Source: a virus
IMG/VR virus record: IMGVR_UViG_3300009091_000003
Coordinates: 1 to 49,384 of that record
Direction: 5' to 3' (one strand)
DNA: 49,384 nucleotides
In this document: positions 1 to 49,384 of the stretch, piece after piece
Layout of the letters: every line of letters begins with the position of its first letter
Position numbering within the stretch: position 1 is the stretch's first letter
Notes under the pieces: generated by a model
Databases searched by the model: none
Seen by the model: the letters and a program-made list of their open reading frames with translations, nothing else
What the model was told of the DNA's origin: nothing
Made by a program: the position numbers and the translations under genes

Positions 1-123
1 GAAGATTACACCCTTAGCATTGGGGCTAGTCATCAAGTGCGGCGCGATGATAAGAGCGGTTTCTGGCGTGAGCGTGCGCCGGATCTTGGTTTCTCTGCTA
101 GACAGACCAAGGAAATCCTGCAC
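1..123. repeat. Terminal overlap, identical to 49262-49384
   Basis: 123 identical bases at both window ends, lying inside the major capsid gene with the reading frame kept. This is the mark of a circular assembly graph path. A genuine terminal repeat inside an essential gene is unlikely. Confidence 0.9.
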
Positions 124-648
124 GCGGATGTGTTTAATAGCAATACGACCGGCCCCGATGGGGTGGCGTTGTTTGCTAGTAACCATCCGAATATCCGGGG
201 TGGGACGCAGAGTAATATCCTCAGCCCCGCCGGCACCTTGTCAGTGCTTAGTCTGCGGCTTTGCCTGACAGCCTTTAGGAAGTTCTACGACGATACGGGC
301 GTCCGCAAGCGCATGTTGAAACCTACCCGGCTCGTAGTGCCGCCGGATGAGGAATACAATGCGAAGGAAATTCTGCAAAGTGCTGGCCGACCTGATACGG
401 CTAATCGAGCAGATAACGTCATCAAGGGTGCCCTGACGGAGTTCGTCTATGACTACCTGACGGACACTAATAACTTCTACATCCTGGCCGATAAGTCCCA
501 GCATAAGCTCAAGAGCTTTAATCGGGAAGCCTTCGATGTGCGGGAGTTCTTTGATGATAAGACCCGTATGAATTGGGTCCAGGCCGCGATGGCCTTTTCC
601 TACGGCTTCTCCCACTGGATCGGTACTTACGCTAGCTTGCCTGCATAA
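1..648 (+). CDS. Major capsid protein, C-terminal part (gene continues from 49022 across the join)
   Basis: The frame is open from base 1 and ends with TAA at 646-648. Joined to 49022-49261 it gives a 295-residue protein. Sequences such as SNHPNIRGGTQSN and ALTEFVYDYLTDTNNFYILAD match what I know of HK97-fold (Mu gpT-like) major capsid proteins, which form the icosahedral shell. It follows scaffold-like and decoration-like genes, the usual head-gene order. The first ATG-like codon inside the window (position 37, GTG) is not the start; the true ATG is at 49022. The family call rests on recognition of motifs and context, not on a search. Confidence 0.8.
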   Translation, partial: EDYTLSIGASHQVRRDDKSGFWRERAPDLGFSARQTKEILHADVFNSNTTGPDGVALFASNHPNIRGGTQSNILSPAGTLSVLSLRLCLTAFRKFYDDTGVRKRMLKPTRLVVPPDEEYNAKEILQSAGRPDTANRADNVIKGALTEFVYDYLTDTNNFYILADKSQHKLKSFNREAFDVREFFDDKTRMNWVQAAMAFSYGFSHWIGTYASLPA

Positions 649-659
649 AGGGGGCCGTT

Positions 660-959
660 ATGGGCCTGAAGATGCTAGATACCGACACAGCGGAAGTAAC
701 AGGAGATGCTGTGAATGTTCGTCCAACCGGGGCCGGTTCACATTATGGCCGGCTCGGTGTGTTTATCACGGGGACTCTAAGCGCAGGTAAGGTGAATCTG
801 GAGGTTAGTGGTACTGCTAAGGGTAATGATTTTGTAGTAGATACCGAATACACTAGCACTGGCCTTCAGACCTTTTCTAAAGCCGCGGAGCGTATTAGAT
901 TCTCTACCAATGACGCTTTTAGTGGAGACGTGCAAGTATATATCATACCTGGACCGTAG
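660..959 (+). CDS. Small beta-rich structural protein
   Basis: 99 residues, starting 11 nt after the capsid stop with a purine-rich GGGGG upstream. The sequence is rich in Gly, Thr and Val with alternating hydrophobic residues (for example LGVFITGTLSAGKVNLEVSG), suggesting a small beta-sandwich. There are no cysteines, no membrane segment and no catalytic motif. Directly behind the major capsid gene, a head-decoration or head-completion role is plausible, but I do not recognise the family. Confidence 0.6.
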   Translation: MGLKMLDTDTAEVTGDAVNVRPTGAGSHYGRLGVFITGTLSAGKVNLEVSGTAKGNDFVVDTEYTSTGLQTFSKAAERIRFSTNDAFSGDVQVYIIPGP

Positions 960-970
960 GAGTTAGCATC

Positions 971-1366
971 ATGTCAATAGACCTACACTCAGAATGGCCT
1001 CAGATTGAGCCCGTAGCTAGAGACTACGGGCTTGATCCTTATCTGATAGCCGCAATTAGGGTATCAGAAGCAGGCCGGGCGGGGCGTGAGTATGGTGTCA
1101 TGCTCACAGCGGCGGATGATTATAACAAGCAGCTAGAAGCCTGTTGTAGGATTATCAGGAACTATATGCTTGACTATACCAGGAATCCTTTTACTAAGCT
1201 AGGTAAGAGAATTGCCTACGGGGATAGGTTTATTGGTTATATTCAACGCCGCTACTGCCCGGTCGGGGCCGATAATGACCCAAGCAATCTTAATAGTAAT
1301 TGGTTCAAGAACGTATGGTCCCTGTATAAGAAATGGACCCTAAGTGGAGGATTCGGGGATGAATGA
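971..1366 (+). CDS. Lysozyme/transglycosylase-like peptidoglycan hydrolase
   Basis: 131 residues with a good ribosome site (TAGGAG) before ATG 971. The N-terminal part (YGLDPYLIAAIRVSEAGRAG) looks like the catalytic start of lysozyme-like or glucosaminidase-like phage hydrolases, with Glu33 as candidate catalytic acid. The C-terminal YCPVGADNDPSNLNSNWFKN pattern recurs in phage muramidases of this type. No signal peptide is visible. The gene sits directly before a holin-like gene and overlaps its start by 8 nt, as expected for a lysis pair, but a virion-associated lysozyme is also possible. Small for an endolysin and without a visible binding domain. Confidence 0.65.
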   Translation: MSIDLHSEWPQIEPVARDYGLDPYLIAAIRVSEAGRAGREYGVMLTAADDYNKQLEACCRIIRNYMLDYTRNPFTKLGKRIAYGDRFIGYIQRRYCPVGADNDPSNLNSNWFKNVWSLYKKWTLSGGFGDE

Positions 1367-2003
1367 TTTTATGCGTGGCTACGGTACTTATATTGTAGCC
1401 GCGTTGACAGGAATTACCACAGCCCTTCAACTAGCAGGGATTATCACCGAGGCCCAGGCAAATGCATTTTATGGCGTCCTGGCCGCGTTTGGTATTGCTA
1501 CTATGCGAAGGGCTATTGGTAATACACTCCCAGTATTTCTGGGAATCTTGTTGATCGCGGGTACTAGCTTTGCACAGACTACTACGCCAACTGATACACC
1601 GACTGAAACGCCTACGGCGACTGTTACTAATACACCTACTAGTACGCCCACCCGCACGCCTACTAACACAGCGACTAGCACGCCTACTAGCACCAATACG
1701 CCCACTAGCACGCCTACGGCTACCAATACGCCGATCTTCAAGAACGAGGGTATTACAAATAAAGCCTATACCCACGTTACGGCGTTGGAAGTGACACTGT
1801 TTAAGGATGCTAGTCTCGCTGGTGTGTTGGATCGTCCGCGGTATTCAGATGATTGTGTAGCAGCTAGCTATGCTCCGAGGAACTTGGAGAAGTGTCGCTG
1901 TGTTTTGTACACAATCACTAATGCTAGTGGAGTATTTGAATTGCACATGCGCTGCCCGGAAGGCGCGGATCACGTTATTTATACCAACGAAAATCCGTCT
2001 TAA
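1359..2003 (+). CDS. Holin-like N-terminus fused to a Thr-Pro repeat and a Cys-containing domain
   Basis: ATG 1359 is chosen because GGAGG lies at 1346-1350, 8 nt upstream; an in-frame GTG at 1344 overlaps that site. The 214-residue protein begins with two hydrophobic segments (about residues 10-28 and 36-50; YGTYIVAALTGITTALQLAG) typical of small phage holins. Then comes MRRAIGNTLPVFLGILLIAG ending in TSFA-Q, which on its own reads like a Sec signal peptide. Residues 75-127 are TPTxTPT repeats. The last about 85 residues (THVTALEVTLF, LEKCRCVLYTI, LHMRCPEG) are paralogous to the next gene. It may be a true fusion, or a holin and a secreted protein joined by loss of a stop codon. Confidence 0.65.
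   Translation: MNDFMRGYGTYIVAALTGITTALQLAGIITEAQANAFYGVLAAFGIATMRRAIGNTLPVFLGILLIAGTSFAQTTTPTDTPTETPTATVTNTPTSTPTRTPTNTATSTPTSTNTPTSTPTATNTPIFKNEGITNKAYTHVTALEVTLFKDASLAGVLDRPRYSDDCVAASYAPRNLEKCRCVLYTITNASGVFELHMRCPEGADHVIYTNENPS
1570..1735 (+). repeat. Thr-Pro codon repeat (ACNCCNACN)
   Basis: Degenerate tandem array encoding TPTxTPT within the holin-like fusion gene. The DNA is a minisatellite-like ACNCCNACN pattern, similar to arrays in three other tail genes. Confidence 0.9.
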
Positions 2004-2012
2004 GGAGGAAGC

Positions 2013-2375
2013 ATGAGAAAATTAGTAATTGCTATCTTCCTGTTGCTTCCACTAGCTAGTTGGGCTATTCCAGAAAATACTCCTATTACTATCTTGGATA
2101 ATAAGGGAATCACCAATAAGACCTACACGCATGTCACGGCGCAAGAGATTACGCTGTTTAAGTATGGTAATGCTATAGATGTTTTAGACATGCCCGAGAA
2201 TTGGCAAGCCTGTGTTAATGCTAGCTACGCCCCGGCTGTTATTAGGGAAGCGGATCTCTGTCGTTGCGTGTTGTATGCTCTTACAGACGGCACAGTCGGG
2301 AATCCTATCTATGAGCTACATCTACGCTGCCCCGATGGGACAGATAGGACTGTTTATACTAATGCAATACGCTAA
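2013..2375 (+). CDS. Secreted-type protein, paralogue of the preceding C-terminal domain
   Basis: 120 residues; AGGAGG at 2003-2008 precedes ATG 2013. Residues 1-18 (MRKLVIAIFLLLPLASWA) form a classic Sec signal peptide with an A-x-A-like end. The mature part aligns by eye over its whole length with the C-terminus of the preceding protein: GITNKTYTHVTAQEITLF against GITNKAYTHVTALEVTLF, then CRCVLYALTDG and LHLRCPDGTD. Two or three conserved cysteines suggest disulfides and an oxidising location. Function unknown; a tandem duplication of a surface or envelope domain is likely. Confidence 0.8.
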   Translation: MRKLVIAIFLLLPLASWAIPENTPITILDNKGITNKTYTHVTAQEITLFKYGNAIDVLDMPENWQACVNASYAPAVIREADLCRCVLYALTDGTVGNPIYELHLRCPDGTDRTVYTNAIR

Positions 2376-2386
2376 TAGGGGGTGAT

Positions 2387-2452
2387 ATGTATTTCGCCTT
2401 TATGGCAGTTGTACTAATAGGGTATGTTCTTTGGCATGATATAGCGGGGTAG
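2387..2452 (+). CDS. Tiny single-span membrane peptide (21 aa)
   Basis: ATG 2387 is preceded by AGGGGGTGAT, a good ribosome site, and the frame ends with TAG at 2450-2452, overlapping the GTG/ATG start region of the next gene. The peptide MYFAFMAVVLIGYVLWHDIAG is one hydrophobic segment with polar ends. It lies in the lysis/tail part of the late operon. It could be a lysis accessory or simply a translational-coupling leader. Too short for statistical support. Confidence 0.4.
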   Translation: MYFAFMAVVLIGYVLWHDIAG

Positions 2453-2454
2453 TG

Positions 2455-3225
2455 ATGTTAGACTATAGCCAGATTGATGAGATAGGCAGGCTGTCATTGG
2501 CACAGATGCGTACCGCGGTGTGGGAAAATCTGGCTGCGATCTATCCGGCCAGTGTTGACTCTGATAGTGGTGAACAGAGCGCAAGCTACCGGATAGATCC
2601 CCTTTATACAAAGGCACTGATAGATAGGTTGCTGAATGAAGCACTCACCGCGAGGATGCTGGATCTAGTGAATAATAATGAGCTGGCCTTCGCGGATGAG
2701 GAAGTGATAGATGTAAAGAAGGACATTGTTGAATATCAGCTACCAACAGATTGTGCTTTTGTAAGGGGAATGTGGTGGAAGAATTCTGATGTTACAATAA
2801 TGCAAGTTCCTCGCAGCGAGCGGCTGTTTATGTATCAGGTGGAGGAGGGGGATAGTTCTGCTTTTGTTAGTAGCATTATGACCCTTGGCCCCAGTTATCG
2901 GTTTATTGTTGGAGGATTTATACTGAATGAATCCCCGACTGTGGATAATCCTGGCGGCATTTTGATTGAATATATAAAGTGGTCCCAGCCGTTAGTGAAT
3001 GATGAGGATACAATCGAGACTCAGTATGCCAGGCTATTGCAAGAGCTGATTATATTGGACGCTGCCATTGCCGCGGCTAGTCGCCGGGGTGATCTGGATA
3101 CTCAGCAACTTAGACTAGACCAACAGAAATGGGAGGCTAGGCTACAGATTGCGGGCCGGATGCACATAGCCCCGTCGGTGCGGTGGCTTATGGCAGACAG
3201 ATTCCCTATAAAGGGGAGGTTCTAA
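2455..3225 (+). CDS. Putative head-tail adaptor or tail accessory protein
   Basis: About 256 residues; ATG 2455 is preferred over GTG 2452, with GCGGGG upstream. The N-terminus is helical and acidic; the middle has YQLPTDCAFVRGMWWKN, a pattern I associate with adaptor/gatekeeper-type proteins under phage portals (P22 gp4 and T7 tail-tubular-A-like groups), followed by a beta-rich part and a helical C-terminus with many Gln and Arg. Its stop TAA overlaps the ATG of the next gene (TAATG), indicating coupled translation. The adaptor call is an inference from pattern and operon position. Confidence 0.5.
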   Translation: MLDYSQIDEIGRLSLAQMRTAVWENLAAIYPASVDSDSGEQSASYRIDPLYTKALIDRLLNEALTARMLDLVNNNELAFADEEVIDVKKDIVEYQLPTDCAFVRGMWWKNSDVTIMQVPRSERLFMYQVEEGDSSAFVSSIMTLGPSYRFIVGGFILNESPTVDNPGGILIEYIKWSQPLVNDEDTIETQYARLLQELIILDAAIAAASRRGDLDTQQLRLDQQKWEARLQIAGRMHIAPSVRWLMADRFPIKGRF

Positions 3226-4037
3226 TGTGGATATTGTTAATTCTTCTTCTAATAGCCGGGCCTGCTGGGGCGTTGACCTACGTTCCTTGCGACCCGGTTA
3301 CTATTGTTGGTACACAGGGCCGGCCTATTCCTAATGCCACTGTTGCTATTACGACAACGGCTGGGGTTCCTGCTACTAGTCTGTTTTGGGACGCCGCGGG
3401 TTCTATGGTATATGATAACACAGTGCCAACCAGCGGAGTGTTGCAGGTATTTACCAATCCTGGTACTTATATTTTCACTGTCCAAGGACAGGGATTGATG
3501 CGGCGGTATTATGCTCGCTGTGGTGTTGGACTAGGTGAAGGTGTTAAGACGGTTAGTATTAGTCGCACGGCGGAAATGTATGTGCTAGAAGGTAGCGCGG
3601 CATTGACCTGCCCGGCGACTAGTACGCCATGCTATGTTACGTTAACGCATGACCACTTGCCCACGCAGGATGGTATTCGGTATAGTTTTGTAATGCCGAG
3701 CTATTCGTTGACGTTTAGTTCGCTGTTGATTAGCTATGTATCAATTCATCCTAATAGCCCAGTCGGGGCTAAGGTTAGATGGTATGTAGATTGGTGTACT
3801 TATGACGAGAGTGATATTCCTTGCAGCCCGGATGGAACCAATTTACAGAAGTTCACTGATCCCAGCACTGGCGAAAATAATCGCTCTGATACTAGCCTAG
3901 ATAGCACATCTTTTAGCACTACTTGGGAAGCGAATGATGTGGTGGTCTTGAAGCTCTACCCCGCTTTCCAGGATGCGATAAATGAGGTAGAGCATATTCG
4001 CTTGTATGATACTAGGCTAGAATTCTTGCGTAATTAG
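3225..4037 (+). CDS. Signal-peptide protein with beta-sandwich domains
   Basis: 270 residues starting at ATG 3225, which overlaps the previous stop; GGGGAGG lies 6 nt upstream. [16 protein letters not shown] is a signal peptide. The mature part begins with [20 protein letters not shown], resembling carboxypeptidase-regulatory or Ig-like beta domains, and later has a jelly-roll-like segment ([20 protein letters not shown]). Several cysteines are spaced as in exported proteins. It is the second in a run of five signal-peptide genes inside the tail region. A tail appendage or a protein displayed on the infected cell are both possible. Confidence 0.7.
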
Positions 4038-4050
4038 AAAGGGGGCTAGC

Positions 4051-5535
4051 ATGTGGCTTTTACTACTAGCCCTTTTTCTAATCGCTAGCCCGGCTTTCGC
4101 CGGTAGTACAACTGTCACGGATTGTACTATTATCACAGGCGATTTGGATGGCGGGGGCTATAATGATACCAAGACGGATAATTCGGTTCTTTATATCATT
4201 GGCGAGCACACCGGCACGCCGGGATTTAATGTAGAATGTACATTTGATAGCGTGCCTGAGCTAGCTACGCGTACTTTTCATGTTAATGGTTATTATAATG
4301 GCAACGTAGGCCATAGCGTTGAGGTCCGGGTCTGGAATTATAGCAGCGCGGCCTGGGTGGATGTGAATGGGACTACTAAGGACATCCCCTCGGGTATTGT
4401 AGAAACAGATTATGATTTTGACGTAACTAACACGGACTGGATTGATGGCGGGCAAGTTAAAGTACAGTTCTACCATACAACCAGCGGTAGCTCTACACAT
4501 GAACTTGCATTGGATTATTTAACTATCGAGAGCACTGAGTTCACTCCTACAGCTACAAGTACACCTACGAGTACGAATACACCCACGAATACACCTACAA
4601 ATACACCGACTAATACACCTACAAATACTCGCACGGCTACGCGAACGGCTACAAATACTCCTACACGCACACACACAAATACCCCAACTAGCACAGAGAC
4701 TCCTACAGTAACGCCGACGTTGGAATTTACCTATACCCCGACGGATACTCCAACCGTTACACCTACGGCTACTATTACTGATACCCCTACAGAAACACCT
4801 ACCGAGACGCCGACGGCTACGGTTACAGATACACCTACTGTTACACCGACGGCGACTATTACTAACACACCAGAGGACACGGCTACAGCTACACCTACGG
4901 CAGAAGAAGGCCCGACTGAGCCGCTTGTATTAGACACGGCTACGAGGACACCCTCGACTACGATGACACCAACACCTACCGTGAACGCGGCTGGTTGTTG
5001 TTGGATGTATGTAGCTAGTGGTAATTTTAGCTATTGCCTAGATCCGCATCCGTGGCCTTATCCTACTCCGCCGGCTACGCCTACTGGTTATAGCTGTTTG
5101 TTATATGGATATTCTGCATCCGCGGTGCATAATGTACCTAATGCCGCTTGCCCGGATGCGTATGATTACTCTCTTGGTGCTACCCACACAGCGCGAGGGA
5201 ATGTTAACGTATGCGTAGTCACTACACCTGCCACGCCGACTATTACTCGAACACCTACTACCACTCGTACCCCGACTAGTACTCCTACAGGTAATACACC
5301 GACTAGCACCCCGACTATTACTCGCACCCCGACTAAGACGCATACCAGTACTCCTACTACTAGACCTACTGGAACAGCGTACCCTACATTTACTCCAACG
5401 CATCGACCAGGATATCTTGTTTGTTGCGATTGTGGGGAGAGTTCCTGTAGTAGTGCTGAAGATAATAACGGGGTCTGTCCCGAAGGATGTACCACAGTGA
5501 GCGGGGCAGTGTGTTTAGAAGTATATGGAAATTAA
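4051..5535 (+). CDS. Signal-peptide protein with two Thr-Pro repeat linkers and Cys-rich modules
   Basis: 494 residues; ATG 4051 follows AAAGGGGG. Residues 1-17 ([17 protein letters not shown]) are a signal peptide. A beta-rich domain (about 18-160) is followed by a long TPTxTPT linker (about 165-310), a Cys-containing module with [15 protein letters not shown], a second Thr-Pro linker (about 395-455) and a Cys-rich tail starting CCDCGESSC. The layout (domain, linker, small disulfide domain) is that of extracellular adhesins or enzymes of bacteria, not of ordinary virion proteins. Binding of surface polysaccharide is a reasonable guess; no catalytic motif is visible. Confidence 0.75.
4543..4990 (+). 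repeat. Thr-Pro codon repeat, long array
   Basis: About 450 bp of degenerate ACNCCNACN units encoding TPTNTPT, TPTVTPT and similar. Unit variation (N, S, R, E, V, D at the variable position) argues for an old array rather than a very recent expansion. Likely prone to slippage and to assembly collapse. Confidence 0.9.
5221..5400 (+). repeat. Thr-Pro codon repeat, second array of the gene
   Basis: About 180 bp of the same ACNCCNACN pattern ([19 protein letters not shown]), placed directly before the Cys-rich C-terminal module. Confidence 0.85.
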
Positions 5536-5570
5536 ACGTAGCTATTGCATGCGGATATTGAAAGGATGAT

Positions 5571-7046
5571 ATGATGAGGCAGAGGTATTACAATATAGTT
5601 CTGTGTGCAGTTATTATAGCTGCTGCCAGCCCGCCCGCGATAGCTGCGACAGAGGATCTTACATGGGCTAACGTCGCGTACCAATATCGAACTAGGATTG
5701 ACGTTGATGGTGGCGAGTGTGGTTTGAACTGCCTTCCAACGGCTGATTTGACTAATTTTCCCATGCGTGTTGCCTTGAAGTGCGGGACTAATATCGACTG
5801 CGACAATGTTTTGCCTTCATGTAATGATATTATATTTTACGCAGAGGATCAAGCTACGCAGTTAAAATTTGAGCGGGAAAAAAGCTGTACTAGGGTTGCG
5901 GGAGAGACGAACGATTATTGGGTAAAGATACCTAGTATTGATATCGGGGAGTGCGATGGCGGGGCTAGAGATGGCTTAATTTGTGCTTCTAGTGCAGATT
6001 GTACTGGAGGTGGAATTTGTATTGACAGCGGAGGAGGAGGTACGCCTTCACATATTTGGGTATATTGGGGATCTCCAGCGGCTGTTGATACACAAGATCC
6101 AGAAAATGTCTGGGATAGTAATTATAAACTTGTATGGCATCTACCAGACGGAACTGTGCAGACTGCATTTGATTCAACGTCGAATTCTTATGATGCTACT
6201 TCTATATCAGCGACGGCTACTACGGGAAAGATTGATGGTGGCGCGAGTACAATGCTGAATAAATCAGTTACCCGCAGCCCTGCTACTGGATTGCCGAGCG
6301 GTGCTTCGGCAAGAACTCTCTCCGTTTGGGCAAAATTTGGGGCTAATAACGGGGTGTCTATCGTAGGCTACGGAGCTAATGATACTGGCCAGCGTTGGGC
6401 AATTGGTTATAGCTCTAATCTCATCTATGCTCCTGAAGCTACTGCGGTTGCCTGTAATTTTCCATGGACTTATGATACTAATTGGCATTACATAGCTACT
6501 ACCTTTCCATCAGGCTCTACTCTTGTGAGTCAGTCTAAGGCTTATTTTGACGGGGAGTTAAAGGCTACTACCTGCACTGGGACAACTATAAATACGAATA
6601 CTACTCAGCCTTTTACAGTAGGATCTCTCCCTGCTGGTTCTGTAGAACCAGGTTCTCTAGCTTGGTTCACTGGTACTGCTGATGAGGTTCGTGTTAGTGA
6701 TATTGAACGTAGCGCAGTGTGGCTAAAAGCTGAGTATGATTCAAGCCGGGAAGATTGCTCCACGTCATGTTTTCTTACCTATCAAACTGAGGCTATTATA
6801 GCTACACCTACAATTACTTCTACGGCTACAATTACCTCTACAGCTACAGTTACTCCTACGTTTACTAATACGCCTACAAATACTCCTACACCAACGGCTA
6901 CACCTACTCCCCCAGTTGGCTGCTGTGATTGCCCTAGTGGAGCTTGTGTTGCGCCAATAGAAGTAGCCGGGACTCCTATTTGTCCAACACTTCCACCTAG
7001 TACTCCTGCATGTGATTATGTAGCTAACGCGCACTGTGTCCAATAA
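5571..7046 (+). CDS. Signal peptide - DUF2341 - LamG-like - Thr-Pro - Cys-rich tail protein
   Basis: 491 residues; ATG 5571 (or 5574) follows AAAGGA. The N-terminus (IVLCAVIIAAASPPAIA) is a signal peptide. Residues about 30-185 match the DUF2341 pattern (TNFPMRVALKCG, DIIFYAEDQATQLKFE, HIWVYWGS, VWDSNYKLVWHL), followed by a LamG/concanavalin-like domain (about 190-395) ending TADEVRVSDIERSAVWLKAE. Within it, CDGGARDGLICASSADCTGG is a Cys/Gly motif I know from secreted proteins of environmental bacteria. A Thr-Pro linker and a CCDCPSGAC tail close the protein. Probably sugar-binding. It is paralogous to part of the next gene, but its base composition is like the rest of the phage. Confidence 0.8.
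   Translation: MMRQRYYNIVLCAVIIAAASPPAIAATEDLTWANVAYQYRTRIDVDGGECGLNCLPTADLTNFPMRVALKCGTNIDCDNVLPSCNDIIFYAEDQATQLKFEREKSCTRVAGETNDYWVKIPSIDIGECDGGARDGLICASSADCTGGGICIDSGGGGTPSHIWVYWGSPAAVDTQDPENVWDSNYKLVWHLPDGTVQTAFDSTSNSYDATSISATATTGKIDGGASTMLNKSVTRSPATGLPSGASARTLSVWAKFGANNGVSIVGYGANDTGQRWAIGYSSNLIYAPEATAVACNFPWTYDTNWHYIATTFPSGSTLVSQSKAYFDGELKATTCTGTTINTNTTQPFTVGSLPAGSVEPGSLAWFTGTADEVRVSDIERSAVWLKAEYDSSREDCSTSCFLTYQTEAIIATPTITSTATITSTATVTPTFTNTPTNTPTPTATPTPPVGCCDCPSGACVAPIEVAGTPICPTLPPSTPACDYVANAHCVQ
6796..6912 (+). repeat. Thr-Pro codon repeat
   Basis: About 115 bp of ACNCCNACN-type units (TPTITSTATITSTATVTPT) between the LamG-like domain and the Cys-rich tail. Confidence 0.85.
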
Positions 7047-7067
7047 GCCTTGGGGAGGAGAAATTAT

Positions 7068-10000
7068 ATGAAACAGATGCAGCCTCCCCGAGATGTTATG
7101 TTTAGACTTTTGTGGCTAGTTTTTATAGCTATATTAGCTAATTATTCAGTTGCATTAGGAGCTACACTGACCTTCTGCGACGGTACGACATGCACATCGT
7201 CGAGCAACGACGATGCCGCGGTTGATGCTACCGGTGGCTATCCTCATGCAGGCCCAAAGACCTGTTACAACAGCGTGGACATTGGGTCGGATGGTACGTC
7301 GGATGTGTTGGCGCAGGAATCTCCCGACAATGGCACGGAAATGTTGCTCCAGTGGGACACGAGCTACATTAGCAGTGCGACAATAACAGGTGCCGCATTG
7401 CGGCTTCGATTGACGGGCGCCATAGACAACAACAATGATCGGGATTTCATCTGTGAGTATTTCGACTGGGGCGGCACATGCGATGATACGGACTGGACCG
7501 CAACGAAACCCAGCTCCCCGATCCTGCGTGTCCCATTGGTGTACTTAACGGCCGCCGCGAGCAATGACATTCCTATCACCGACACGTCGGGCATCGCCAC
7601 AGGGGGGACGACTCGGCTCCGGTGCTTTATATCCGGTGCTGCGGCAGCGTCCACCAATGTGCTCATTGCCGCCGCTGTTGAAGATGCCTCACTCACCGCG
7701 CCGCAGCTTATAGTGACGACGACGACATCGAGCACGGCGTGGGCAGACGCGAGTTATGGGAAGCGCCGAAAGATTTTGTTTGACGGCGGTGCGGACGATG
7801 GGAGCAAGGCCAGCCGCATTCCCAATAGTTCAGTCACGAACTACCCGGTGTATCTCCCACTGAAATGTGGAACGAACATCGATTGCGACGCGATCCAGAG
7901 TGATTGCGACGACATTGTGTTCTACGCTGACGACCAGACGACACAGCTCAAGATGCAGCAGGAAGGCGGAGCCGCCGCATGTACCAGGACATCTGGCGAG
8001 ATAAACCATTATTGGGTCAAGGCGCCGTATTTTATTCCTACGTCCGGCGGATGGGTCTGGATGTATTATGGCAATGGCTCAGCGACGGATACACGCGATC
8101 CTACAAATGTATGGGACAGTAGTTTCGTCGGCGTCTGGCATATGGGGACGGCGAGCACATTGTCCGGTGCGGACTCAACGAGTCCAGCGAATAATGGGAC
8201 GTTGGAAAATACGCCAACAGCCGCGGCGGGTATGCTGAACGGGGCGGGCTCGTTTGCGTCGGCGTCGAGCCAGGATATTGTCGTGACAGACCCCAACGAA
8301 CCACAATCGACCCGTGTGACGATGAGCGCATGGGTCAACGTGACGACATTCGCACATGATACCTACGCAATCAGCTACGGGAATACAGCCACGTCTGGGA
8401 CACACCTGGGATTCTTGACGAGTTCGGGCAATAAATTCGCCGCATTCAATGGGGGCGAGCAGGCTGCGTTGAGCACGACGACTGTATCGACAGGCGTGTG
8501 GGTATTCCTGACGAGTCTGCATACCAATACCGTACGAGGTCAGCGTATTTACGTGAATGGCGCGTATGAGTCGCAATCGACGAGTTCGGGGTTGAACAAT
8601 GCAGTGACGGATCTCTATATCGCCCGGCGGGGACAGGGGACGAATTACTACAATGGCCTCGTCGATGAGGCACGCTATAGCACCGTTCTGCGGTCGGATT
8701 ATTGGATTCTCGCTGATTACAACAGCCAGAGGCATAATTGTAATAGCGGGACTGATCCTGTTACGAATAGCTGTTTTCTGACATTTGATAGCGAAGAAGC
8801 GCCGACCCCAACGCCCACCGACACCCCGACCGTCACGCCTACGATAACGCCGACGGATACTCCCACAAACACGCCAACTCAGACGCCAACAATTATACCA
8901 ACTAACACACCAACAATTACACCAACTAATACCCCAACAAGAACGCCCACTAATACTCCAACCAATACTCCAACGCCAACTAATACTCCACTTCCCTATG
9001 GTACAGTTGGAGCCTTAAAAGCGTGCATGAGAGGGTATGTAGATGAGGTTATCTCCGTAAATAGACATACCTTTGTAGGAGGAGGAGAATATTGGAGCGC
9101 GGCCCCAGGTTATGTAAATAGCTATGCTTCCGATACATGGTTTGCCTTTAGCGGCTGCCCAGAGTGCTTTACGGCTGCGGAGATACTGCCTACTATACAG
9201 AAAAACATAGCCGTTCCCAGATTCGATGGCCAATTTCCAATGGCTATTGATGGTAATGGAGCTGTAGTTAGCTACTGCTCAGCTTGGGATCCACATTATC
9301 CGCTAGGAACCTGCGCTACGGAAGGTCATGCTACTGGCGATGCACAGTTTTTCCTGCCGATGATGGAGCGGCTGTACTACGAGAAAACTAGCAACATTAG
9401 CCAATTCCAGGCTGATGCGGCGAAGTTGAAGACGGCTCTACAGGCAGTGCCACGAAATCCATTTACTGGCTTGGTTACTATAAATAACTACGATAAATGG
9501 AAGTACTGGGGCTTCCAAGAGGCTTTAGATTCTACTGGAGATATTTTAATTGGTTCGCTATTTTATTATAAGGCCAGTGTTGATATGGCGTATCTCTATG
9601 GCGTTGCTGGAGATGCCGCGAATCAAGCACTGTTTCAAGGCTATGCTGACACTATAGCTACTAACATCCAACTTCTCTGGAGTCCGCTAGTTGGGATGTT
9701 TCTTTCGGCTACGGTTCAGAACGCTCAGATAGACACTATGGGATCGGCGTATGCTCTATATTTAGATCTGGCAACTAATGAACAGAAGGCGCTAATTAGC
9801 CAGCACTTAGTGAATAATTTTGGTACTTACGAAGCTGGCACAGGTTTCTTTAAGCAAAGCCTGGGCAACTGGGCCTACGGTGGTGGTTGGGGTTCAGGAA
9901 CATATGATAATGGCCGCTGGTCAGTTGGAAATGAGTGGATTTTAACAGCATTGGCATATTCTAGCCTTCCAACTGCACTGCAAATGGCTGCAAATCATTG

Positions 10001-11021
10001 CAATGCAGCTGATCCTACTATAGAGTACTTAAACATCGGGGGTGGGGGCGGATTTACAGATAATCTGGTATCTCCAATGGGTACTTATAGATGGCTTACA
10101 ACCTATCAGCAACAGACTTTGCCGACGGCGACGATGACACCTGTTCCAACAGTTATGCCACATTGTGAGACATTTACCCCCGAACCTACGGCTACGATAC
10201 AGGCTCACTGTGAGACTTTTACTCCTGGAGATACACCTACAAAGACTCAAACACCAACAAGAACTGTTACTCCTAGTGTGACTTTAACTCCTACCCGCAC
10301 GCCGACTTGCTTCGGTAGTGTGTATACGGTTACGGAAGATCCGAGTATTTGCGAGAGCGTAACTACTTGGTATCCAACTCCACTAGCTCAAACTTATGAT
10401 GCTTGGGATGGTCCAGGTGGGGCAATAGCCCCGGATGATACCTTGGTAGCTAGGGTTACTTTTAGCACGCCAGATGAAGGTTCTGGAAAAGCTATTAGCG
10501 AGTACCTCTATTGTCATCACTACGGTTTTGCTATTCCTAATACAGCAGTAATTCAGGATGTTAGAGTTACCGAACAGAGGGAACGTGGACCATTAGGAAC
10601 TATATTTGAAAATTCGGCTAATCTTGTGGGAGCGACACAGCAGCTATCGCCTAGTAATGCGGCAGACGGGCGAGTTTGGACTTTTGCTGCTAGGACATAT
10701 AATAATTTAGGTACTTGGGGTCTCGCGCTGAATCCGAATGGTGTTAATGATAATAGTTTCGGCTTTGCTATGACAGCGTATTCTACAGTCGAAACGGCTA
10801 GTGCTGATGTAGATGTCGAGCGGATCACTATTCAATACTGTGACCTAGCCCCGACTCCCTCACCGACTAGAACTCGTACACCGACTAGAACCAGGTCGCC
10901 CTCTCCTACTATCACTAGCACCCCGACAGGCACACGGCGAATTATCTGTGCGACTGTCACTCCTACGCCAATAGCAACTATGTCGCGACGTAGTTATCCT
11001 ATGCCGTACTTTTGGGAGTAG
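7068..11021 (+). CDS. Large modular tail protein: DUF2341-LamG plus probable six-hairpin glycosidase
   Basis: 1317 residues. ATG 7068 is chosen because GGGGAGGAG (7052-7060) precedes it. Modules in order: signal peptide (to about residue 33, ending SVALGA), a beta domain (about 34-220), DUF2341 (about 225-350; TNYPVYLPLKCGTNIDCD, VWDSSFVGVWHMG), LamG-like (about 350-565), Thr-Pro linker (576-642), an alpha-helical domain (about 642-1017), a second linker, a jelly-roll-like domain (about 1081-1259; NDNSFGFAMTAYS, VDVERITIQYC) and a last Thr-Pro stretch. The helical domain (FDGQFPMAIDGNG, KYWGFQEALDSTGD, GRWSVGNEWILTAL) looks like an (alpha/alpha)6 glycosidase, so a capsule- or EPS-degrading role is likely. 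The DUF2341-LamG part has foreign, GC-rich composition. Confidence 0.8.
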   Translation: MKQMQPPRDVMFRLLWLVFIAILANYSVALGATLTFCDGTTCTSSSNDDAAVDATGGYPHAGPKTCYNSVDIGSDGTSDVLAQESPDNGTEMLLQWDTSYISSATITGAALRLRLTGAIDNNNDRDFICEYFDWGGTCDDTDWTATKPSSPILRVPLVYLTAAASNDIPITDTSGIATGGTTRLRCFISGAAAASTNVLIAAAVEDASLTAPQLIVTTTTSSTAWADASYGKRRKILFDGGADDGSKASRIPNSSVTNYPVYLPLKCGTNIDCDAIQSDCDDIVFYADDQTTQLKMQQEGGAAACTRTSGEINHYWVKAPYFIPTSGGWVWMYYGNGSATDTRDPTNVWDSSFVGVWHMGTASTLSGADSTSPANNGTLENTPTAAAGMLNGAGSFASASSQDIVVTDPNEPQSTRVTMSAWVNVTTFAHDTYAISYGNTATSGTHLGFLTSSGNKFAAFNGGEQAALSTTTVSTGVWVFLTSLHTNTVRGQRIYVNGAYESQSTSSGLNNAVTDLYIARRGQGTNYYNGLVDEARYSTVLRSDYWILADYNSQRHNCNSGTDPVTNSCFLTFDSEEAPTPTPTDTPTVTPTITPTDTPTNTPTQTPTIIPTNTPTITPTNTPTRTPTNTPTNTPTPTNTPLPYGTVGALKACMRGYVDEVISVNRHTFVGGGEYWSAAPGYVNSYASDTWFAFSGCPECFTAAEILPTIQKNIAVPRFDGQFPMAIDGNGAVVSYCSAWDPHYPLGTCATEGHATGDAQFFLPMMERLYYEKTSNISQFQADAAKLKTALQAVPRNPFTGLVTINNYDKWKYWGFQEALDSTGDILIGSLFYYKASVDMAYLYGVAGDAANQALFQGYADTIATNIQLLWSPLVGMFLSATVQNAQIDTMGSAYALYLDLATNEQKALISQHLVNNFGTYEAGTGFFKQSLGNWAYGGGWGSGTYDNGRWSVGNEWILTALAYSSLPTALQMAANHCNAADPTIEYLNIGGGGGFTDNLVSPMGTYRWLTTYQQQTLPTATMTPVPTVMPHCETFTPEPTATIQAHCETFTPGDTPTKTQTPTRTVTPSVTLTPTRTPTCFGSVYTVTEDPSICESVTTWYPTPLAQTYDAWDGPGGAIAPDDTLVARVTFSTPDEGSGKAISEYLYCHHYGFAIPNTAVIQDVRVTEQRERGPLGTIFENSANLVGATQQLSPSNAADGRVWTFAARTYNNLGTWGLALNPNGVNDNSFGFAMTAYSTVETASADVDVERITIQYCDLAPTPSPTRTRTPTRTRSPSPTITSTPTGTRRIICATVTPTPIATMSRRSYPMPYFWE
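7171..8790 (+). other. GC-rich segment of foreign composition inside the tail gene
   Basis: From about 7171 to 8790 codons switch to ACG, GCG, TCG, GAC-rich usage; a 60-base sample at 7561-7620 has 38 G or C. The tetramer CTAG, frequent elsewhere in this genome, is absent from 7120 through 9302. Before 7168 and after about 9000 the usual GCT/AGT/CTA-rich phage codons return. The edges fall at the signal peptide and at a Thr-Pro linker, so whole domains were exchanged without breaking the frame. The exact borders are approximate. Confidence 0.75.
8797..8994 (+). repeat. Thr-Pro codon repeat
   Basis: About 200 bp of ACNCCNACN units linking the foreign LamG-like module to the glycosidase-like domain. 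The first units are GC-rich like the foreign segment (CCGACCGTCACG) and later ones are A/T-rich at third positions, consistent with a recombination point inside the array. Confidence 0.85.
10120..10310 (+). repeat. Thr-Pro codon repeat and duplicated CETFTP units
   Basis: Thr-Pro linker after the glycosidase-like domain. It contains two copies of HCETFTP (about 10159 and 10204), a short internal duplication with one cysteine each. A further short Thr-Pro stretch lies near 10850-10945. Confidence 0.8.
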
Positions 11022-11027
11022 CTAGGT

Positions 11028-11420
11028 ATGGATTTTGCTGGAATTGTAGAGAGGAGAACTCGAACCAGGATTGTTTTTTATACTGGCACTGCCGGGCAGA
11101 CAATCCATCCGCAGATTAGCAAGAATGGAGCAGCCTTCCAAGTCGCAACAGATGACCCAGCGCATGAGATTAGTGGCGGATTTTACTACTTTGATCTTAT
11201 GGCTACTGAGCTTGATAGTTTGGGTCCCGTTGCTGTGCTTGCTGGTACACAGCAGTTGGTTGTAGAGGTTAGGGATCTAGTATCTGAATTAGCTACCCGT
11301 ATTGCTAGTAGAATGGCTACAAAGGATGATCTTGTAACAGCTAATGACAGCACAGAGCAGGCTATTAGGAAGCTGATTAACAATGGTGTCCGGGCGCAAT
11401 TGATAAAGAGGCTGTCATGA
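11028..11420 (+). CDS. Small tail-associated protein with beta N-terminus and helical C-terminus
   Basis: 130 residues, 6 nt after the previous stop. The N-terminal 70 residues (FYTGTAGQTIHPQISKNGAA, EISGGFYYFDLMATELDSLG) resemble the small beta domain found at the start of many phage fibre and baseplate proteins; the C-terminus (ATRIASRMATKDDLVTANDS) is helical and may form a coiled coil, as in trimeric attachment proteins. The stop TGA overlaps the ATG of the next gene (ATGA), so the two are translationally coupled. Likely a fibre adaptor; function not proven. Confidence 0.6.
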   Translation: MDFAGIVERRTRTRIVFYTGTAGQTIHPQISKNGAAFQVATDDPAHEISGGFYYFDLMATELDSLGPVAVLAGTQQLVVEVRDLVSELATRIASRMATKDDLVTANDSTEQAIRKLINNGVRAQLIKRLS

Positions 11421-13501
11421 ATAAAGCAACTCCAGCAAGCCTAGTCCTAGGTGGGTTCGAGGGTATTGATAACAGCACTAGTGATATAGGTCGGCCTGTT
11501 AATACATGGGAACAGTTGGAGAATTTTGATCTGTATTTGCCGGGGGCGATTAGGAAGACCAAGGGACTAGTACAGTATCCTGATGAGGATACATTCTTCA
11601 GTTCTCCTTTTGTGGCTATTTTTAACTACCGCCGCACCCCGGCGGATGATTCTAAGATCATCGGCCTGGCCCAAGATGGTAGTATTTATGATATTGAGAA
11701 TAACCTACTACTGGATACTTTCGGTGTGACATTGCCATTTGAGGCTTGGTATGCTATTCAGCAGGCCACGGTTGTCAGTGGCGGGCCGGAGAAGTTGGTT
11801 AATTGGATTATTGTTAATGATGTTGATGGTTATATGTGGGCCTGGGATGGGGAGAGTGTTATTGAGAGAGTAGGACATGGTATATCTAATACTGGCCACG
11901 GCTGGTTAGGGTTAATGCTAGGGGTTAATTATGTAGCTTATACTAATGACGAACAACGGGGCCAAGGGATTGTGGTGCATAGGAAGTATGCTATTACATT
12001 CTACAATCCTATCACAAAGCACGAGACTAGTCCTACCACAGATTCGGATTATCGCAGCCAGGATCTTACAAAGAGATGGACTAATACAATTGGCCCTAAT
12101 AGTATTCCACAGCAGCCGAATTATCCTTTTGTTGGCTGGGTGATGTGTTTATTGCATATTTGGCCTGTAGGTAATTATACACACTTCAAGCTATATGCTA
12201 CTCGTGATGGGGGTAGCGAGCTGTATCTATGTACTAACGTGGCCGCGCATAGCCCCGCTGAGAATAAGTGGTACGGGCCAGATGCAGATGGGGCTATGCC
12301 AATCTTCGATGCCCCGTTTAATGTAATGGATGGGGTTAGTCGGCCCGAGGATGCTAATACAGATGAATACTTTGTTAGCTCAGTTTATAACGTAGCCAGC
12401 GGCGAGCCAACTGATGTTACATTAGTCGGCTTCGACGACCCAACCGATCCGGCCACTGGGAATATAGCCGAAAGCTTCATGACCCCGGATAGCTTGCTAG
12501 TAACACCGGCACCTTATTATGGGGCTAATGATCCACCTCCGTTAGCTAGGTGGGGGACTAGCTATCGCGGTCGATTGTGGATCGTTGATAAGGATATACG
12601 GGCCAAGTTGAATTTCAGCAAGCCTGGTGAGTTTTGGAGCTGGCCCTCTGATAATTACATTGTAGTAGATAGTGATAGTTATGATGACATTGTTTCCCTG
12701 AAGGCACAGGCGGATCAATTACTGATACTAAAGGATCGCTCGGCGGTTAGGCTGGTCGGGGTGGATTTTAGTGACTTTACAATTCTTCCAATTCAGCAAG
12801 CCTCGGGTATTGTTGCTAAGAGGGGAGTGCTAGAGACCCCGACTGGGTTGATAACTTTTAGCCAGCCCGGACTTAGCCTATGGTCGGGTGATTCTATCTC
12901 TGTTATTGGGCGAGAGATCATTGATATAACTAGCGCTATCTATGGACTCCAACTGCAATATATCTGTACGGCATACTTTAGTTCCCAGCAAGCTGCTCTT
13001 ATAGCATATATAGATCAGTCCGAGGCTAAGTCTAAGATTATCATGATCCAGCTAGGCCGGGAGCATCCTTTTAGTATCTACAATCCATTTGAAACCTTTT
13101 GGTCTGTTAATACAATGGCTGAAGTAGAGGATCGGGCTAATAATAAGATCATCCTAGCCTCTTGCTTTACACTCTGTAACACAGGCGCAGTGTATAGGTT
13201 ATTTGCAGAAGATACTGATACCGCAGCCGTGGCTGAGACGCAGTGGTTGCCTATTGATAAGTTGCCTAATAGGAAGCTGTTTAAGTATTTAAGAGTAGAG
13301 GGCACGATTGATGATTGGGTTTTGGAATATAAGACTGACAAATTTGATTGGCAACCTGTGGTACCTTATACGTTACTTTATAAGAACCCATTGGGGGTAA
13401 TAGGGAATCGAATTAAGCTAAGGTTGACGAATACTTCCGCAACCGGGGCCGAGCTTAGTAATATGCAGGTAGACTATATAGACATGGGAGAGAGGCGCTA
13501 G
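11417..13501 (+). CDS. Putative tail nozzle / hub protein (beta-propeller-like)
   Basis: 694 residues. The N-terminus (LGGFEGIDNSTSDIGRP, WEQLENFDLYLPGAIRKTKG) is the type of start seen in nozzle or stabilisation proteins of short-tailed phages, where a chain of beta strands forms a propeller-like ring below the adaptor. Repeated blade-like segments follow (IIGLAQDGSIYDIENN, WAWDGESVIERVGHG, LLILKDRSAVRLVGVD, PTGLITFSQPGLSLWSG). No signal peptide, no linker repeats, and base composition like the head genes. It is followed directly by ejection-type proteins, matching the podovirus order. Family assignment is by pattern and context. Confidence 0.6.
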   Translation: MNKATPASLVLGGFEGIDNSTSDIGRPVNTWEQLENFDLYLPGAIRKTKGLVQYPDEDTFFSSPFVAIFNYRRTPADDSKIIGLAQDGSIYDIENNLLLDTFGVTLPFEAWYAIQQATVVSGGPEKLVNWIIVNDVDGYMWAWDGESVIERVGHGISNTGHGWLGLMLGVNYVAYTNDEQRGQGIVVHRKYAITFYNPITKHETSPTTDSDYRSQDLTKRWTNTIGPNSIPQQPNYPFVGWVMCLLHIWPVGNYTHFKLYATRDGGSELYLCTNVAAHSPAENKWYGPDADGAMPIFDAPFNVMDGVSRPEDANTDEYFVSSVYNVASGEPTDVTLVGFDDPTDPATGNIAESFMTPDSLLVTPAPYYGANDPPPLARWGTSYRGRLWIVDKDIRAKLNFSKPGEFWSWPSDNYIVVDSDSYDDIVSLKAQADQLLILKDRSAVRLVGVDFSDFTILPIQQASGIVAKRGVLETPTGLITFSQPGLSLWSGDSISVIGREIIDITSAIYGLQLQYICTAYFSSQQAALIAYIDQSEAKSKIIMIQLGREHPFSIYNPFETFWSVNTMAEVEDRANNKIILASCFTLCNTGAVYRLFAEDTDTAAVAETQWLPIDKLPNRKLFKYLRVEGTIDDWVLEYKTDKFDWQPVVPYTLLYKNPLGVIGNRIKLRLTNTSATGAELSNMQVDYIDMGERR

Positions 13502-13502
13502 T

Positions 13503-14315
13503 ATGGCAAGCCTATTTGGTGATTTTAATAGCCTAACCCAGCGGCCGTATCAGGCTGATATGAATTGGCTCCCGCAGCCGTGGAATCCTGCTGGTGGGCA
13601 TACTAGGGAGCAAATACTAGGCTTGCCCGGCTCGGCGGCGGGGCTGCGGAATAGAGCCCTGTTGAGTGTTTTGGAGCAATACAATGGGCCGGGACTTGCT
13701 GGTGTTAATGCCGCAGGTGGGGTTGACACCGCAGCCCGGAATATGGATTCAATGCGCCAAAAGGCTATGTCCTCCATGTATAGCCGAGGTCTGCAAGGCA
13801 GTGGGGCTATGGATTTAACCAACAGAGCACTCTGGAAAGGATATGGAAATGATGTAATGAGTGCTGAGTATGGAGCCCAGCAGGGTGAAGTTGCCCGCAA
13901 GCAAGCCTTGTTGCAGGCAATGCAAGGTATTATATCAGGTGATATTAAATTTCGTGATACTGTTAACTCAGGTGTCTTGGGTGCCCAGCAAGCTAAAGCG
14001 GCTGAAGATGCGTTGTCGTTTAATAAGCTACTGTCTACAATAGGAAGTGGAGTCGGGTTATTGGCAACGCTGGGAGGCGGTGCTATGGGTGCTATGGGTG
14101 TAGGTGGATTAACTAGCATGGGCCAAGGTGCTTTGATCGGTAATGCCATTGGAACTGGTAACTTCGGGGCGCTAGGTACTATTCTTAATAATCCACAGCA
14201 ATATAGCTCCACCCCGATTAATGTTAGCAAGGCTGGCTTTGGCGGACTGGGACCAGATAACTATGTTGTTGATCCTACTGTTAGACAACTACTGGGTATG
14301 GAAAGGATGTATTAA
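13503..14315 (+). CDS. Internal virion / ejection-like protein 1
   Basis: 270 residues, ATG 1 nt after the previous stop region. Gly-, Ala- and Gln-rich; helical middle (residues about 70-150 with AARNMDSMRQKAMSSMYSRG) and a hydrophobic glycine-rich stretch (IGSGVGLLATLGGGAMGAMG, about 178-200) that could insert into membranes. This composition is typical of proteins injected with the DNA by short-tailed phages. No enzymatic motif. Overlaps the next start by one base. Confidence 0.55.
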   Translation: MASLFGDFNSLTQRPYQADMNWLPQPWNPAGGHTREQILGLPGSAAGLRNRALLSVLEQYNGPGLAGVNAAGGVDTAARNMDSMRQKAMSSMYSRGLQGSGAMDLTNRALWKGYGNDVMSAEYGAQQGEVARKQALLQAMQGIISGDIKFRDTVNSGVLGAQQAKAAEDALSFNKLLSTIGSGVGLLATLGGGAMGAMGVGGLTSMGQGALIGNAIGTGNFGALGTILNNPQQYSSTPINVSKAGFGGLGPDNYVVDPTVRQLLGMERMY

Positions 14316-14866
14316 TGGTTGATAATACTAACCGCTATGCCGGGCCCGGGGTGTATGATACTCCATTTCTTTTCAAGCCCAGTACTCAGTACAAATACTC
14401 AGCTGACCACCCCGTGTGGTATCAGCCCATTATCCAGACTAGGAATATGCTAAATCAGGGACTAGTTGGAATGATGGACCCGCAGCTAGGAACTGGGAAT
14501 CCCTTTGCTAATAGTCCTATCCTAGCCTCACTACGTGGAACCGCGGATGCTTTAAGTAAAGCACCAGGTCAAACTAGTACACAGGGCCGGATGGCTAGCT
14601 GGGGCGGAGATAGAGGATTACTCAGACAGGAAATGTCTACTGTTCCATACGGAGCTTATAGACAGGCAGCCGCGGCTATGCCAGAGTATTATGGCAAGCT
14701 GCTGGAAGCGTTAATGAATTCTTATCAATCCGCCGCTGATATTTTTGCTAGTGAAGAAGGTAATAGAGCAAAGAGGCACCAAATTGAGACTGGCGCGAAG
14801 CAAGCTGAGATGGATGCGTGGGGTCAGATTCCTATTATTGGTGGTCTATTGGGAGGACTGTTTTAA
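14315..14866 (+). CDS. Internal virion / ejection-like protein 2
   Basis: 183 residues. Polar N-terminus (GPGVYDTPFLFKPSTQYK), a helical Ala/Gln-rich middle and a C-terminus ending with a short hydrophobic glycine-rich patch (GQIPIIGGLLGGLF) that resembles a membrane-active tail. Start overlaps the previous stop and its stop TAA overlaps the ATG of the next gene (TAATG). Member of the same tightly packed ejection-type cluster; no family recognised. Confidence 0.55.
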   Translation: MVDNTNRYAGPGVYDTPFLFKPSTQYKYSADHPVWYQPIIQTRNMLNQGLVGMMDPQLGTGNPFANSPILASLRGTADALSKAPGQTSTQGRMASWGGDRGLLRQEMSTVPYGAYRQAAAAMPEYYGKLLEALMNSYQSAADIFASEEGNRAKRHQIETGAKQAEMDAWGQIPIIGGLLGGLF

Positions 14867-16191
14867 TGGCAAGCATTTTTGACACGACTAGGGAGTATCC
14901 ACAATTCTCACTTGGGGAGCCCCGAGTTCCCGAAGTGTTAGATCCTAATAGCCGCACATATAGCGCGCTGAATCCGACCAGTCCATTGGGGCCTAGCCTG
15001 ACCCCGATTATGGATGTTGTTATGGCACTATTGAAGCAGCATCCAGGTGGGGAGGCGTGGCGGGGGGTTAGCATCGGGGCTGATTTGGCCCGTGATGCTC
15101 TACAACGCCGGGCTATTAATAATTTACGGAGTGCTACCGGGATTGCTTATAGGGAAGGGCAGATTCCTAATCAGGTAGTGCCGTATGGAATCTTTGGCGG
15201 GGCCGGGAAGCCTAGAGCCTTGAATCCGCAGGAAGAAGCCGCGGCTAGTCTTGGCCTGTCGATGCATGAGGATAAGGATATTAATTATGCCAAGCTAATA
15301 GCCGAGGAACGGGAGCGCGGCGAGAAGGCTAAGTTTGATAGAGCACAGGCGTTTACAAGTCTAGTAGCAGAAGGCGGGGTGCCTTATGCTATAGGTGTGC
15401 TGAAGTCACTGGGGATTGATCCTAGTGAGTTTGCCAATACACCGCAGCCGCCTGGGCTGACTAATATGATGTATCGGCAGAAGCAAATCGAGGCCGAGAA
15501 CGCCCGGATTAATGCAATGGGTGGCGGAGGGGCTGCTGATAAGCGTGAGAGGATTGCCGGGGTTAGCCAGCTATTCGCAGAAGCTAAGGCTGATATTAGG
15601 ACTGATACTGATTTGCTGAAGCAGCTAGATGAGTTGGCTAAGAATCCCCTGTATATGGCCGACCCCGAGGCCATGAAGCAGTTAATGGCTGATCGGAAAA
15701 TGATTAATGAAAGGCTGACTGCTAATAGGGAACGTAGTAGGGGATTGGCTAATTGGCTTGCTACTAATCTAGGGGTGCCTGCTGAATTGCAGGGAACTCC
15801 GCCGCCGCCGCCGGGTGGTAATGGCGCGGTGCAAACAGACGCGGATCAGAGGCTAATAGACGAGCTGAAGAAGCTATATGAGTCTAATAAACTAGGAGGC
15901 GCTAGCTCTGAAGCTGGTGCTGGTGCTAGTAGCCCACCGGGGTATGGTATTAATAGTATCTATGATTGGCTAGGCTCTCTTAGATCCGGCCCTGGTGCTA
16001 GTACCGAAGATCCCCTCAGTGGTGGTTATAGTTCTACTTCGCCATATTCTGTTTATGTACCATCTATAGAGCCTCCTCTTAATAGTGGTACTGGCTGGGA
16101 CCCGCTGCTAAACTACTGGCGAAATAATGGCCCCTTTGGCCCTGGTAAATATGGTCAAGGAACACTTCCTTTTGGCCTTGGTACGTATTAG
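14866..16191 (+). CDS. Internal virion / ejection-like protein 3
   Basis: 441 residues; ATG 14866 is chosen because it forms TAATG with the previous stop, rather than an upstream GTG. Mostly helical and charged in the middle (LIAEERERGEKAKFDRAQAF, ENARINAMGGGGAADKRERI), then a Pro/Gly-rich region (GTPPPPPGGNGA) and a low-complexity Gly/Ser/Tyr-rich C-terminus. Disordered ends and a helical core are common in capsid-internal proteins. No enzymatic motif recognised. Confidence 0.55.
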   Translation: MASIFDTTREYPQFSLGEPRVPEVLDPNSRTYSALNPTSPLGPSLTPIMDVVMALLKQHPGGEAWRGVSIGADLARDALQRRAINNLRSATGIAYREGQIPNQVVPYGIFGGAGKPRALNPQEEAAASLGLSMHEDKDINYAKLIAEERERGEKAKFDRAQAFTSLVAEGGVPYAIGVLKSLGIDPSEFANTPQPPGLTNMMYRQKQIEAENARINAMGGGGAADKRERIAGVSQLFAEAKADIRTDTDLLKQLDELAKNPLYMADPEAMKQLMADRKMINERLTANRERSRGLANWLATNLGVPAELQGTPPPPPGGNGAVQTDADQRLIDELKKLYESNKLGGASSEAGAGASSPPGYGINSIYDWLGSLRSGPGASTEDPLSGGYSSTSPYSVYVPSIEPPLNSGTGWDPLLNYWRNNGPFGPGKYGQGTLPFGLGTY

Positions 16192-16205
16192 TGAATGGGA
16201 GATAA

Positions 16206-17840
16206 ATGATGCCAACCCCGGAAGATTTTGTAGCGGCCTATGCTAAGGCTAAAGGATTACAGTGGGGCGCTGCTGTTGATGAGCTACAGGATAAGCTCAA
16301 CAGTGGCATTACAATGCCCCCGGATGTGGCGAAGTTTATTAGCCAGCAAGAGTCGGGGCTGGTTCCGCTGGTACGGCGCGGGGCTGTTAGTGCAGTATCA
16401 GGAGCACTGACGCCGGTTGGGTCATTAGTAGACATCGGGGCTAATTTAGCCGGCTACCCAACCCACTTCGGGGAGGATCTTTGGAACTTGCCTAGTGAGG
16501 TTCCAAAAGGGCCGCGTGTTCCGGCAGGTGTTCCATTGATAGGTGATGAGTCTATTGGTGGTATTGCTGGACAAATAGTAGGCGGGACTGTTCCAGCGGC
16601 ATTGCTAGCAGGTGCCCCCGAGGGCAGTATGCTGGCAAAGGTATTTGGCACTAGGGGTGCTGTTGGAGGACTAGCAGCAAAGCGGGCGCTGTCGAAGATA
16701 GGATTACCCGATGATACGTTGGCTATTATTAAAGCTGAGAAGGGTGCTAAGGCCGCTGGCGGATTGCTAGATGAAGCGGTGGCGACTAAGGAGAAAGCGG
16801 CGAAGTTTATTGCCCTGAATAGAAAGCGGCGGGCGGTTGAAGATACGCTAGTTGGCGGTGCTTTGGGCGGCCTGTATGGGTACGCGCAAGGTGGGCCTAT
16901 TGAGGGTGGTATTATTGGGGCAGCTACAGGTAGAATCGGGGCGGCTATTGGGAGTCACTTCGCCAATAAGCCCCGCTTCAATGAGCGGGTGGATCTTAGT
17001 AATGCTATCGAGTATCTGTCGAAGTACTACGGCGAGCCCATTAGTACTACAATGGAACGCTTTAAGCTAAAGACCCCGGCAGCGGTTAATGAGGCACTAG
17101 CCGCGGCGGGCAGTCCTGATATTATCCCAATGACAGATACAGATGCCCACCTTACACAGACGGTTCAAGATATCTTCGGCCCCGCCCCGGATAATTGGAC
17201 TGGATCTTATGGTGATTGGGTAGCATATAAGATAGAGCTACGCAATAAGGCTAAATTATCACCTATAGATCCAGCTGATCTAGAGGCATATGTTGAGAAG
17301 TTTAATAACGCTGGAAAGGCTAAACCTACTGTTATTAGTCCACTATCACCAGAGGAAAAAGCAGCGGCTTATGCAAAGCACAAAGAAGTTATAACTGCTA
17401 TTACTAAGAAGATAGCAGATAATGAGCCAGTATCACCGGCGGAGCGCCAGCAGCTAGCTAATTCGAAGAAGCTACTGAAGGAACTGCATGGTGATGTAAC
17501 GACTGCAGCTAGCGAGGTCGGGGCTAAGGCCGCTCCTACTACTCCTACTACTGAAAAGACAACCGGGAAGAATAAGAGTAAGAAGAAACCTAGTGAGGCT
17601 ACAACTACCACGACGACAGCAACAACCCCGATAGGGGAAGGTGCCCCGGAGCAATTTACTATCTATGGTGAACTTGATCCTACTACCCTCGCCGCGGTTG
17701 GTGAACTTCCTAATCTAACAGCAAAGGGAGCCACGAAAGTAGACGAGGCGCTAGCAGAGTTAAAGAAGGCAGAGAAAAATGCTGTTAAAGGGAAGGTAAC
17801 AAGGAAGGCCGCAGGCCACCCTCAGAAACCCCGCCGGTAA
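16206..17840 (+). CDS. N-terminal part of a giant internal virion protein (probably continues by -1 frameshift)
   Basis: 544 residues as a separate protein. Starts at ATG 16206 behind GGGAGA. It has glycine-rich hydrophobic patches (GGIAGQIVGGTVPAALLAGA, GGIIGAATGRIGAAIGSHFA) and a Lys/Thr-rich low-complexity C-terminus (TTEKTTGKNKSKKKPSEATT). The frame ends with TAA at 17838-17840, but the -1 frame is already open from 17789 and encodes protein-like sequence without a start codon or ribosome site, continuing into the next giant frame. Either a programmed frameshift, a real split, or a one-base assembly error. Confidence 0.65.
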   Translation: MMPTPEDFVAAYAKAKGLQWGAAVDELQDKLNSGITMPPDVAKFISQQESGLVPLVRRGAVSAVSGALTPVGSLVDIGANLAGYPTHFGEDLWNLPSEVPKGPRVPAGVPLIGDESIGGIAGQIVGGTVPAALLAGAPEGSMLAKVFGTRGAVGGLAAKRALSKIGLPDDTLAIIKAEKGAKAAGGLLDEAVATKEKAAKFIALNRKRRAVEDTLVGGALGGLYGYAQGGPIEGGIIGAATGRIGAAIGSHFANKPRFNERVDLSNAIEYLSKYYGEPISTTMERFKLKTPAAVNEALAAAGSPDIIPMTDTDAHLTQTVQDIFGPAPDNWTGSYGDWVAYKIELRNKAKLSPIDPADLEAYVEKFNNAGKAKPTVISPLSPEEKAAAYAKHKEVITAITKKIADNEPVSPAERQQLANSKKLLKELHGDVTTAASEVGAKAAPTTPTTEKTTGKNKSKKKPSEATTTTTTATTPIGEGAPEQFTIYGELDPTTLAAVGELPNLTAKGATKVDEALAELKKAEKNAVKGKVTRKAAGHPQKPRR

Positions 17841-20800
17841 CGTCCCAGCCGGTTGGGGAGGTTAGTGTAGGGACTACTGATAAAATACCACTCATTAAAA
17901 CTAGGGCCGACGCGGCGGCGTTTATCCCTAAGCCAACTATGGGAATAACACGGCAGCGTATTGGTGCGCTAGATTGGGAAATTACTAGATCTACACAGGA
18001 TCTTCGCCTAAGAACTCCAGAAGATGTAAGGCTAGTAACAGAAGAAGAACTTACTGATTTAATTTTTGCAAATAGAAACGCAATTAATGATGATATAAAG
18101 CTGGCATTTGGGAAGTCCAAGGATGTAGGGACTACTGTTGTTAAGAAGAAAGCATCACCATCGGGGCTACCAGAGCGAATAACAAGTCCAGCTATTAAAA
18201 CATCTCAGGGAGATATTTATCATGGGAGATCGCACGATGAGGCTATCAGGGCTGCGCAAGTAGATCCTAAATCAGTTACGCGGGGCTGGATTACTGATAA
18301 TGGCAATTTTGTAACAGATACGAACCCTGCTAATTGGAATCGCCCTAGTGAGCCATTAGCCCCCTATGATCCAACAACAGACCCATTAGATATCTACAAC
18401 ACAGGAGTCTCCAAGGCTAGTGTTGAGGGTATTCCTACTGAAGCATTGCTAGACCCCGCAGCGGCGAGGCCGGCTGGTGTTGTAGATGATGAGCTGGATG
18501 CTATTCTAACAGAGCTGGATGCTAAGTGGAACGCGGAGAAAGTGGCGGATGAGACTAATAGACTAACAAAGGAAGAAGAAGCTCTTGGCCGGCAGGTGGA
18601 TAAGTATCTAAAGGACAAGGAAGCTGGGAAGAAGCCGAAGGTTTCTAAGAAGCTAAGGGATCTTGTTGAGGCAGCAATAGCACCTATTACGAGTGAAAAA
18701 GGTGGCTTCGAGGTAGGCCGGGCTGGTGCTTTTAAGAAGGCAACTAAGGAAGAACTACCCGCGGATTGGAAGCCCGGTGATCCACTGACAGTAGGAACCG
18801 CGGTAGAGCCCGAGGTTACAGCAGCTAGCCTAGCCGAGAAAGTAGCAAAGGCTATCAAGGACAGTGCTGAAAGCGCGGCGGCTAGGGTTGCTAAGAAAGT
18901 AAAGGTAGCAAAGGCCCGGATTCAGGAATCCGCGTTGCCTAGTGGCAAGGGCTGGAAAGCTACAAGGCTAGGCCGCGTCGTGGAGACTGATATTGACCCT
19001 GATAGCGGGGCCGAGATTACTAGGGTCCTGTATGCAGGGAAGATTAAGGTTAATGATGATGGAACATGGGCCGCGTTGGGGCCGCATATGGAGGGAGAGG
19101 CGGCTAAGGACATTGAGCAGCTAGGTAATTATAATACCGCAGCAGAGGCTAAGGCTGCGGTAGAGGAGCATCTTGCTAAATTGCGGGGCAAGATGGAGCA
19201 GCTAGCTGCTAAGACCCCGGAGGCTAAGAGGCGCGTGGCGCAGCGTATTAGCACTGTTGCTGATACTGAGCGTTGGTCTATGCGGTATGGTGATACTGAG
19301 TACACAAGGGAGACAGCCCCGCCTCCGAATCATACTATTATTTATCAAGTAGAGCGAACTAATCCAAAAGGCTTGCCCGGTGTTGCGCCGGTTGTGAAGG
19401 TTGGTAAGAGGATTAGTAATAAAATTTGGGGTGTTGAGGTTAGGCCGATAGCACCCACTGAGGAAGGTCTATTAGGGAGGGGAGTAGGCGGCCCTGAAGA
19501 TACTGCTAGTGTTGTTAAATACACCATATCACTACGGGGTCCTAGGAAGGGCGTGCTAGTGAGGGACGCGGCGGGTAATGCTATTGAGGAACTAAGCGGT
19601 GGCAGCGCCGATGACGCCCTGGTGAAGATTAGGAAACTAGAAGCTGATAGAATAACAACCGCGGGGAAGGGTACTAGGGAAGCTAGGTTTGACCATACTT
19701 GGTTTATTGATCGTAGTAAAGCTGAGAAGCTAGCGGAGGAAATAGGCCCGTCAGCCCGGATTGTTAGGGCTGTTATTCCCAACGCAGATGCCGAGGAACG
19801 GCGGCTTGTTAATTTATCTATAGCACATCCAATTAGGATTGGCAAGACCGGGGAGGAGTTAACACATCTTATCTATGTCCCCAAACCAGATGAGCTGCCA
19901 ATTGTTAGAGAGCCCCGTATTACAGAAGCTAGTTCTCAGATAGGGCTGCGATCAGCTAAGGAGCCTGTTGAGTTAGACTTGAAGAAGATTATCTCGCATC
20001 GCTGGACCCTAGAGGATGATGCTGGCTTTCGATATCTAGACCAAACCGCGGACGGCTACAAGGGGGCTATTAAGAAGATCACTGTTAAGGAACGCAAGGG
20101 GGCTTGGCCCACGCAGGGTAATGAGAATTGGCTAATGATAGATGCCAATAACAAGCCCTTTGGGATTGCTAGTAATATCCAAGATGCAGCCCGGATGGTA
20201 CAGAAGCTAGCCGACGCCCCGGTTGAGGAAACAGAGAGCCTGCTAGCGCAAGCTAAGGGAATCCTAACAGAGTGGCTGCGACAGTCTGAGTTCAGGGAGA
20301 AGTATATAAAGGGATATCTAGGGAGTGAGAAGGGTGCTATTTATTTAGACCCAATAGGCAAGCCCAAAGCAGCCCCGAAAGAGGTTCCTAATGTCCAGCG
20401 TAGGCCGATGTCTATGGAGGAAGTGTATGGGATCGACGGGGCGGCTGATGAGGTACTAGGAACCGGGGCAGCGGGTGAGGCTGCTGATACTCTCAGTCGG
20501 CTAGGTATCCTTGCTAAATACAGGCTTCCTGTTAGTTGGATGTCGCAGAATGAGTTTGCTCATAAGTTCTACAATATTACGCTTGGTACTAGAAATAGAC
20601 TGATGCTAAAGCTGGCCCCGTCCCTCCAGCGGAAGCTGAATAGGATAATGGAGGAGTTCCCAGAGATTGCTGAGAAGGGGGATGAGGCTATTCATGTAGC
20701 AGAGAATCTAGAGCTAGGACTGGATGGTAATTATAAACTACCTGAAGGGTATTCTCCAACTGAGGGAATGGGGAAGGCAATTCTTAGATATAGGACTTGG

Positions 20801-22939
20801 ATCATGGACCGTCTCTGGCGTATTACGCGGGGCTATGATCCCAAGGCTGCGCTGTGGATTCAGCGGCTATTAGGGAGAAAGGAAACCGGGGCGGATTTAG
20901 AACTAATCCGAGACATTCAACTAGGCATCACGCCGGCCCCGTCTAAACTATGGCAGACGCTAGCTGAAAAGACCGAGGGTATGCTGAAGTTTGACGCCTC
21001 TTATGACTACAAGACTTTCTCACCATATGAAAATGGATACTTTCCTCATATGCAAATTGCTAGCGAGCGTCAGCTATTGAGGGAGGCAATAGCTGAGTCC
21101 GAGAAGATGATAGCAATGGGAGGTAGCCCGGCTAGTGAGGCTAAGTGGCAACAGGCTATTGCTAAAGCGCAGGCCCGGCTGGATAAGCTAGAGAAGCAGA
21201 AGGTAGCCCGGACTTATGCTAAGGACACCTTTGGTTCCTATCTACCGGGGAAGCAATACTACGGCCCGCTGTCAGAGGCTAGAGAGTTTCCAGATGAGAA
21301 CTTTTCTAAGGACTTTGCTAGTGTTACTACTAAATACATATGGGGCGCTCTGAATAAGAGATACATGGATCATATGTTCTACAATGCCAGAGCTATGTTG
21401 GATCAGGCCAAGGCATATGGTAAGCTAGATGTAGACTTACAGAGTCATATATTTGAATGGATTAATCTACAGCGGGGCGTGAAGGGGTTTAATGAAGACA
21501 CTTGGATACGGCAGCTCGCGGCTACTTTTACAAAGCCCAGCCTACCGGCGTGGGTTAGGTCAGTAGGGGAGAAGTATCTAGACGAGAATAACATCCGCCG
21601 TGCTGTGTCGGAGTGGATGAAGTTCACTGCGTTTACTAAGCTGTTTATGGGATTGCGCTTTCCATTAGTGAACTTCACGCAGTCCGGGCTGACGGTGTAT
21701 CCGCTAGTTGGTGGTAAGATATATGGCCGGGCCTTTGCTACTGCTGTGGCGGATTATATAGCAATGGCTAGCGGCAAGGTAGGCATTAAACAGGCGGGCA
21801 CGTCGGGGGTAGGTAATGCGTGGATGCGGGCTAGAGCGGCTGGGGCTTTGGGAGAAGCTGGCGAGCGGTTCTTAATGGAGGCCGAGAGTCTAGGGGCTAC
21901 TAAGACAGATGCCTTGCTAAAGCATTGGCCGATTGCTAGACTAGCAGAGTGGACCGAGGCTTTTAATAGAGTCGTGGCCTATGAGGCCGGCCGTATTAAA
22001 GCATATCAACCCGGCTTTAATCCCCAGCAGGCGCAGAAGATTGTTAAGACTTTCCTTATAACAGATGGGATGTCGAAGAAGTTGATGGCGGATAGGTATG
22101 CCAGAGCGGTGGTGGATGCGACCCAGTTTATTCTAACAAAGGAGGGGAAGCCACTAGCCTTTGCAGGAGGGGCACTTAGGCGGGTTTGGGGGCAGTTCCA
22201 GTCTTATAGGGTTGGCTACGGGACACTATTATTCAGCTTGGCAAAGCACGACCCGGCTGGTTTTGCTAGGGCAATGGGGGCGCTGGTAGCAGTAGCGGGG
22301 CCAATGGGACTGCCATTCTTCGAGGCTGTTAATCATACGTTCTTGAAGAATGGATTACCGCCATTGCCTGATGTTAATGGAGCGGCTTGGGCGCTGCGAA
22401 CAGCGGGGCTAGATATGCCCCCGATTGACGTGACAGCGGGAGTGGAGCCTTTTAACATGCCCCGTAGCTTTGGGGCCACGGATGTAATGTCAATGGTACT
22501 AGGCCCGACCTTCGGCGGGGCTTTGGGTGTTGTGGATGCAGCTAGTAAAGAGGGATGGACTAGTCCCCGTGCTATTAGAGCCGGTATCAGAGCAGCCGTG
22601 CCCGAGGTTGGTAATATAGCCGAGACGGCTAAGGCATATTCACAAGGAGGTCTTGTTACATTGCCGGGCGGTGAGCCTATTATGAAGTTGAACAACCAGC
22701 AGATGCTAGCCAGAATCCTGGGCCTGCGCCCTGCCTTGAAGGCTGATTACTACAGAACTAGAGATCAACTGAAGTCAGCGATAGAGGGACAGAATTGGTC
22801 CGCGGTGAAGGCGATAATGGACCGAGAAAGGCAGCGTGGTGTGCTAATGACAAGGAGAAATATGTCTGGCATCATAGGCCAAATAAAGGCAGAGAGGACC
22901 AAGACTGCTATTGGCAGTGTTGGGGATATCTACAAGTAA
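17789..22939 (+). CDS. Giant internal virion protein, main part
   Basis: The frame is open from 17789; the first ATG is at 17939 (1666 residues) but has no ribosome site, and the stretch between encodes plausible protein (TSQPVGEVSVGTTDKIPLIK), so I give the open frame. The N-terminal 600 residues are Lys/Glu/Ala-rich with repeated short sugar- or tag-like modules (EDTASVVKYTISLRGPRKGV); the centre is helical (WMSQNEFAHKFYNITLGTRN); the C-terminal third has hydrophobic segments (GLRFPLVNFTQSGLTVYPLV, MGALVAVAGPMGLPFFEAVN). Such giant proteins in podoviruses are ejected to build a DNA channel. I looked for RNA polymerase motifs and saw none. Confidence 0.7.
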   Translation, partial: REGNKEGRRPPSETPPVTSQPVGEVSVGTTDKIPLIKTRADAAAFIPKPTMGITRQRIGALDWEITRSTQDLRLRTPEDVRLVTEEELTDLIFANRNAINDDIKLAFGKSKDVGTTVVKKKASPSGLPERITSPAIKTSQGDIYHGRSHDEAIRAAQVDPKSVTRGWITDNGNFVTDTNPANWNRPSEPLAPYDPTTDPLDIYNTGVSKASVEGIPTEALLDPAAARPAGVVDDELDAILTELDAKWNAEKVADETNRLTKEEEALGRQVDKYLKDKEAGKKPKVSKKLRDLVEAAIAPITSEKGGFEVGRAGAFKKATKEELPADWKPGDPLTVGTAVEPEVTAASLAEKVAKAIKDSAESAAARVAKKVKVAKARIQESALPSGKGWKATRLGRVVETDIDPDSGAEITRVLYAGKIKVNDDGTWAALGPHMEGEAAKDIEQLGNYNTAAEAKAAVEEHLAKLRGKMEQLAAKTPEAKRRVAQRISTVADTERWSMRYGDTEYTRETAPPPNHTIIYQVERTNPKGLPGVAPVVKVGKRISNKIWGVEVRPIAPTEEGLLGRGVGGPEDTASVVKYTISLRGPRKGVLVRDAAGNAIEELSGGSADDALVKIRKLEADRITTAGKGTREARFDHTWFIDRSKAEKLAEEIGPSARIVRAVIPNADAEERRLVNLSIAHPIRIGKTGEELTHLIYVPKPDELPIVREPRITEASSQIGLRSAKEPVELDLKKIISHRWTLEDDAGFRYLDQTADGYKGAIKKITVKERKGAWPTQGNENWLMIDANNKPFGIASNIQDAARMVQKLADAPVEETESLLAQAKGILTEWLRQSEFREKYIKGYLGSEKGAIYLDPIGKPKAAPKEVPNVQRRPMSMEEVYGIDGAADEVLGTGAAGEAADTLSRLGILAKYRLPVSWMSQNEFAHKFYNITLGTRNRLMLKLAPSLQRKLNRIMEEFPEIAEKGDEAIHVAENLELGLDGNYKLPEGYSPTEGMGKAILRYRTWIMDRLWRITRGYDPKAALWIQRLLGRKETGADLELIRDIQLGITPAPSKLWQTLAEKTEGMLKFDASYDYKTFSPYENGYFPHMQIASERQLLREAIAESEKMIAMGGSPASEAKWQQAIAKAQARLDKLEKQKVARTYAKDTFGSYLPGKQYYGPLSEAREFPDENFSKDFASVTTKYIWGALNKRYMDHMFYNARAMLDQAKAYGKLDVDLQSHIFEWINLQRGVKGFNEDTWIRQLAATFTKPSLPAWVRSVGEKYLDENNIRRAVSEWMKFTAFTKLFMGLRFPLVNFTQSGLTVYPLVGGKIYGRAFATAVADYIAMASGKVGIKQAGTSGVGNAWMRARAAGALGEAGERFLMEAESLGATKTDALLKHWPIARLAEWTEAFNRVVAYEAGRIKAYQPGFNPQQAQKIVKTFLITDGMSKKLMADRYARAVVDATQFILTKEGKPLAFAGGALRRVWGQFQSYRVGYGTLLFSLAKHDPAGFARAMGALVAVAGPMGLPFFEAVNHTFLKNGLPPLPDVNGAAWALRTAGLDMPPIDVTAGVEPFNMPRSFGATDVMSMVLGPTFGGALGVVDAASKEGWTSPRAIRAGIRAAVPEVGNIAETAKAYSQGGLVTLPGGEPIMKLNNQQMLARILGLRPALKADYYRTRDQLKSAIEGQNWSAVKAIMDRERQRGVLMTRRNMSGIIGQIKAERTKTAIGSVGDIYK

Positions 22940-22945
22940 GTCGGG

Positions 22946-23386
22946 ATGATAGAGGAAAAGAATGGTAGCACTTCGAGCGTCTCCCTGCCGGTTATAGGTC
23001 TTATAATGGTATCAGCCAGTGCTCTGTATACTGGCTTCAGTTGGTGGCAATCTGAGGTTGCTAATGTTAGGAGGGTTATTGAGGCTCATGCTAGTGAGGA
23101 AGGACACGCAGGAGTGTTGGCTAGGCTAAGTGCAGCTACTAAGGAACTAACCGCGCTGCATGAGAAAATACAGGCTAGCGAGCGGGCTAATGTGGATCAG
23201 CATGTTGCAATCTACAGGAGGCTGGAGGAGATTGATAAGACAATAGATAAATTAATGGATAGAGTAGAGATATTACATGAGCGTACAATAAAGGACTCCG
23301 AGACATTGCGATTGTTTGAGGCTTATCATCCAAACATTGGCCTAGGGAGGCTGAATAAGAATGGAACAACTAGTGATGTTCGATGA
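22946..23386 (+). CDS. Membrane-anchored coiled-coil protein
   Basis: 146 residues, 6 nt after the giant gene. One membrane span near the N-terminus (SLPVIGLIMVSASALYTGFS, about residues 13-32) followed by about 80 residues of heptad-like helix (ATKELTALHEKIQASERANV, RRLEEIDKTIDKLMDRVEIL). Topology and length resemble an inner-membrane spanin (Rz-like) or a holin-associated protein, but there is no overlapping outer spanin candidate with a lipobox. Last long gene of the rightward block. Confidence 0.6.
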   Translation: MIEEKNGSTSSVSLPVIGLIMVSASALYTGFSWWQSEVANVRRVIEAHASEEGHAGVLARLSAATKELTALHEKIQASERANVDQHVAIYRRLEEIDKTIDKLMDRVEILHERTIKDSETLRLFEAYHPNIGLGRLNKNGTTSDVR

Positions 23387-23501
23387 ACAGGGCCGGCTCA
23401 TTGTAGCTTTCTGCCAGGATTGCGGCCAGTCATATAAGAAAGCAACCCTGACAGAGAAGCTACATGAGTGTGATGCTAGTAAGTCTGCTGGTAGTGATTA
23501 G
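23361..23501 (+). CDS. Small zinc-ribbon-like protein (46 aa)
   Basis: ATG 23361 lies inside the end of the previous gene, behind AGGGAGG (23344-23350), a strong ribosome site. The protein contains C-Q-D-C and H-E-C (residues about 18-21 and 37-39), the minimum for a single zinc site, with GQSYKKATLTEKLH between. TAG at 23499-23501 overlaps the stop of the convergent early gene by 4 nt. A small regulator or a late accessory; function unknown. Confidence 0.55.
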   Translation: MEQLVMFDEQGRLIVAFCQDCGQSYKKATLTEKLHECDASKSAGSD

Positions 23502-24712
23502 GGCAATCTCCAATATTCTATATGATTAGTAATCCCCTCATACACTATCAGCCCCGCTTCGCGTAGTGTCTTTAGGACTTGCTTTATTTCATCATAATCG
23601 CGGAAATATCGGTACAGGCCCCTTGCTAATTCCGCCGACGTACAGCGGCCCCCGTGTGCTTTTAGCAATAGTATCACGCGCTGGGTGGATTTAGCAATGG
23701 GGCTTTCACCGATATTAGCGAAGGCAAACTGGAAGCCTTCTTCGATTCTACCTAGGGCCATGTCTGCTGCTTTGAGTGTATTGAGGTCTAGTGTCAGGTC
23801 TAGGTGCTGGCTGATGCGCAGTAGCATTGCTATTCGTAGCATATGGTCAGTGCGTCTAGTTGGATAGCCCTCCGATTGCCACTTTGGATGTCGGAGCCAC
23901 TGTTGGTACCAGTGGGCTAGCCATTCCCTTGCTTCCTTAGTGTAGTTGAAGGCACCATTCAGTTGCTTTATAGCCTTCAGGCCGTCTACTAGGTCTAGCT
24001 CTAGCTGCTGGATGTGGCCTACTTCGCTGATGTCTAGGTCGCTGTCGTCTATGTCTACTAGAGCATCTCCTTCCTTTTCATCCCCATTGTGATAGACATG
24101 CAGGACCCGGCCTAAGTAGCCGCTCTCGTGGGCTTTTTGTGGAATACTGTCTCCGATACTGGTTGGGGTGGCCCCTGCTAGGAATGTCACACAGGGATTC
24201 TTTAGTATTATATTCCCACCTCCTTGTGTCATATAGGTAAAGGGATCTTCAGCATCGTAGATATCGGTTAGGAAGTCTACTAATGAATCAGAATAGGTAG
24301 CCTTGCTAAGTAGCACTGATAGCTCGGGGGCTATGATAGTGGCAACAGCGTCTTGCTGCGTTGTACTAATAGCCCCGGCTGCTGCCTGCTGGATGCTAAC
24401 CGTGCCGGCTATATTGTTGATAATTTTCTCAGTGCTGCCCTTTCCCTTTATAACCTTCACTCCTACTAGAGACATCAACTTCCGGCCCAGCCTAATAGCC
24501 GTGCCCTTATGGCCCTTCCCGCTAGGGGCTACTAGCACTACCATTAGCTGACCCGGATACACTTGATAATACGTCACCCCCTTAGACCGGCGATCTAGCC
24601 AGACTTGGCGACCCAGGGTCGCGGCTATTGTTGTCAAGCCAACCCAAAAATGAAATAGCTCCGGGGATTCTTGGGTATGTGTATAGTCAAGGTACTTGCC
24701 CAGCCAATTCAT
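23498..24712 (-). CDS. DUF3987-like P-loop ATPase, possible helicase/primase component
   Basis: 404 residues. The N-terminus (SPELFHFWVGLTTIAATLGR) and the P-loop (VAPSGKGHKGTA, about residues 61-72) match the DUF3987 group, RecA-fold proteins found with mobile-element replication genes. Later signatures are APELSVLLSK and NPCVTFLAGATPTSI. The last about 70 residues (RVILLLKAHGGRCTSAELAR, IKQVLKTLREAGLIVYEG) look like a winged-helix DNA-binding domain. It is the last gene of the leftward early block, downstream of the polymerase, and no other replicative helicase is visible, so it may take that role. The function is inferred. Confidence 0.7.
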   Translation of the reverse strand: MNWLGKYLDYTHTQESPELFHFWVGLTTIAATLGRQVWLDRRSKGVTYYQVYPGQLMVVLVAPSGKGHKGTAIRLGRKLMSLVGVKVIKGKGSTEKIINNIAGTVSIQQAAAGAISTTQQDAVATIIAPELSVLLSKATYSDSLVDFLTDIYDAEDPFTYMTQGGGNIILKNPCVTFLAGATPTSIGDSIPQKAHESGYLGRVLHVYHNGDEKEGDALVDIDDSDLDISEVGHIQQLELDLVDGLKAIKQLNGAFNYTKEAREWLAHWYQQWLRHPKWQSEGYPTRRTDHMLRIAMLLRISQHLDLTLDLNTLKAADMALGRIEEGFQFAFANIGESPIAKSTQRVILLLKAHGGRCTSAELARGLYRYFRDYDEIKQVLKTLREAGLIVYEGITNHIEYWRLP

Positions 24713-24720
24713 GCATTGTC

Positions 24721-24978
24721 CTATTCCTTATTAATATAACAGCGGTCGCGGCCAAGTGCTGAGTGCTTTGTGCTAAGACCTAAGCACCACTGTTCCAGGG
24801 CGAGATTCTCGCCCTGCCATTTTATAACACACCCATTTAGCAAGGTACGGCTGTAGGAGAGGGGGAGGCTATTAGTTAGCACTTGCCCCGTGTTGTAGGC
24901 ATTAATACAATCAACACCATTTGGTAATGTTAAGACGGTTATTATAAATAGCACAACCGGGGTTATAATACGTGCCAT
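24721..24978 (-). CDS. Small secreted or membrane-anchored Cys-containing protein
   Basis: 85 residues; AGGAGCAATGCT precedes ATG 24978. The first 20 residues (MARIITPVVLFIITVLTLPN) are a signal peptide or membrane anchor; the rest has four cysteines (DCINAY, NGCVIKW, QWCLGL, RCYINKE), suggesting disulfides in the cell envelope. It is an exported protein in the early block, so superinfection exclusion or membrane takeover are possible roles. A perfect 9-bp hairpin lies within it (24796-24816). Confidence 0.55.
   Translation of the reverse strand: MARIITPVVLFIITVLTLPNGVDCINAYNTGQVLTNSLPLSYSRTLLNGCVIKWQGENLALEQWCLGLSTKHSALGRDRCYINKE
24796..24816 (+). terminator. Hairpin, possible terminator of rightward transcription
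   Basis: Arms CAGGGCGAG and CTCGCCCTG with a 3-base loop, followed on the + strand by CCATTTTAT. The T tract is weak. It lies 1.3 kb beyond the end of the rightward block, antisense inside an early gene, and could stop read-through; it may also just be an mRNA hairpin of that gene. Confidence 0.35.
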
Positions 24979-25037
24979 AGCATTGCTCCTAGAATAGACA
25001 GCAGGACTAGGAATACTAGTATGTCTAGATTAGTCAT
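24963..25037 (-). CDS. Tiny membrane peptide (24 aa)
   Basis: ATG at 25037 overlaps the end of the preceding gene (GATGACTAA), and the frame runs to TAA at 24963-24965, overlapping the start of the next gene by 16 nt. The peptide MTNLDILVFLVLLSILGAML plus WHVL is one membrane span. Overlap on both sides argues for translational coupling in the operon, but the length is too short for certainty. Confidence 0.35.
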   Translation of the reverse strand: MTNLDILVFLVLLSILGAMLWHVL

Positions 25038-25203
25038 CAATCGCCCCGATCATCTCCAGCCGGCCAGCGATGCGCTCTAGCAACCTAATAGCCATCTGTA
25101 GTTGCTCATTAGTAGCATTGCCTTCTACTAGAGCCGCGACTGTTAACAGGTCAGTAGCAATGAAGCTGTAGATGGCTAGTATTTTAAGGTAGTCAATTGT
25201 CAT
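25030..25203 (-). CDS. Small protein of unknown function (57 aa)
   Basis: Start ATG 25203 is chosen because AGAGGAG precedes it by 5 nt and it overlaps the polymerase stop as ATGA; an upstream in-frame start lacks such a site. The sequence has a moderately hydrophobic N-terminal helix (YLKILAIYSFIATDLLTVAA) and an amphipathic C-terminal helix (LQMAIRLLERIAGRLEMIG). It could be peripheral to membranes or a small helical partner of the polymerase. No family recognised. Confidence 0.5.
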   Translation of the reverse strand: MTIDYLKILAIYSFIATDLLTVAALVEGNATNEQLQMAIRLLERIAGRLEMIGAIDD

Positions 25204-27605
25204 TTCAGCTCCTCTAGCTGCCCCCAATTCGGGCCGATTGATAGCTCAACAGGGATTCTCAGCGGTCGATTATGAATTGTAATGGTCTGTTCCATTGTTG
25301 ACTTCACGGTATTGGCAACAATTGCTAGCTCGCCCCTATGTACCGATAGCACTAGGGCATCATGCCCATTTGTTAGTAGGCGGCTTCTAGAGCCGCGGAG
25401 GCGGTCCTCTAGTTTTATCATAGCAGTATTGGTAAGGTCAGCAATGGTTGATTGGGCTAGCCACGATAGCCCGGCCCGGAGTGTCTCCTCATCCGGGGGC
25501 GTGAAGAATTGCCTAATGCGGCCAAAGGGATTTGTCAGGGAGCTACGATTACGGAGCTGCATTGATACTTCTTCTTGCCATAGCTTGATAGGAGGGCTGA
25601 CGATCCTGTCTCTAATACGCTCTGCTTCCTGTAGTGATATAAACAGGCGCTCCTTAGCCTGGATACGGATGAACTTACGAACACCCATTTTATAGCCGAA
25701 GGCCAGCCCGGCCTGTTTGGCCATATAACGCTCGGCATGGTGGCAGCTGTCTAGCTTTAGCTTAACACAATCGGGGCAGACGGTTGTGATACTAGCCAAT
25801 ACATCAGCCGACGGCAATTCAACAGAGTCCCAATTCCTATAAACAATAGCCGCCCGAACCCTATGCACATCAACCCCGCTTTCAAAAGCCTTTATCAACA
25901 GCTCATCCCTAGCATCCCAGGCTACAAACATAACCTCGGCCTGCTTGTAGTCAGCATTTAGTATCACTGACTCAGCATCATCAGGGATGAAGATTTCCCT
26001 AACACGCTTCGGTATGTTTTGGATCTGCGGCCCGCCGCTATCTGAGCCCTTGCTAGCTGCCCGCCCACTAACAGCTTTGCTGATATCTAGATGCGGGTGA
26101 TAGAAGCCCGCTTCGTCTACCGCTAGATGAGTAAAGCCAGATAGTAGGGTTCTAGTCTCCGAGATATCAATACACGCAAACAGAGCAGCCTTGGCTTGCT
26201 CCGAGATGGCCCTAGTAGTATAGTGGATAAGGGATTCCTCATCCGCTTTAGGCCGGCCTGTTGGAGTTAGGCTAGGCTGGAGGCCGAGGATAGAGAAGAA
26301 CCGCTCCATGTCTTTAGGACTCTTAGTATTCGGCAGCCAGTCCTGGCCTAGTGCTGTTTTTAGATCTGCTTCGAGGAAGGCCCGCTGGCTAGTTAGATCA
26401 GCCGACAGCGCCTTTAAGGCCTCTAGATCTACTTTAATACCGCGGCGCATCATATCCACAACACTGTCCCATTGCTTCTGTACGCGGTCCTGGTAATAGC
26501 CAAGCAGCTTACCTTCGGCCATGTCGGCCATTAACTCGTGTGCTACTTCTATTGTCACGAGGGCATCTTTGCAATTATAGATCCAGAATTGTTGGTCGGG
26601 TATCTTAACCGGATCACGCCAGTCCCCGCTCTCGTCCTTGTAATAGGGTTCATCAGTGTAGATGCTAGTGAGGAAGGCCAGTGTATGTGGCAGGTCGGGG
26701 CAGAGGACACGATGCGCGTACATGGTATCAAAGCCTGATCCCATATAGGGTGTCTCAATGCCAAACTTCCACAGATACCAACAGTCAAAGAGACCATTTT
26801 GTGTTATGTAGCGCACGCCCGGCTGGGCCAGGACTTTCTGTAGGAGTTTCCATATCTTTATATGTTGCTCAATGGGCCAATATAGGGATCTGTCGTTGTG
26901 CGCGAACGGAATACAGTAGGCACGCTCCGGCTTGTCGGATAGTGCTATGCAAGATAACGTCAGTGGGCGTCGCCATAGCTCGATATCAAAGCTGATCTCC
27001 TTTGCTCCTATTAGACTGGATAGCCAATCCACTGCGTCTAGATAGTCAGGCTCTACGTAGTAGACACGCTTCCTGTAGGGGAGACTGTTAGTATTAGCTT
27101 CCTTAAAAGCACGGCGGATATCAAAGTCCACAACTGACTTATAGCGCCACTCGCCCCGCATGTAGAAAGCCGGGTGCAGGGTGGGGACTAGCTTGATACC
27201 GTTGCTGGCCTGTAAGACAGAGCCGCGCCTATTGAGGATATCAGTGTAGTGGAAATTGGTCAGGCTAGCCAGGGCCGCGGAGCCCATTGCTACGATGACC
27301 TTTAGGTTTGGCAATGCTGCGAGTTCCCTAAACAGCCGGGGCTGCTCGCGTATTATATCCTCAACACTAGGTGTTCCAACAGTGTCGAAGTCCTGGATGG
27401 CATTAGTAAGCCATACATCACCCCGCTTATAGCCGGCCTGGGCTATGTGTCTATCGACTAGCTTACCGCTAGCCCCGATTAAGGGTCGAGGCTGCTTACC
27501 CTGATCCACAGCGGCGGCTTCATCGCGGCCCGGTTTCTCGGCCACTATTGCTACACTAGCTGTAGTAGGGCCTTCGGGGCCTATGTGATATCTAAATGCG
27601 CCCAT
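25200..27605 (-). CDS. Uracil-DNA glycosylase-like domain fused to family A DNA polymerase
   Basis: 801 residues. Residues 1-160 look like a family 4/5 uracil-DNA glycosylase (VAEKPGRDE at 21-29, RPLIGASGKLVD at 40-51, WLTNAI at 65-70, LHP at 143-145), but there are no cysteines for the Fe-S cluster. The 3'-5' exonuclease has all motifs: D207/E209 (ISFDIE), N270/D274 (ITQNGLFD), Y343/D347 (YNCKD). Polymerase motif A is NADYKQAE (D552); the O helix runs from R626 with K630, L634 and Y638; motif C is GHDALV (D749), with Ala after Asp instead of Glu. C610, C613, C621 and H622-H623 form a possible zinc site before the O helix. No 5'-nuclease domain. This is the replicative polymerase. Confidence 0.9.
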   Translation of the reverse strand: MGAFRYHIGPEGPTTASVAIVAEKPGRDEAAAVDQGKQPRPLIGASGKLVDRHIAQAGYKRGDVWLTNAIQDFDTVGTPSVEDIIREQPRLFRELAALPNLKVIVAMGSAALASLTNFHYTDILNRRGSVLQASNGIKLVPTLHPAFYMRGEWRYKSVVDFDIRRAFKEANTNSLPYRKRVYYVEPDYLDAVDWLSSLIGAKEISFDIELWRRPLTLSCIALSDKPERAYCIPFAHNDRSLYWPIEQHIKIWKLLQKVLAQPGVRYITQNGLFDCWYLWKFGIETPYMGSGFDTMYAHRVLCPDLPHTLAFLTSIYTDEPYYKDESGDWRDPVKIPDQQFWIYNCKDALVTIEVAHELMADMAEGKLLGYYQDRVQKQWDSVVDMMRRGIKVDLEALKALSADLTSQRAFLEADLKTALGQDWLPNTKSPKDMERFFSILGLQPSLTPTGRPKADEESLIHYTTRAISEQAKAALFACIDISETRTLLSGFTHLAVDEAGFYHPHLDISKAVSGRAASKGSDSGGPQIQNIPKRVREIFIPDDAESVILNADYKQAEVMFVAWDARDELLIKAFESGVDVHRVRAAIVYRNWDSVELPSADVLASITTVCPDCVKLKLDSCHHAERYMAKQAGLAFGYKMGVRKFIRIQAKERLFISLQEAERIRDRIVSPPIKLWQEEVSMQLRNRSSLTNPFGRIRQFFTPPDEETLRAGLSWLAQSTIADLTNTAMIKLEDRLRGSRSRLLTNGHDALVLSVHRGELAIVANTVKSTMEQTITIHNRPLRIPVELSIGPNWGQLEELK

Positions 27606-27819
27606 ATGCTGCCTGTAGTCTAACAGGTCGCTTCAGGTCGTCGTATTCTTCCTCTGCTATTTCGATACTATTAAAGACCAACTTACAGTCCTCGCACCGA
27701 TAGGTGCGGCGGACTAAATTATGTCCTTTGTATATCTTCGGTAGCCGCTCATGCATCGGATGCAGGGTGCGCAGCACGATTGTATTCACGCTAGCGCACT
27801 TATCTCGGGGACAGTTCAT
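27592..27819 (-). CDS. NrdR-like zinc-ribbon protein
   Basis: 75 residues, overlapping the polymerase start by 14 nt. MNCPRDKCASVNTIVLRTL followed by RRTYRCEDCKLVFNSIE is the zinc-ribbon pattern of NrdR N-termini (C-x(4)-C about 35 residues before C-x2-C with an RR pair). The ATP-cone domain of NrdR is missing, so it is more likely a small phage DNA- or RNA-binding regulator. It follows a strong intercistronic hairpin. Good ribosome site (AGGAGG) upstream. Confidence 0.6.
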   Translation of the reverse strand: MNCPRDKCASVNTIVLRTLHPMHERLPKIYKGHNLVRRTYRCEDCKLVFNSIEIAEEEYDDLKRPVRLQAAYGRI

Positions 27820-27843
27820 TTATTGGGTCCTCCTTATAGCAAG

Positions 27844-27870
27844 GGGGGAGTGCTGTATTAGCACTCCCCC
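27844..27870 (-). other. Strong intercistronic hairpin
   Basis: Perfect 11-bp inverted repeat GGGGGAGTGCT / AGCACTCCCCC with a 5-base loop, between the SSB-like gene and the NrdR-like gene. On the minus strand it is not followed by a T tract, so it is more likely an RNA stability, processing or pausing element than a classic terminator. Confidence 0.6.
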
Positions 27871-27886
27871 ATTGGGTTGTTAGCAG

Positions 27887-28396
27887 TTACGGAATCGGGT
27901 GATAGGCCACGAACTTATTGCGCTCTGGGTCAACGCTAGTGTCGATATCAACAGAGGCCAGGATGCGGCGGCCAATGAAGTCATCGGTTTCCAAGTCCTT
28001 CACGGCAAAGGGCTTAGAACAGTCGGGGCAGAAGTAGCGACCTTTAGTGAGGCCATTACCGCCTGCCTCGACCGGGCCGGTTCCACGGGCAATAGCCCTG
28101 GCTCCGCTAGCCCCGCAGTGGGCGCAAGTCCAATCTACTGCTGCTGCCTCGATTAAATTACAGAACTCACGCGGGATTAGCGGATCACCAGCCCGACTCT
28201 TTCCGCTAATAATCGGCCAAGCACGCAACCGCTGTCCGTCATAGTCACCACCCTCTATGATAAAAGTGGTCTCCATCAATGTAGACATCTTAGTGCTACT
28301 AGGTTTGACCAACACGGAGTCAATCCTAACAACATAATCGTCCTTCGGCACTGCTACGTTGTCTTTCACATCGCTGAAATCGGCTGATACTCTCAT
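27887..28396 (-). CDS. SSB-like (DUF669-like) protein with inserted zinc ribbon
   Basis: 169 residues. The N-terminal half (VAVPKDDYVVRIDSVLVKPS, FIIEGGDYDGQRLRAWPIIS) has the pattern of DUF669-type proteins, which sit beside phage recombination ATPases and probably bind single-stranded DNA. The second half holds two CxxC pairs (CAHC about residue 92 and CPDC about residue 124), a zinc-ribbon-like insert, and ends in a short beta segment. It lies between the ATPase and polymerase genes, consistent with a role at the replication fork. No acidic SSB tail is visible. Confidence 0.6.
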   Translation of the reverse strand: MRVSADFSDVKDNVAVPKDDYVVRIDSVLVKPSSTKMSTLMETTFIIEGGDYDGQRLRAWPIISGKSRAGDPLIPREFCNLIEAAAVDWTCAHCGASGARAIARGTGPVEAGGNGLTKGRYFCPDCSKPFAVKDLETDDFIGRRILASVDIDTSVDPERNKFVAYHPIP

Positions 28397-28500
28397 TGCT
28401 GCTATCCTTTCAATGGTGGTTGTAGTGGTTGTGGTTGTTGTGATGTTGTTAGTTATTATTCAGCACGGCGGGGCTCGGGCCATTGCTATTCCTCCAATGC
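28397..28500 (-). other. Leader with purine-poor repeats
   Basis: Non-coding leader before the SSB-like gene. On the minus strand it is a run of CAA/ACC-type units (about 28415-28450) with no purine runs, perhaps an unstructured translation enhancer. AAGGAT precedes the ATG at 28396. A seven-codon frame (28480-28457) with a good ribosome site exists but is too short to call. Confidence 0.3.
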
Positions 28501-28719
28501 TTAGGTCTTTTTATAGTCTACTAACTGAAAAACATTCAGCTCCTCTAGCACGCGGCTTCTAATTCGATCCATCTTCACCGGCACTAGCAGCCCGTCCTTT
28601 GCAAATACCTGCACCGCCCAGCGGCTCTGATCCTGTAAGCGGCGCTGCGGTATATTCCTCGGGAGAATGAACTCGAATGTCACCTCCCATCTTTTGTAGG
28701 CTGGCTTTCGCTTGCTCAT
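28501..28719 (-). CDS. Small protein overlapping the next gene in another frame
   Basis: 72 residues. WEVTFEFILPRNIPQRRLQD and WAVQVFAKDGLLVPVKMDRI read like a compact beta-rich protein, more protein-like than the other frame over the same bases. ATG 28719 has GGAG 10 nt upstream. It overlaps the C-terminal 160 nt of the membrane-protein gene that starts at 28891. Function unknown. Confidence 0.5.
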   Translation of the reverse strand: MSKRKPAYKRWEVTFEFILPRNIPQRRLQDQSRWAVQVFAKDGLLVPVKMDRIRSRVLEELNVFQLVDYKKT

Positions 28720-28891
28720 TCTCCCATTGCTCCAATTCTCGTGACATTAGTTTTCTAACAAGCGGCATGATTATCGACAAGTGGGTTGCTATTACAATCA
28801 CAGCCCAGGTGGGCAGGTGCGGTATTGCTAGTTCCAATTCCACGACAGCCTCGGTTACTTTATTACAGTAGCCATCGTTGTAGTCAGACAT
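28559..28891 (-). CDS. Small protein with one hydrophobic segment
   Basis: 110 residues; ATG 28891 overlaps the ATPase stop (TAATG), a typical coupled start. The first half has a hydrophobic stretch (LPTWAVIVIATHLSIIMPLV, about residues 26-45) likely to span a membrane, then a basic/acidic helix (RKLMSRELEQWENEQAKASL). The C-terminal third is Gly/Ser-rich and overlaps another frame, so it may be under weak constraint. No family recognised. Confidence 0.5.
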   Translation of the reverse strand: MSDYNDGYCNKVTEAVVELELAIPHLPTWAVIVIATHLSIIMPLVRKLMSRELEQWENEQAKASLQKMGGDIRVHSPEEYTAAPLTGSEPLGGAGICKGRAASAGEDGSN

Positions 28892-29709
28892 TAGTCCTCC
28901 AAATTAAGCACTAGCCGATAGTCCTGCTCGATTTCTAATGGTAGATTATCGTGGTGCCGGAGGCCCGGTGATTTCACTAGGCCGCTGGGTTTTGTCATCC
29001 ATATATACTTAATGTCCTGGCCTACTTTCTTAGTAGTGCTATAGAGGATAGTGCCGAACTCGCGCCCGATTTGCTGGGCTAAGATACCTTGGAAGGAGGG
29101 ATCAATACGAACTTCACTAGTGACTTCGTTCTTATCCAACTTCTCATGTGCTATGAATATAGACAGCACGGGCAAGCTCTTACAGCTATTAATCAACTCC
29201 ACCATCTTATTCATAGCCCGCCCAAAGTCGGCTCTAGCATCTGTCTTGGGAGCGCCTAGATCATGGCCCGCCATCGCTAGAACGAAGTCCAGCATAATAT
29301 CCTGTAGGCTGGTCACGGTGTCGAAGACTAGCACTTTTGGCATACCGGGCTTATTCCACTCGCCATCCGCCCCGACGTTATCAAAGAGACTGTTGAAATC
29401 TTTTAGGAAGTCTAGGAAGATATCCTTTCCCTGACCGCGGGGCCGGCTATCAGTCTCTCCTATCCTATCACCACGCCGGGGTTGGTAGGTGAAGCGGATA
29501 ATGTCCTCATCTTTGGCATTTAGGATCTTGGCCTGTCTAATAAAAGGTTCAATACTATCACCACCGTCGAAGTCGAAGTACCAAATTGGGACCATTCCTA
29601 GTGGTATTAGAGTGGAGCAGCAGCGGGTCTTGCCAGTCTTAGGCGGCCCAAAATTCAGGACCGCGCCGCGTTTAGTACTGCTAGTGTAGGTAGTAATGGA
29701 CTGCCTCAT
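28891..29709 (-). CDS. Sak4-like RecA-fold ATPase (AAA_24 type)
   Basis: 272 residues. Walker A is GPPKTGKT at residues 21-28; Walker B is VLVFDTVT about residue 127; IFIAHEKLDKN is a later sensor-like segment. This matches the short RecA-like annealing/recombination ATPases (Sak4 group) of phages, which assist single-strand annealing with an SSB-like partner. The SSB-like gene lies two genes downstream and a Cas4/RecB-like nuclease three to four genes upstream, which together would form a recombination or end-processing module. ATG 29709 follows GAAGGTTGAAAG. Confidence 0.75.
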   Translation of the reverse strand: MRQSITTYTSSTKRGAVLNFGPPKTGKTRCCSTLIPLGMVPIWYFDFDGGDSIEPFIRQAKILNAKDEDIIRFTYQPRRGDRIGETDSRPRGQGKDIFLDFLKDFNSLFDNVGADGEWNKPGMPKVLVFDTVTSLQDIMLDFVLAMAGHDLGAPKTDARADFGRAMNKMVELINSCKSLPVLSIFIAHEKLDKNEVTSEVRIDPSFQGILAQQIGREFGTILYSTTKKVGQDIKYIWMTKPSGLVKSPGLRHHDNLPLEIEQDYRLVLNLED

Positions 29710-29712
29710 CTT

Positions 29713-30144
29713 TCAACCTTCCCTTCTGGCTGCGGTGATATGATAAGTGGTATGCCGTTCATGAAACTTACAGAGTCTTGCTATTCCCAATATATAAGAG
29801 GGAACATCTCTCACCTGGGTTACTAATTCCCTAATCTCCCGGGCCACTTCTCCATTACTACAGAACCATATCTGGCCTACCTGTCTACTAGCGTGATAGT
29901 CAATAGGTAGCATCAATCCATAAGCACTGGCAATCTCCTCTGCTACTCCGTAGATACTGGGAATAATACTAACATCTATCACCTCCACAACAGCAGCTTG
30001 GCTGATACCTTCAATAGCAATCCGGCGGGCTGCTGCTGTCAGCAGCCCCGTGTAGAAGCCCTGCTGGCTATTGCTGACTAGCAGGGGCAACCGCCGGATT
30101 AGTTGGCGATATCGGGGGTCTAGATCATCGGGGGTGTAGGGCAT
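29713..30144 (-). CDS. Protein of unknown function (143 aa)
   Basis: Mostly helical with conserved-looking blocks YRQLIRRLPLLVSNSQQGFY and LTAAARRIAIEGISQAAVVE, and a basic C-terminus with ARLCKFHERHTTYHITAARR. No zinc motif, membrane segment or P-loop. It ends 3 nt before the ATPase gene, so it is co-expressed with it; a DNA-metabolism accessory is plausible. I do not recognise the family. Confidence 0.55.
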   Translation of the reverse strand: MPYTPDDLDPRYRQLIRRLPLLVSNSQQGFYTGLLTAAARRIAIEGISQAAVVEVIDVSIIPSIYGVAEEIASAYGLMLPIDYHASRQVGQIWFCSNGEVAREIRELVTQVRDVPSYILGIARLCKFHERHTTYHITAARREG

Positions 30145-30156
30145 GATTAGGCTTTC

Positions 30157-30354
30157 TTAGGCTTTCTTAGGTTTATTTCGCACGCGCTGGCCCCGCAGCA
30201 TATCTCTATTTACATTAGCACTGACCTGCTCTACTGTGAAGCTAGCACCATCATCCGGGCTGACTAGAATATAGCGGCCTCGATCCCTCAGAACTGAGAG
30301 CTTTGCATTTGTTGTTACTTCCAGTAAAATAAATACCTTACGATCCTTCATCAA
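30157..30354 (-). CDS. Small basic protein of unknown function (65 aa)
   Basis: Two beta hairpins (KVFILLEVTTNAKLSVLRDR, GRYILVSPDDGASFTVEQVS) and a very basic end (RGQRVRNKPKKA). The start (ATGATG) overlaps the stop of the upstream gene, as expected in this packed operon. A small nucleic-acid-binding protein is possible. Confidence 0.5.
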   Translation of the reverse strand: MMKDRKVFILLEVTTNAKLSVLRDRGRYILVSPDDGASFTVEQVSANVNRDMLRGQRVRNKPKKA

Positions 30355-30635
30355 TCCCTCCCTTTCTCTCTAGTATTAACACCCAATAACTCTAGCACCT
30401 GTACCTCAGCACACCCCCTCCGATCATCGCCAAGTTGATCGTTAGGAAAACTATCAGACATAATCTCATGACAGCCGTAGTACCATTCCTCGTTATAGTT
30501 CCATAGCACTTTCTCAATACTAGCACCGCCAACTGAATTCACGCCGTCCTCATAGCCCCGAATTACTACTTCTAAATCTCCATGCAGGGCGCGGGCTTTT
30601 GCTAGTTGGTATATCAACTCACTAATCTTCATCAA
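30351..30635 (-). CDS. Small conserved phage-type protein (94 aa)
   Basis: The N-terminus (MKISELIYQLAKARALHGDL plus EVVIRGYEDG) is a pattern I have met in many small phage and prophage proteins of unknown function: a helix, then HGD, a beta strand and a Gly turn. AAGGAGACT precedes the start. Acidic C-terminus. No enzymatic motif. Function unknown. Confidence 0.6.
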   Translation of the reverse strand: MMKISELIYQLAKARALHGDLEVVIRGYEDGVNSVGGASIEKVLWNYNEEWYYGCHEIMSDSFPNDQLGDDRRGCAEVQVLELLGVNTREKGRD

Positions 30636-30649
30636 CAGTCTCCTTGTTG

Positions 30650-31588
30650 TTAGTCAGTGCTAAAGGGATTCCATGTGTTTTGCTCGTAGCCCTCTATTAA
30701 ATGGGGGCTCTGATAACAGAGCTTGTAGAAGCCGCACTGGCCGTAGGTAGTACAGTGGTCCGTGTTCTGCTCAAATACATTCAGTCCTTCTTCTAGATTT
30801 CTACTAGCAGCTAGTGATGCCTTTCTAGTACGCCATGCCTGAATGATACGGATAGTCTGAACCCGCCAATCTCGCTGTTGCTTTTCGGATCTATAATAGA
30901 CCTCACGGCGGGCCTGTCGGGTTTTAGTTGCTACTAATAGCACGTCTGCTAGGACACCTTCTACCTTCCGGGGGCCGAAGCGATTGGCACAATACGTATA
31001 GCCCATTGTCTGCCGGTCCATCTTCAGTGCTAGCAGCCGCCTATCAACACCGCCCCCAGTTGTCTTGGTTTCCTTAATAAATAGATCACCATTAGCCCGG
31101 CGTTCCCATAGCCCATCAGCCCGGCATACATAATAGAAGGGCTCTACAAAATCAACAGGATCACCTTCTTCTGGTTCTATCTTAATAACAAAAGCAAGCT
31201 CATTCTCGATAGGAATCCACTGGCTATCCTCGCTGAGAAAGCTATCAAAGTAGTTATCTAAGATATCAGCCCCATTGGCTAGGGTGTACTTGGCATCTAC
31301 ATCACTCTCAGCAATAGCCGTGAATAGGGATTCGTACTTCCGGGCAAAGTAGCGGAAGGCCTCGGCCCTCCTATTGCTCTCAGGCTGCTTACCGTGTAGG
31401 TTATAATATCTCGACAGGGCCTCGTGAATACTAGACCCAAACAGGGCCGCTTGCCCGACCCCGCTGCTAAGGCCACCTTGGTATATCTTAGAATAAAATG
31501 CCAACCGTGGACAGTTGAGGATCTTTGTTAGAGTGCTGTTGTCGTACCACTCTACACTAGCTAGCCACTTTGCCAAGTCCTGTTGCAT
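30650..31588 (-). CDS. Cas4/RecB-like PD-(D/E)xK nuclease with Fe-S cysteines
   Basis: 312 residues. Catalytic set: H55 (GSSIHEAL), D158 (CRADGLW), E173-x-K175 (IKETKTT), and Q193-x3-Y197 (RQTMGYTY). Cysteines C26 (NCPRLAFY) and C279, C285, C291 (CTTYGQCGFYKLCY) match the Fe-S cluster that closes the ring in Cas4/AddB-type exonucleases. Such proteins make single-strand ends for recombination or repair. No CRISPR array or other cas gene is present, so the role is phage replication or recombination, probably with the Sak4-like ATPase. Its start overlaps the stop of the upstream gene. Confidence 0.85.
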   Translation of the reverse strand: MQQDLAKWLASVEWYDNSTLTKILNCPRLAFYSKIYQGGLSSGVGQAALFGSSIHEALSRYYNLHGKQPESNRRAEAFRYFARKYESLFTAIAESDVDAKYTLANGADILDNYFDSFLSEDSQWIPIENELAFVIKIEPEEGDPVDFVEPFYYVCRADGLWERRANGDLFIKETKTTGGGVDRRLLALKMDRQTMGYTYCANRFGPRKVEGVLADVLLVATKTRQARREVYYRSEKQQRDWRVQTIRIIQAWRTRKASLAASRNLEEGLNVFEQNTDHCTTYGQCGFYKLCYQSPHLIEGYEQNTWNPFSTD

Positions 31589-31785
31589 TACTTCGCCCCT
31601 GTAGCCGCGGTGAGGAACTTCTGCTCGTTGAATTTGGGATTATCCATCTGCAAACACATTGTCAAGGTAGCGAGGAAGATGTCAAAATCTAGCACTACCT
31701 CGCTGATTCTATCATCCCCGCAGGGCCGGTGGCGAATTGATTTCCTAATAACATTAGCCAACAGTCGATAATCCTTAGCAGTCAT
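31588..31785 (-). CDS. Small conserved phage-type protein (KDY/DNPxF family)
   Basis: 65 residues from ATG 31785 (preceded by GGAGGTTGTTG); an upstream in-frame ATG at 31806 is less likely. TAKDYRLLANVIRKSI at the start and MDNPKFNEQKFLTAAT at the end are hallmarks of a very common small phage protein of unknown function. The stop overlaps the nuclease ATG. Confidence 0.65.
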   Translation of the reverse strand: MTAKDYRLLANVIRKSIRHRPCGDDRISEVVLDFDIFLATLTMCLQMDNPKFNEQKFLTAATGAK

Positions 31786-31966
31786 CAACAACCTCCATTT
31801 CAGCAATGTTCTGGAATATAAAAGCAGCCGCGACCTCTTTGTCCATCCATATATAATTATCTAGAGATCGGTAGCTGCCAGTGAATAGGCAGATAGAGCT
31901 ACCCATGTCATCAACAATAAGGGTGTTCTCAACAATACAGTCACTCATTCGACAGTCTAGCATCAT
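31775..31966 (-). CDS. Small acidic protein (63 aa)
   Basis: Cys- and Asp-rich (MLDCRMSDCIVENTLIVDDM), with YIWMDKEVAAAFIFQNIAEM as a likely helix. It overlaps the next gene's start by 11 nt. No recognisable family; kept because of operon spacing and coding-like composition. Confidence 0.45.
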   Translation of the reverse strand: MMLDCRMSDCIVENTLIVDDMGSSICLFTGSYRSLDNYIWMDKEVAAAFIFQNIAEMEVVDDC

Positions 31967-31983
31967 CTTCCTATTCCCCCCTG

Positions 31984-32229
31984 TTATACATCAATCGTGG
32001 CCAGGATCTCGGTGTCTCTAAGAATCAACAGGTCCTCATAGGATCTCTCGTGATATTTACTAAACACAACAAGCTGGCCTATTGTTATGTTCCGAACCTT
32101 AGAGCCCACTGATATAACAGTGGCTATATTGGGGAGCTCCGCCGCGCTATCCGGTAGTAGCAGGCCACTCTTAGTAATCTCAGGACGTGACAATCTCTTG
32201 GCTATTACCCAATTGTTCCTGGCTCTCAT
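31984..32229 (-). CDS. GroES-like co-chaperonin
   Basis: 81 residues from ATG 32229, chosen because AAGGAGG lies 6 nt upstream; a longer frame start at 32334 has an unlike, hydrophobic leader. NNWVIAKRLSRPEITKSGLL, LPDSAAEL, ATVISVGSKVRN, IGQLVVFSKY and LLILRDTEILATIDV follow the Cpn10 fold in order: N-terminal strand, mobile loop, core barrel, C-terminal strand. Slightly short (E. coli GroES is 97). No GroEL gene is present, so it would cap the host chamber, as T4 gp31 does for its capsid protein. Confidence 0.75.
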   Translation of the reverse strand: MRARNNWVIAKRLSRPEITKSGLLLPDSAAELPNIATVISVGSKVRNITIGQLVVFSKYHERSYEDLLILRDTEILATIDV

Positions 32230-32443
32230 CCGTGGCCTCCTTGTCGATCTTAGCAACAAGCACGTCGAACTTATCAGTAACAAATTCCTTCTCACCGTTG
32301 CCAAAAACAATAGCACAGCCTGCGGCTGCTCCACTATTATTCAGCCTTTCAACAATCCGGCTGATGCTGTAGTTGTTCTTAGGAACAAGACCAACCCGGC
32401 CCATTGGGCTACTCAATACTAGGGTCTTCAATGGATACATCAT
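32180..32443 (-). CDS. Small protein of unknown function (87 aa)
   Basis: ATG 32443 is chosen because AGGAGG lies 6 nt upstream and the reading frame before it is unlike a protein. Contains SPMGRVGLVPKNNYSISRIV and a Gly/Ala segment NNSGAAAGCAIVFGNGEKEF followed by an acidic Gln-rich end. It overlaps the GroES-like gene by 50 nt and the upstream gene by 35 nt. No family recognised. Confidence 0.5.
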   Translation of the reverse strand: MMYPLKTLVLSSPMGRVGLVPKNNYSISRIVERLNNSGAAAGCAIVFGNGEKEFVTDKFDVLVAKIDKEATDESQEQLGNSQEIVTS

Positions 32444-32672
32444 TAGCAGCCTCCTGTTCTGAATAGATAATAAACCCTTTAGCTCTGGATTTCTTTGGCT
32501 CGGCTGGGGTGGCTTTGCTACTAGCACGGCGGGTCGGGGCGGTTGCAATAGTAGCTCGCAGGTCTGCAAATAGGGCCAGTAATTCATCATCTCCTAGCAG
32601 GTCCCAACCCGGCGGTAGAAAACGGACCTTCTCCACTAGTGGACTGTCGCTGTCATCAGTGCTAATACGCAT
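32409..32672 (-). CDS. Small protein with RxKGF motif (87 aa)
   Basis: Acidic N-terminus (MRISTDDSDSPLVEKVRFLP), a short Leu-rich helix (DDELLALFADLRATIATA), a linker rich in Ser, Lys, Ala and Pro, then KKSRAKGFIIYSEQEA and an acidic end. The R-A-K-G-F core is shared with three other proteins of this phage. Here it is about 22 residues from the C-terminus rather than at the very end. Function unknown. Confidence 0.6.
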   Translation of the reverse strand: MRISTDDSDSPLVEKVRFLPPGWDLLGDDELLALFADLRATIATAPTRRASSKATPAEPKKSRAKGFIIYSEQEAANDVSIEDPSIE

Positions 32673-32934
32673 TTCTGATCTCCTCTAGGAATACTTTTCG
32701 TAGCCACCTTACATCCGCCTTCAGGGCCTCGGCGCACCATATTAACGTACAGGGCTCGGCTATGTCGTTCCGAACCCACTCTATTATATCTCGCAGGTGC
32801 CGGCCCCGGTCTAGTCTTAGATCTAGCCATGCTCTATCCAAAACAGCCGCCGCGACCCTAACCGCTGGCTCTACATCCCCTAACTTCAATAGCTCACGGC
32901 TCTCTTTCATCTTCCCCTTCGCATATGTTGGCAT
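32662..32934 (-). CDS. Small helical conserved phage-type protein (90 aa)
   Basis: Helical and basic. DRGRHLRDIIEWVRNDIAEP and LIWCAEALKADVRWLRKVFL follow a pattern known from small phage proteins (WI...F..C..L..d...vR) possibly related to DNA-binding helix bundles. ATG 32934 has GAGGA upstream; ATG 32910 with AAGGGG is an alternative start. Overlaps both neighbours. Confidence 0.55.
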   Translation of the reverse strand: MPTYAKGKMKESRELLKLGDVEPAVRVAAAVLDRAWLDLRLDRGRHLRDIIEWVRNDIAEPCTLIWCAEALKADVRWLRKVFLEEIRNAY

Positions 32935-33196
32935 CTTGTTGTTCCTCTATTTCTTCCTTAGACAGACTTTGCTCCAACAAGATATCATCAGCTACTAGAT
33001 TAGACACTTCTTCCATCATTAGGGTAATGGAATGTGGGTAGCGGTCTAGGAAGATGGCAATAACACGGGCCAGGATACGCCTAGTGCCGATCTCGCCATG
33101 CTCCTTAGACAGCTTCTCAAAGATAGCAATAGCATCATCTTCATCACTCTGATCCCAATTCTCCCCGTCGTTATGCTGTACTGCATCATAAGCCAT
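32894..33196 (-). CDS. Acidic helical protein (100 aa)
   Basis: Start ATG 33196 (MAYDAVQHNDGENW) is preferred to an upstream in-frame start because GAGGG lies 8 nt before it. Very acidic (DQSDEDDAIAIFEKLSKEHG, EEIEEQQDANICEGEDEREP) with an amphipathic middle (RRILARVIAIFLDRYPHSIT). Possible DNA mimic or protein-binding role, but no family recognised. Confidence 0.5.
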   Translation of the reverse strand: MAYDAVQHNDGENWDQSDEDDAIAIFEKLSKEHGEIGTRRILARVIAIFLDRYPHSITLMMEEVSNLVADDILLEQSLSKEEIEEQQDANICEGEDEREP

Positions 33197-33461
33197 CAGC
33201 AAAGCCCTCACACTCGAAGTGAATTTTGGTAGCAATCTTCACGGCTAGATCGACTATCAATTCCCCCTTATAGGTAGCGGCCAGGATGCTATCGTCAGTC
33301 TGGATAATAGCGGGCATCCCATAGACCCGCAGCAGTGAGCAGGTTAGTTGTGTTACTCTATCACCTAGGGTTCTTCTAATAGCAGCCTCCGCGGCTAGTG
33401 CTTTGTCCTGCTCGTTGCAGTAGCTATCCCAATCCTTAGACGGGTCCCAATTAATCGACAT
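33186..33461 (-). CDS. Protein of unknown function (91 aa)
   Basis: MSINWDPSKDWDSYCNEQDK at the start, then a helical segment and a beta segment (AIIQTDDSILAATYKGELIV). ATG 33461 shares its A with the upstream gene's stop. AGGAGGAT upstream. No motif recognised. Confidence 0.5.
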   Translation of the reverse strand: MSINWDPSKDWDSYCNEQDKALAAEAAIRRTLGDRVTQLTCSLLRVYGMPAIIQTDDSILAATYKGELIVDLAVKIATKIHFECEGFADGL

Positions 33462-33844
33462 TAATATCCTCCTTTCTTATCCCAATCGCGCTCCCACCTA
33501 TCAGCAGCCCTATCGGAATCATAGGGATCATAGTCCTCATAATCACGGCGCTTCCTATCGGCCTCATCCTCTAATGCAGAGTCTTCCCAACTAGAGGCTT
33601 GCTCTTCTCCATATTCAATGAGGGTATCTTCATCAAAGACAAGACCACAGCCTTTGCAGACTAATTCAGTAGTCTCGGTTGGCTCAACATAGGAGGGCTC
33701 ACCGGGGTCTGAGTAGCCGGGACAATCGGGATTAGAGCAGGGATGAAAGTAGCCACCAGTGAAGCTGAAGGTAGTCTCCACTTCACAGTTAGGACAAGTA
33801 TAGCCAAATGTGCCAGAGCGATTCCGGGTTGGCTTGTAGGTCAT
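33461..33844 (-). CDS. Double zinc-ribbon protein
   Basis: 127 residues with three Cys pairs: CPNC about residue 17, CSNPDC about 36 and CKGC about 64, each in a ribbon-like setting (FGYTCPNCEVETTFSF, ELVCKGCGLVFDED). The C-terminal 45 residues are extremely charged (DEADRKRRDYEDYDPYDSDR) and probably disordered. Likely a nucleic-acid- or polymerase-binding regulator. Operon-linked at both sides. Confidence 0.6.
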   Translation of the reverse strand: MTYKPTRNRSGTFGYTCPNCEVETTFSFTGGYFHPCSNPDCPGYSDPGEPSYVEPTETTELVCKGCGLVFDEDTLIEYGEEQASSWEDSALEDEADRKRRDYEDYDPYDSDRAADRWERDWDKKGGY

Positions 33845-33845
33845 A

Positions 33846-34091
33846 TTAGCACCACTCCTTTACGGTTAATTGCATGGTCTTAGAATCACGGTAATTGCTG
33901 CTGAAGATACGCTCGGCTAGGGCGGCAATATCCATCTCGCCTTCTAAGCAGAACCAGCGCCCGCCGGGGCCAAAGTTAAGTGTGTAAACAGTTTGGCTAA
34001 CCGCCAGCGAACCGTCTGGGCGATAGTGTAGATGATACTCGCGCCTAAGTGTTACAGTGGAGTGGTAGAATTCCTCATTAGTCAACATCAA
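33846..34091 (-). CDS. Small beta-rich protein (81 aa)
   Basis: FYHSTVTLRREYHLHYRPDG and QTVYTLNFGPGGRWFCLEGE suggest beta hairpins followed by a helix (MDIAALAERIFSSNYRDS). Start ATG-ATG near 34091 with AAGGAGACAG upstream. Begins 11 nt after the stop of the upstream gene. No family recognised. Confidence 0.5.
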   Translation of the reverse strand: MMLTNEEFYHSTVTLRREYHLHYRPDGSLAVSQTVYTLNFGPGGRWFCLEGEMDIAALAERIFSSNYRDSKTMQLTVKEWC

Positions 34092-34102
34092 CTGTCTCCT
34101 TC

Positions 34103-34342
34103 TTAGTGGCCGATGGGCCGGTTGTAGATATACCTAGCCAGTACAGCAGTTGGGATTGGATAACAAGCAGGCGGAACTGTTATAACACCAGAGCCGAAGT
34201 CAATAATAGTGGTGATGACTAGAAAGTATTTGTCATCCTCGTCTATTATAAGAATGGTGGACTCGCTATCGTAGAAGTCTGTTACCATCAGTGGGTTATC
34301 TCGGGGCTCTTCTATCTCATTAGGGAATACAGCAACTCTCAT
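34103..34342 (-). CDS. Small beta-rich protein (79 aa)
   Basis: Composed of hydrophobic beta segments (STILIIDEDDKYFLVITTII, FGSGVITVPPACYPIPTAVL) with an acidic N-terminus. Its ATG overlaps the stop of the upstream gene by 4 nt. No motif recognised; kept for operon context and AAGGAG ribosome site. Confidence 0.45.
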   Translation of the reverse strand: MRVAVFPNEIEEPRDNPLMVTDFYDSESTILIIDEDDKYFLVITTIIDFGSGVITVPPACYPIPTAVLARYIYNRPIGH

Positions 34343-34740
34343 CCGCGACTCCTTTTCTTAGGACTAGCAAAGGTAGCCAGGGCCCACTTTCTTACATTCA
34401 TGGCCTCACTACCGGCGCTATTCCAGCCACCTCCGTGGTTCCACTCTATTACCAAAGCACGGGGCAATTCAACACCCTCATTATACACTTCCATCGGAAC
34501 ACTAGTAGGCAGCCCATCACCGCCATAGTCACCTGATAGAATAATACAGTGCCCTTTAATTCGACACTGGCCCATCATCCAGTGGCCGCATTGCTGTAAT
34601 GCTACTTGCCTAACAATGGCCCGGATTGGATATCCTAGCCCCTCCATGCCGGGCGGCTGCATTAGGATTAGAAATGGCCCTCTTCTAGCACATTGCTGAG
34701 AGCCCCGGTAGTAGGTAGTGGTTGGCTTTATATACATCAA
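34339..34740 (-). CDS. Protein of unknown function (133 aa)
   Basis: Contains GPFLILMQPPGMEGLGYPIR, QCGHWMMGQCRIKGHCIILS and VIEWNHGGGWNSAGSEAMNV, with several Cys and His that could bind a metal. The C-terminus ends KKRSRG, vaguely like the RxKGF tails elsewhere but without the Phe. Overlaps the VWA gene's stop by 4 nt (ATGA-type), so likely co-expressed with it. Confidence 0.5.
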   Translation of the reverse strand: MMYIKPTTTYYRGSQQCARRGPFLILMQPPGMEGLGYPIRAIVRQVALQQCGHWMMGQCRIKGHCIILSGDYGGDGLPTSVPMEVYNEGVELPRALVIEWNHGGGWNSAGSEAMNVRKWALATFASPKKRSRG

Positions 34741-35393
34741 CAGGCCTCCTTATGCTCCAGCAATAGGCGGGCTCGGGTCTCTAGCTTGGCAAAGTGCGCG
34801 GTTAATTCCTCAGGTGACTTACAGTAGGTATAAACACCGCCGGTGATCTTAGACATCTGCTGTAGGACAGAGCCATTGAATCTATCTTGCTCCCCGATAG
34901 CAATGGTGTCTATCTTAATGCCGAGATCCTTGTAGGTCTGGCAAATAGACAGGATGCCATCTACTCCATCAGTCGGGGCACCGTCACTGAGAAAGACTAT
35001 CCGATTAGGATTCAACTCAGCCGCGGCTGATAAAGCAGCAGAGTAATTAGTAGTCTCCCCAATAGCGGGCGGGTGGCACATATCGGCTACCATTAACATA
35101 TCAGCAGTCGGGGCTATGACGGTTTCGGCATAGTGGCTGAATTGAATCAGCCCTAGCTTAGTAAAAGCAGGACTGCTACGCTTGGCTAAACAGGCAGCCG
35201 CCTCTGCTGCGGCTAGCTGTCGAGTTTTATTGGACCAGAGCGATTGCATGGAGCCGCTACTATCCAGCACCATAACAACACGCTCTTTATTAACAGTAGT
35301 AACAAGTTCCTTCCCATTAGTTGCTACAGTCTCTATAGAGTCATCGAAGATAATACGCCCATTGATAACCTTGAACTTTCTACCTTCAGCCAT
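34737..35393 (-). CDS. VWA-domain protein with intact MIDAS
   Basis: 218 residues. The metal-ion-dependent adhesion site is complete: DSSGS at 44-48, Thr at 114-115 (ETTNYSAAL) and Asp at 137 (FLSDGAPTD). The order of strands (RVVMVLDSSG, LGLIQFSHYA, RIVFLSDGAP, IKIDTIAIGE) is that of bacterial VWA domains, which bind protein partners in a metal-dependent way. No signal peptide or membrane segment, so it acts in the cytoplasm. The neighbour upstream has a J-like domain; VWA proteins often work with ATPases or chaperones, but the partner here is unknown. Confidence 0.8.
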   Translation of the reverse strand: MAEGRKFKVINGRIIFDDSIETVATNGKELVTTVNKERVVMVLDSSGSMQSLWSNKTRQLAAAEAAACLAKRSSPAFTKLGLIQFSHYAETVIAPTADMLMVADMCHPPAIGETTNYSAALSAAAELNPNRIVFLSDGAPTDGVDGILSICQTYKDLGIKIDTIAIGEQDRFNGSVLQQMSKITGGVYTYCKSPEELTAHFAKLETRARLLLEHKEAC

Positions 35394-35411
35394 CTACTAC
35401 CTCCTTATTGG

Positions 35412-35921
35412 TTAGACCTTAAACAGTTGCTTCTGAACATGCTGCCATGTTATATTAAGCTCGGCCATAGCATCACTAGAGCCTCCCCGGTCTGGATGCA
35501 GTTTAATAGCCGCCTTCCTATACAGGAGCTTGGCTTGGTCTAGGGTTAGTTGGCTTGGATTATCGTCATAGCCAACAATCTCAGCAAACTCAGACAGATA
35601 ATCAGCCCCGACATCTTCTATTTCTACAGAGATATGGGAGTGATCGAATCTCTGTAGGGTAGTGATCCAAAAGCCATACAACGCTAAAGTATGCTCTACC
35701 TTCTCCCTAACATCAGCGGGATAATACCAACGCTTAGACTCGGGGTCATCATAGCCGCCGCTATCGCGGAGCCAAAAGATAAGCTCTTGCTTCTTACGTT
35801 TCTTTTCAAATGGAGGATCGGGGATAGAGAACATTCCTAGATCCTCATGCCAGAGGCGGGCTAGTTTCTTCCTTCTAGGGGGCCGGGACCAACTACGACG
35901 ACGACTATGATAATATGCCAT
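35412..35921 (-). CDS. J-domain (DnaJ-like) co-chaperone, J domain at C-terminus
   Basis: 169 residues. The C-terminal 45 residues (LTLDQAKLLYRKAAIKLHPD at about 125-144, RGGSSDAMAELNITWQHVQK) hold helix II, the HPD motif at 142-144 and helix III of a J domain. J domains stimulate DnaK ATPase. The N-terminus is strongly basic (SRRRSWSRPPRRKKLARLWH) and the middle is unrelated to DnaJ. Compare large T antigen, where a viral J domain recruits host Hsp70; here it would recruit host DnaK. Confidence 0.75.
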   Translation of the reverse strand: MAYYHSRRRSWSRPPRRKKLARLWHEDLGMFSIPDPPFEKKRKKQELIFWLRDSGGYDDPESKRWYYPADVREKVEHTLALYGFWITTLQRFDHSHISVEIEDVGADYLSEFAEIVGYDDNPSQLTLDQAKLLYRKAAIKLHPDRGGSSDAMAELNITWQHVQKQLFKV

Positions 35922-35941
35922 CCTAGCGATTCTCCTTTCTA

Positions 35942-36505
35942 TTAGTCAATAGAGGTAGGAAACATAAAGCCCCTAGCGCGGCGGGCTGAGGGCTGCTTAG
36001 GAGCTTGCTTAGAGGAGGGTTGCTGTTTAATGATCTTAGTGGGGCCGGGGCAGGAGCCGCTGCTAATATGCTCATTCAGGGCAAAGAATGAGCCTTGCTC
36101 GATACGGCAGCTAGGGCAGATATGGGCCGCCTTTAGGGAGGGGCCAATAGGGGGCAGGATTGCTAAGACCTGTAGTTTCTTAGCTAGGGCGGTTTCATTA
36201 TCAGATAGCTGCTGTAGCAAAGCAGCACGCTGGGCTAGCAACGGGGCCACTTCAGCCGCTCGATAGCAGTCCTCGCATTGGCCCATTATAAAGCCTAGCT
36301 TGCCACACCCGCAGCGGTTAGTAAAGGCCACAGTAGGCCGACCATCCTCGAATGAATAGGGCCGGCCCATGTGCTGCTGTTGATAGCAGCTATCGCAGAG
36401 ATGCAGGAGTTTGTTATTAATCCGACAGGGCTGTGTTGCTATATTGGAGCAGCAACTATCAGCGGCGTTGATGCAGCTATCACACTCACATTTTCCAACA
36501 GCCAT
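35942..36505 (-). CDS. Multi-zinc-finger protein with RxRGF C-terminal tail
   Basis: 187 residues. Several Cys clusters (CECDSC, CDSCYQQQH, CGCGKLGF, CEDC) fill the first 85 residues; a helical Ala/Leu-rich stretch (APLLAQRAALLQQLSDNETA) follows, then a C2H2/C2HC-like unit (CPSCRIEQGSFFALNEHISS with a later Cys). The C-terminus is a Lys/Gln/Pro-rich linker and ARRARGFMFPTSID, part of the shared RxKGF set. First gene after a promoter-like site and a terminator. Probably a nucleic-acid-binding hub or regulator. Confidence 0.65.
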   Translation of the reverse strand: MAVGKCECDSCINAADSCCSNIATQPCRINNKLLHLCDSCYQQQHMGRPYSFEDGRPTVAFTNRCGCGKLGFIMGQCEDCYRAAEVAPLLAQRAALLQQLSDNETALAKKLQVLAILPPIGPSLKAAHICPSCRIEQGSFFALNEHISSGSCPGPTKIIKQQPSSKQAPKQPSARRARGFMFPTSID

Positions 36506-36586
36506 CGACTACCTCCTTCTATGTTAGTGTTGTTGGTTATTAGTTGGCTAGTGGGGAATTTCCTTAGTTAAACAGGTCACTGGTGT

Positions 36587-36615
36587 AAGATAACCACTTG
36601 CCCTGCCGCAGTCAA
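36587..36615 (-). promoter_or_regulatory. Sigma70-like promoter for the second early operon
   Basis: On the minus strand TTGACT (36615-36610), 17 bases, then TATCTT (36592-36587): 5/6 and 4/6 matches to consensus. It lies between the terminator at 36.7 kb and the zinc-finger gene starting at 36505, the place where a new operon must start. The leader of about 75 nt ends with GAAGGAGG before the ATG. Confidence 0.45.
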
Positions 36616-36694
36616 GGGCGTGAACGGATTTCATGCAGCACAGGCGGTTGTATAAGGGCGGCTAATAGATAGACCATATCCATAGACAGCCTGT

Positions 36695-36734
36695 AAAAAC
36701 AAAAGTAGGGGCCTCTATAATAGCAGGCCCCTAC
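36695..36734 (-). terminator. Rho-independent terminator (leftward)
   Basis: Perfect 10-bp stem GTAGGGGCCT / AGGCCCCTAC (36705-36714 and 36725-36734) with a 10-base loop, followed on the minus strand by TTTTGTTTTT. It lies 74 nt after the stop of the first early operon, so it separates the regulator operon from the rest of the early genes. Confidence 0.85.
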
Positions 36735-36800
36735 TCGGGCCGGGGTGGGCAGTGATAATAGGCCACTAACAACAGGGCGACTGCGGCTGTTAGGTAGCAA

Positions 36801-36812
36801 GTGCTAGTTAAA
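36801..36812 (+). repeat. GTGCTAGTTAAA element, copy 1
   Basis: Overlaps the stop of the leftward RxKGF gene. The same 12-mer, with one change in one copy, occurs twice in the non-coding region before the terminase genes (39301, 39426). Candidate regulator-binding site or chance. Confidence 0.3.
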
Positions 36813-37236
36813 CAATAAAACCCTTAGCCCGGCGGCCCTTAGCCGCTGCTGTCTTAGCTGGGGCATACTTAGACACAAGGGATTGCCGCATTGAGAGCTG
36901 ATGGGCGCTGTTAATAGCCGTCCAAATACGCGAGCGCAGAGTCTCAGCGTCGATGCCAATAGCATACAGCTCACCATCGCTGCTTTTAATGGGGAGGTCA
37001 ATTTCCTTATCTTGGGGCGGATCACCAACCGGAGCTACGCCAACAAGGCGGCCCGCTTTAGCCACCTGATTACAGGCCTCGGTAAACGCCTTCAGATCGC
37101 TAAGGACATTCTCCAAAGAGGGGCCACTGTTGGGCATCTCGGGGACAAGCCGCATATCAACATGGTCTTGCTTATCCTTAGAGTGCTCGGCTGAGAGGGT
37201 GGTTGCTACCACAGTGAAGCGTTGTTTTGCTGCCAT
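36808..37236 (-). CDS. RxKGF-tailed protein A (142 aa)
   Basis: N-terminal beta segment (RFTVVATTLSAEHSKDKQDH), VPEMPNSGPSLENVLSDLKA, a GDPP turn, a helical segment (DAETLRSRIWTAINSAHQLS) and a K/A/P-rich linker ending KGRRAKGFIV at the very C-terminus. It aligns by eye with the rightward protein at 38608 over almost its whole length, so the two are paralogues on opposite strands of the divergent region. Terminated by the hairpin at 36.7 kb. Family unknown; the tail is probably an interaction motif. AAAGGAG precedes the start. Confidence 0.65.
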   Translation of the reverse strand: MAAKQRFTVVATTLSAEHSKDKQDHVDMRLVPEMPNSGPSLENVLSDLKAFTEACNQVAKAGRLVGVAPVGDPPQDKEIDLPIKSSDGELYAIGIDAETLRSRIWTAINSAHQLSMRQSLVSKYAPAKTAAAKGRRAKGFIV

Positions 37237-37326
37237 TGCTAGATTCTCCTTTCAAGGGGTGGGTTGCTATTCAACAGGTCGCAGTCGCCACTGCTATCGG
37301 GGTGCCTATTCAACAGGGGCAAGGTA
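37237..37326 (-). repeat. Intergenic spacer with direct repeat CTATTCAACAGG
   Basis: Two exact copies of the 12-mer CTATTCAACAGG (37267-37278 and 37306-37317), 39 bp apart, between a ribbon-helix-helix gene and RxKGF protein A. Spacing is near four helical turns, compatible with an operator for the ribbon-helix-helix proteins. Confidence 0.4.
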
Positions 37327-37632
37327 TCACGGCTTGCTTAGGATGTCAAGGGGGCCGGGTGGTTTATTTTCGTCATCAGCGGGATCGGGGCCGACTATGA
37401 AAGATTCGATATCGGGAGGCGGGGCAAAGGTATCAGCACTATCCCGCGAAGCGGGGGCATCATGGAAGCGATAAGTGCTATCAAAAACTTCTAGCAAGCA
37501 GTGCCTTAAGACACCACTAATACCGCCGCTGATACGCAACCTGGCCTCTAGATTCTTAATCAACTTCAGCTCGTGCTCGGTTAAATACACGGAGTATTGC
37601 AGCCTAGAGCCCTTAGTGGTCGTCTGCCTCAT
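37327..37632 (-). CDS. Ribbon-helix-helix-like DNA-binding protein 2
   Basis: 101 residues. SRLQYSVYLTEHELKLIKNL followed by ARLRISGGISGVLRHCLLEV has the beta-strand, turn, helix, turn, helix layout of ribbon-helix-helix repressors. The C-terminal half is Pro/Asp-rich and probably disordered. It overlaps the stop of the upstream ribbon-helix-helix gene by 20 nt. Likely a transcription regulator of the early region. Confidence 0.55.
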   Translation of the reverse strand: MRQTTTKGSRLQYSVYLTEHELKLIKNLEARLRISGGISGVLRHCLLEVFDSTYRFHDAPASRDSADTFAPPPDIESFIVGPDPADDENKPPGPLDILSKP

Positions 37633-37900
37633 CTTCTAGATCCTCCCATGCTATGTCCTTCAATTCCCACTGTTGCTTTGGTTCATTAATCCGCAGTCCT
37701 AGCTGCCGCAATCCCTGTCGAATAACAGAAACAATACTAACCTTCATATCATCAGCATGCTGGGCTAATTCAACATACTCATCAACAGTCAACTTCAATT
37801 GCACCTGCTTACAGTGACGGTCTGTTGGCTTTCTATACACGCGCTTCTTATGAGCGCTGGGTCGCCTGTTGGTGGGAGATTGTTTGTTTGGATTAGCCAT
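37613..37900 (-). CDS. Ribbon-helix-helix DNA-binding protein 1
   Basis: 95 residues. Basic N-terminal arm (RRPSAHKKRVYRKPTDRHCK), then the ribbon-helix-helix core VQLKLTVDEYVELAQHADD and KVSIVSVIRQGLRQLGLRI. The end is acidic. First gene of the leftward block, next to the repeat-rich divergent region, the classic place for an early autoregulator. AAAGGAGC precedes ATG 37900. Confidence 0.65.
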   Translation of the reverse strand: MANPNKQSPTNRRPSAHKKRVYRKPTDRHCKQVQLKLTVDEYVELAQHADDMKVSIVSVIRQGLRQLGLRINEPKQQWELKDIAWEDLEDEADDH

Positions 37901-37943
37901 TGATAGTGCTCCTTTCTAGTGGTAGTTACTAATGAGTTAATAG

Positions 37944-37956
37944 GCCCCGAAGGGGC
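37944..37956. other. GC hairpin in the early leader
   Basis: GCCCCGAAGGGGC, a 5-bp GC stem with 3-base loop 44 nt upstream of the first early gene. It would sit in the 5' leader; possible stability or attenuation element. Confidence 0.35.
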
Positions 37957-38098
37957 GGGCTGGCAGAGTGAGTATGGCATTGCTGGGGGGGCATGGATAT
38001 GGATAGCAGTGGTGCAATGGGATGGCAGCAGCACCAATGGTACAGAGCACGGCTCTGGTGTAATACACTAACACAACAGGTACAGGAGACTATTGATA

Positions 38099-38113
38099 TA
38101 GTGCCTAGCACTA
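38099..38113. promoter_or_regulatory. Palindromic operator-like site
   Basis: TAGTGC-CTA-GCACTA, a 6-bp inverted repeat with a 3-base centre in the divergent region. Its half site (TAGTGCT on the minus strand) resembles the start of the repeated GTGCTRGTTAAA elements. Candidate target for the ribbon-helix-helix proteins. Confidence 0.4.
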
Positions 38114-38125
38114 TTACAATGCCAT

Positions 38126-38289
<164 letters not shown>

Positions 38290-38295
38290 ACTTAA

Positions 38296-38394
38296 CAGCA
38301 CCCCCTCAGAGAACTATAACACCCCTCCACAGCACCACTTCCAGCAGTGCATAACACCACACCCGTTCCCAGCACCCGGCTCTAACACAGCACC
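38296..38394. repeat. Four CAGCACC iterons
   Basis: CAGCACC at 38296, 38330, 38370 and 38388, in a C/A-rich stretch beside the palindrome. Short iterated sites next to a palindrome resemble origin architecture, though the spacing (34, 40, 18) is irregular. Confidence 0.45.
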
Positions 38395-38422
38395 GTCCTC
38401 AATCAACAGTAGCAAAAGCCAG

Positions 38423-38465
38423 TAGCCTCATATTACTCCAACAACAGCAATAGCCTCATTTTACT
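38423..38465. repeat. Direct repeat TAGCCTCATWTTACT
   Basis: Two 15-mers with one difference at 38423-38437 and 38451-38465, 28 bp apart (start to start). Part of the same repeat-rich divergent region. Confidence 0.6.
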
Positions 38466-38526
38466 ACCCCCGGCCCCTAGCTCCTGTTTCCTGCTTTTCC
38501 TAATCTTCTGAGCGGGCACGGGTGGC

Positions 38527-38554
38527 TTGCATAGCCTCGGGAAGCTGATATACT
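38527..38554 (+). promoter_or_regulatory. Possible rightward promoter
   Basis: TTGCAT (38527-38532), 16 bases, TATACT (38549-38554; 5/6 match to the -10 consensus). The -35 matches only 3/6. It lies 54 nt upstream of the rightward RxKGF gene, where a promoter is needed. Confidence 0.4.
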
Positions 38555-38607
38555 CGCATCAGGTAGCGGTAGGGGTTGCTGAGGTGGTGATACTAGAAGG
38601 GGGCATT

Positions 38608-39030
38608 ATGACTCGATATGTTGTCGTTGGTGGTAGTCTGGCAAAGGAATTTACTAGCAGCGGGCAAGTCGAAGTAGATCAAGTGCTCGTGCCTGAGATT
38701 CCTCACTCTGGCGATACATTGGAGGCGCTGTTTGAAGATCTTGCTAGTTACCTGCGGACGTGCCGCGAAGTAGACGCCAGCGGTACGGTTGAGGGTGTCT
38801 GGTTGCAGGGTGATCCGCCCGTTGAAGTACAGGGCAAGCGTCCACTCGAAAGTGGGCGTGGTTACGCCTACACTGTAGGGTTGACGGTAGCAGAACTGCG
38901 GTCTGCCATCAGTACGGGCGTTCGTGGTCGCTACAGTCAAGCTTGCACTAGTACATTAAAGAAGAAGCTCGGCAAAGAAGCTGGCAAGAAGGGGCGGCGG
39001 CCTAAAGGCTTCAATGTGGGTACGGTGTGA
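38608..39030 (+). CDS. RxKGF-tailed protein B (140 aa), paralogue of protein A
   Basis: ATG 38608 follows AGAAGGGGGCATT; an upstream in-frame TTG overlaps the promoter-like site. VPEIPHSGDTLEALFEDLAS, a GDPP turn and LTVAELRSAI align with VPEMPNSGPSLENVLSDLKA, GDPP and IDAETLRSRI of protein A. The end is a Lys-rich linker and KKGRRPKGFNVGTV. A gene copy on the other side of the origin-like region suggests duplication and inversion, with one copy in each transcription programme. Function unknown. Confidence 0.65.
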   Translation: MTRYVVVGGSLAKEFTSSGQVEVDQVLVPEIPHSGDTLEALFEDLASYLRTCREVDASGTVEGVWLQGDPPVEVQGKRPLESGRGYAYTVGLTVAELRSAISTGVRGRYSQACTSTLKKKLGKEAGKKGRRPKGFNVGTV

Positions 39031-39290
39031 CTATGCTCACTCAACCAACTGATAGGGCGGCGGCGTGGGCATTGTTAGACACGCTGCCGCATGGTGAGAA
39101 ATTAGCGGCTGAGGTCGTTTGGTCTATCAAGCGGCACGGCAAATACCTGCAGTTGCTCCCGGTCTACACTCCGGGGCATCAGCTATGCATTGGAGGTGAG
39201 CTAACCATAACACGATCAGGTCGTCAGGCGGTGCGCTGGAATGTTCGGTATGTGCGGCTGGCAACGATAGGTAGCTGCTTACCTTACTAG
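39027..39290 (+). CDS. Small basic protein (87 aa)
   Basis: GTG 39027 overlaps the previous stop (GTGA); ATG 39033 is an alternative. Helical N-terminus (DRAAAWALLDTLPHGEKLAA) then beta segments (GKYLQLLPVYTPGHQLCIGG, RQAVRWNVRYVRLATIG). No recognised motif. Coupled to RxKGF protein B, so possibly its partner. Confidence 0.45.
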   Translation: MTMLTQPTDRAAAWALLDTLPHGEKLAAEVVWSIKRHGKYLQLLPVYTPGHQLCIGGELTITRSGRQAVRWNVRYVRLATIGSCLPY

Positions 39291-39300
39291 TTACGGGCTA

Positions 39301-39312
39301 GTGCTGGTTAAA
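39301..39312 (+). repeat. GTGCTGGTTAAA element, copy 2
   Basis: One-base variant of the 12-mer at 36801 and 39426. It starts 11 bases after a stop codon and is followed by GTAGGGCAACTAG, resembling TCGGGATGACTAG after copy 3, so the repeat extends to about 28 bp with mismatches. Confidence 0.4.
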
Positions 39313-39355
39313 GTAGGGCAACTAGCCAACAATACTAGAGGCGGTCATTAGCGAA

Positions 39356-39373
39356 CGGCTAGTGGCCGCTTTT
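39356..39373 (+). terminator. Short hairpin with T tract
   Basis: CGGC-TAGTG-GCCG followed by CTTTT. Stem only 4 bp, extendable by alternative pairing with the upstream GCG. Could end the small two-gene rightward transcript. Confidence 0.4.
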
Positions 39374-39404
39374 AGTTACGCTAATAACCCAGTACACGGG
39401 GCGA

Positions 39405-39466
39405 AACGAATTGACACAACAGATAGTGCTAGTTAAATCGGGATGACTAGAGCGTGTCAATTCGTT
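39405..39466. repeat. 13-bp inverted repeat (AACGAATTGACAC)
   Basis: AACGAATTGACAC at 39405-39417 and its exact reverse complement at 39454-39466, with 36 bases between that include GTGCTAGTTAAA copy 3. Looks like a protein-binding or cruciform site upstream of the packaging genes. Confidence 0.6.
39426..39437 (+). repeat. GTGCTAGTTAAA element, copy 3
   Basis: Identical to the 36801 copy; lies in the loop of the 13-bp inverted repeat. Confidence 0.4.
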
Positions 39467-39766
39467 GCGAAAGGCGGGGCGGTATTAAATAATCAGGTCG
39501 CGGCGCGACACCTTTTCTATTCTTTGGGGCGGTGGGGATTAGACAACTGAGCGAAGCGAACACCTTGCCCCTACTAGCTCCCGATGCCTCATCAATGCGT
39601 GCGAATCAGACAGACTAGCTGTTGCTACTATGGCAGTACAGCCGCTTGGTACAATGCTAGCGACTAGGGCGAAGCGCCTCATTAGTAGAGGGGGCGGGTA
39701 CCCTACCGTGTCCCCCATCATAACTTTAGAACACACACAGGACTTCCAAACTATATCAGCCGGCTA

Positions 39767-39870
39767 TTGGTAGCCTGTTGTAGCGTTGCTGTCCAATTGC
39801 TAGTTGCTGTTAATATGCTATTGTTGTTAGGGACTGTTGGAGGACTGTTGGGTTAGCAATAGGCTACCAA
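39767..39870. repeat. 10-bp inverted repeat TTGGTAGCCT / AGGCTACCAA
   Basis: Arms at 39767-39776 and 39861-39870, flanked by partly matching bases, in the leader of the small terminase gene. May fold the mRNA leader. Confidence 0.4.
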
Positions 39871-39887
39871 CAGCCACCCCGACCCTC

Positions 39888-39893
39888 TATAAT
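39888..39893 (+). promoter_or_regulatory. TATAAT box just before the small terminase gene
   Basis: Perfect TATAAT directly joined to the ribosome site TAAGGAG (39893-39899). As a -10 box it would leave almost no leader, and no good -35 is seen, so it may be coincidence. Confidence 0.25.
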
Positions 39894-39906
39894 AAGGAGA
39901 CTAGTA

Positions 39907-40368
39907 ATGGGCCAATGGCAACCCCGAAAATGGACCCCCCGGCAGCTAGCCGTGCTGCGGCTGTATTATCAGGGTCATACAAATGCGGAGATCGCCGCCA
40001 TTACAGGGTTCTCGGACCAGCATGTTACGGACATCATTAACACTGATAGCAGCAAGGAGATCCTGGGCCGGTTTCAAGATAAGACCATTGAGACCATCCT
40101 AGACGTACAGTCAGATGCTCAGGCTATTGCTCCTGCTATTTTTGAGGAAAAGATCCGACTAGCCCTTGGGGCTAAATCAGAGCAGGTCCGCAACAATGCC
40201 TGCTCGGACATCCTAGCCATTGCTGGACACAAGCCTATTGATAGAGTCTCCCTAGCAATGGACCGCCCCGATAAAGATCCATACGAGGGCAAGTCCGAGG
40301 CTGAGATTCGTGAGGCCATTATCTCCGAACTACAGCCTGCTATTGCGGTTAGGAAGCTCGACTCCTAA
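39907..40368 (+). CDS. terS: Terminase small subunit
   Basis: 153 residues with AAGGAG 7 nt upstream of ATG 39907. The N-terminus (WTPRQLAVLRLYYQGHTNAE, IAAITGFSDQHVTDIINTDS) is a clear helix-turn-helix, the DNA-recognition part of small terminases. A helical oligomerisation part (VQSDAQAIAPAIFEEKIRLA) and a charged C-terminus follow. Directly upstream of the large subunit. It recognises the packaging site, probably in the 616-bp region before it. Confidence 0.8.
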   Translation: MGQWQPRKWTPRQLAVLRLYYQGHTNAEIAAITGFSDQHVTDIINTDSSKEILGRFQDKTIETILDVQSDAQAIAPAIFEEKIRLALGAKSEQVRNNACSDILAIAGHKPIDRVSLAMDRPDKDPYEGKSEAEIREAIISELQPAIAVRKLDS

Positions 40369-40371
40369 TGG

Positions 40372-40386
40372 CCCGCCTCTGGCGGG
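40372..40386 (+). other. GC hairpin after the small terminase gene
   Basis: CCCGCC-TCT-GGCGGG, a 6-bp GC stem 3 nt after the stop, followed by only TT. Perhaps an expression-ratio element between the terminase subunits rather than a full terminator. Confidence 0.45.
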
Positions 40387-40420
40387 TTGGGCCATGCCAT
40401 TGCTAGTTATTAATATCAGC

Positions 40421-40444
40421 CTGCTAGGCTGCTAGGCTGCTAGG
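40421..40444 (+). repeat. Three tandem CTGCTAGG octamers
   Basis: CTGCTAGG x3, immediately upstream of the large terminase ribosome site. Slippage-prone. Confidence 0.85.
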
Positions 40445-40459
40445 GAGTAGGGATTAATA

Positions 40460-42019
40460 GTGGTGTATCAACAGAATCCACTGCGCACTAGCGCCCCGAC
40501 TGGCTCGCAACAGCGAGCCAGGGGGCCGGGCAAGTTGCCGGCTAACTACATAACAGCAACCCTTGCTAGACTACTGCCACCAGCATCAGAGTTAAGTAGC
40601 TACACAACCGAGCAGCTAATTGAGCTTGCCCGGATGAAAGCAGAGCTGGAGGCTAGTATTAAGATAGACCCTGTTAAGTACTTCCAGCCCAATCCGGGGG
40701 CGCAGGTAGAGTTCCTAACCTGCCCCACCAACGACAGCCGCGTGCTGCTGTATGTAGCAGGGAATAAGAATGGCAAATCAACAGCCGGCGGTATTAGATG
40801 CATAGAGACATTGCTAGGCCGCCCAATTTGGGGCCGGCTTGATAGAACCGTGAAGGATAATGGCCCAATTCGGGGTGCTGTCTTTGCAGAGGACTTCGAG
40901 ACCCATAAGGAAGTAACCCTGCCAACCCTAGAAACATGGATGCCTCCGGGCGGTATTAAGAGGTATCATAAAAATGCCGCTGGGCAGTGTGTTGAGATAG
41001 TCCTTAGCAATGGCTCTATCTTGGCCTTCCGCACCTATGACCAAGGCTCCGAGAAGGCAGAGGGTAAGGATTGGAAGGTAGTATGGTGCGATGAGCCTCC
41101 CCCGCGTGATATCTACACAGCAGTAATGCGGGGCCTTGTTGCCCTTGATGGCTATATGTTCATCACTGCAACACTGCTAAAGGAAGCATGGCTATATGAC
41201 GAGGGCCGCGAGCAAGATTTTGTAAAAGTAATCGAAGGAACAATTCACGAAAACCAGTGGCTACCTGAGATAGCAAAGAGGGACTTTCTAGCGACCCTAG
41301 ATGATGAGGAGCGGATGGTCCGCGAAACAGGCCGCCCTGCTACTCTAGTAGGGGTTGTCTACAAGGACTTCTACGACAGGCCGCCTAGTGTTATTCCGAT
41401 AGAAGAAGGCCCCGATCCTAGTAAGTGTGTCTTGCTAATGGGCATAGACCCACATGAACGCCGGCCCTGTTATGTTGAGTATGCATGGCTAGATCCTTTT
41501 GATACTATTTATTGGTTCCAGTGGGTGTTGATACCCGCATCTCCGCTAGAAGCCTTTTTTGAGCGCCTGCATGATCTAGAGGACGCAATAGGCCAGAAGC
41601 CTGCTATTGTCTACATGGACCCCAATCGGGGCAAGGCTAGACAGCTAGGCGGCAATTGCTGGGAAGATGTCTTTAGCTCTGAGGGCTATCAGGTAGAGCT
41701 GGGCAAGGACGACACTGCTATTGGCATCACTCAACTAAGGTCAATGATTAGCAGTGGCCGGATGAAGTGGCTAGAGAGCTGCCGGGGAAAGGGCGGGCCT
41801 ATTCATCAAATGCTCCGTTTCTCATGGGACGAACGCCTACATGCACGCCGCCGCTTGTTATCGCCGTTAGAAAAGACCAAGGATGCCAACAAGGACTTCC
41901 CCGACATTCATCGCTATGTAGCAATGGCTGATCCTAGCTACGATCTACTAGCCTTCGGGGGTAATAGCCTCGACCTAACCCCGGAGCGTGAGGATCGTAG
42001 AGGAATAATGGTGTATTGA
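40460..42019 (+). CDS. terL: Terminase large subunit
   Basis: 519 residues, starting at GTG 40460. ATPase: Walker A GNKNGKS (101-107), Walker B VVWCDE (207-212), motif III TATL (236-239). Nuclease (RNase H fold): D330 (MGIDPHE), D387 (VYMDPNRGK), D482 (DFPDIHRY). The complete set shows a working packaging motor that cuts and pumps DNA into the prohead through the portal. Length is normal. Its stop TGA overlaps the portal ATG. The packaging type (headful, cos or repeats) cannot be told from this reading. Confidence 0.93.
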   Translation: MVYQQNPLRTSAPTGSQQRARGPGKLPANYITATLARLLPPASELSSYTTEQLIELARMKAELEASIKIDPVKYFQPNPGAQVEFLTCPTNDSRVLLYVAGNKNGKSTAGGIRCIETLLGRPIWGRLDRTVKDNGPIRGAVFAEDFETHKEVTLPTLETWMPPGGIKRYHKNAAGQCVEIVLSNGSILAFRTYDQGSEKAEGKDWKVVWCDEPPPRDIYTAVMRGLVALDGYMFITATLLKEAWLYDEGREQDFVKVIEGTIHENQWLPEIAKRDFLATLDDEERMVRETGRPATLVGVVYKDFYDRPPSVIPIEEGPDPSKCVLLMGIDPHERRPCYVEYAWLDPFDTIYWFQWVLIPASPLEAFFERLHDLEDAIGQKPAIVYMDPNRGKARQLGGNCWEDVFSSEGYQVELGKDDTAIGITQLRSMISSGRMKWLESCRGKGGPIHQMLRFSWDERLHARRRLLSPLEKTKDANKDFPDIHRYVAMADPSYDLLAFGGNSLDLTPEREDRRGIMVY

Positions 42020-44421
42020 TGGATGACTATTTTCCAGAAATAGACGACAGCGCGGAGCTAGTAGACACGCCAGATGATGCGGGAGAGGGAAGCCTTGCCG
42101 TAGAAGCAGGGTTAGCCGAGACCCTGTTGAATAGAAGGCGGCGAATTGGCATTACTCTATCAGAGGAGGACTACGAAGCCCTCTTTAACCGTGTCCAGCG
42201 CGACTTCGAGAACGCCATTGCTGATAGTACTAAGTTCCGTGAGTATCACACTGAATACATGAGCACTTGGCGTGGTATTCCAGAGCGTAAGAGCTTTCCT
42301 TTTGAGGGTGCTCATAACATACAGGTTCCTGTTAGTAGCACTTTTGTAGAGCAGACTAAGGCTCGTCTGTATAAAGCATTGCTAGGCGGGGATCTAGTGT
42401 GCCAATTCACACGTCTGGATGAAGCGATTAGTGATGACGAGCTAAACAGTGTCAATCAATGGTTCAAGTGGGAGCTGGATCATGTAGTTGGGTTGCGGAA
42501 AGTAATGCGCCAAGTGCTGCATGATCTATGTGTGGATGGTATTGGGCTAGCAATCCCGGCCTATCGCCACAAAGAGCGGCGCATCTTTGAGACCCGCGAA
42601 TTCACGGTAGTAGAGGGACAGGATCTAGAGTCCCAAATGGTTAGTGTTATGTCGTCTATCTTCCCTGAGTTAGACGAACTAACCCCAACCGGCCTCGGCA
42701 AGTACACTGTTGAATACAAGGACTATGGAGAGGAAAAGCAGGCCAAGGTTACATTTCTGCTGGAAGATGATACTCTAGTAGCAGAAATTGACAAGCCGCT
42801 AGTAGTGTTCGACGGGGTGGAGATTGAGAGAATCGACTGCTCTGAGGACTTGATAATTGTCAACAGCGGCCATGATGTTGACGAGCTAACCTTCTTCGGT
42901 AGGTGGGGATTTCTGTCATTGCATGATTTCCTAGCCGGGATCGAGGGTGGCTTCTTTCGTGACCTAGATAGCTCAACACTGGAACAAGTAATAGGCCACG
43001 CCAGCGACCGCTTCCATAGCCAAAGCTCGCAGCCTAAGACTACTACCTTAGATAAGGAAGAAGGCACCCAAACACAAGCCATCAGTAGCAGCGACTACAG
43101 CCGTCGGTGGGTGGAGTATTATTATTGGGAAGGTTGGTGGTCTAATGAAATGGGCACCGATGACCAACCCACAGGGAAGGAAGTCCAACTAGCAGTATGG
43201 GCTGATCCCCGCAGCCGGACTATTCTAAAGGTAGCCCCACTAGCCGAGCTATCCCCGGATGGCTGTCGAACTCCTGTTAAGTTTGACTTCATCCTACAGC
43301 CGGGCCGCTTCTTTAGCGTGGGGATTGTAGAGTGGCTACGCCACATTCAGGCAACTCTAAATGCTATCTACAATCAGCGGCTAGACGCAGGCTTGTTGCT
43401 AAACGCCCCTTGGGGTTTTTATGAGCCCACAGCAGGAACACCGCCTCAGATTCTCTCTATCCAGCCTGGTAAAATGTACCCAGTTAAAAATGCTAAGGGC
43501 TTCAGCTTTCCACAGACTAATTGGTCCCCGACTTGGAGTTTCAATGAGGAAGCTAATGCACAACGCTACGCCCAACAACAGGCGGGCCTGGGAGATGCTC
43601 AGGTTGGCTCTTTTATTAGCAAGCGTGCTAGTGCTAGCGAATTCATGAGCACAGTCGGGGCGGCTGATATTAGAACTGAGTACATTGTTGATGGACTGCT
43701 GGAGAGTCTGCGAAAGCTACTTTACAAGGTCTATGACCTGTATAAGAAATACGCCCCCGACGGTCGGGTCTTTCAAGTATCCTCACACCCAGGTGAGGTA
43801 TTAGTAAAGAAATTCGACCGTAGCCTGCTAGATACAAAGATGTCCCTGCAACTTAGTGGCAATAGTCAGCAAATCTCGGCCCAGCTAGAGCGGGATGTGG
43901 CCCTGAATATGCTATCTCTCCTCAACAATCCAATCCTAATACAGATGGGTATTGTAAAGCCTGATACGATCTACGCCGCAGTGCAGAAAATAACACAGGC
44001 TATGAACTATAAGAATGTCCCCATCTACAGGCCGGATTATCCTAAAGCAGCCCCACCCCCGGATATAGAGCATAAGATGCTCGCAATGGGCAAGCCCCTA
44101 ACGGCGAGCCCTATGGACAATCACAATGAGCACCTTAGTAGCCATACGACATTGGCATCAGATCCTAAGATTGGGGCCTACTTGCCCAACCCCCAACAGC
44201 GCCAGACCCTAGCAGAGCACATCCAGCATCACCTAAACCTACAGCAAGCTGCCCAGTTAATGCAACAGCAGCAAGCAGCTATGGCAGCGCAAATGCAGCA
44301 AGCTATGGCTACAATGGGAATACAGCCCGGAATGACAGGCGGCTCGCAGCCCGGCGATCAAGCACAGCCCGCAGAGCCATCCGAGGGATTAGTCAATGGC
44401 CCGACCTTTGGACCCCAGTAA
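42019..44421 (+). CDS. Portal protein
   Basis: 800 residues; ATG 42019 overlaps the terminase stop (TGATG), preferred to an upstream TTG. Acidic N-terminus, then SFPFEGAHNIQVPVSSTFVE, a segment typical of portal proteins of large-portal phages, followed by VGLRKVMRQVLHDLCVDGIG, the wing region and a stem region (PGRFFSVGIVEWLRHIQATL). The C-terminus has a Gln/Met/Ala-rich helix (LQQAAQLMQQQQAAMAAQMQ) like the long barrel of P22-type portals. It forms the dodecameric DNA gate at one vertex. Confidence 0.88.
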   Translation: MDDYFPEIDDSAELVDTPDDAGEGSLAVEAGLAETLLNRRRRIGITLSEEDYEALFNRVQRDFENAIADSTKFREYHTEYMSTWRGIPERKSFPFEGAHNIQVPVSSTFVEQTKARLYKALLGGDLVCQFTRLDEAISDDELNSVNQWFKWELDHVVGLRKVMRQVLHDLCVDGIGLAIPAYRHKERRIFETREFTVVEGQDLESQMVSVMSSIFPELDELTPTGLGKYTVEYKDYGEEKQAKVTFLLEDDTLVAEIDKPLVVFDGVEIERIDCSEDLIIVNSGHDVDELTFFGRWGFLSLHDFLAGIEGGFFRDLDSSTLEQVIGHASDRFHSQSSQPKTTTLDKEEGTQTQAISSSDYSRRWVEYYYWEGWWSNEMGTDDQPTGKEVQLAVWADPRSRTILKVAPLAELSPDGCRTPVKFDFILQPGRFFSVGIVEWLRHIQATLNAIYNQRLDAGLLLNAPWGFYEPTAGTPPQILSIQPGKMYPVKNAKGFSFPQTNWSPTWSFNEEANAQRYAQQQAGLGDAQVGSFISKRASASEFMSTVGAADIRTEYIVDGLLESLRKLLYKVYDLYKKYAPDGRVFQVSSHPGEVLVKKFDRSLLDTKMSLQLSGNSQQISAQLERDVALNMLSLLNNPILIQMGIVKPDTIYAAVQKITQAMNYKNVPIYRPDYPKAAPPPDIEHKMLAMGKPLTASPMDNHNEHLSSHTTLASDPKIGAYLPNPQQRQTLAEHIQHHLNLQQAAQLMQQQQAAMAAQMQQAMATMGIQPGMTGGSQPGDQAQPAEPSEGLVNGPTFGPQ

Positions 44422-44599
44422 TCTAACTGATCTGGCCGAGTGGCAGTGGCTAGCGCGGCTCTGGAAAGCGGAGCTTGCTACCGCGATTGAAAAGGCTATC
44501 GAGGCTGAGTCATTTGAGATGAAGGAATACCAGCGGGGTATTATTGAAACCTTCAGACTAGTCCTCAGTAGCCCCGAGTCACTAGAGGGTATAGGATGA
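44396..44599 (+). CDS. Small helical protein after the portal (67 aa)
   Basis: Overlaps the portal's last 26 nt. Mainly helical (LTDLAEWQWLARLWKAELAT, KAIEAESFEMKEYQRGIIET). AGGGAT precedes the start. The position is common for small head-assembly accessory proteins. No family recognised. Confidence 0.5.
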   Translation: MARPLDPSNLTDLAEWQWLARLWKAELATAIEKAIEAESFEMKEYQRGIIETFRLVLSSPESLEGIG

Positions 44600-44775
44600 T
44601 GGATTGGACCCGGCTCGATGAATTAGAGAAACATATAGAGGTGCTAACTGCTAAGTATCAAGATATCAGGCAGCGGCAGAAGGAGCTGGAGATTAGGCTA
44701 GCCCGAGCTGAATTGGCTGCGAGCAGCGATAGCCAAGACATTAGCGAACGTGATAATAGAAGGTGTCCCTGTTAA
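44596..44775 (+). CDS. Small coiled-coil protein (58-59 aa)
   Basis: Starts ATG-ATG at 44596/44599, overlapping the previous stop, with GAGGGTATAGG upstream. RLDELEKHIEVLTAKYQDIR and QKELEIRLARAELAASSDSQ form an almost continuous heptad helix, ending CPC. Likely oligomeric; head assembly or scaffold accessory by position. Confidence 0.55.
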   Translation: MMDWTRLDELEKHIEVLTAKYQDIRQRQKELEIRLARAELAASSDSQDISERDNRRCPC

Positions 44776-44778
44776 CTA

Positions 44779-45609
44779 ATGGCTAGTGATAGCGTAGAGC
44801 AGCAGCCCCTAGTCCCATTTGGGGGCAGGGCCTTCGATACTTTACGGGCCACGTTACTAGATAGCCTTGTTAATAATTGGGGCTTTCTACCCTGGCCGGA
44901 AGGTACTAAGGAAATGACTGCTAGGGGGGTTCCCGAAGCTGCTAATGACTATCCATTACTTAGCGATGTAGGTAGACTGGCAGGTGATTATCTTAGTCCT
45001 ATTAGCTTATTAGCTGCTCGCACTCCATATTGGACTAGTAGAGGAGCTAAGTACCTACCAGGTAAATTGGGGTCTAATACACAACTTGCTCCTTATCGTA
45101 ATGAGCTGATTGACCGAACAGATGCGGCGTTTCAGAAAGAGGAAGCTAGACTGTATAAGTTTATAACAGATAAATTTGGCCGGAGACCTATTAGAGAATT
45201 ACCAGAAGAACTTTGGGGACCGAAGGGACTGATAGCTAAGAAATTATACACTCCACCAATATCTGGAGAGGAAGAATTAGCACTGTTAGAGAACGGAGTT
45301 AGCCCCTGGGCTGAGGGTCCAATAGATGCAGTGGGATGGGAATTACTTGGAACTCCCCCGCGATCTATGGATGATATGATCGAAGATGCCCTAGTCTATG
45401 GTAGAGATAAACTGAAGGATACATGGCGGATATTCGATCAGCCTTGGTCTATGCTAGAGAATCCCCATGACCAGCAGATGCAGTTATCTATTCTTGATGC
45501 TATAAAGTCAACTGCTATGCATGCACCTAAGTTACTAAGAGAGGGACTTACAGCTATTCCTAGTTTATTGTCTCCTATCAATACCAGTACACAGGAGCTT
45601 GGCCGCTAG
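44779..45609 (+). CDS. Protein of unknown function in the head cluster (276 aa)
   Basis: ATG 44779, 3 nt after the previous stop. Mixed composition with Pro/Trp-rich segments (LVNNWGFLPWPEGTKEMTAR, GDYLSPISLLAARTPYWTSR) and helical acidic parts. No membrane span or catalytic motif. The N-terminus resembles that of the ejection-type proteins later in the genome, so a minor capsid-internal protein is possible. Not recognised. Confidence 0.55.
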   Translation: MASDSVEQQPLVPFGGRAFDTLRATLLDSLVNNWGFLPWPEGTKEMTARGVPEAANDYPLLSDVGRLAGDYLSPISLLAARTPYWTSRGAKYLPGKLGSNTQLAPYRNELIDRTDAAFQKEEARLYKFITDKFGRRPIRELPEELWGPKGLIAKKLYTPPISGEEELALLENGVSPWAEGPIDAVGWELLGTPPRSMDDMIEDALVYGRDKLKDTWRIFDQPWSMLENPHDQQMQLSILDAIKSTAMHAPKLLREGLTAIPSLLSPINTSTQELGR

Positions 45610-45611
45610 CC

Positions 45612-45785
45612 ATGCCAAGATATGACCAAATCAACCAGTCGAGCATTGACTACTCAATGCGTGTAATTAGTGCAATTTTCGATATTGTGCTTAGCCCGCT
45701 TATTACAGTCCTAGCCGCTCTGCTAGGCTTTGCGTTAGGTATCTGGATGACCTATGACTTCTGGCTTAGTATCTTCAGACAGTGA
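45612..45785 (+). CDS. Small membrane protein (57 aa), holin-like size
   Basis: ATG 45612, 2 nt after the previous stop. A polar N-terminus is followed by one or two hydrophobic segments (SAIFDIVLSPLITVLAALLG, FALGIWMTYDFWLSIF). Size and layout fit a small holin, antiholin or pore protein. It overlaps the next tiny membrane gene in another frame, an arrangement seen in lysis gene pairs. Function not proven. Confidence 0.55.
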   Translation: MPRYDQINQSSIDYSMRVISAIFDIVLSPLITVLAALLGFALGIWMTYDFWLSIFRQ

Positions 45786-45870
45786 ACCACCGCATAGCCT
45801 GACGTGGCTATTTACGTTTGTTGTGAGCTTCGTAATTGGCTGTCTTTGGCCGTTTTGGTATGGATTCTAG
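45754..45870 (+). CDS. Tiny membrane peptide nested in frame +1 (38 aa)
   Basis: ATG 45754 lies inside the previous gene. The peptide has a polar N-terminus (MTSGLVSSDSEPPHSL) and one span (WLFTFVVSFVIGCLWPFWYG). TAG ends 12 nt before the next gene. The 5' half overlaps coding sequence, the 3' half does not, and the span continues through both, which supports reality. No clear ribosome site, so expression would depend on coupling. Confidence 0.4.
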   Translation: MTSGLVSSDSEPPHSLTWLFTFVVSFVIGCLWPFWYGF

Positions 45871-45882
45871 AAAGAACTAGCT

Positions 45883-46596
45883 ATGTGGCCCTTTGCTAGC
45901 AAGGCGCAAGCCGAGTTGATTCCAATAGACCCCGAAGCTGCGGCACTCCTAAATCGGATGAGAGCTAGCTATCCCGACGCGACGCATTACGCGCATAGCG
46001 TGCCAAATAAGATTGGCGTATCGGCTGGCAAAGCGGCTGAGTCTGATATTGGTATGACTAATATATTCGGGGCTACACGAACCCGTAGCCGTAATCCGGC
46101 GTGGATAGAGCTATTAGATGCTATTGGTATTCCGCTAGACTCGCTAATAACAGTACCCTACAGTCAGCATAATTTCGTAGCCAATCATATGTCTAATCTA
46201 GTTGAAGCAGCTAAGTTCTTCGGGCAAGATCCTAACATGCTACAAGAGGATACTATGGCACATGAGATGGGCCATGCTGTAGCACCGGGATTGCTAGAAA
46301 GGGAGACTGATTTATTCAGAACAAGGCCACTACGAGATCCTCGCTATGTATTCTCGGAGGGAGTTGCTAAGGGAGTGTATCAGGGGCCTTATTGGCAAGG
46401 ACTTCTTCAAGCTAGGCAAGTACCATTATTGGGTATTATAGAGGGGTTGGCTAAGAAATATGGCTCTCCGTCAACTACGCAGCAGATAGATTGGCAAGGG
46501 CCTCCACAGGATGAGAAGTATCTTGATAGATATTGGAAGCTGATTGAGATACTGGATAAATTTAATGAGCCGGGTAAGCACTCCTACACACGATGA
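45883..46596 (+). CDS. Zinc metallopeptidase-like protein (HExxH) in the head cluster
   Basis: 237 residues. HEMGHAV at about residue 127-133 (DTMAHEMGHAVAPGLLERET) is the zincin active-site pattern, with a downstream Glu as possible third ligand. The N-terminus (MWPFASKAQAELIPIDPEAA) has no real signal peptide. It lies between portal and scaffold, where many phages keep a prohead maturation protease of a different fold, so a role in head maturation is worth testing. Alternatively an ejected virion enzyme. AAAGAAC before ATG is a weak ribosome site. Confidence 0.65.
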   Translation: MWPFASKAQAELIPIDPEAAALLNRMRASYPDATHYAHSVPNKIGVSAGKAAESDIGMTNIFGATRTRSRNPAWIELLDAIGIPLDSLITVPYSQHNFVANHMSNLVEAAKFFGQDPNMLQEDTMAHEMGHAVAPGLLERETDLFRTRPLRDPRYVFSEGVAKGVYQGPYWQGLLQARQVPLLGIIEGLAKKYGSPSTTQQIDWQGPPQDEKYLDRYWKLIEILDKFNEPGKHSYTR

Positions 46597-46954
46597 CCCG
46601 ATTAACCATCCACAGCACTACGTTATTGGGCGTGCTATTGAGCCTATTGATGTTATTGTTGATTGGTTTGGTGTTGATTATTGCCTTGCTAGTGCAGTTA
46701 AGTATATCAGCCGAGCGGGGCGCAAGGGTGATTACAGAGAGGACATTTACAAAGCCGCTTGGTACTTGGACTGCTATCTGCGAAAGAGGGAGGGACAGAC
46801 CGTGCCGCTAAAGAAAGGCTCTAGCCGCAAGGTGATTTCTAGCAATATACGCCGAGAAGTCAAGGCCGGCAGACCGCAAAAGCAGGCAGTGGCTATTGCC
46901 CTTAGCGTAGCGCGGAAAAGTCGGCGGAAGAAAAAGAAGAAGAAATCCAACTAA
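46565..46954 (+). CDS. DUF3310 protein with basic C-terminal extension
   Basis: 129 residues; ATG 46565 is preferred to an upstream TTG (46544). DDPINHPQHYVIGRAIEPID, DYCLASAVKYISRAGRKGDY and REDIYKAAWYLDCYLRKREG are the DUF3310 signature, found in many phages and sometimes linked to nucleotide metabolism. The extension (SSRKVISSNIRREVKAGRPQ, KQAVAIALSVARKS) resembles another small phage family with a GRxxxQAVAIAL core; it ends in a Lys run. So this may be a two-domain fusion. Overlaps the metallopeptidase end by 32 nt. Confidence 0.7.
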   Translation: MSRVSTPTHDDPINHPQHYVIGRAIEPIDVIVDWFGVDYCLASAVKYISRAGRKGDYREDIYKAAWYLDCYLRKREGQTVPLKKGSSRKVISSNIRREVKAGRPQKQAVAIALSVARKSRRKKKKKKSN

Positions 46955-46966
46955 TAGGAGGTCAGC

Positions 46967-46996
46967 ATGAAGAAGAAGAAAAAGAAGAAGTGCTGA
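46967..46996 (+). other. Nine-codon Lys-rich frame behind a strong ribosome site
   Basis: AGGAGG then ATG 46967 encodes M, seven Lys and Cys, then TGA. The run contains G-AAA-AAG, and in the -1 frame the reading continues into a membrane span ending at 47070. Either a leader peptide for coupling to GTG 46990 or a frameshifted membrane peptide. Confidence 0.35.
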
Positions 46997-47070
46997 CTAT
47001 TGCGTTCGCTGTCTTGGTAGTAATGGCAATTATCTTGATTATTCTAGACTGGTTTGATGATAGGAGCTAG
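46990..47070 (+). CDS. Tiny membrane peptide (26 aa, GTG start or frameshift product)
   Basis: From GTG 46990: MLTIAFAVLVVMAIILIILD plus WFDDRS, one strong membrane span with an acidic end. The only good ribosome site (AGGAGG) belongs to the Lys-rich nine-codon frame whose TGA lies at 46994-46996, so this peptide would be made by re-initiation or by a -1 shift. Ends 2 nt before the scaffold gene. Confidence 0.4.
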   Translation: MLTIAFAVLVVMAIILIILDWFDDRS

Positions 47071-47072
47071 CA

Positions 47073-47879
47073 ATGCCTGATGATCTCTTGAAGGAAGAAA
47101 CAAAGCCGACTGAGGAGTTGATTCCAGACTCTACTGGTGATGAGGATGTTGAGGAAGAGGAACTAGCCGAGCCTACTGAGGAAGAAGCTAGTGCCGAGGA
47201 GCCTGCTGAGGTAAAGCCTGAGCCTGCTATTAGCACCGAGCTACAGGACCTAAAAACAGAGTTGGCTTATCTACGAGGCTTAGTAGCAGCTAAAGCAGAG
47301 CCAGTAACCCCGAAGCCAGCAGATGAGGATGAAGTAGAGCCAGATGATGATACTTTTCTTGAGCAGCTTAGAACCGATCCTGTTAATGCCATCAAGGCAA
47401 GGGATGAGAGGCTGCTGAAGAAGATTACTAAGCAACTACAGAATAGGGAGGCTACTACTGCTCAACTACAGGCTGCGGCTGGGAAGGATGTAGAAACACT
47501 GCTGCGCTTCTATCCCGACATCCAACAACAGCCCGAGTTTCTTACTATGGCAACCAATATCTACAACGCCCTTAGACAGCAATATGGAGAAGCACCGGGG
47601 CTGAGGACATTAGCCGCGCACACCGCTTATGGCTCTATGGTCCGAGAAGGAAAAATACCTGTGACTAATACTAAACCAACAGAGAAGAAGCCAAAGCCGC
47701 CTATTGCGTTGGAGGCTAAGAGAGCTGATAGGACTAGTGGTAAGGACCCCCTTAGTGGCTTTAGTGAGGAGGAGAAGGCCAGTATTGGCCGGACTTGCCA
47801 GAAGCTCGGTATTACATTAGAGGACTACAGGAAGAACTACGACGCGGCCCGGAAGGGCGATAAGCGGTTTGGAGAATAA
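47073..47879 (+). CDS. Scaffold-like protein
   Basis: 268 residues, very acidic N-terminus (GDEDVEEEELAEPTEEEASA), a helix (TELQDLKTELAYLRGLVAAK), then a basic/helical middle (ERLLKKITKQLQNREATTAQ) and a basic C-terminus (SGFSEEEKASIGRTCQKLGI). Charge layout and place between portal and capsid genes are those of capsid scaffolding proteins, which guide shell assembly and then leave. No protease motif. AGGAG upstream of ATG 47073. Confidence 0.7.
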   Translation: MPDDLLKEETKPTEELIPDSTGDEDVEEEELAEPTEEEASAEEPAEVKPEPAISTELQDLKTELAYLRGLVAAKAEPVTPKPADEDEVEPDDDTFLEQLRTDPVNAIKARDERLLKKITKQLQNREATTAQLQAAAGKDVETLLRFYPDIQQQPEFLTMATNIYNALRQQYGEAPGLRTLAAHTAYGSMVREGKIPVTNTKPTEKKPKPPIALEAKRADRTSGKDPLSGFSEEEKASIGRTCQKLGITLEDYRKNYDAARKGDKRFGE

Positions 47880-47881
47880 CA

Positions 47882-48454
47882 ATGGATCTTATCACCGATA
47901 AACCACAGCCTACTACAGAGCCTACCGAGGATGATGCCTTGGAGGCCAAGGAAATAGAAGTTGCTGGAATAATTCGTGATGAATACGGCAACGAATGGGC
48001 TATTCCTGCGGACAACGTGGATGATATCGGGGACATTGCTAGCAACCCTTTTAGTGTAATGAAATTTGATGAGCGATTTCATTACCAAATAGAGCCGCTC
48101 GGTAAGGTAGAGCAGAAGCGGCTGGAAGGGTTTGTGCCGGTACTTCGTGAGGAAGTTGGTATTAGCAAGACCCTGGATATTGAGTATGGGAAGCCTACTA
48201 GTAATTATGTCCAATATGCCGACAGTGTGCTGATGAAGATTCCGAAAGTACTGGCAGATAGACGGTACGCTAGAAAGGCCCGGATTGCTAAGGAAGTAGT
48301 CGAGCAAACCGAGCCCACGGCGGAGATGCTATCCCGCAAGCCGCGGACTAATCAAGCACAACTGCGGTCTATCAACGACACCTTTGACAAGATTAAGAAC
48401 GAAGCTGAATTCAAGTTGGAACGTAAAACAGAAATTGGGGATGAGCCAAGATAG
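47882..48454 (+). CDS. Head-cluster protein of unknown function (190 aa)
   Basis: Starts 2 nt after the scaffold stop. Acidic N-terminus (EPTEDDALEAKEIEVAGIIR), a beta-rich centre (YGNEWAIPADNVDDIGDIAS, FDERFHYQIEPLGKVEQKRL) and a basic helical C-terminus (DRRYARKARIAKEVVEQTEP). Between scaffold and decoration genes; a minor head or maturation protein is likely. No recognised family. Confidence 0.55.
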   Translation: MDLITDKPQPTTEPTEDDALEAKEIEVAGIIRDEYGNEWAIPADNVDDIGDIASNPFSVMKFDERFHYQIEPLGKVEQKRLEGFVPVLREEVGISKTLDIEYGKPTSNYVQYADSVLMKIPKVLADRRYARKARIAKEVVEQTEPTAEMLSRKPRTNQAQLRSINDTFDKIKNEAEFKLERKTEIGDEPR

Positions 48455-48465
48455 GAGAATTATAG

Positions 48466-49008
48466 ATGGCAAATACTAGCACCCCTATGGGGTTCCGCCT
48501 GTTTATGTCGGCGGGAACTCGGAATCCTAAGCGTGTGCAACGAAAAGTACACGTTGATCCGGGCACTAATTTGATGGTTGGTGATGCTTATAAGCTCAAT
48601 GCTGATGGTGAGAGCGTGGAGCGGGCTGTTCTTAATAGTGATACTATCCTGGGTATCGTGGAAGGTATTACCTTCAATCCGCTGCCTAGTGTTAGTAGTG
48701 GTCTTGTGGCCCAGGACTATATTAAGGATGGCGATGGTGGGTGGATTATCGGTATCGAGGACGAGCAAGCACTGTTTGAGGTAGAGGCTCTGACTGCTGC
48801 TGATACGGTAATTGGTGACTTCTTTGAATTGGTAGACGCAGCAGGTAGCACCACGCTGCGCCAGAGCCGCCAGTATGTCCAGGCGGATCAAGGTTCTAAT
48901 AAGCAATTCGTCTGCGACCAAGTAATTGATCGAACGGGCAACGTGTCTGGTAGCTACCGAAAGATCGCCGTTCGGCTTACCACATCTCTGCAAAGTAAAG
49001 AAGCGTAG
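48466..49008 (+). CDS. Decoration-like head protein
   Basis: 180 residues. MANTSTPMGFRLFMSAGTRN at the start, GTNLMVGDAYKLNADGESVE and DTILGIVEGITFNP in the middle, and a long beta-rich rest match a common phage protein group that lies directly before major capsid genes and forms a beta-barrel on the shell. AGGAGAATTATAG precedes ATG 48466. Ends 13 nt before the capsid ATG. Confidence 0.65.
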   Translation: MANTSTPMGFRLFMSAGTRNPKRVQRKVHVDPGTNLMVGDAYKLNADGESVERAVLNSDTILGIVEGITFNPLPSVSSGLVAQDYIKDGDGGWIIGIEDEQALFEVEALTAADTVIGDFFELVDAAGSTTLRQSRQYVQADQGSNKQFVCDQVIDRTGNVSGSYRKIAVRLTTSLQSKEA

Positions 49009-49021
49009 GAGGGAATAGCAA

Positions 49022-49384
49022 ATGGCAATGACGCGAGGTCAATTTCAACGCGAGCTGTTCCCTGGTATTAGGGAATTGATTTTCCGTGGGTTTAATGAAT
49101 TCCCGGAGCAGTATTCGCAAATCTTCAACGTCCAGGGATCTTCCTCGGCAATGGAGGAAGATACTAGTATTGCTGGAGTGGGATTGTTTGTCCGCACGCC
49201 TGAGCAAGTAGAGGCAGCGGAGGATCAATTCTACCCCGGCTACTCGAAGCGATACGTGCATGAAGATTACACCCTTAGCATTGGGGCTAGTCATCAAGTG
49301 CGGCGCGATGATAAGAGCGGTTTCTGGCGTGAGCGTGCGCCGGATCTTGGTTTCTCTGCTAGACAGACCAAGGAAATCCTGCAC
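49022..49384 (+). CDS. Major capsid protein, N-terminal part (continues at position 1)
   Basis: ATG 49022 after GGAGGGAATAGCAA. The first 121 codons; positions 49262-49384 repeat 1-123, so only 49022-49261 (80 codons) are new. Helical N-terminus (QFQRELFPGIRELIFRGFNE), then SSSAMEEDTSIAGVGLFVRT, in line with HK97-fold proteins of the Mu gpT-like sort. No cleavable long N-terminal domain is seen, in keeping with a separate scaffold gene. Confidence 0.8.
   Translation, partial: MAMTRGQFQRELFPGIRELIFRGFNEFPEQYSQIFNVQGSSSAMEEDTSIAGVGLFVRTPEQVEAAEDQFYPGYSKRYVHEDYTLSIGASHQVRRDDKSGFWRERAPDLGFSARQTKEILH

Follow-up and report, generated by a model that had tools for sequence, protein, structure and literature searches.

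The phage genome and the gene carrying the module

The window analysed here spans 49,384 bases and is a whole IMG/VR virus record, the terminal repeats of which are identical over 123 bp (1-123 and 49262-49384). When the repeat is removed, the frame of a capsid-type gene (49022-49384 joined to 124-648) is intact across the ends, and given both the identical ends and this gene, the genome is probably complete, either circular or terminally redundant. Its signature is unusual, with TpA odds of about 1.22, CpG odds of 0.74, CTA as the commonest leucine codon, and 416 CTAG sites. A short IMG/VR contig (L007, 1-4084; 3300009167) is 100% identical to the terminase and part of the portal, and is, judging by this identity, the same phage assembled a second time; the module region lies outside its span.

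The gene at 7068-11021 is located between the head and the internal-virion genes (Table 1), and one third of its length is taken up by a foreign module. The start codon is likely to be the ATG at 7068 rather than the TTG at 7050, with the ribosome-site-like GGGGAGGAG directly upstream. The product would be an exported or virion-associated surface protein, in which modules are joined by Thr-Pro linkers in the order signal peptide, N-terminal Cys domain, DUF2341, LamG, linker, domain, linker, domain, linker.

Table 1. Features of the phage genome and of the gene with the foreign module
Feature	Position	Strand	Basis or remark
Head protein match	37-648		homology
Portal match	42016		homology
Terminase match	40460		tblastn
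DNA polymerase	25200-27605	-	homology
Internal-virion-protein match	11417		homology
Neighbouring gene	5571-7046	+	signal-peptide-like start, DUF2341-LamG, Thr-Pro array; native composition
Host gene of the module	7068-11021	+	1,317-aa protein, likely ATG 7068; mechanical ORF starts at TTG 7050
Signal-peptide-like N-terminus, MKQMQPPRDVMFRLLWLVFIAILANYSVALGA	7068-7163	+	native codon usage; runs to the 5' joint
5' joint, native to foreign codon usage	7161-7179	+	2-nat support interval; ML 7167
Foreign segment	7167-8855	+	ML codon segmentation
N-terminal Cys-containing part of the module	7170-7724	+	no Pfam match; poor model confidence
DUF2341 domain (PF10102)	7902-8114	+
LamG / concanavalin A-like jelly roll (PF13385)	8271-8693	+	modelled with confidence
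Thr-Pro array, part 1	8799-8858	+	donor-type, G/C-ending Thr codons
Thr-Pro array, part 2	8859-8993	+	native-type, mostly A/T-ending Thr codons
3' joint	8855 or nearby	+	codon segmentation and Thr codon split in the array
Native domain downstream of the module	9000-10110	+	family not assigned
Native C-terminal domain	10311-10850	+	weak relative in viral record L017

The original prediction was right to name DUF2341 and LamG, as both were recognised by Pfam. DUF2341 scores 26.1 bits on the isolated module, 26.8 bits at the DNA level and 22.9 bits on the whole protein (cut-off 23.4), and LamG is recognised both by its profile (E=2e-13) and by the jelly-roll fold of a confident model. In the model of 7161-8798, the DUF2341-LamG part is confident (approximately residues 192-527) and the first 190 or so residues are low. 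In Foldseek the LamG part resembles sugar-binding jelly rolls and further ConA-like ones, such as arabinanase domain 4, pentraxin PTX3 and a sialidase lectin domain, as well as many phage ConA-like proteins, and the predicted fold suggests that the module may bind a glycan or a surface. The downstream domain (8991-10124) has no Pfam or PDB match, and its single-sequence structure model is poor (pLDDT 33). The C-terminal domain (10374-10844) has a weak relative at L017 8766-9236, on the minus strand (29%, E=1e-5), which sits just upstream of that record's own DUF2341-LamG gene.

The description of the gene as a tail gene is, on the other hand, open to question. Signal-like hydrophobic N-termini, as judged by hydropathy and a crude sequence pattern, are present in genes 2013, 3183, 4051, 5571 and 7068, and the Cys content is 3.0-4.5% in 2013, 4051 and 5571, 2.1% in 3183 and 1.9% in 7068, whereas it is 0-0.7% in genes 11028-22946, among them the nearly Cys-free virion proteins downstream. 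Together these features argue for folding outside the cytoplasm, and the cluster at 2013-11021 possibly encodes exported phage proteins rather than tail parts, which raises the separate question of whether its products are virion parts at all. No homology to tail fibres or receptor-binding proteins was found, the only match being to a PHROG of unknown function over the Thr-Pro array, and the phage records searched contain no homologue.

Composition and borders of the foreign segment

Codon usage changes sharply within the gene, as had been predicted. GC3 is 0.61-0.65 over 7170-8789, compared with 0.30 in 7050-7169 and 0.34-0.42 in 9030-11018, and the synonymous-codon G of the module against the rest is 224, with a maximum elsewhere of 120.2 in 270 equal-size sliding segments. 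The codons ACG, TCG, GCG, GTC and CTC are more frequent in the module, while ACT, GCT, CTA and AGA are strongly reduced. The dinucleotide distance (delta*) is 269 in the module and 69 +/- 28 elsewhere, where the maximum of 200 belongs to the Thr-Pro repeats of gene 4051, so that both codon G and delta* lie beyond the range of the remaining genome. The CpG odds are 1.28 in the module versus 0.74 in the rest, and the TpA odds 0.82 versus 1.22. It is these codon and dinucleotide signals that carry the case for a foreign segment, given that GC3 alone is a weaker signal, as in other records the GC3 of the module and that of its locus differ by up to 0.19.

The reported absence of CTAG for 2.18 kb was confirmed as a run of 2,187 bp (7116 to 9303), three times any other run in the genome, in which the next-longest gap is 668 bp. 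When the stretch was recoded with the codon usage of the phage itself, none of 2,000 trials yielded zero CTAG. The tetranucleotide itself is not avoided genome-wide (416 observed versus 421 from the trinucleotide expectation), and its loss in the module is mainly due to the absence of the CTA leucine codon, which has no occurrence here and makes up about one third of the leucine codons elsewhere. Codon usage is native in the last 447 bp or so of the void, which thus overshoots the foreign segment at its 3' end.

One candidate reading, that GC-richness is inherent to the DUF2341-LamG fold, was rejected. A motif scan of IMG/VR returned 51 other viral stretches with this domain pair, 45 of which were usable for a GC3 comparison, and in these the GC3 of the domain region tracks that of the locus outside it (r=0.89, mean difference -0.01, SD 0.08). 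The preceding gene was also found, as originally described, to encode the same domain pair in native composition, with a GC3 of 0.32. At the 107 residues that are identical in the module and this neighbouring copy, the third base is G or C in 61% of the module codons versus 34% of the neighbour's, and the discordant third bases favour G/C in the module by 43 to 14 (p=1.5e-4).

The maximum-likelihood segmentation gives the foreign segment a score of 97.8 nats, compared with a maximum of 12.2 for simulated recoded genes. With a model trained on one half of the module, the edges fall at 7170-8855 or 7164-8855, and the unseen half scores +39.9 or +50.6 nats; the borders are thus sharp and reproducible on held-out data, and, given that each half predicts the other, the module has one shared codon dialect, as expected for a single transferred piece. 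The predicted borders of 7120-9302 are corrected to 7167-8855, the former being too wide on the 3' side. Of the two edges, the 5' one is confined to about 20 bases, and the 3' one is less sharp, with a 2-nat interval of 8663-8900 that contains gaps. Both joints are in frame, the 5' joint directly after the signal-peptide-like sequence and the 3' joint within a Thr-Pro array, which agrees with the joints proposed originally.

Across the 3' joint, the first nine Thr codons of the array all end in G or C, and 15 of the following 21 end in A or T, like those of the other Thr-Pro arrays of this phage. The two halves differ from each other (Fisher p=0.0007), and the first half differs from the other arrays (0.0004); a permutation across all split points gives p=0.0018. 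The array looks chimeric, and, as its first half is of the donor type, the donor gene probably also had a Thr-Pro array at the same position. All these signals support a foreign origin of the segment.

Kinship of the module and the search for a donor

The closest sampled relative of the module is the neighbouring gene of the phage itself, at 31-37% identity, and a 42-row tree pairs the two as sisters with a support of 100/98. Their branches are long, so the kinship read from this alignment is at the level of the family rather than that of a recent duplication. Five aligned Cys are common to both copies and absent from all the other aligned rows.

The two checks proposed at the outset, a protein search for the donor and a comparison with sibling phages, returned no close relative in the collections searched and no sibling covering the module. 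No full-length DUF2341-LamG relative above approximately 36% identity was found outside the window in viral contigs, species genomes, phage records or plasmid records, and single-sequence searches with the module or the downstream domain gave nothing beyond weak DUF2341-LamG matches. The sibling search, by way of the downstream domain, portal, terminase and polymerase, recovered only L007, which is identical in the terminase-portal region. A two-row alignment scan for the motifs KCGTNID and C[DN]DI[VI]FY returned 100 stretches, none of them related, while a genome scan with the pattern DP.NVWDS..VWH returned one archaeal and one Peribacteria record, at about 29% identity. The best cellular matches have 36% identity over DUF2341-LamG, with bacterial phyla beyond that reached through L062 covered by short motifs or plasmid records only, and the matches at the nucleotide level, of 30-48 bases, are of chance size only.

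Given this, the original claim that the module came from another genome stands as far as the difference in composition goes, although its nearest relative is the neighbouring gene of the same phage, which makes a donor of kindred type probable, rather than an unrelated organism. The likeliest source, on these alignments, would be a divergent allele of the same gene family in a genome of different composition. As donor, a kin virus is preferred over a cell, since it is a phage gene that lies closest to the module and shares its order of signal peptide, DUF2341, LamG and Thr-Pro array.

The domain order of the module is that of the 51 other IMG/VR stretches with DUF2341 (PF10102) and LamG (PF13385), and the LamG fold is widespread in viral proteins. 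The other viral proteins mostly lack a recognisable signal peptide, however (a crude pattern matched 8 of the 43 complete ones, one of which is a plasmid row), those aligned are without the five Cys, and their composition follows their own record, unlike that of the module. Bacterial proteins of the DUF2341-LamG-ExbB/MotA type, such as that of Methylomagnum (WP_221067154), share the extracellular domain pair at about 25% identity, but are fused to a membrane channel that is absent from the phage protein, and have no Thr-Pro linker. DUF2341 has been noted as an additional domain of ExbB/MotA-type ion transporters (PMC12505986).

Proposed recombination at the joints and competing explanations

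The N-terminal module has, in our estimation, quite likely been replaced in recent times by recombination with a related gene from a genome of different composition. The direction and recency of the exchange, and its nature as replacement or insertion, are what we infer from the segment. Replacement is more likely than insertion, given that a native signal peptide and a native half of the array are both still present and, before an insertion, would have had to adjoin each other, and a low age is suggested by edges that show no blending, as composition by itself gives no date. The incoming segment would have been the equivalent stretch of a related gene in a CpG-rich and CTA-poor virus or host genome, with one crossover just past the signal peptide and the other within the Thr-Pro array, the repetitive codons of which may tolerate misaligned exchange with the frame kept. 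As LamG is a lectin-type jelly roll, the likely effect would be an altered binding of glycans or surfaces.

Recent mosaicism has been reported for receptor-binding proteins and neck structures, for endolysins and for some replication proteins, and it sometimes crosses family boundaries (Nat Commun 2023 14:7460, PMC10684548). The present case resembles it in that a domain appears to have been shuffled, in frame and recently, inside a gene of the surface-recognition type. Recency in that study means at least 70% identity to a partner, whereas here, with no partner known, it rests on composition, and, unlike the phage tail proteins considered there, the gene begins with a signal-peptide-like sequence and its product is not proven to be a tail fibre. 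The case is thus one of ordinary phage domain mosaicism, unusual for its legible joints, its chimeric linker and its exported, Cys-rich context. The exchange of a domain within a gene is clearly readable, and the position of the 3' joint in a low-complexity Thr-Pro linker suggests how the frame survives.

Direct capture from a bacterial or archaeal surface-protein gene, rather than exchange with a kin virus, is the strongest of the alternatives, albeit an unlikely one. The CpG odds of 1.28 and the TpA odds of 0.82 resemble ordinary cellular DNA more than this phage. Cellular surface proteins often carry DUF2341-LamG, and the genomes searched in the phyla to which L061 (archaeal) and L062 (Peribacteria) belong are among the examples. 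A study of hot-spring viruses lists DUF2341 proteins among those of cellular origin gained by HGT (PMC11003980). The low identity of the best cellular matches argues against such a capture, however, as do the lack of the five shared Cys in the aligned cellular rows and the sister position of the two phage copies in the tree.

A chimera of assembly, in which the metagenomic reads of another virus or bacterium were joined here with the Thr-Pro array as a false joint, is improbable. The record is single and metagenomic, several of the phage's genes contain Thr-Pro arrays, and a 30-mer spanning the junction is absent from other viral contigs (a weak point, as the scan may omit records very near the window). 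Such a chimera would nevertheless need two independent false joins, both of them frame-preserving, the 5' one precisely where the signal peptide ends and in sequence that is unique, and it would have to yield a fused protein whose domains follow a plausible order, as in the neighbour, in a record that closes through its 123-bp identical ends.

Selection rather than transfer, whether for translation speed, for RNA structure or through a reverse-strand gene overlapping the module, is very improbable as the origin of the codon usage. The capsid gene is likewise GC3-rich and CTA-free, and the module is overlapped by reverse-strand ORFs of 90-186 codons, but long ORFs are to be expected on the reverse strand of GC-rich coding DNA. 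A single polypeptide has one level of initiation and expression, and yet its usage flips over a few codons at the 5' edge of the domain and returns to native in the linker. The CpG and TpA signatures shift as well, and the same domain pair has native usage in the neighbouring gene.

The capsid gene also has a GC3 of about 0.64 and no CTA codon, with CpG and TpA odds (1.05 and 0.98) that are only intermediate, which may reflect high expression or another exchanged gene. Part of the codon style of the module thus exists elsewhere in the genome, a point that is kept against its replacement by a related gene from a different genome.

The Thr-Pro arrays of this phage are possible recombination joints between genes and genomes. 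More tentatively still, and with the odds against it, Thr-Pro codon repeats might be natural in-frame joints at which cassettes of host-exported, Cys-rich, lectin-type proteins are exchanged between phages and cells across wide differences in genome composition. If reads and sibling phages confirm the exchange, Thr-Pro linkers would become testable as recombination joints of modular phage surface proteins. Such arrays, mostly with a 12-nt period, are found in four genes of the phage (1578-1733, 4549-5334, 6822-6914, 8805-8990 and 10269-10307).
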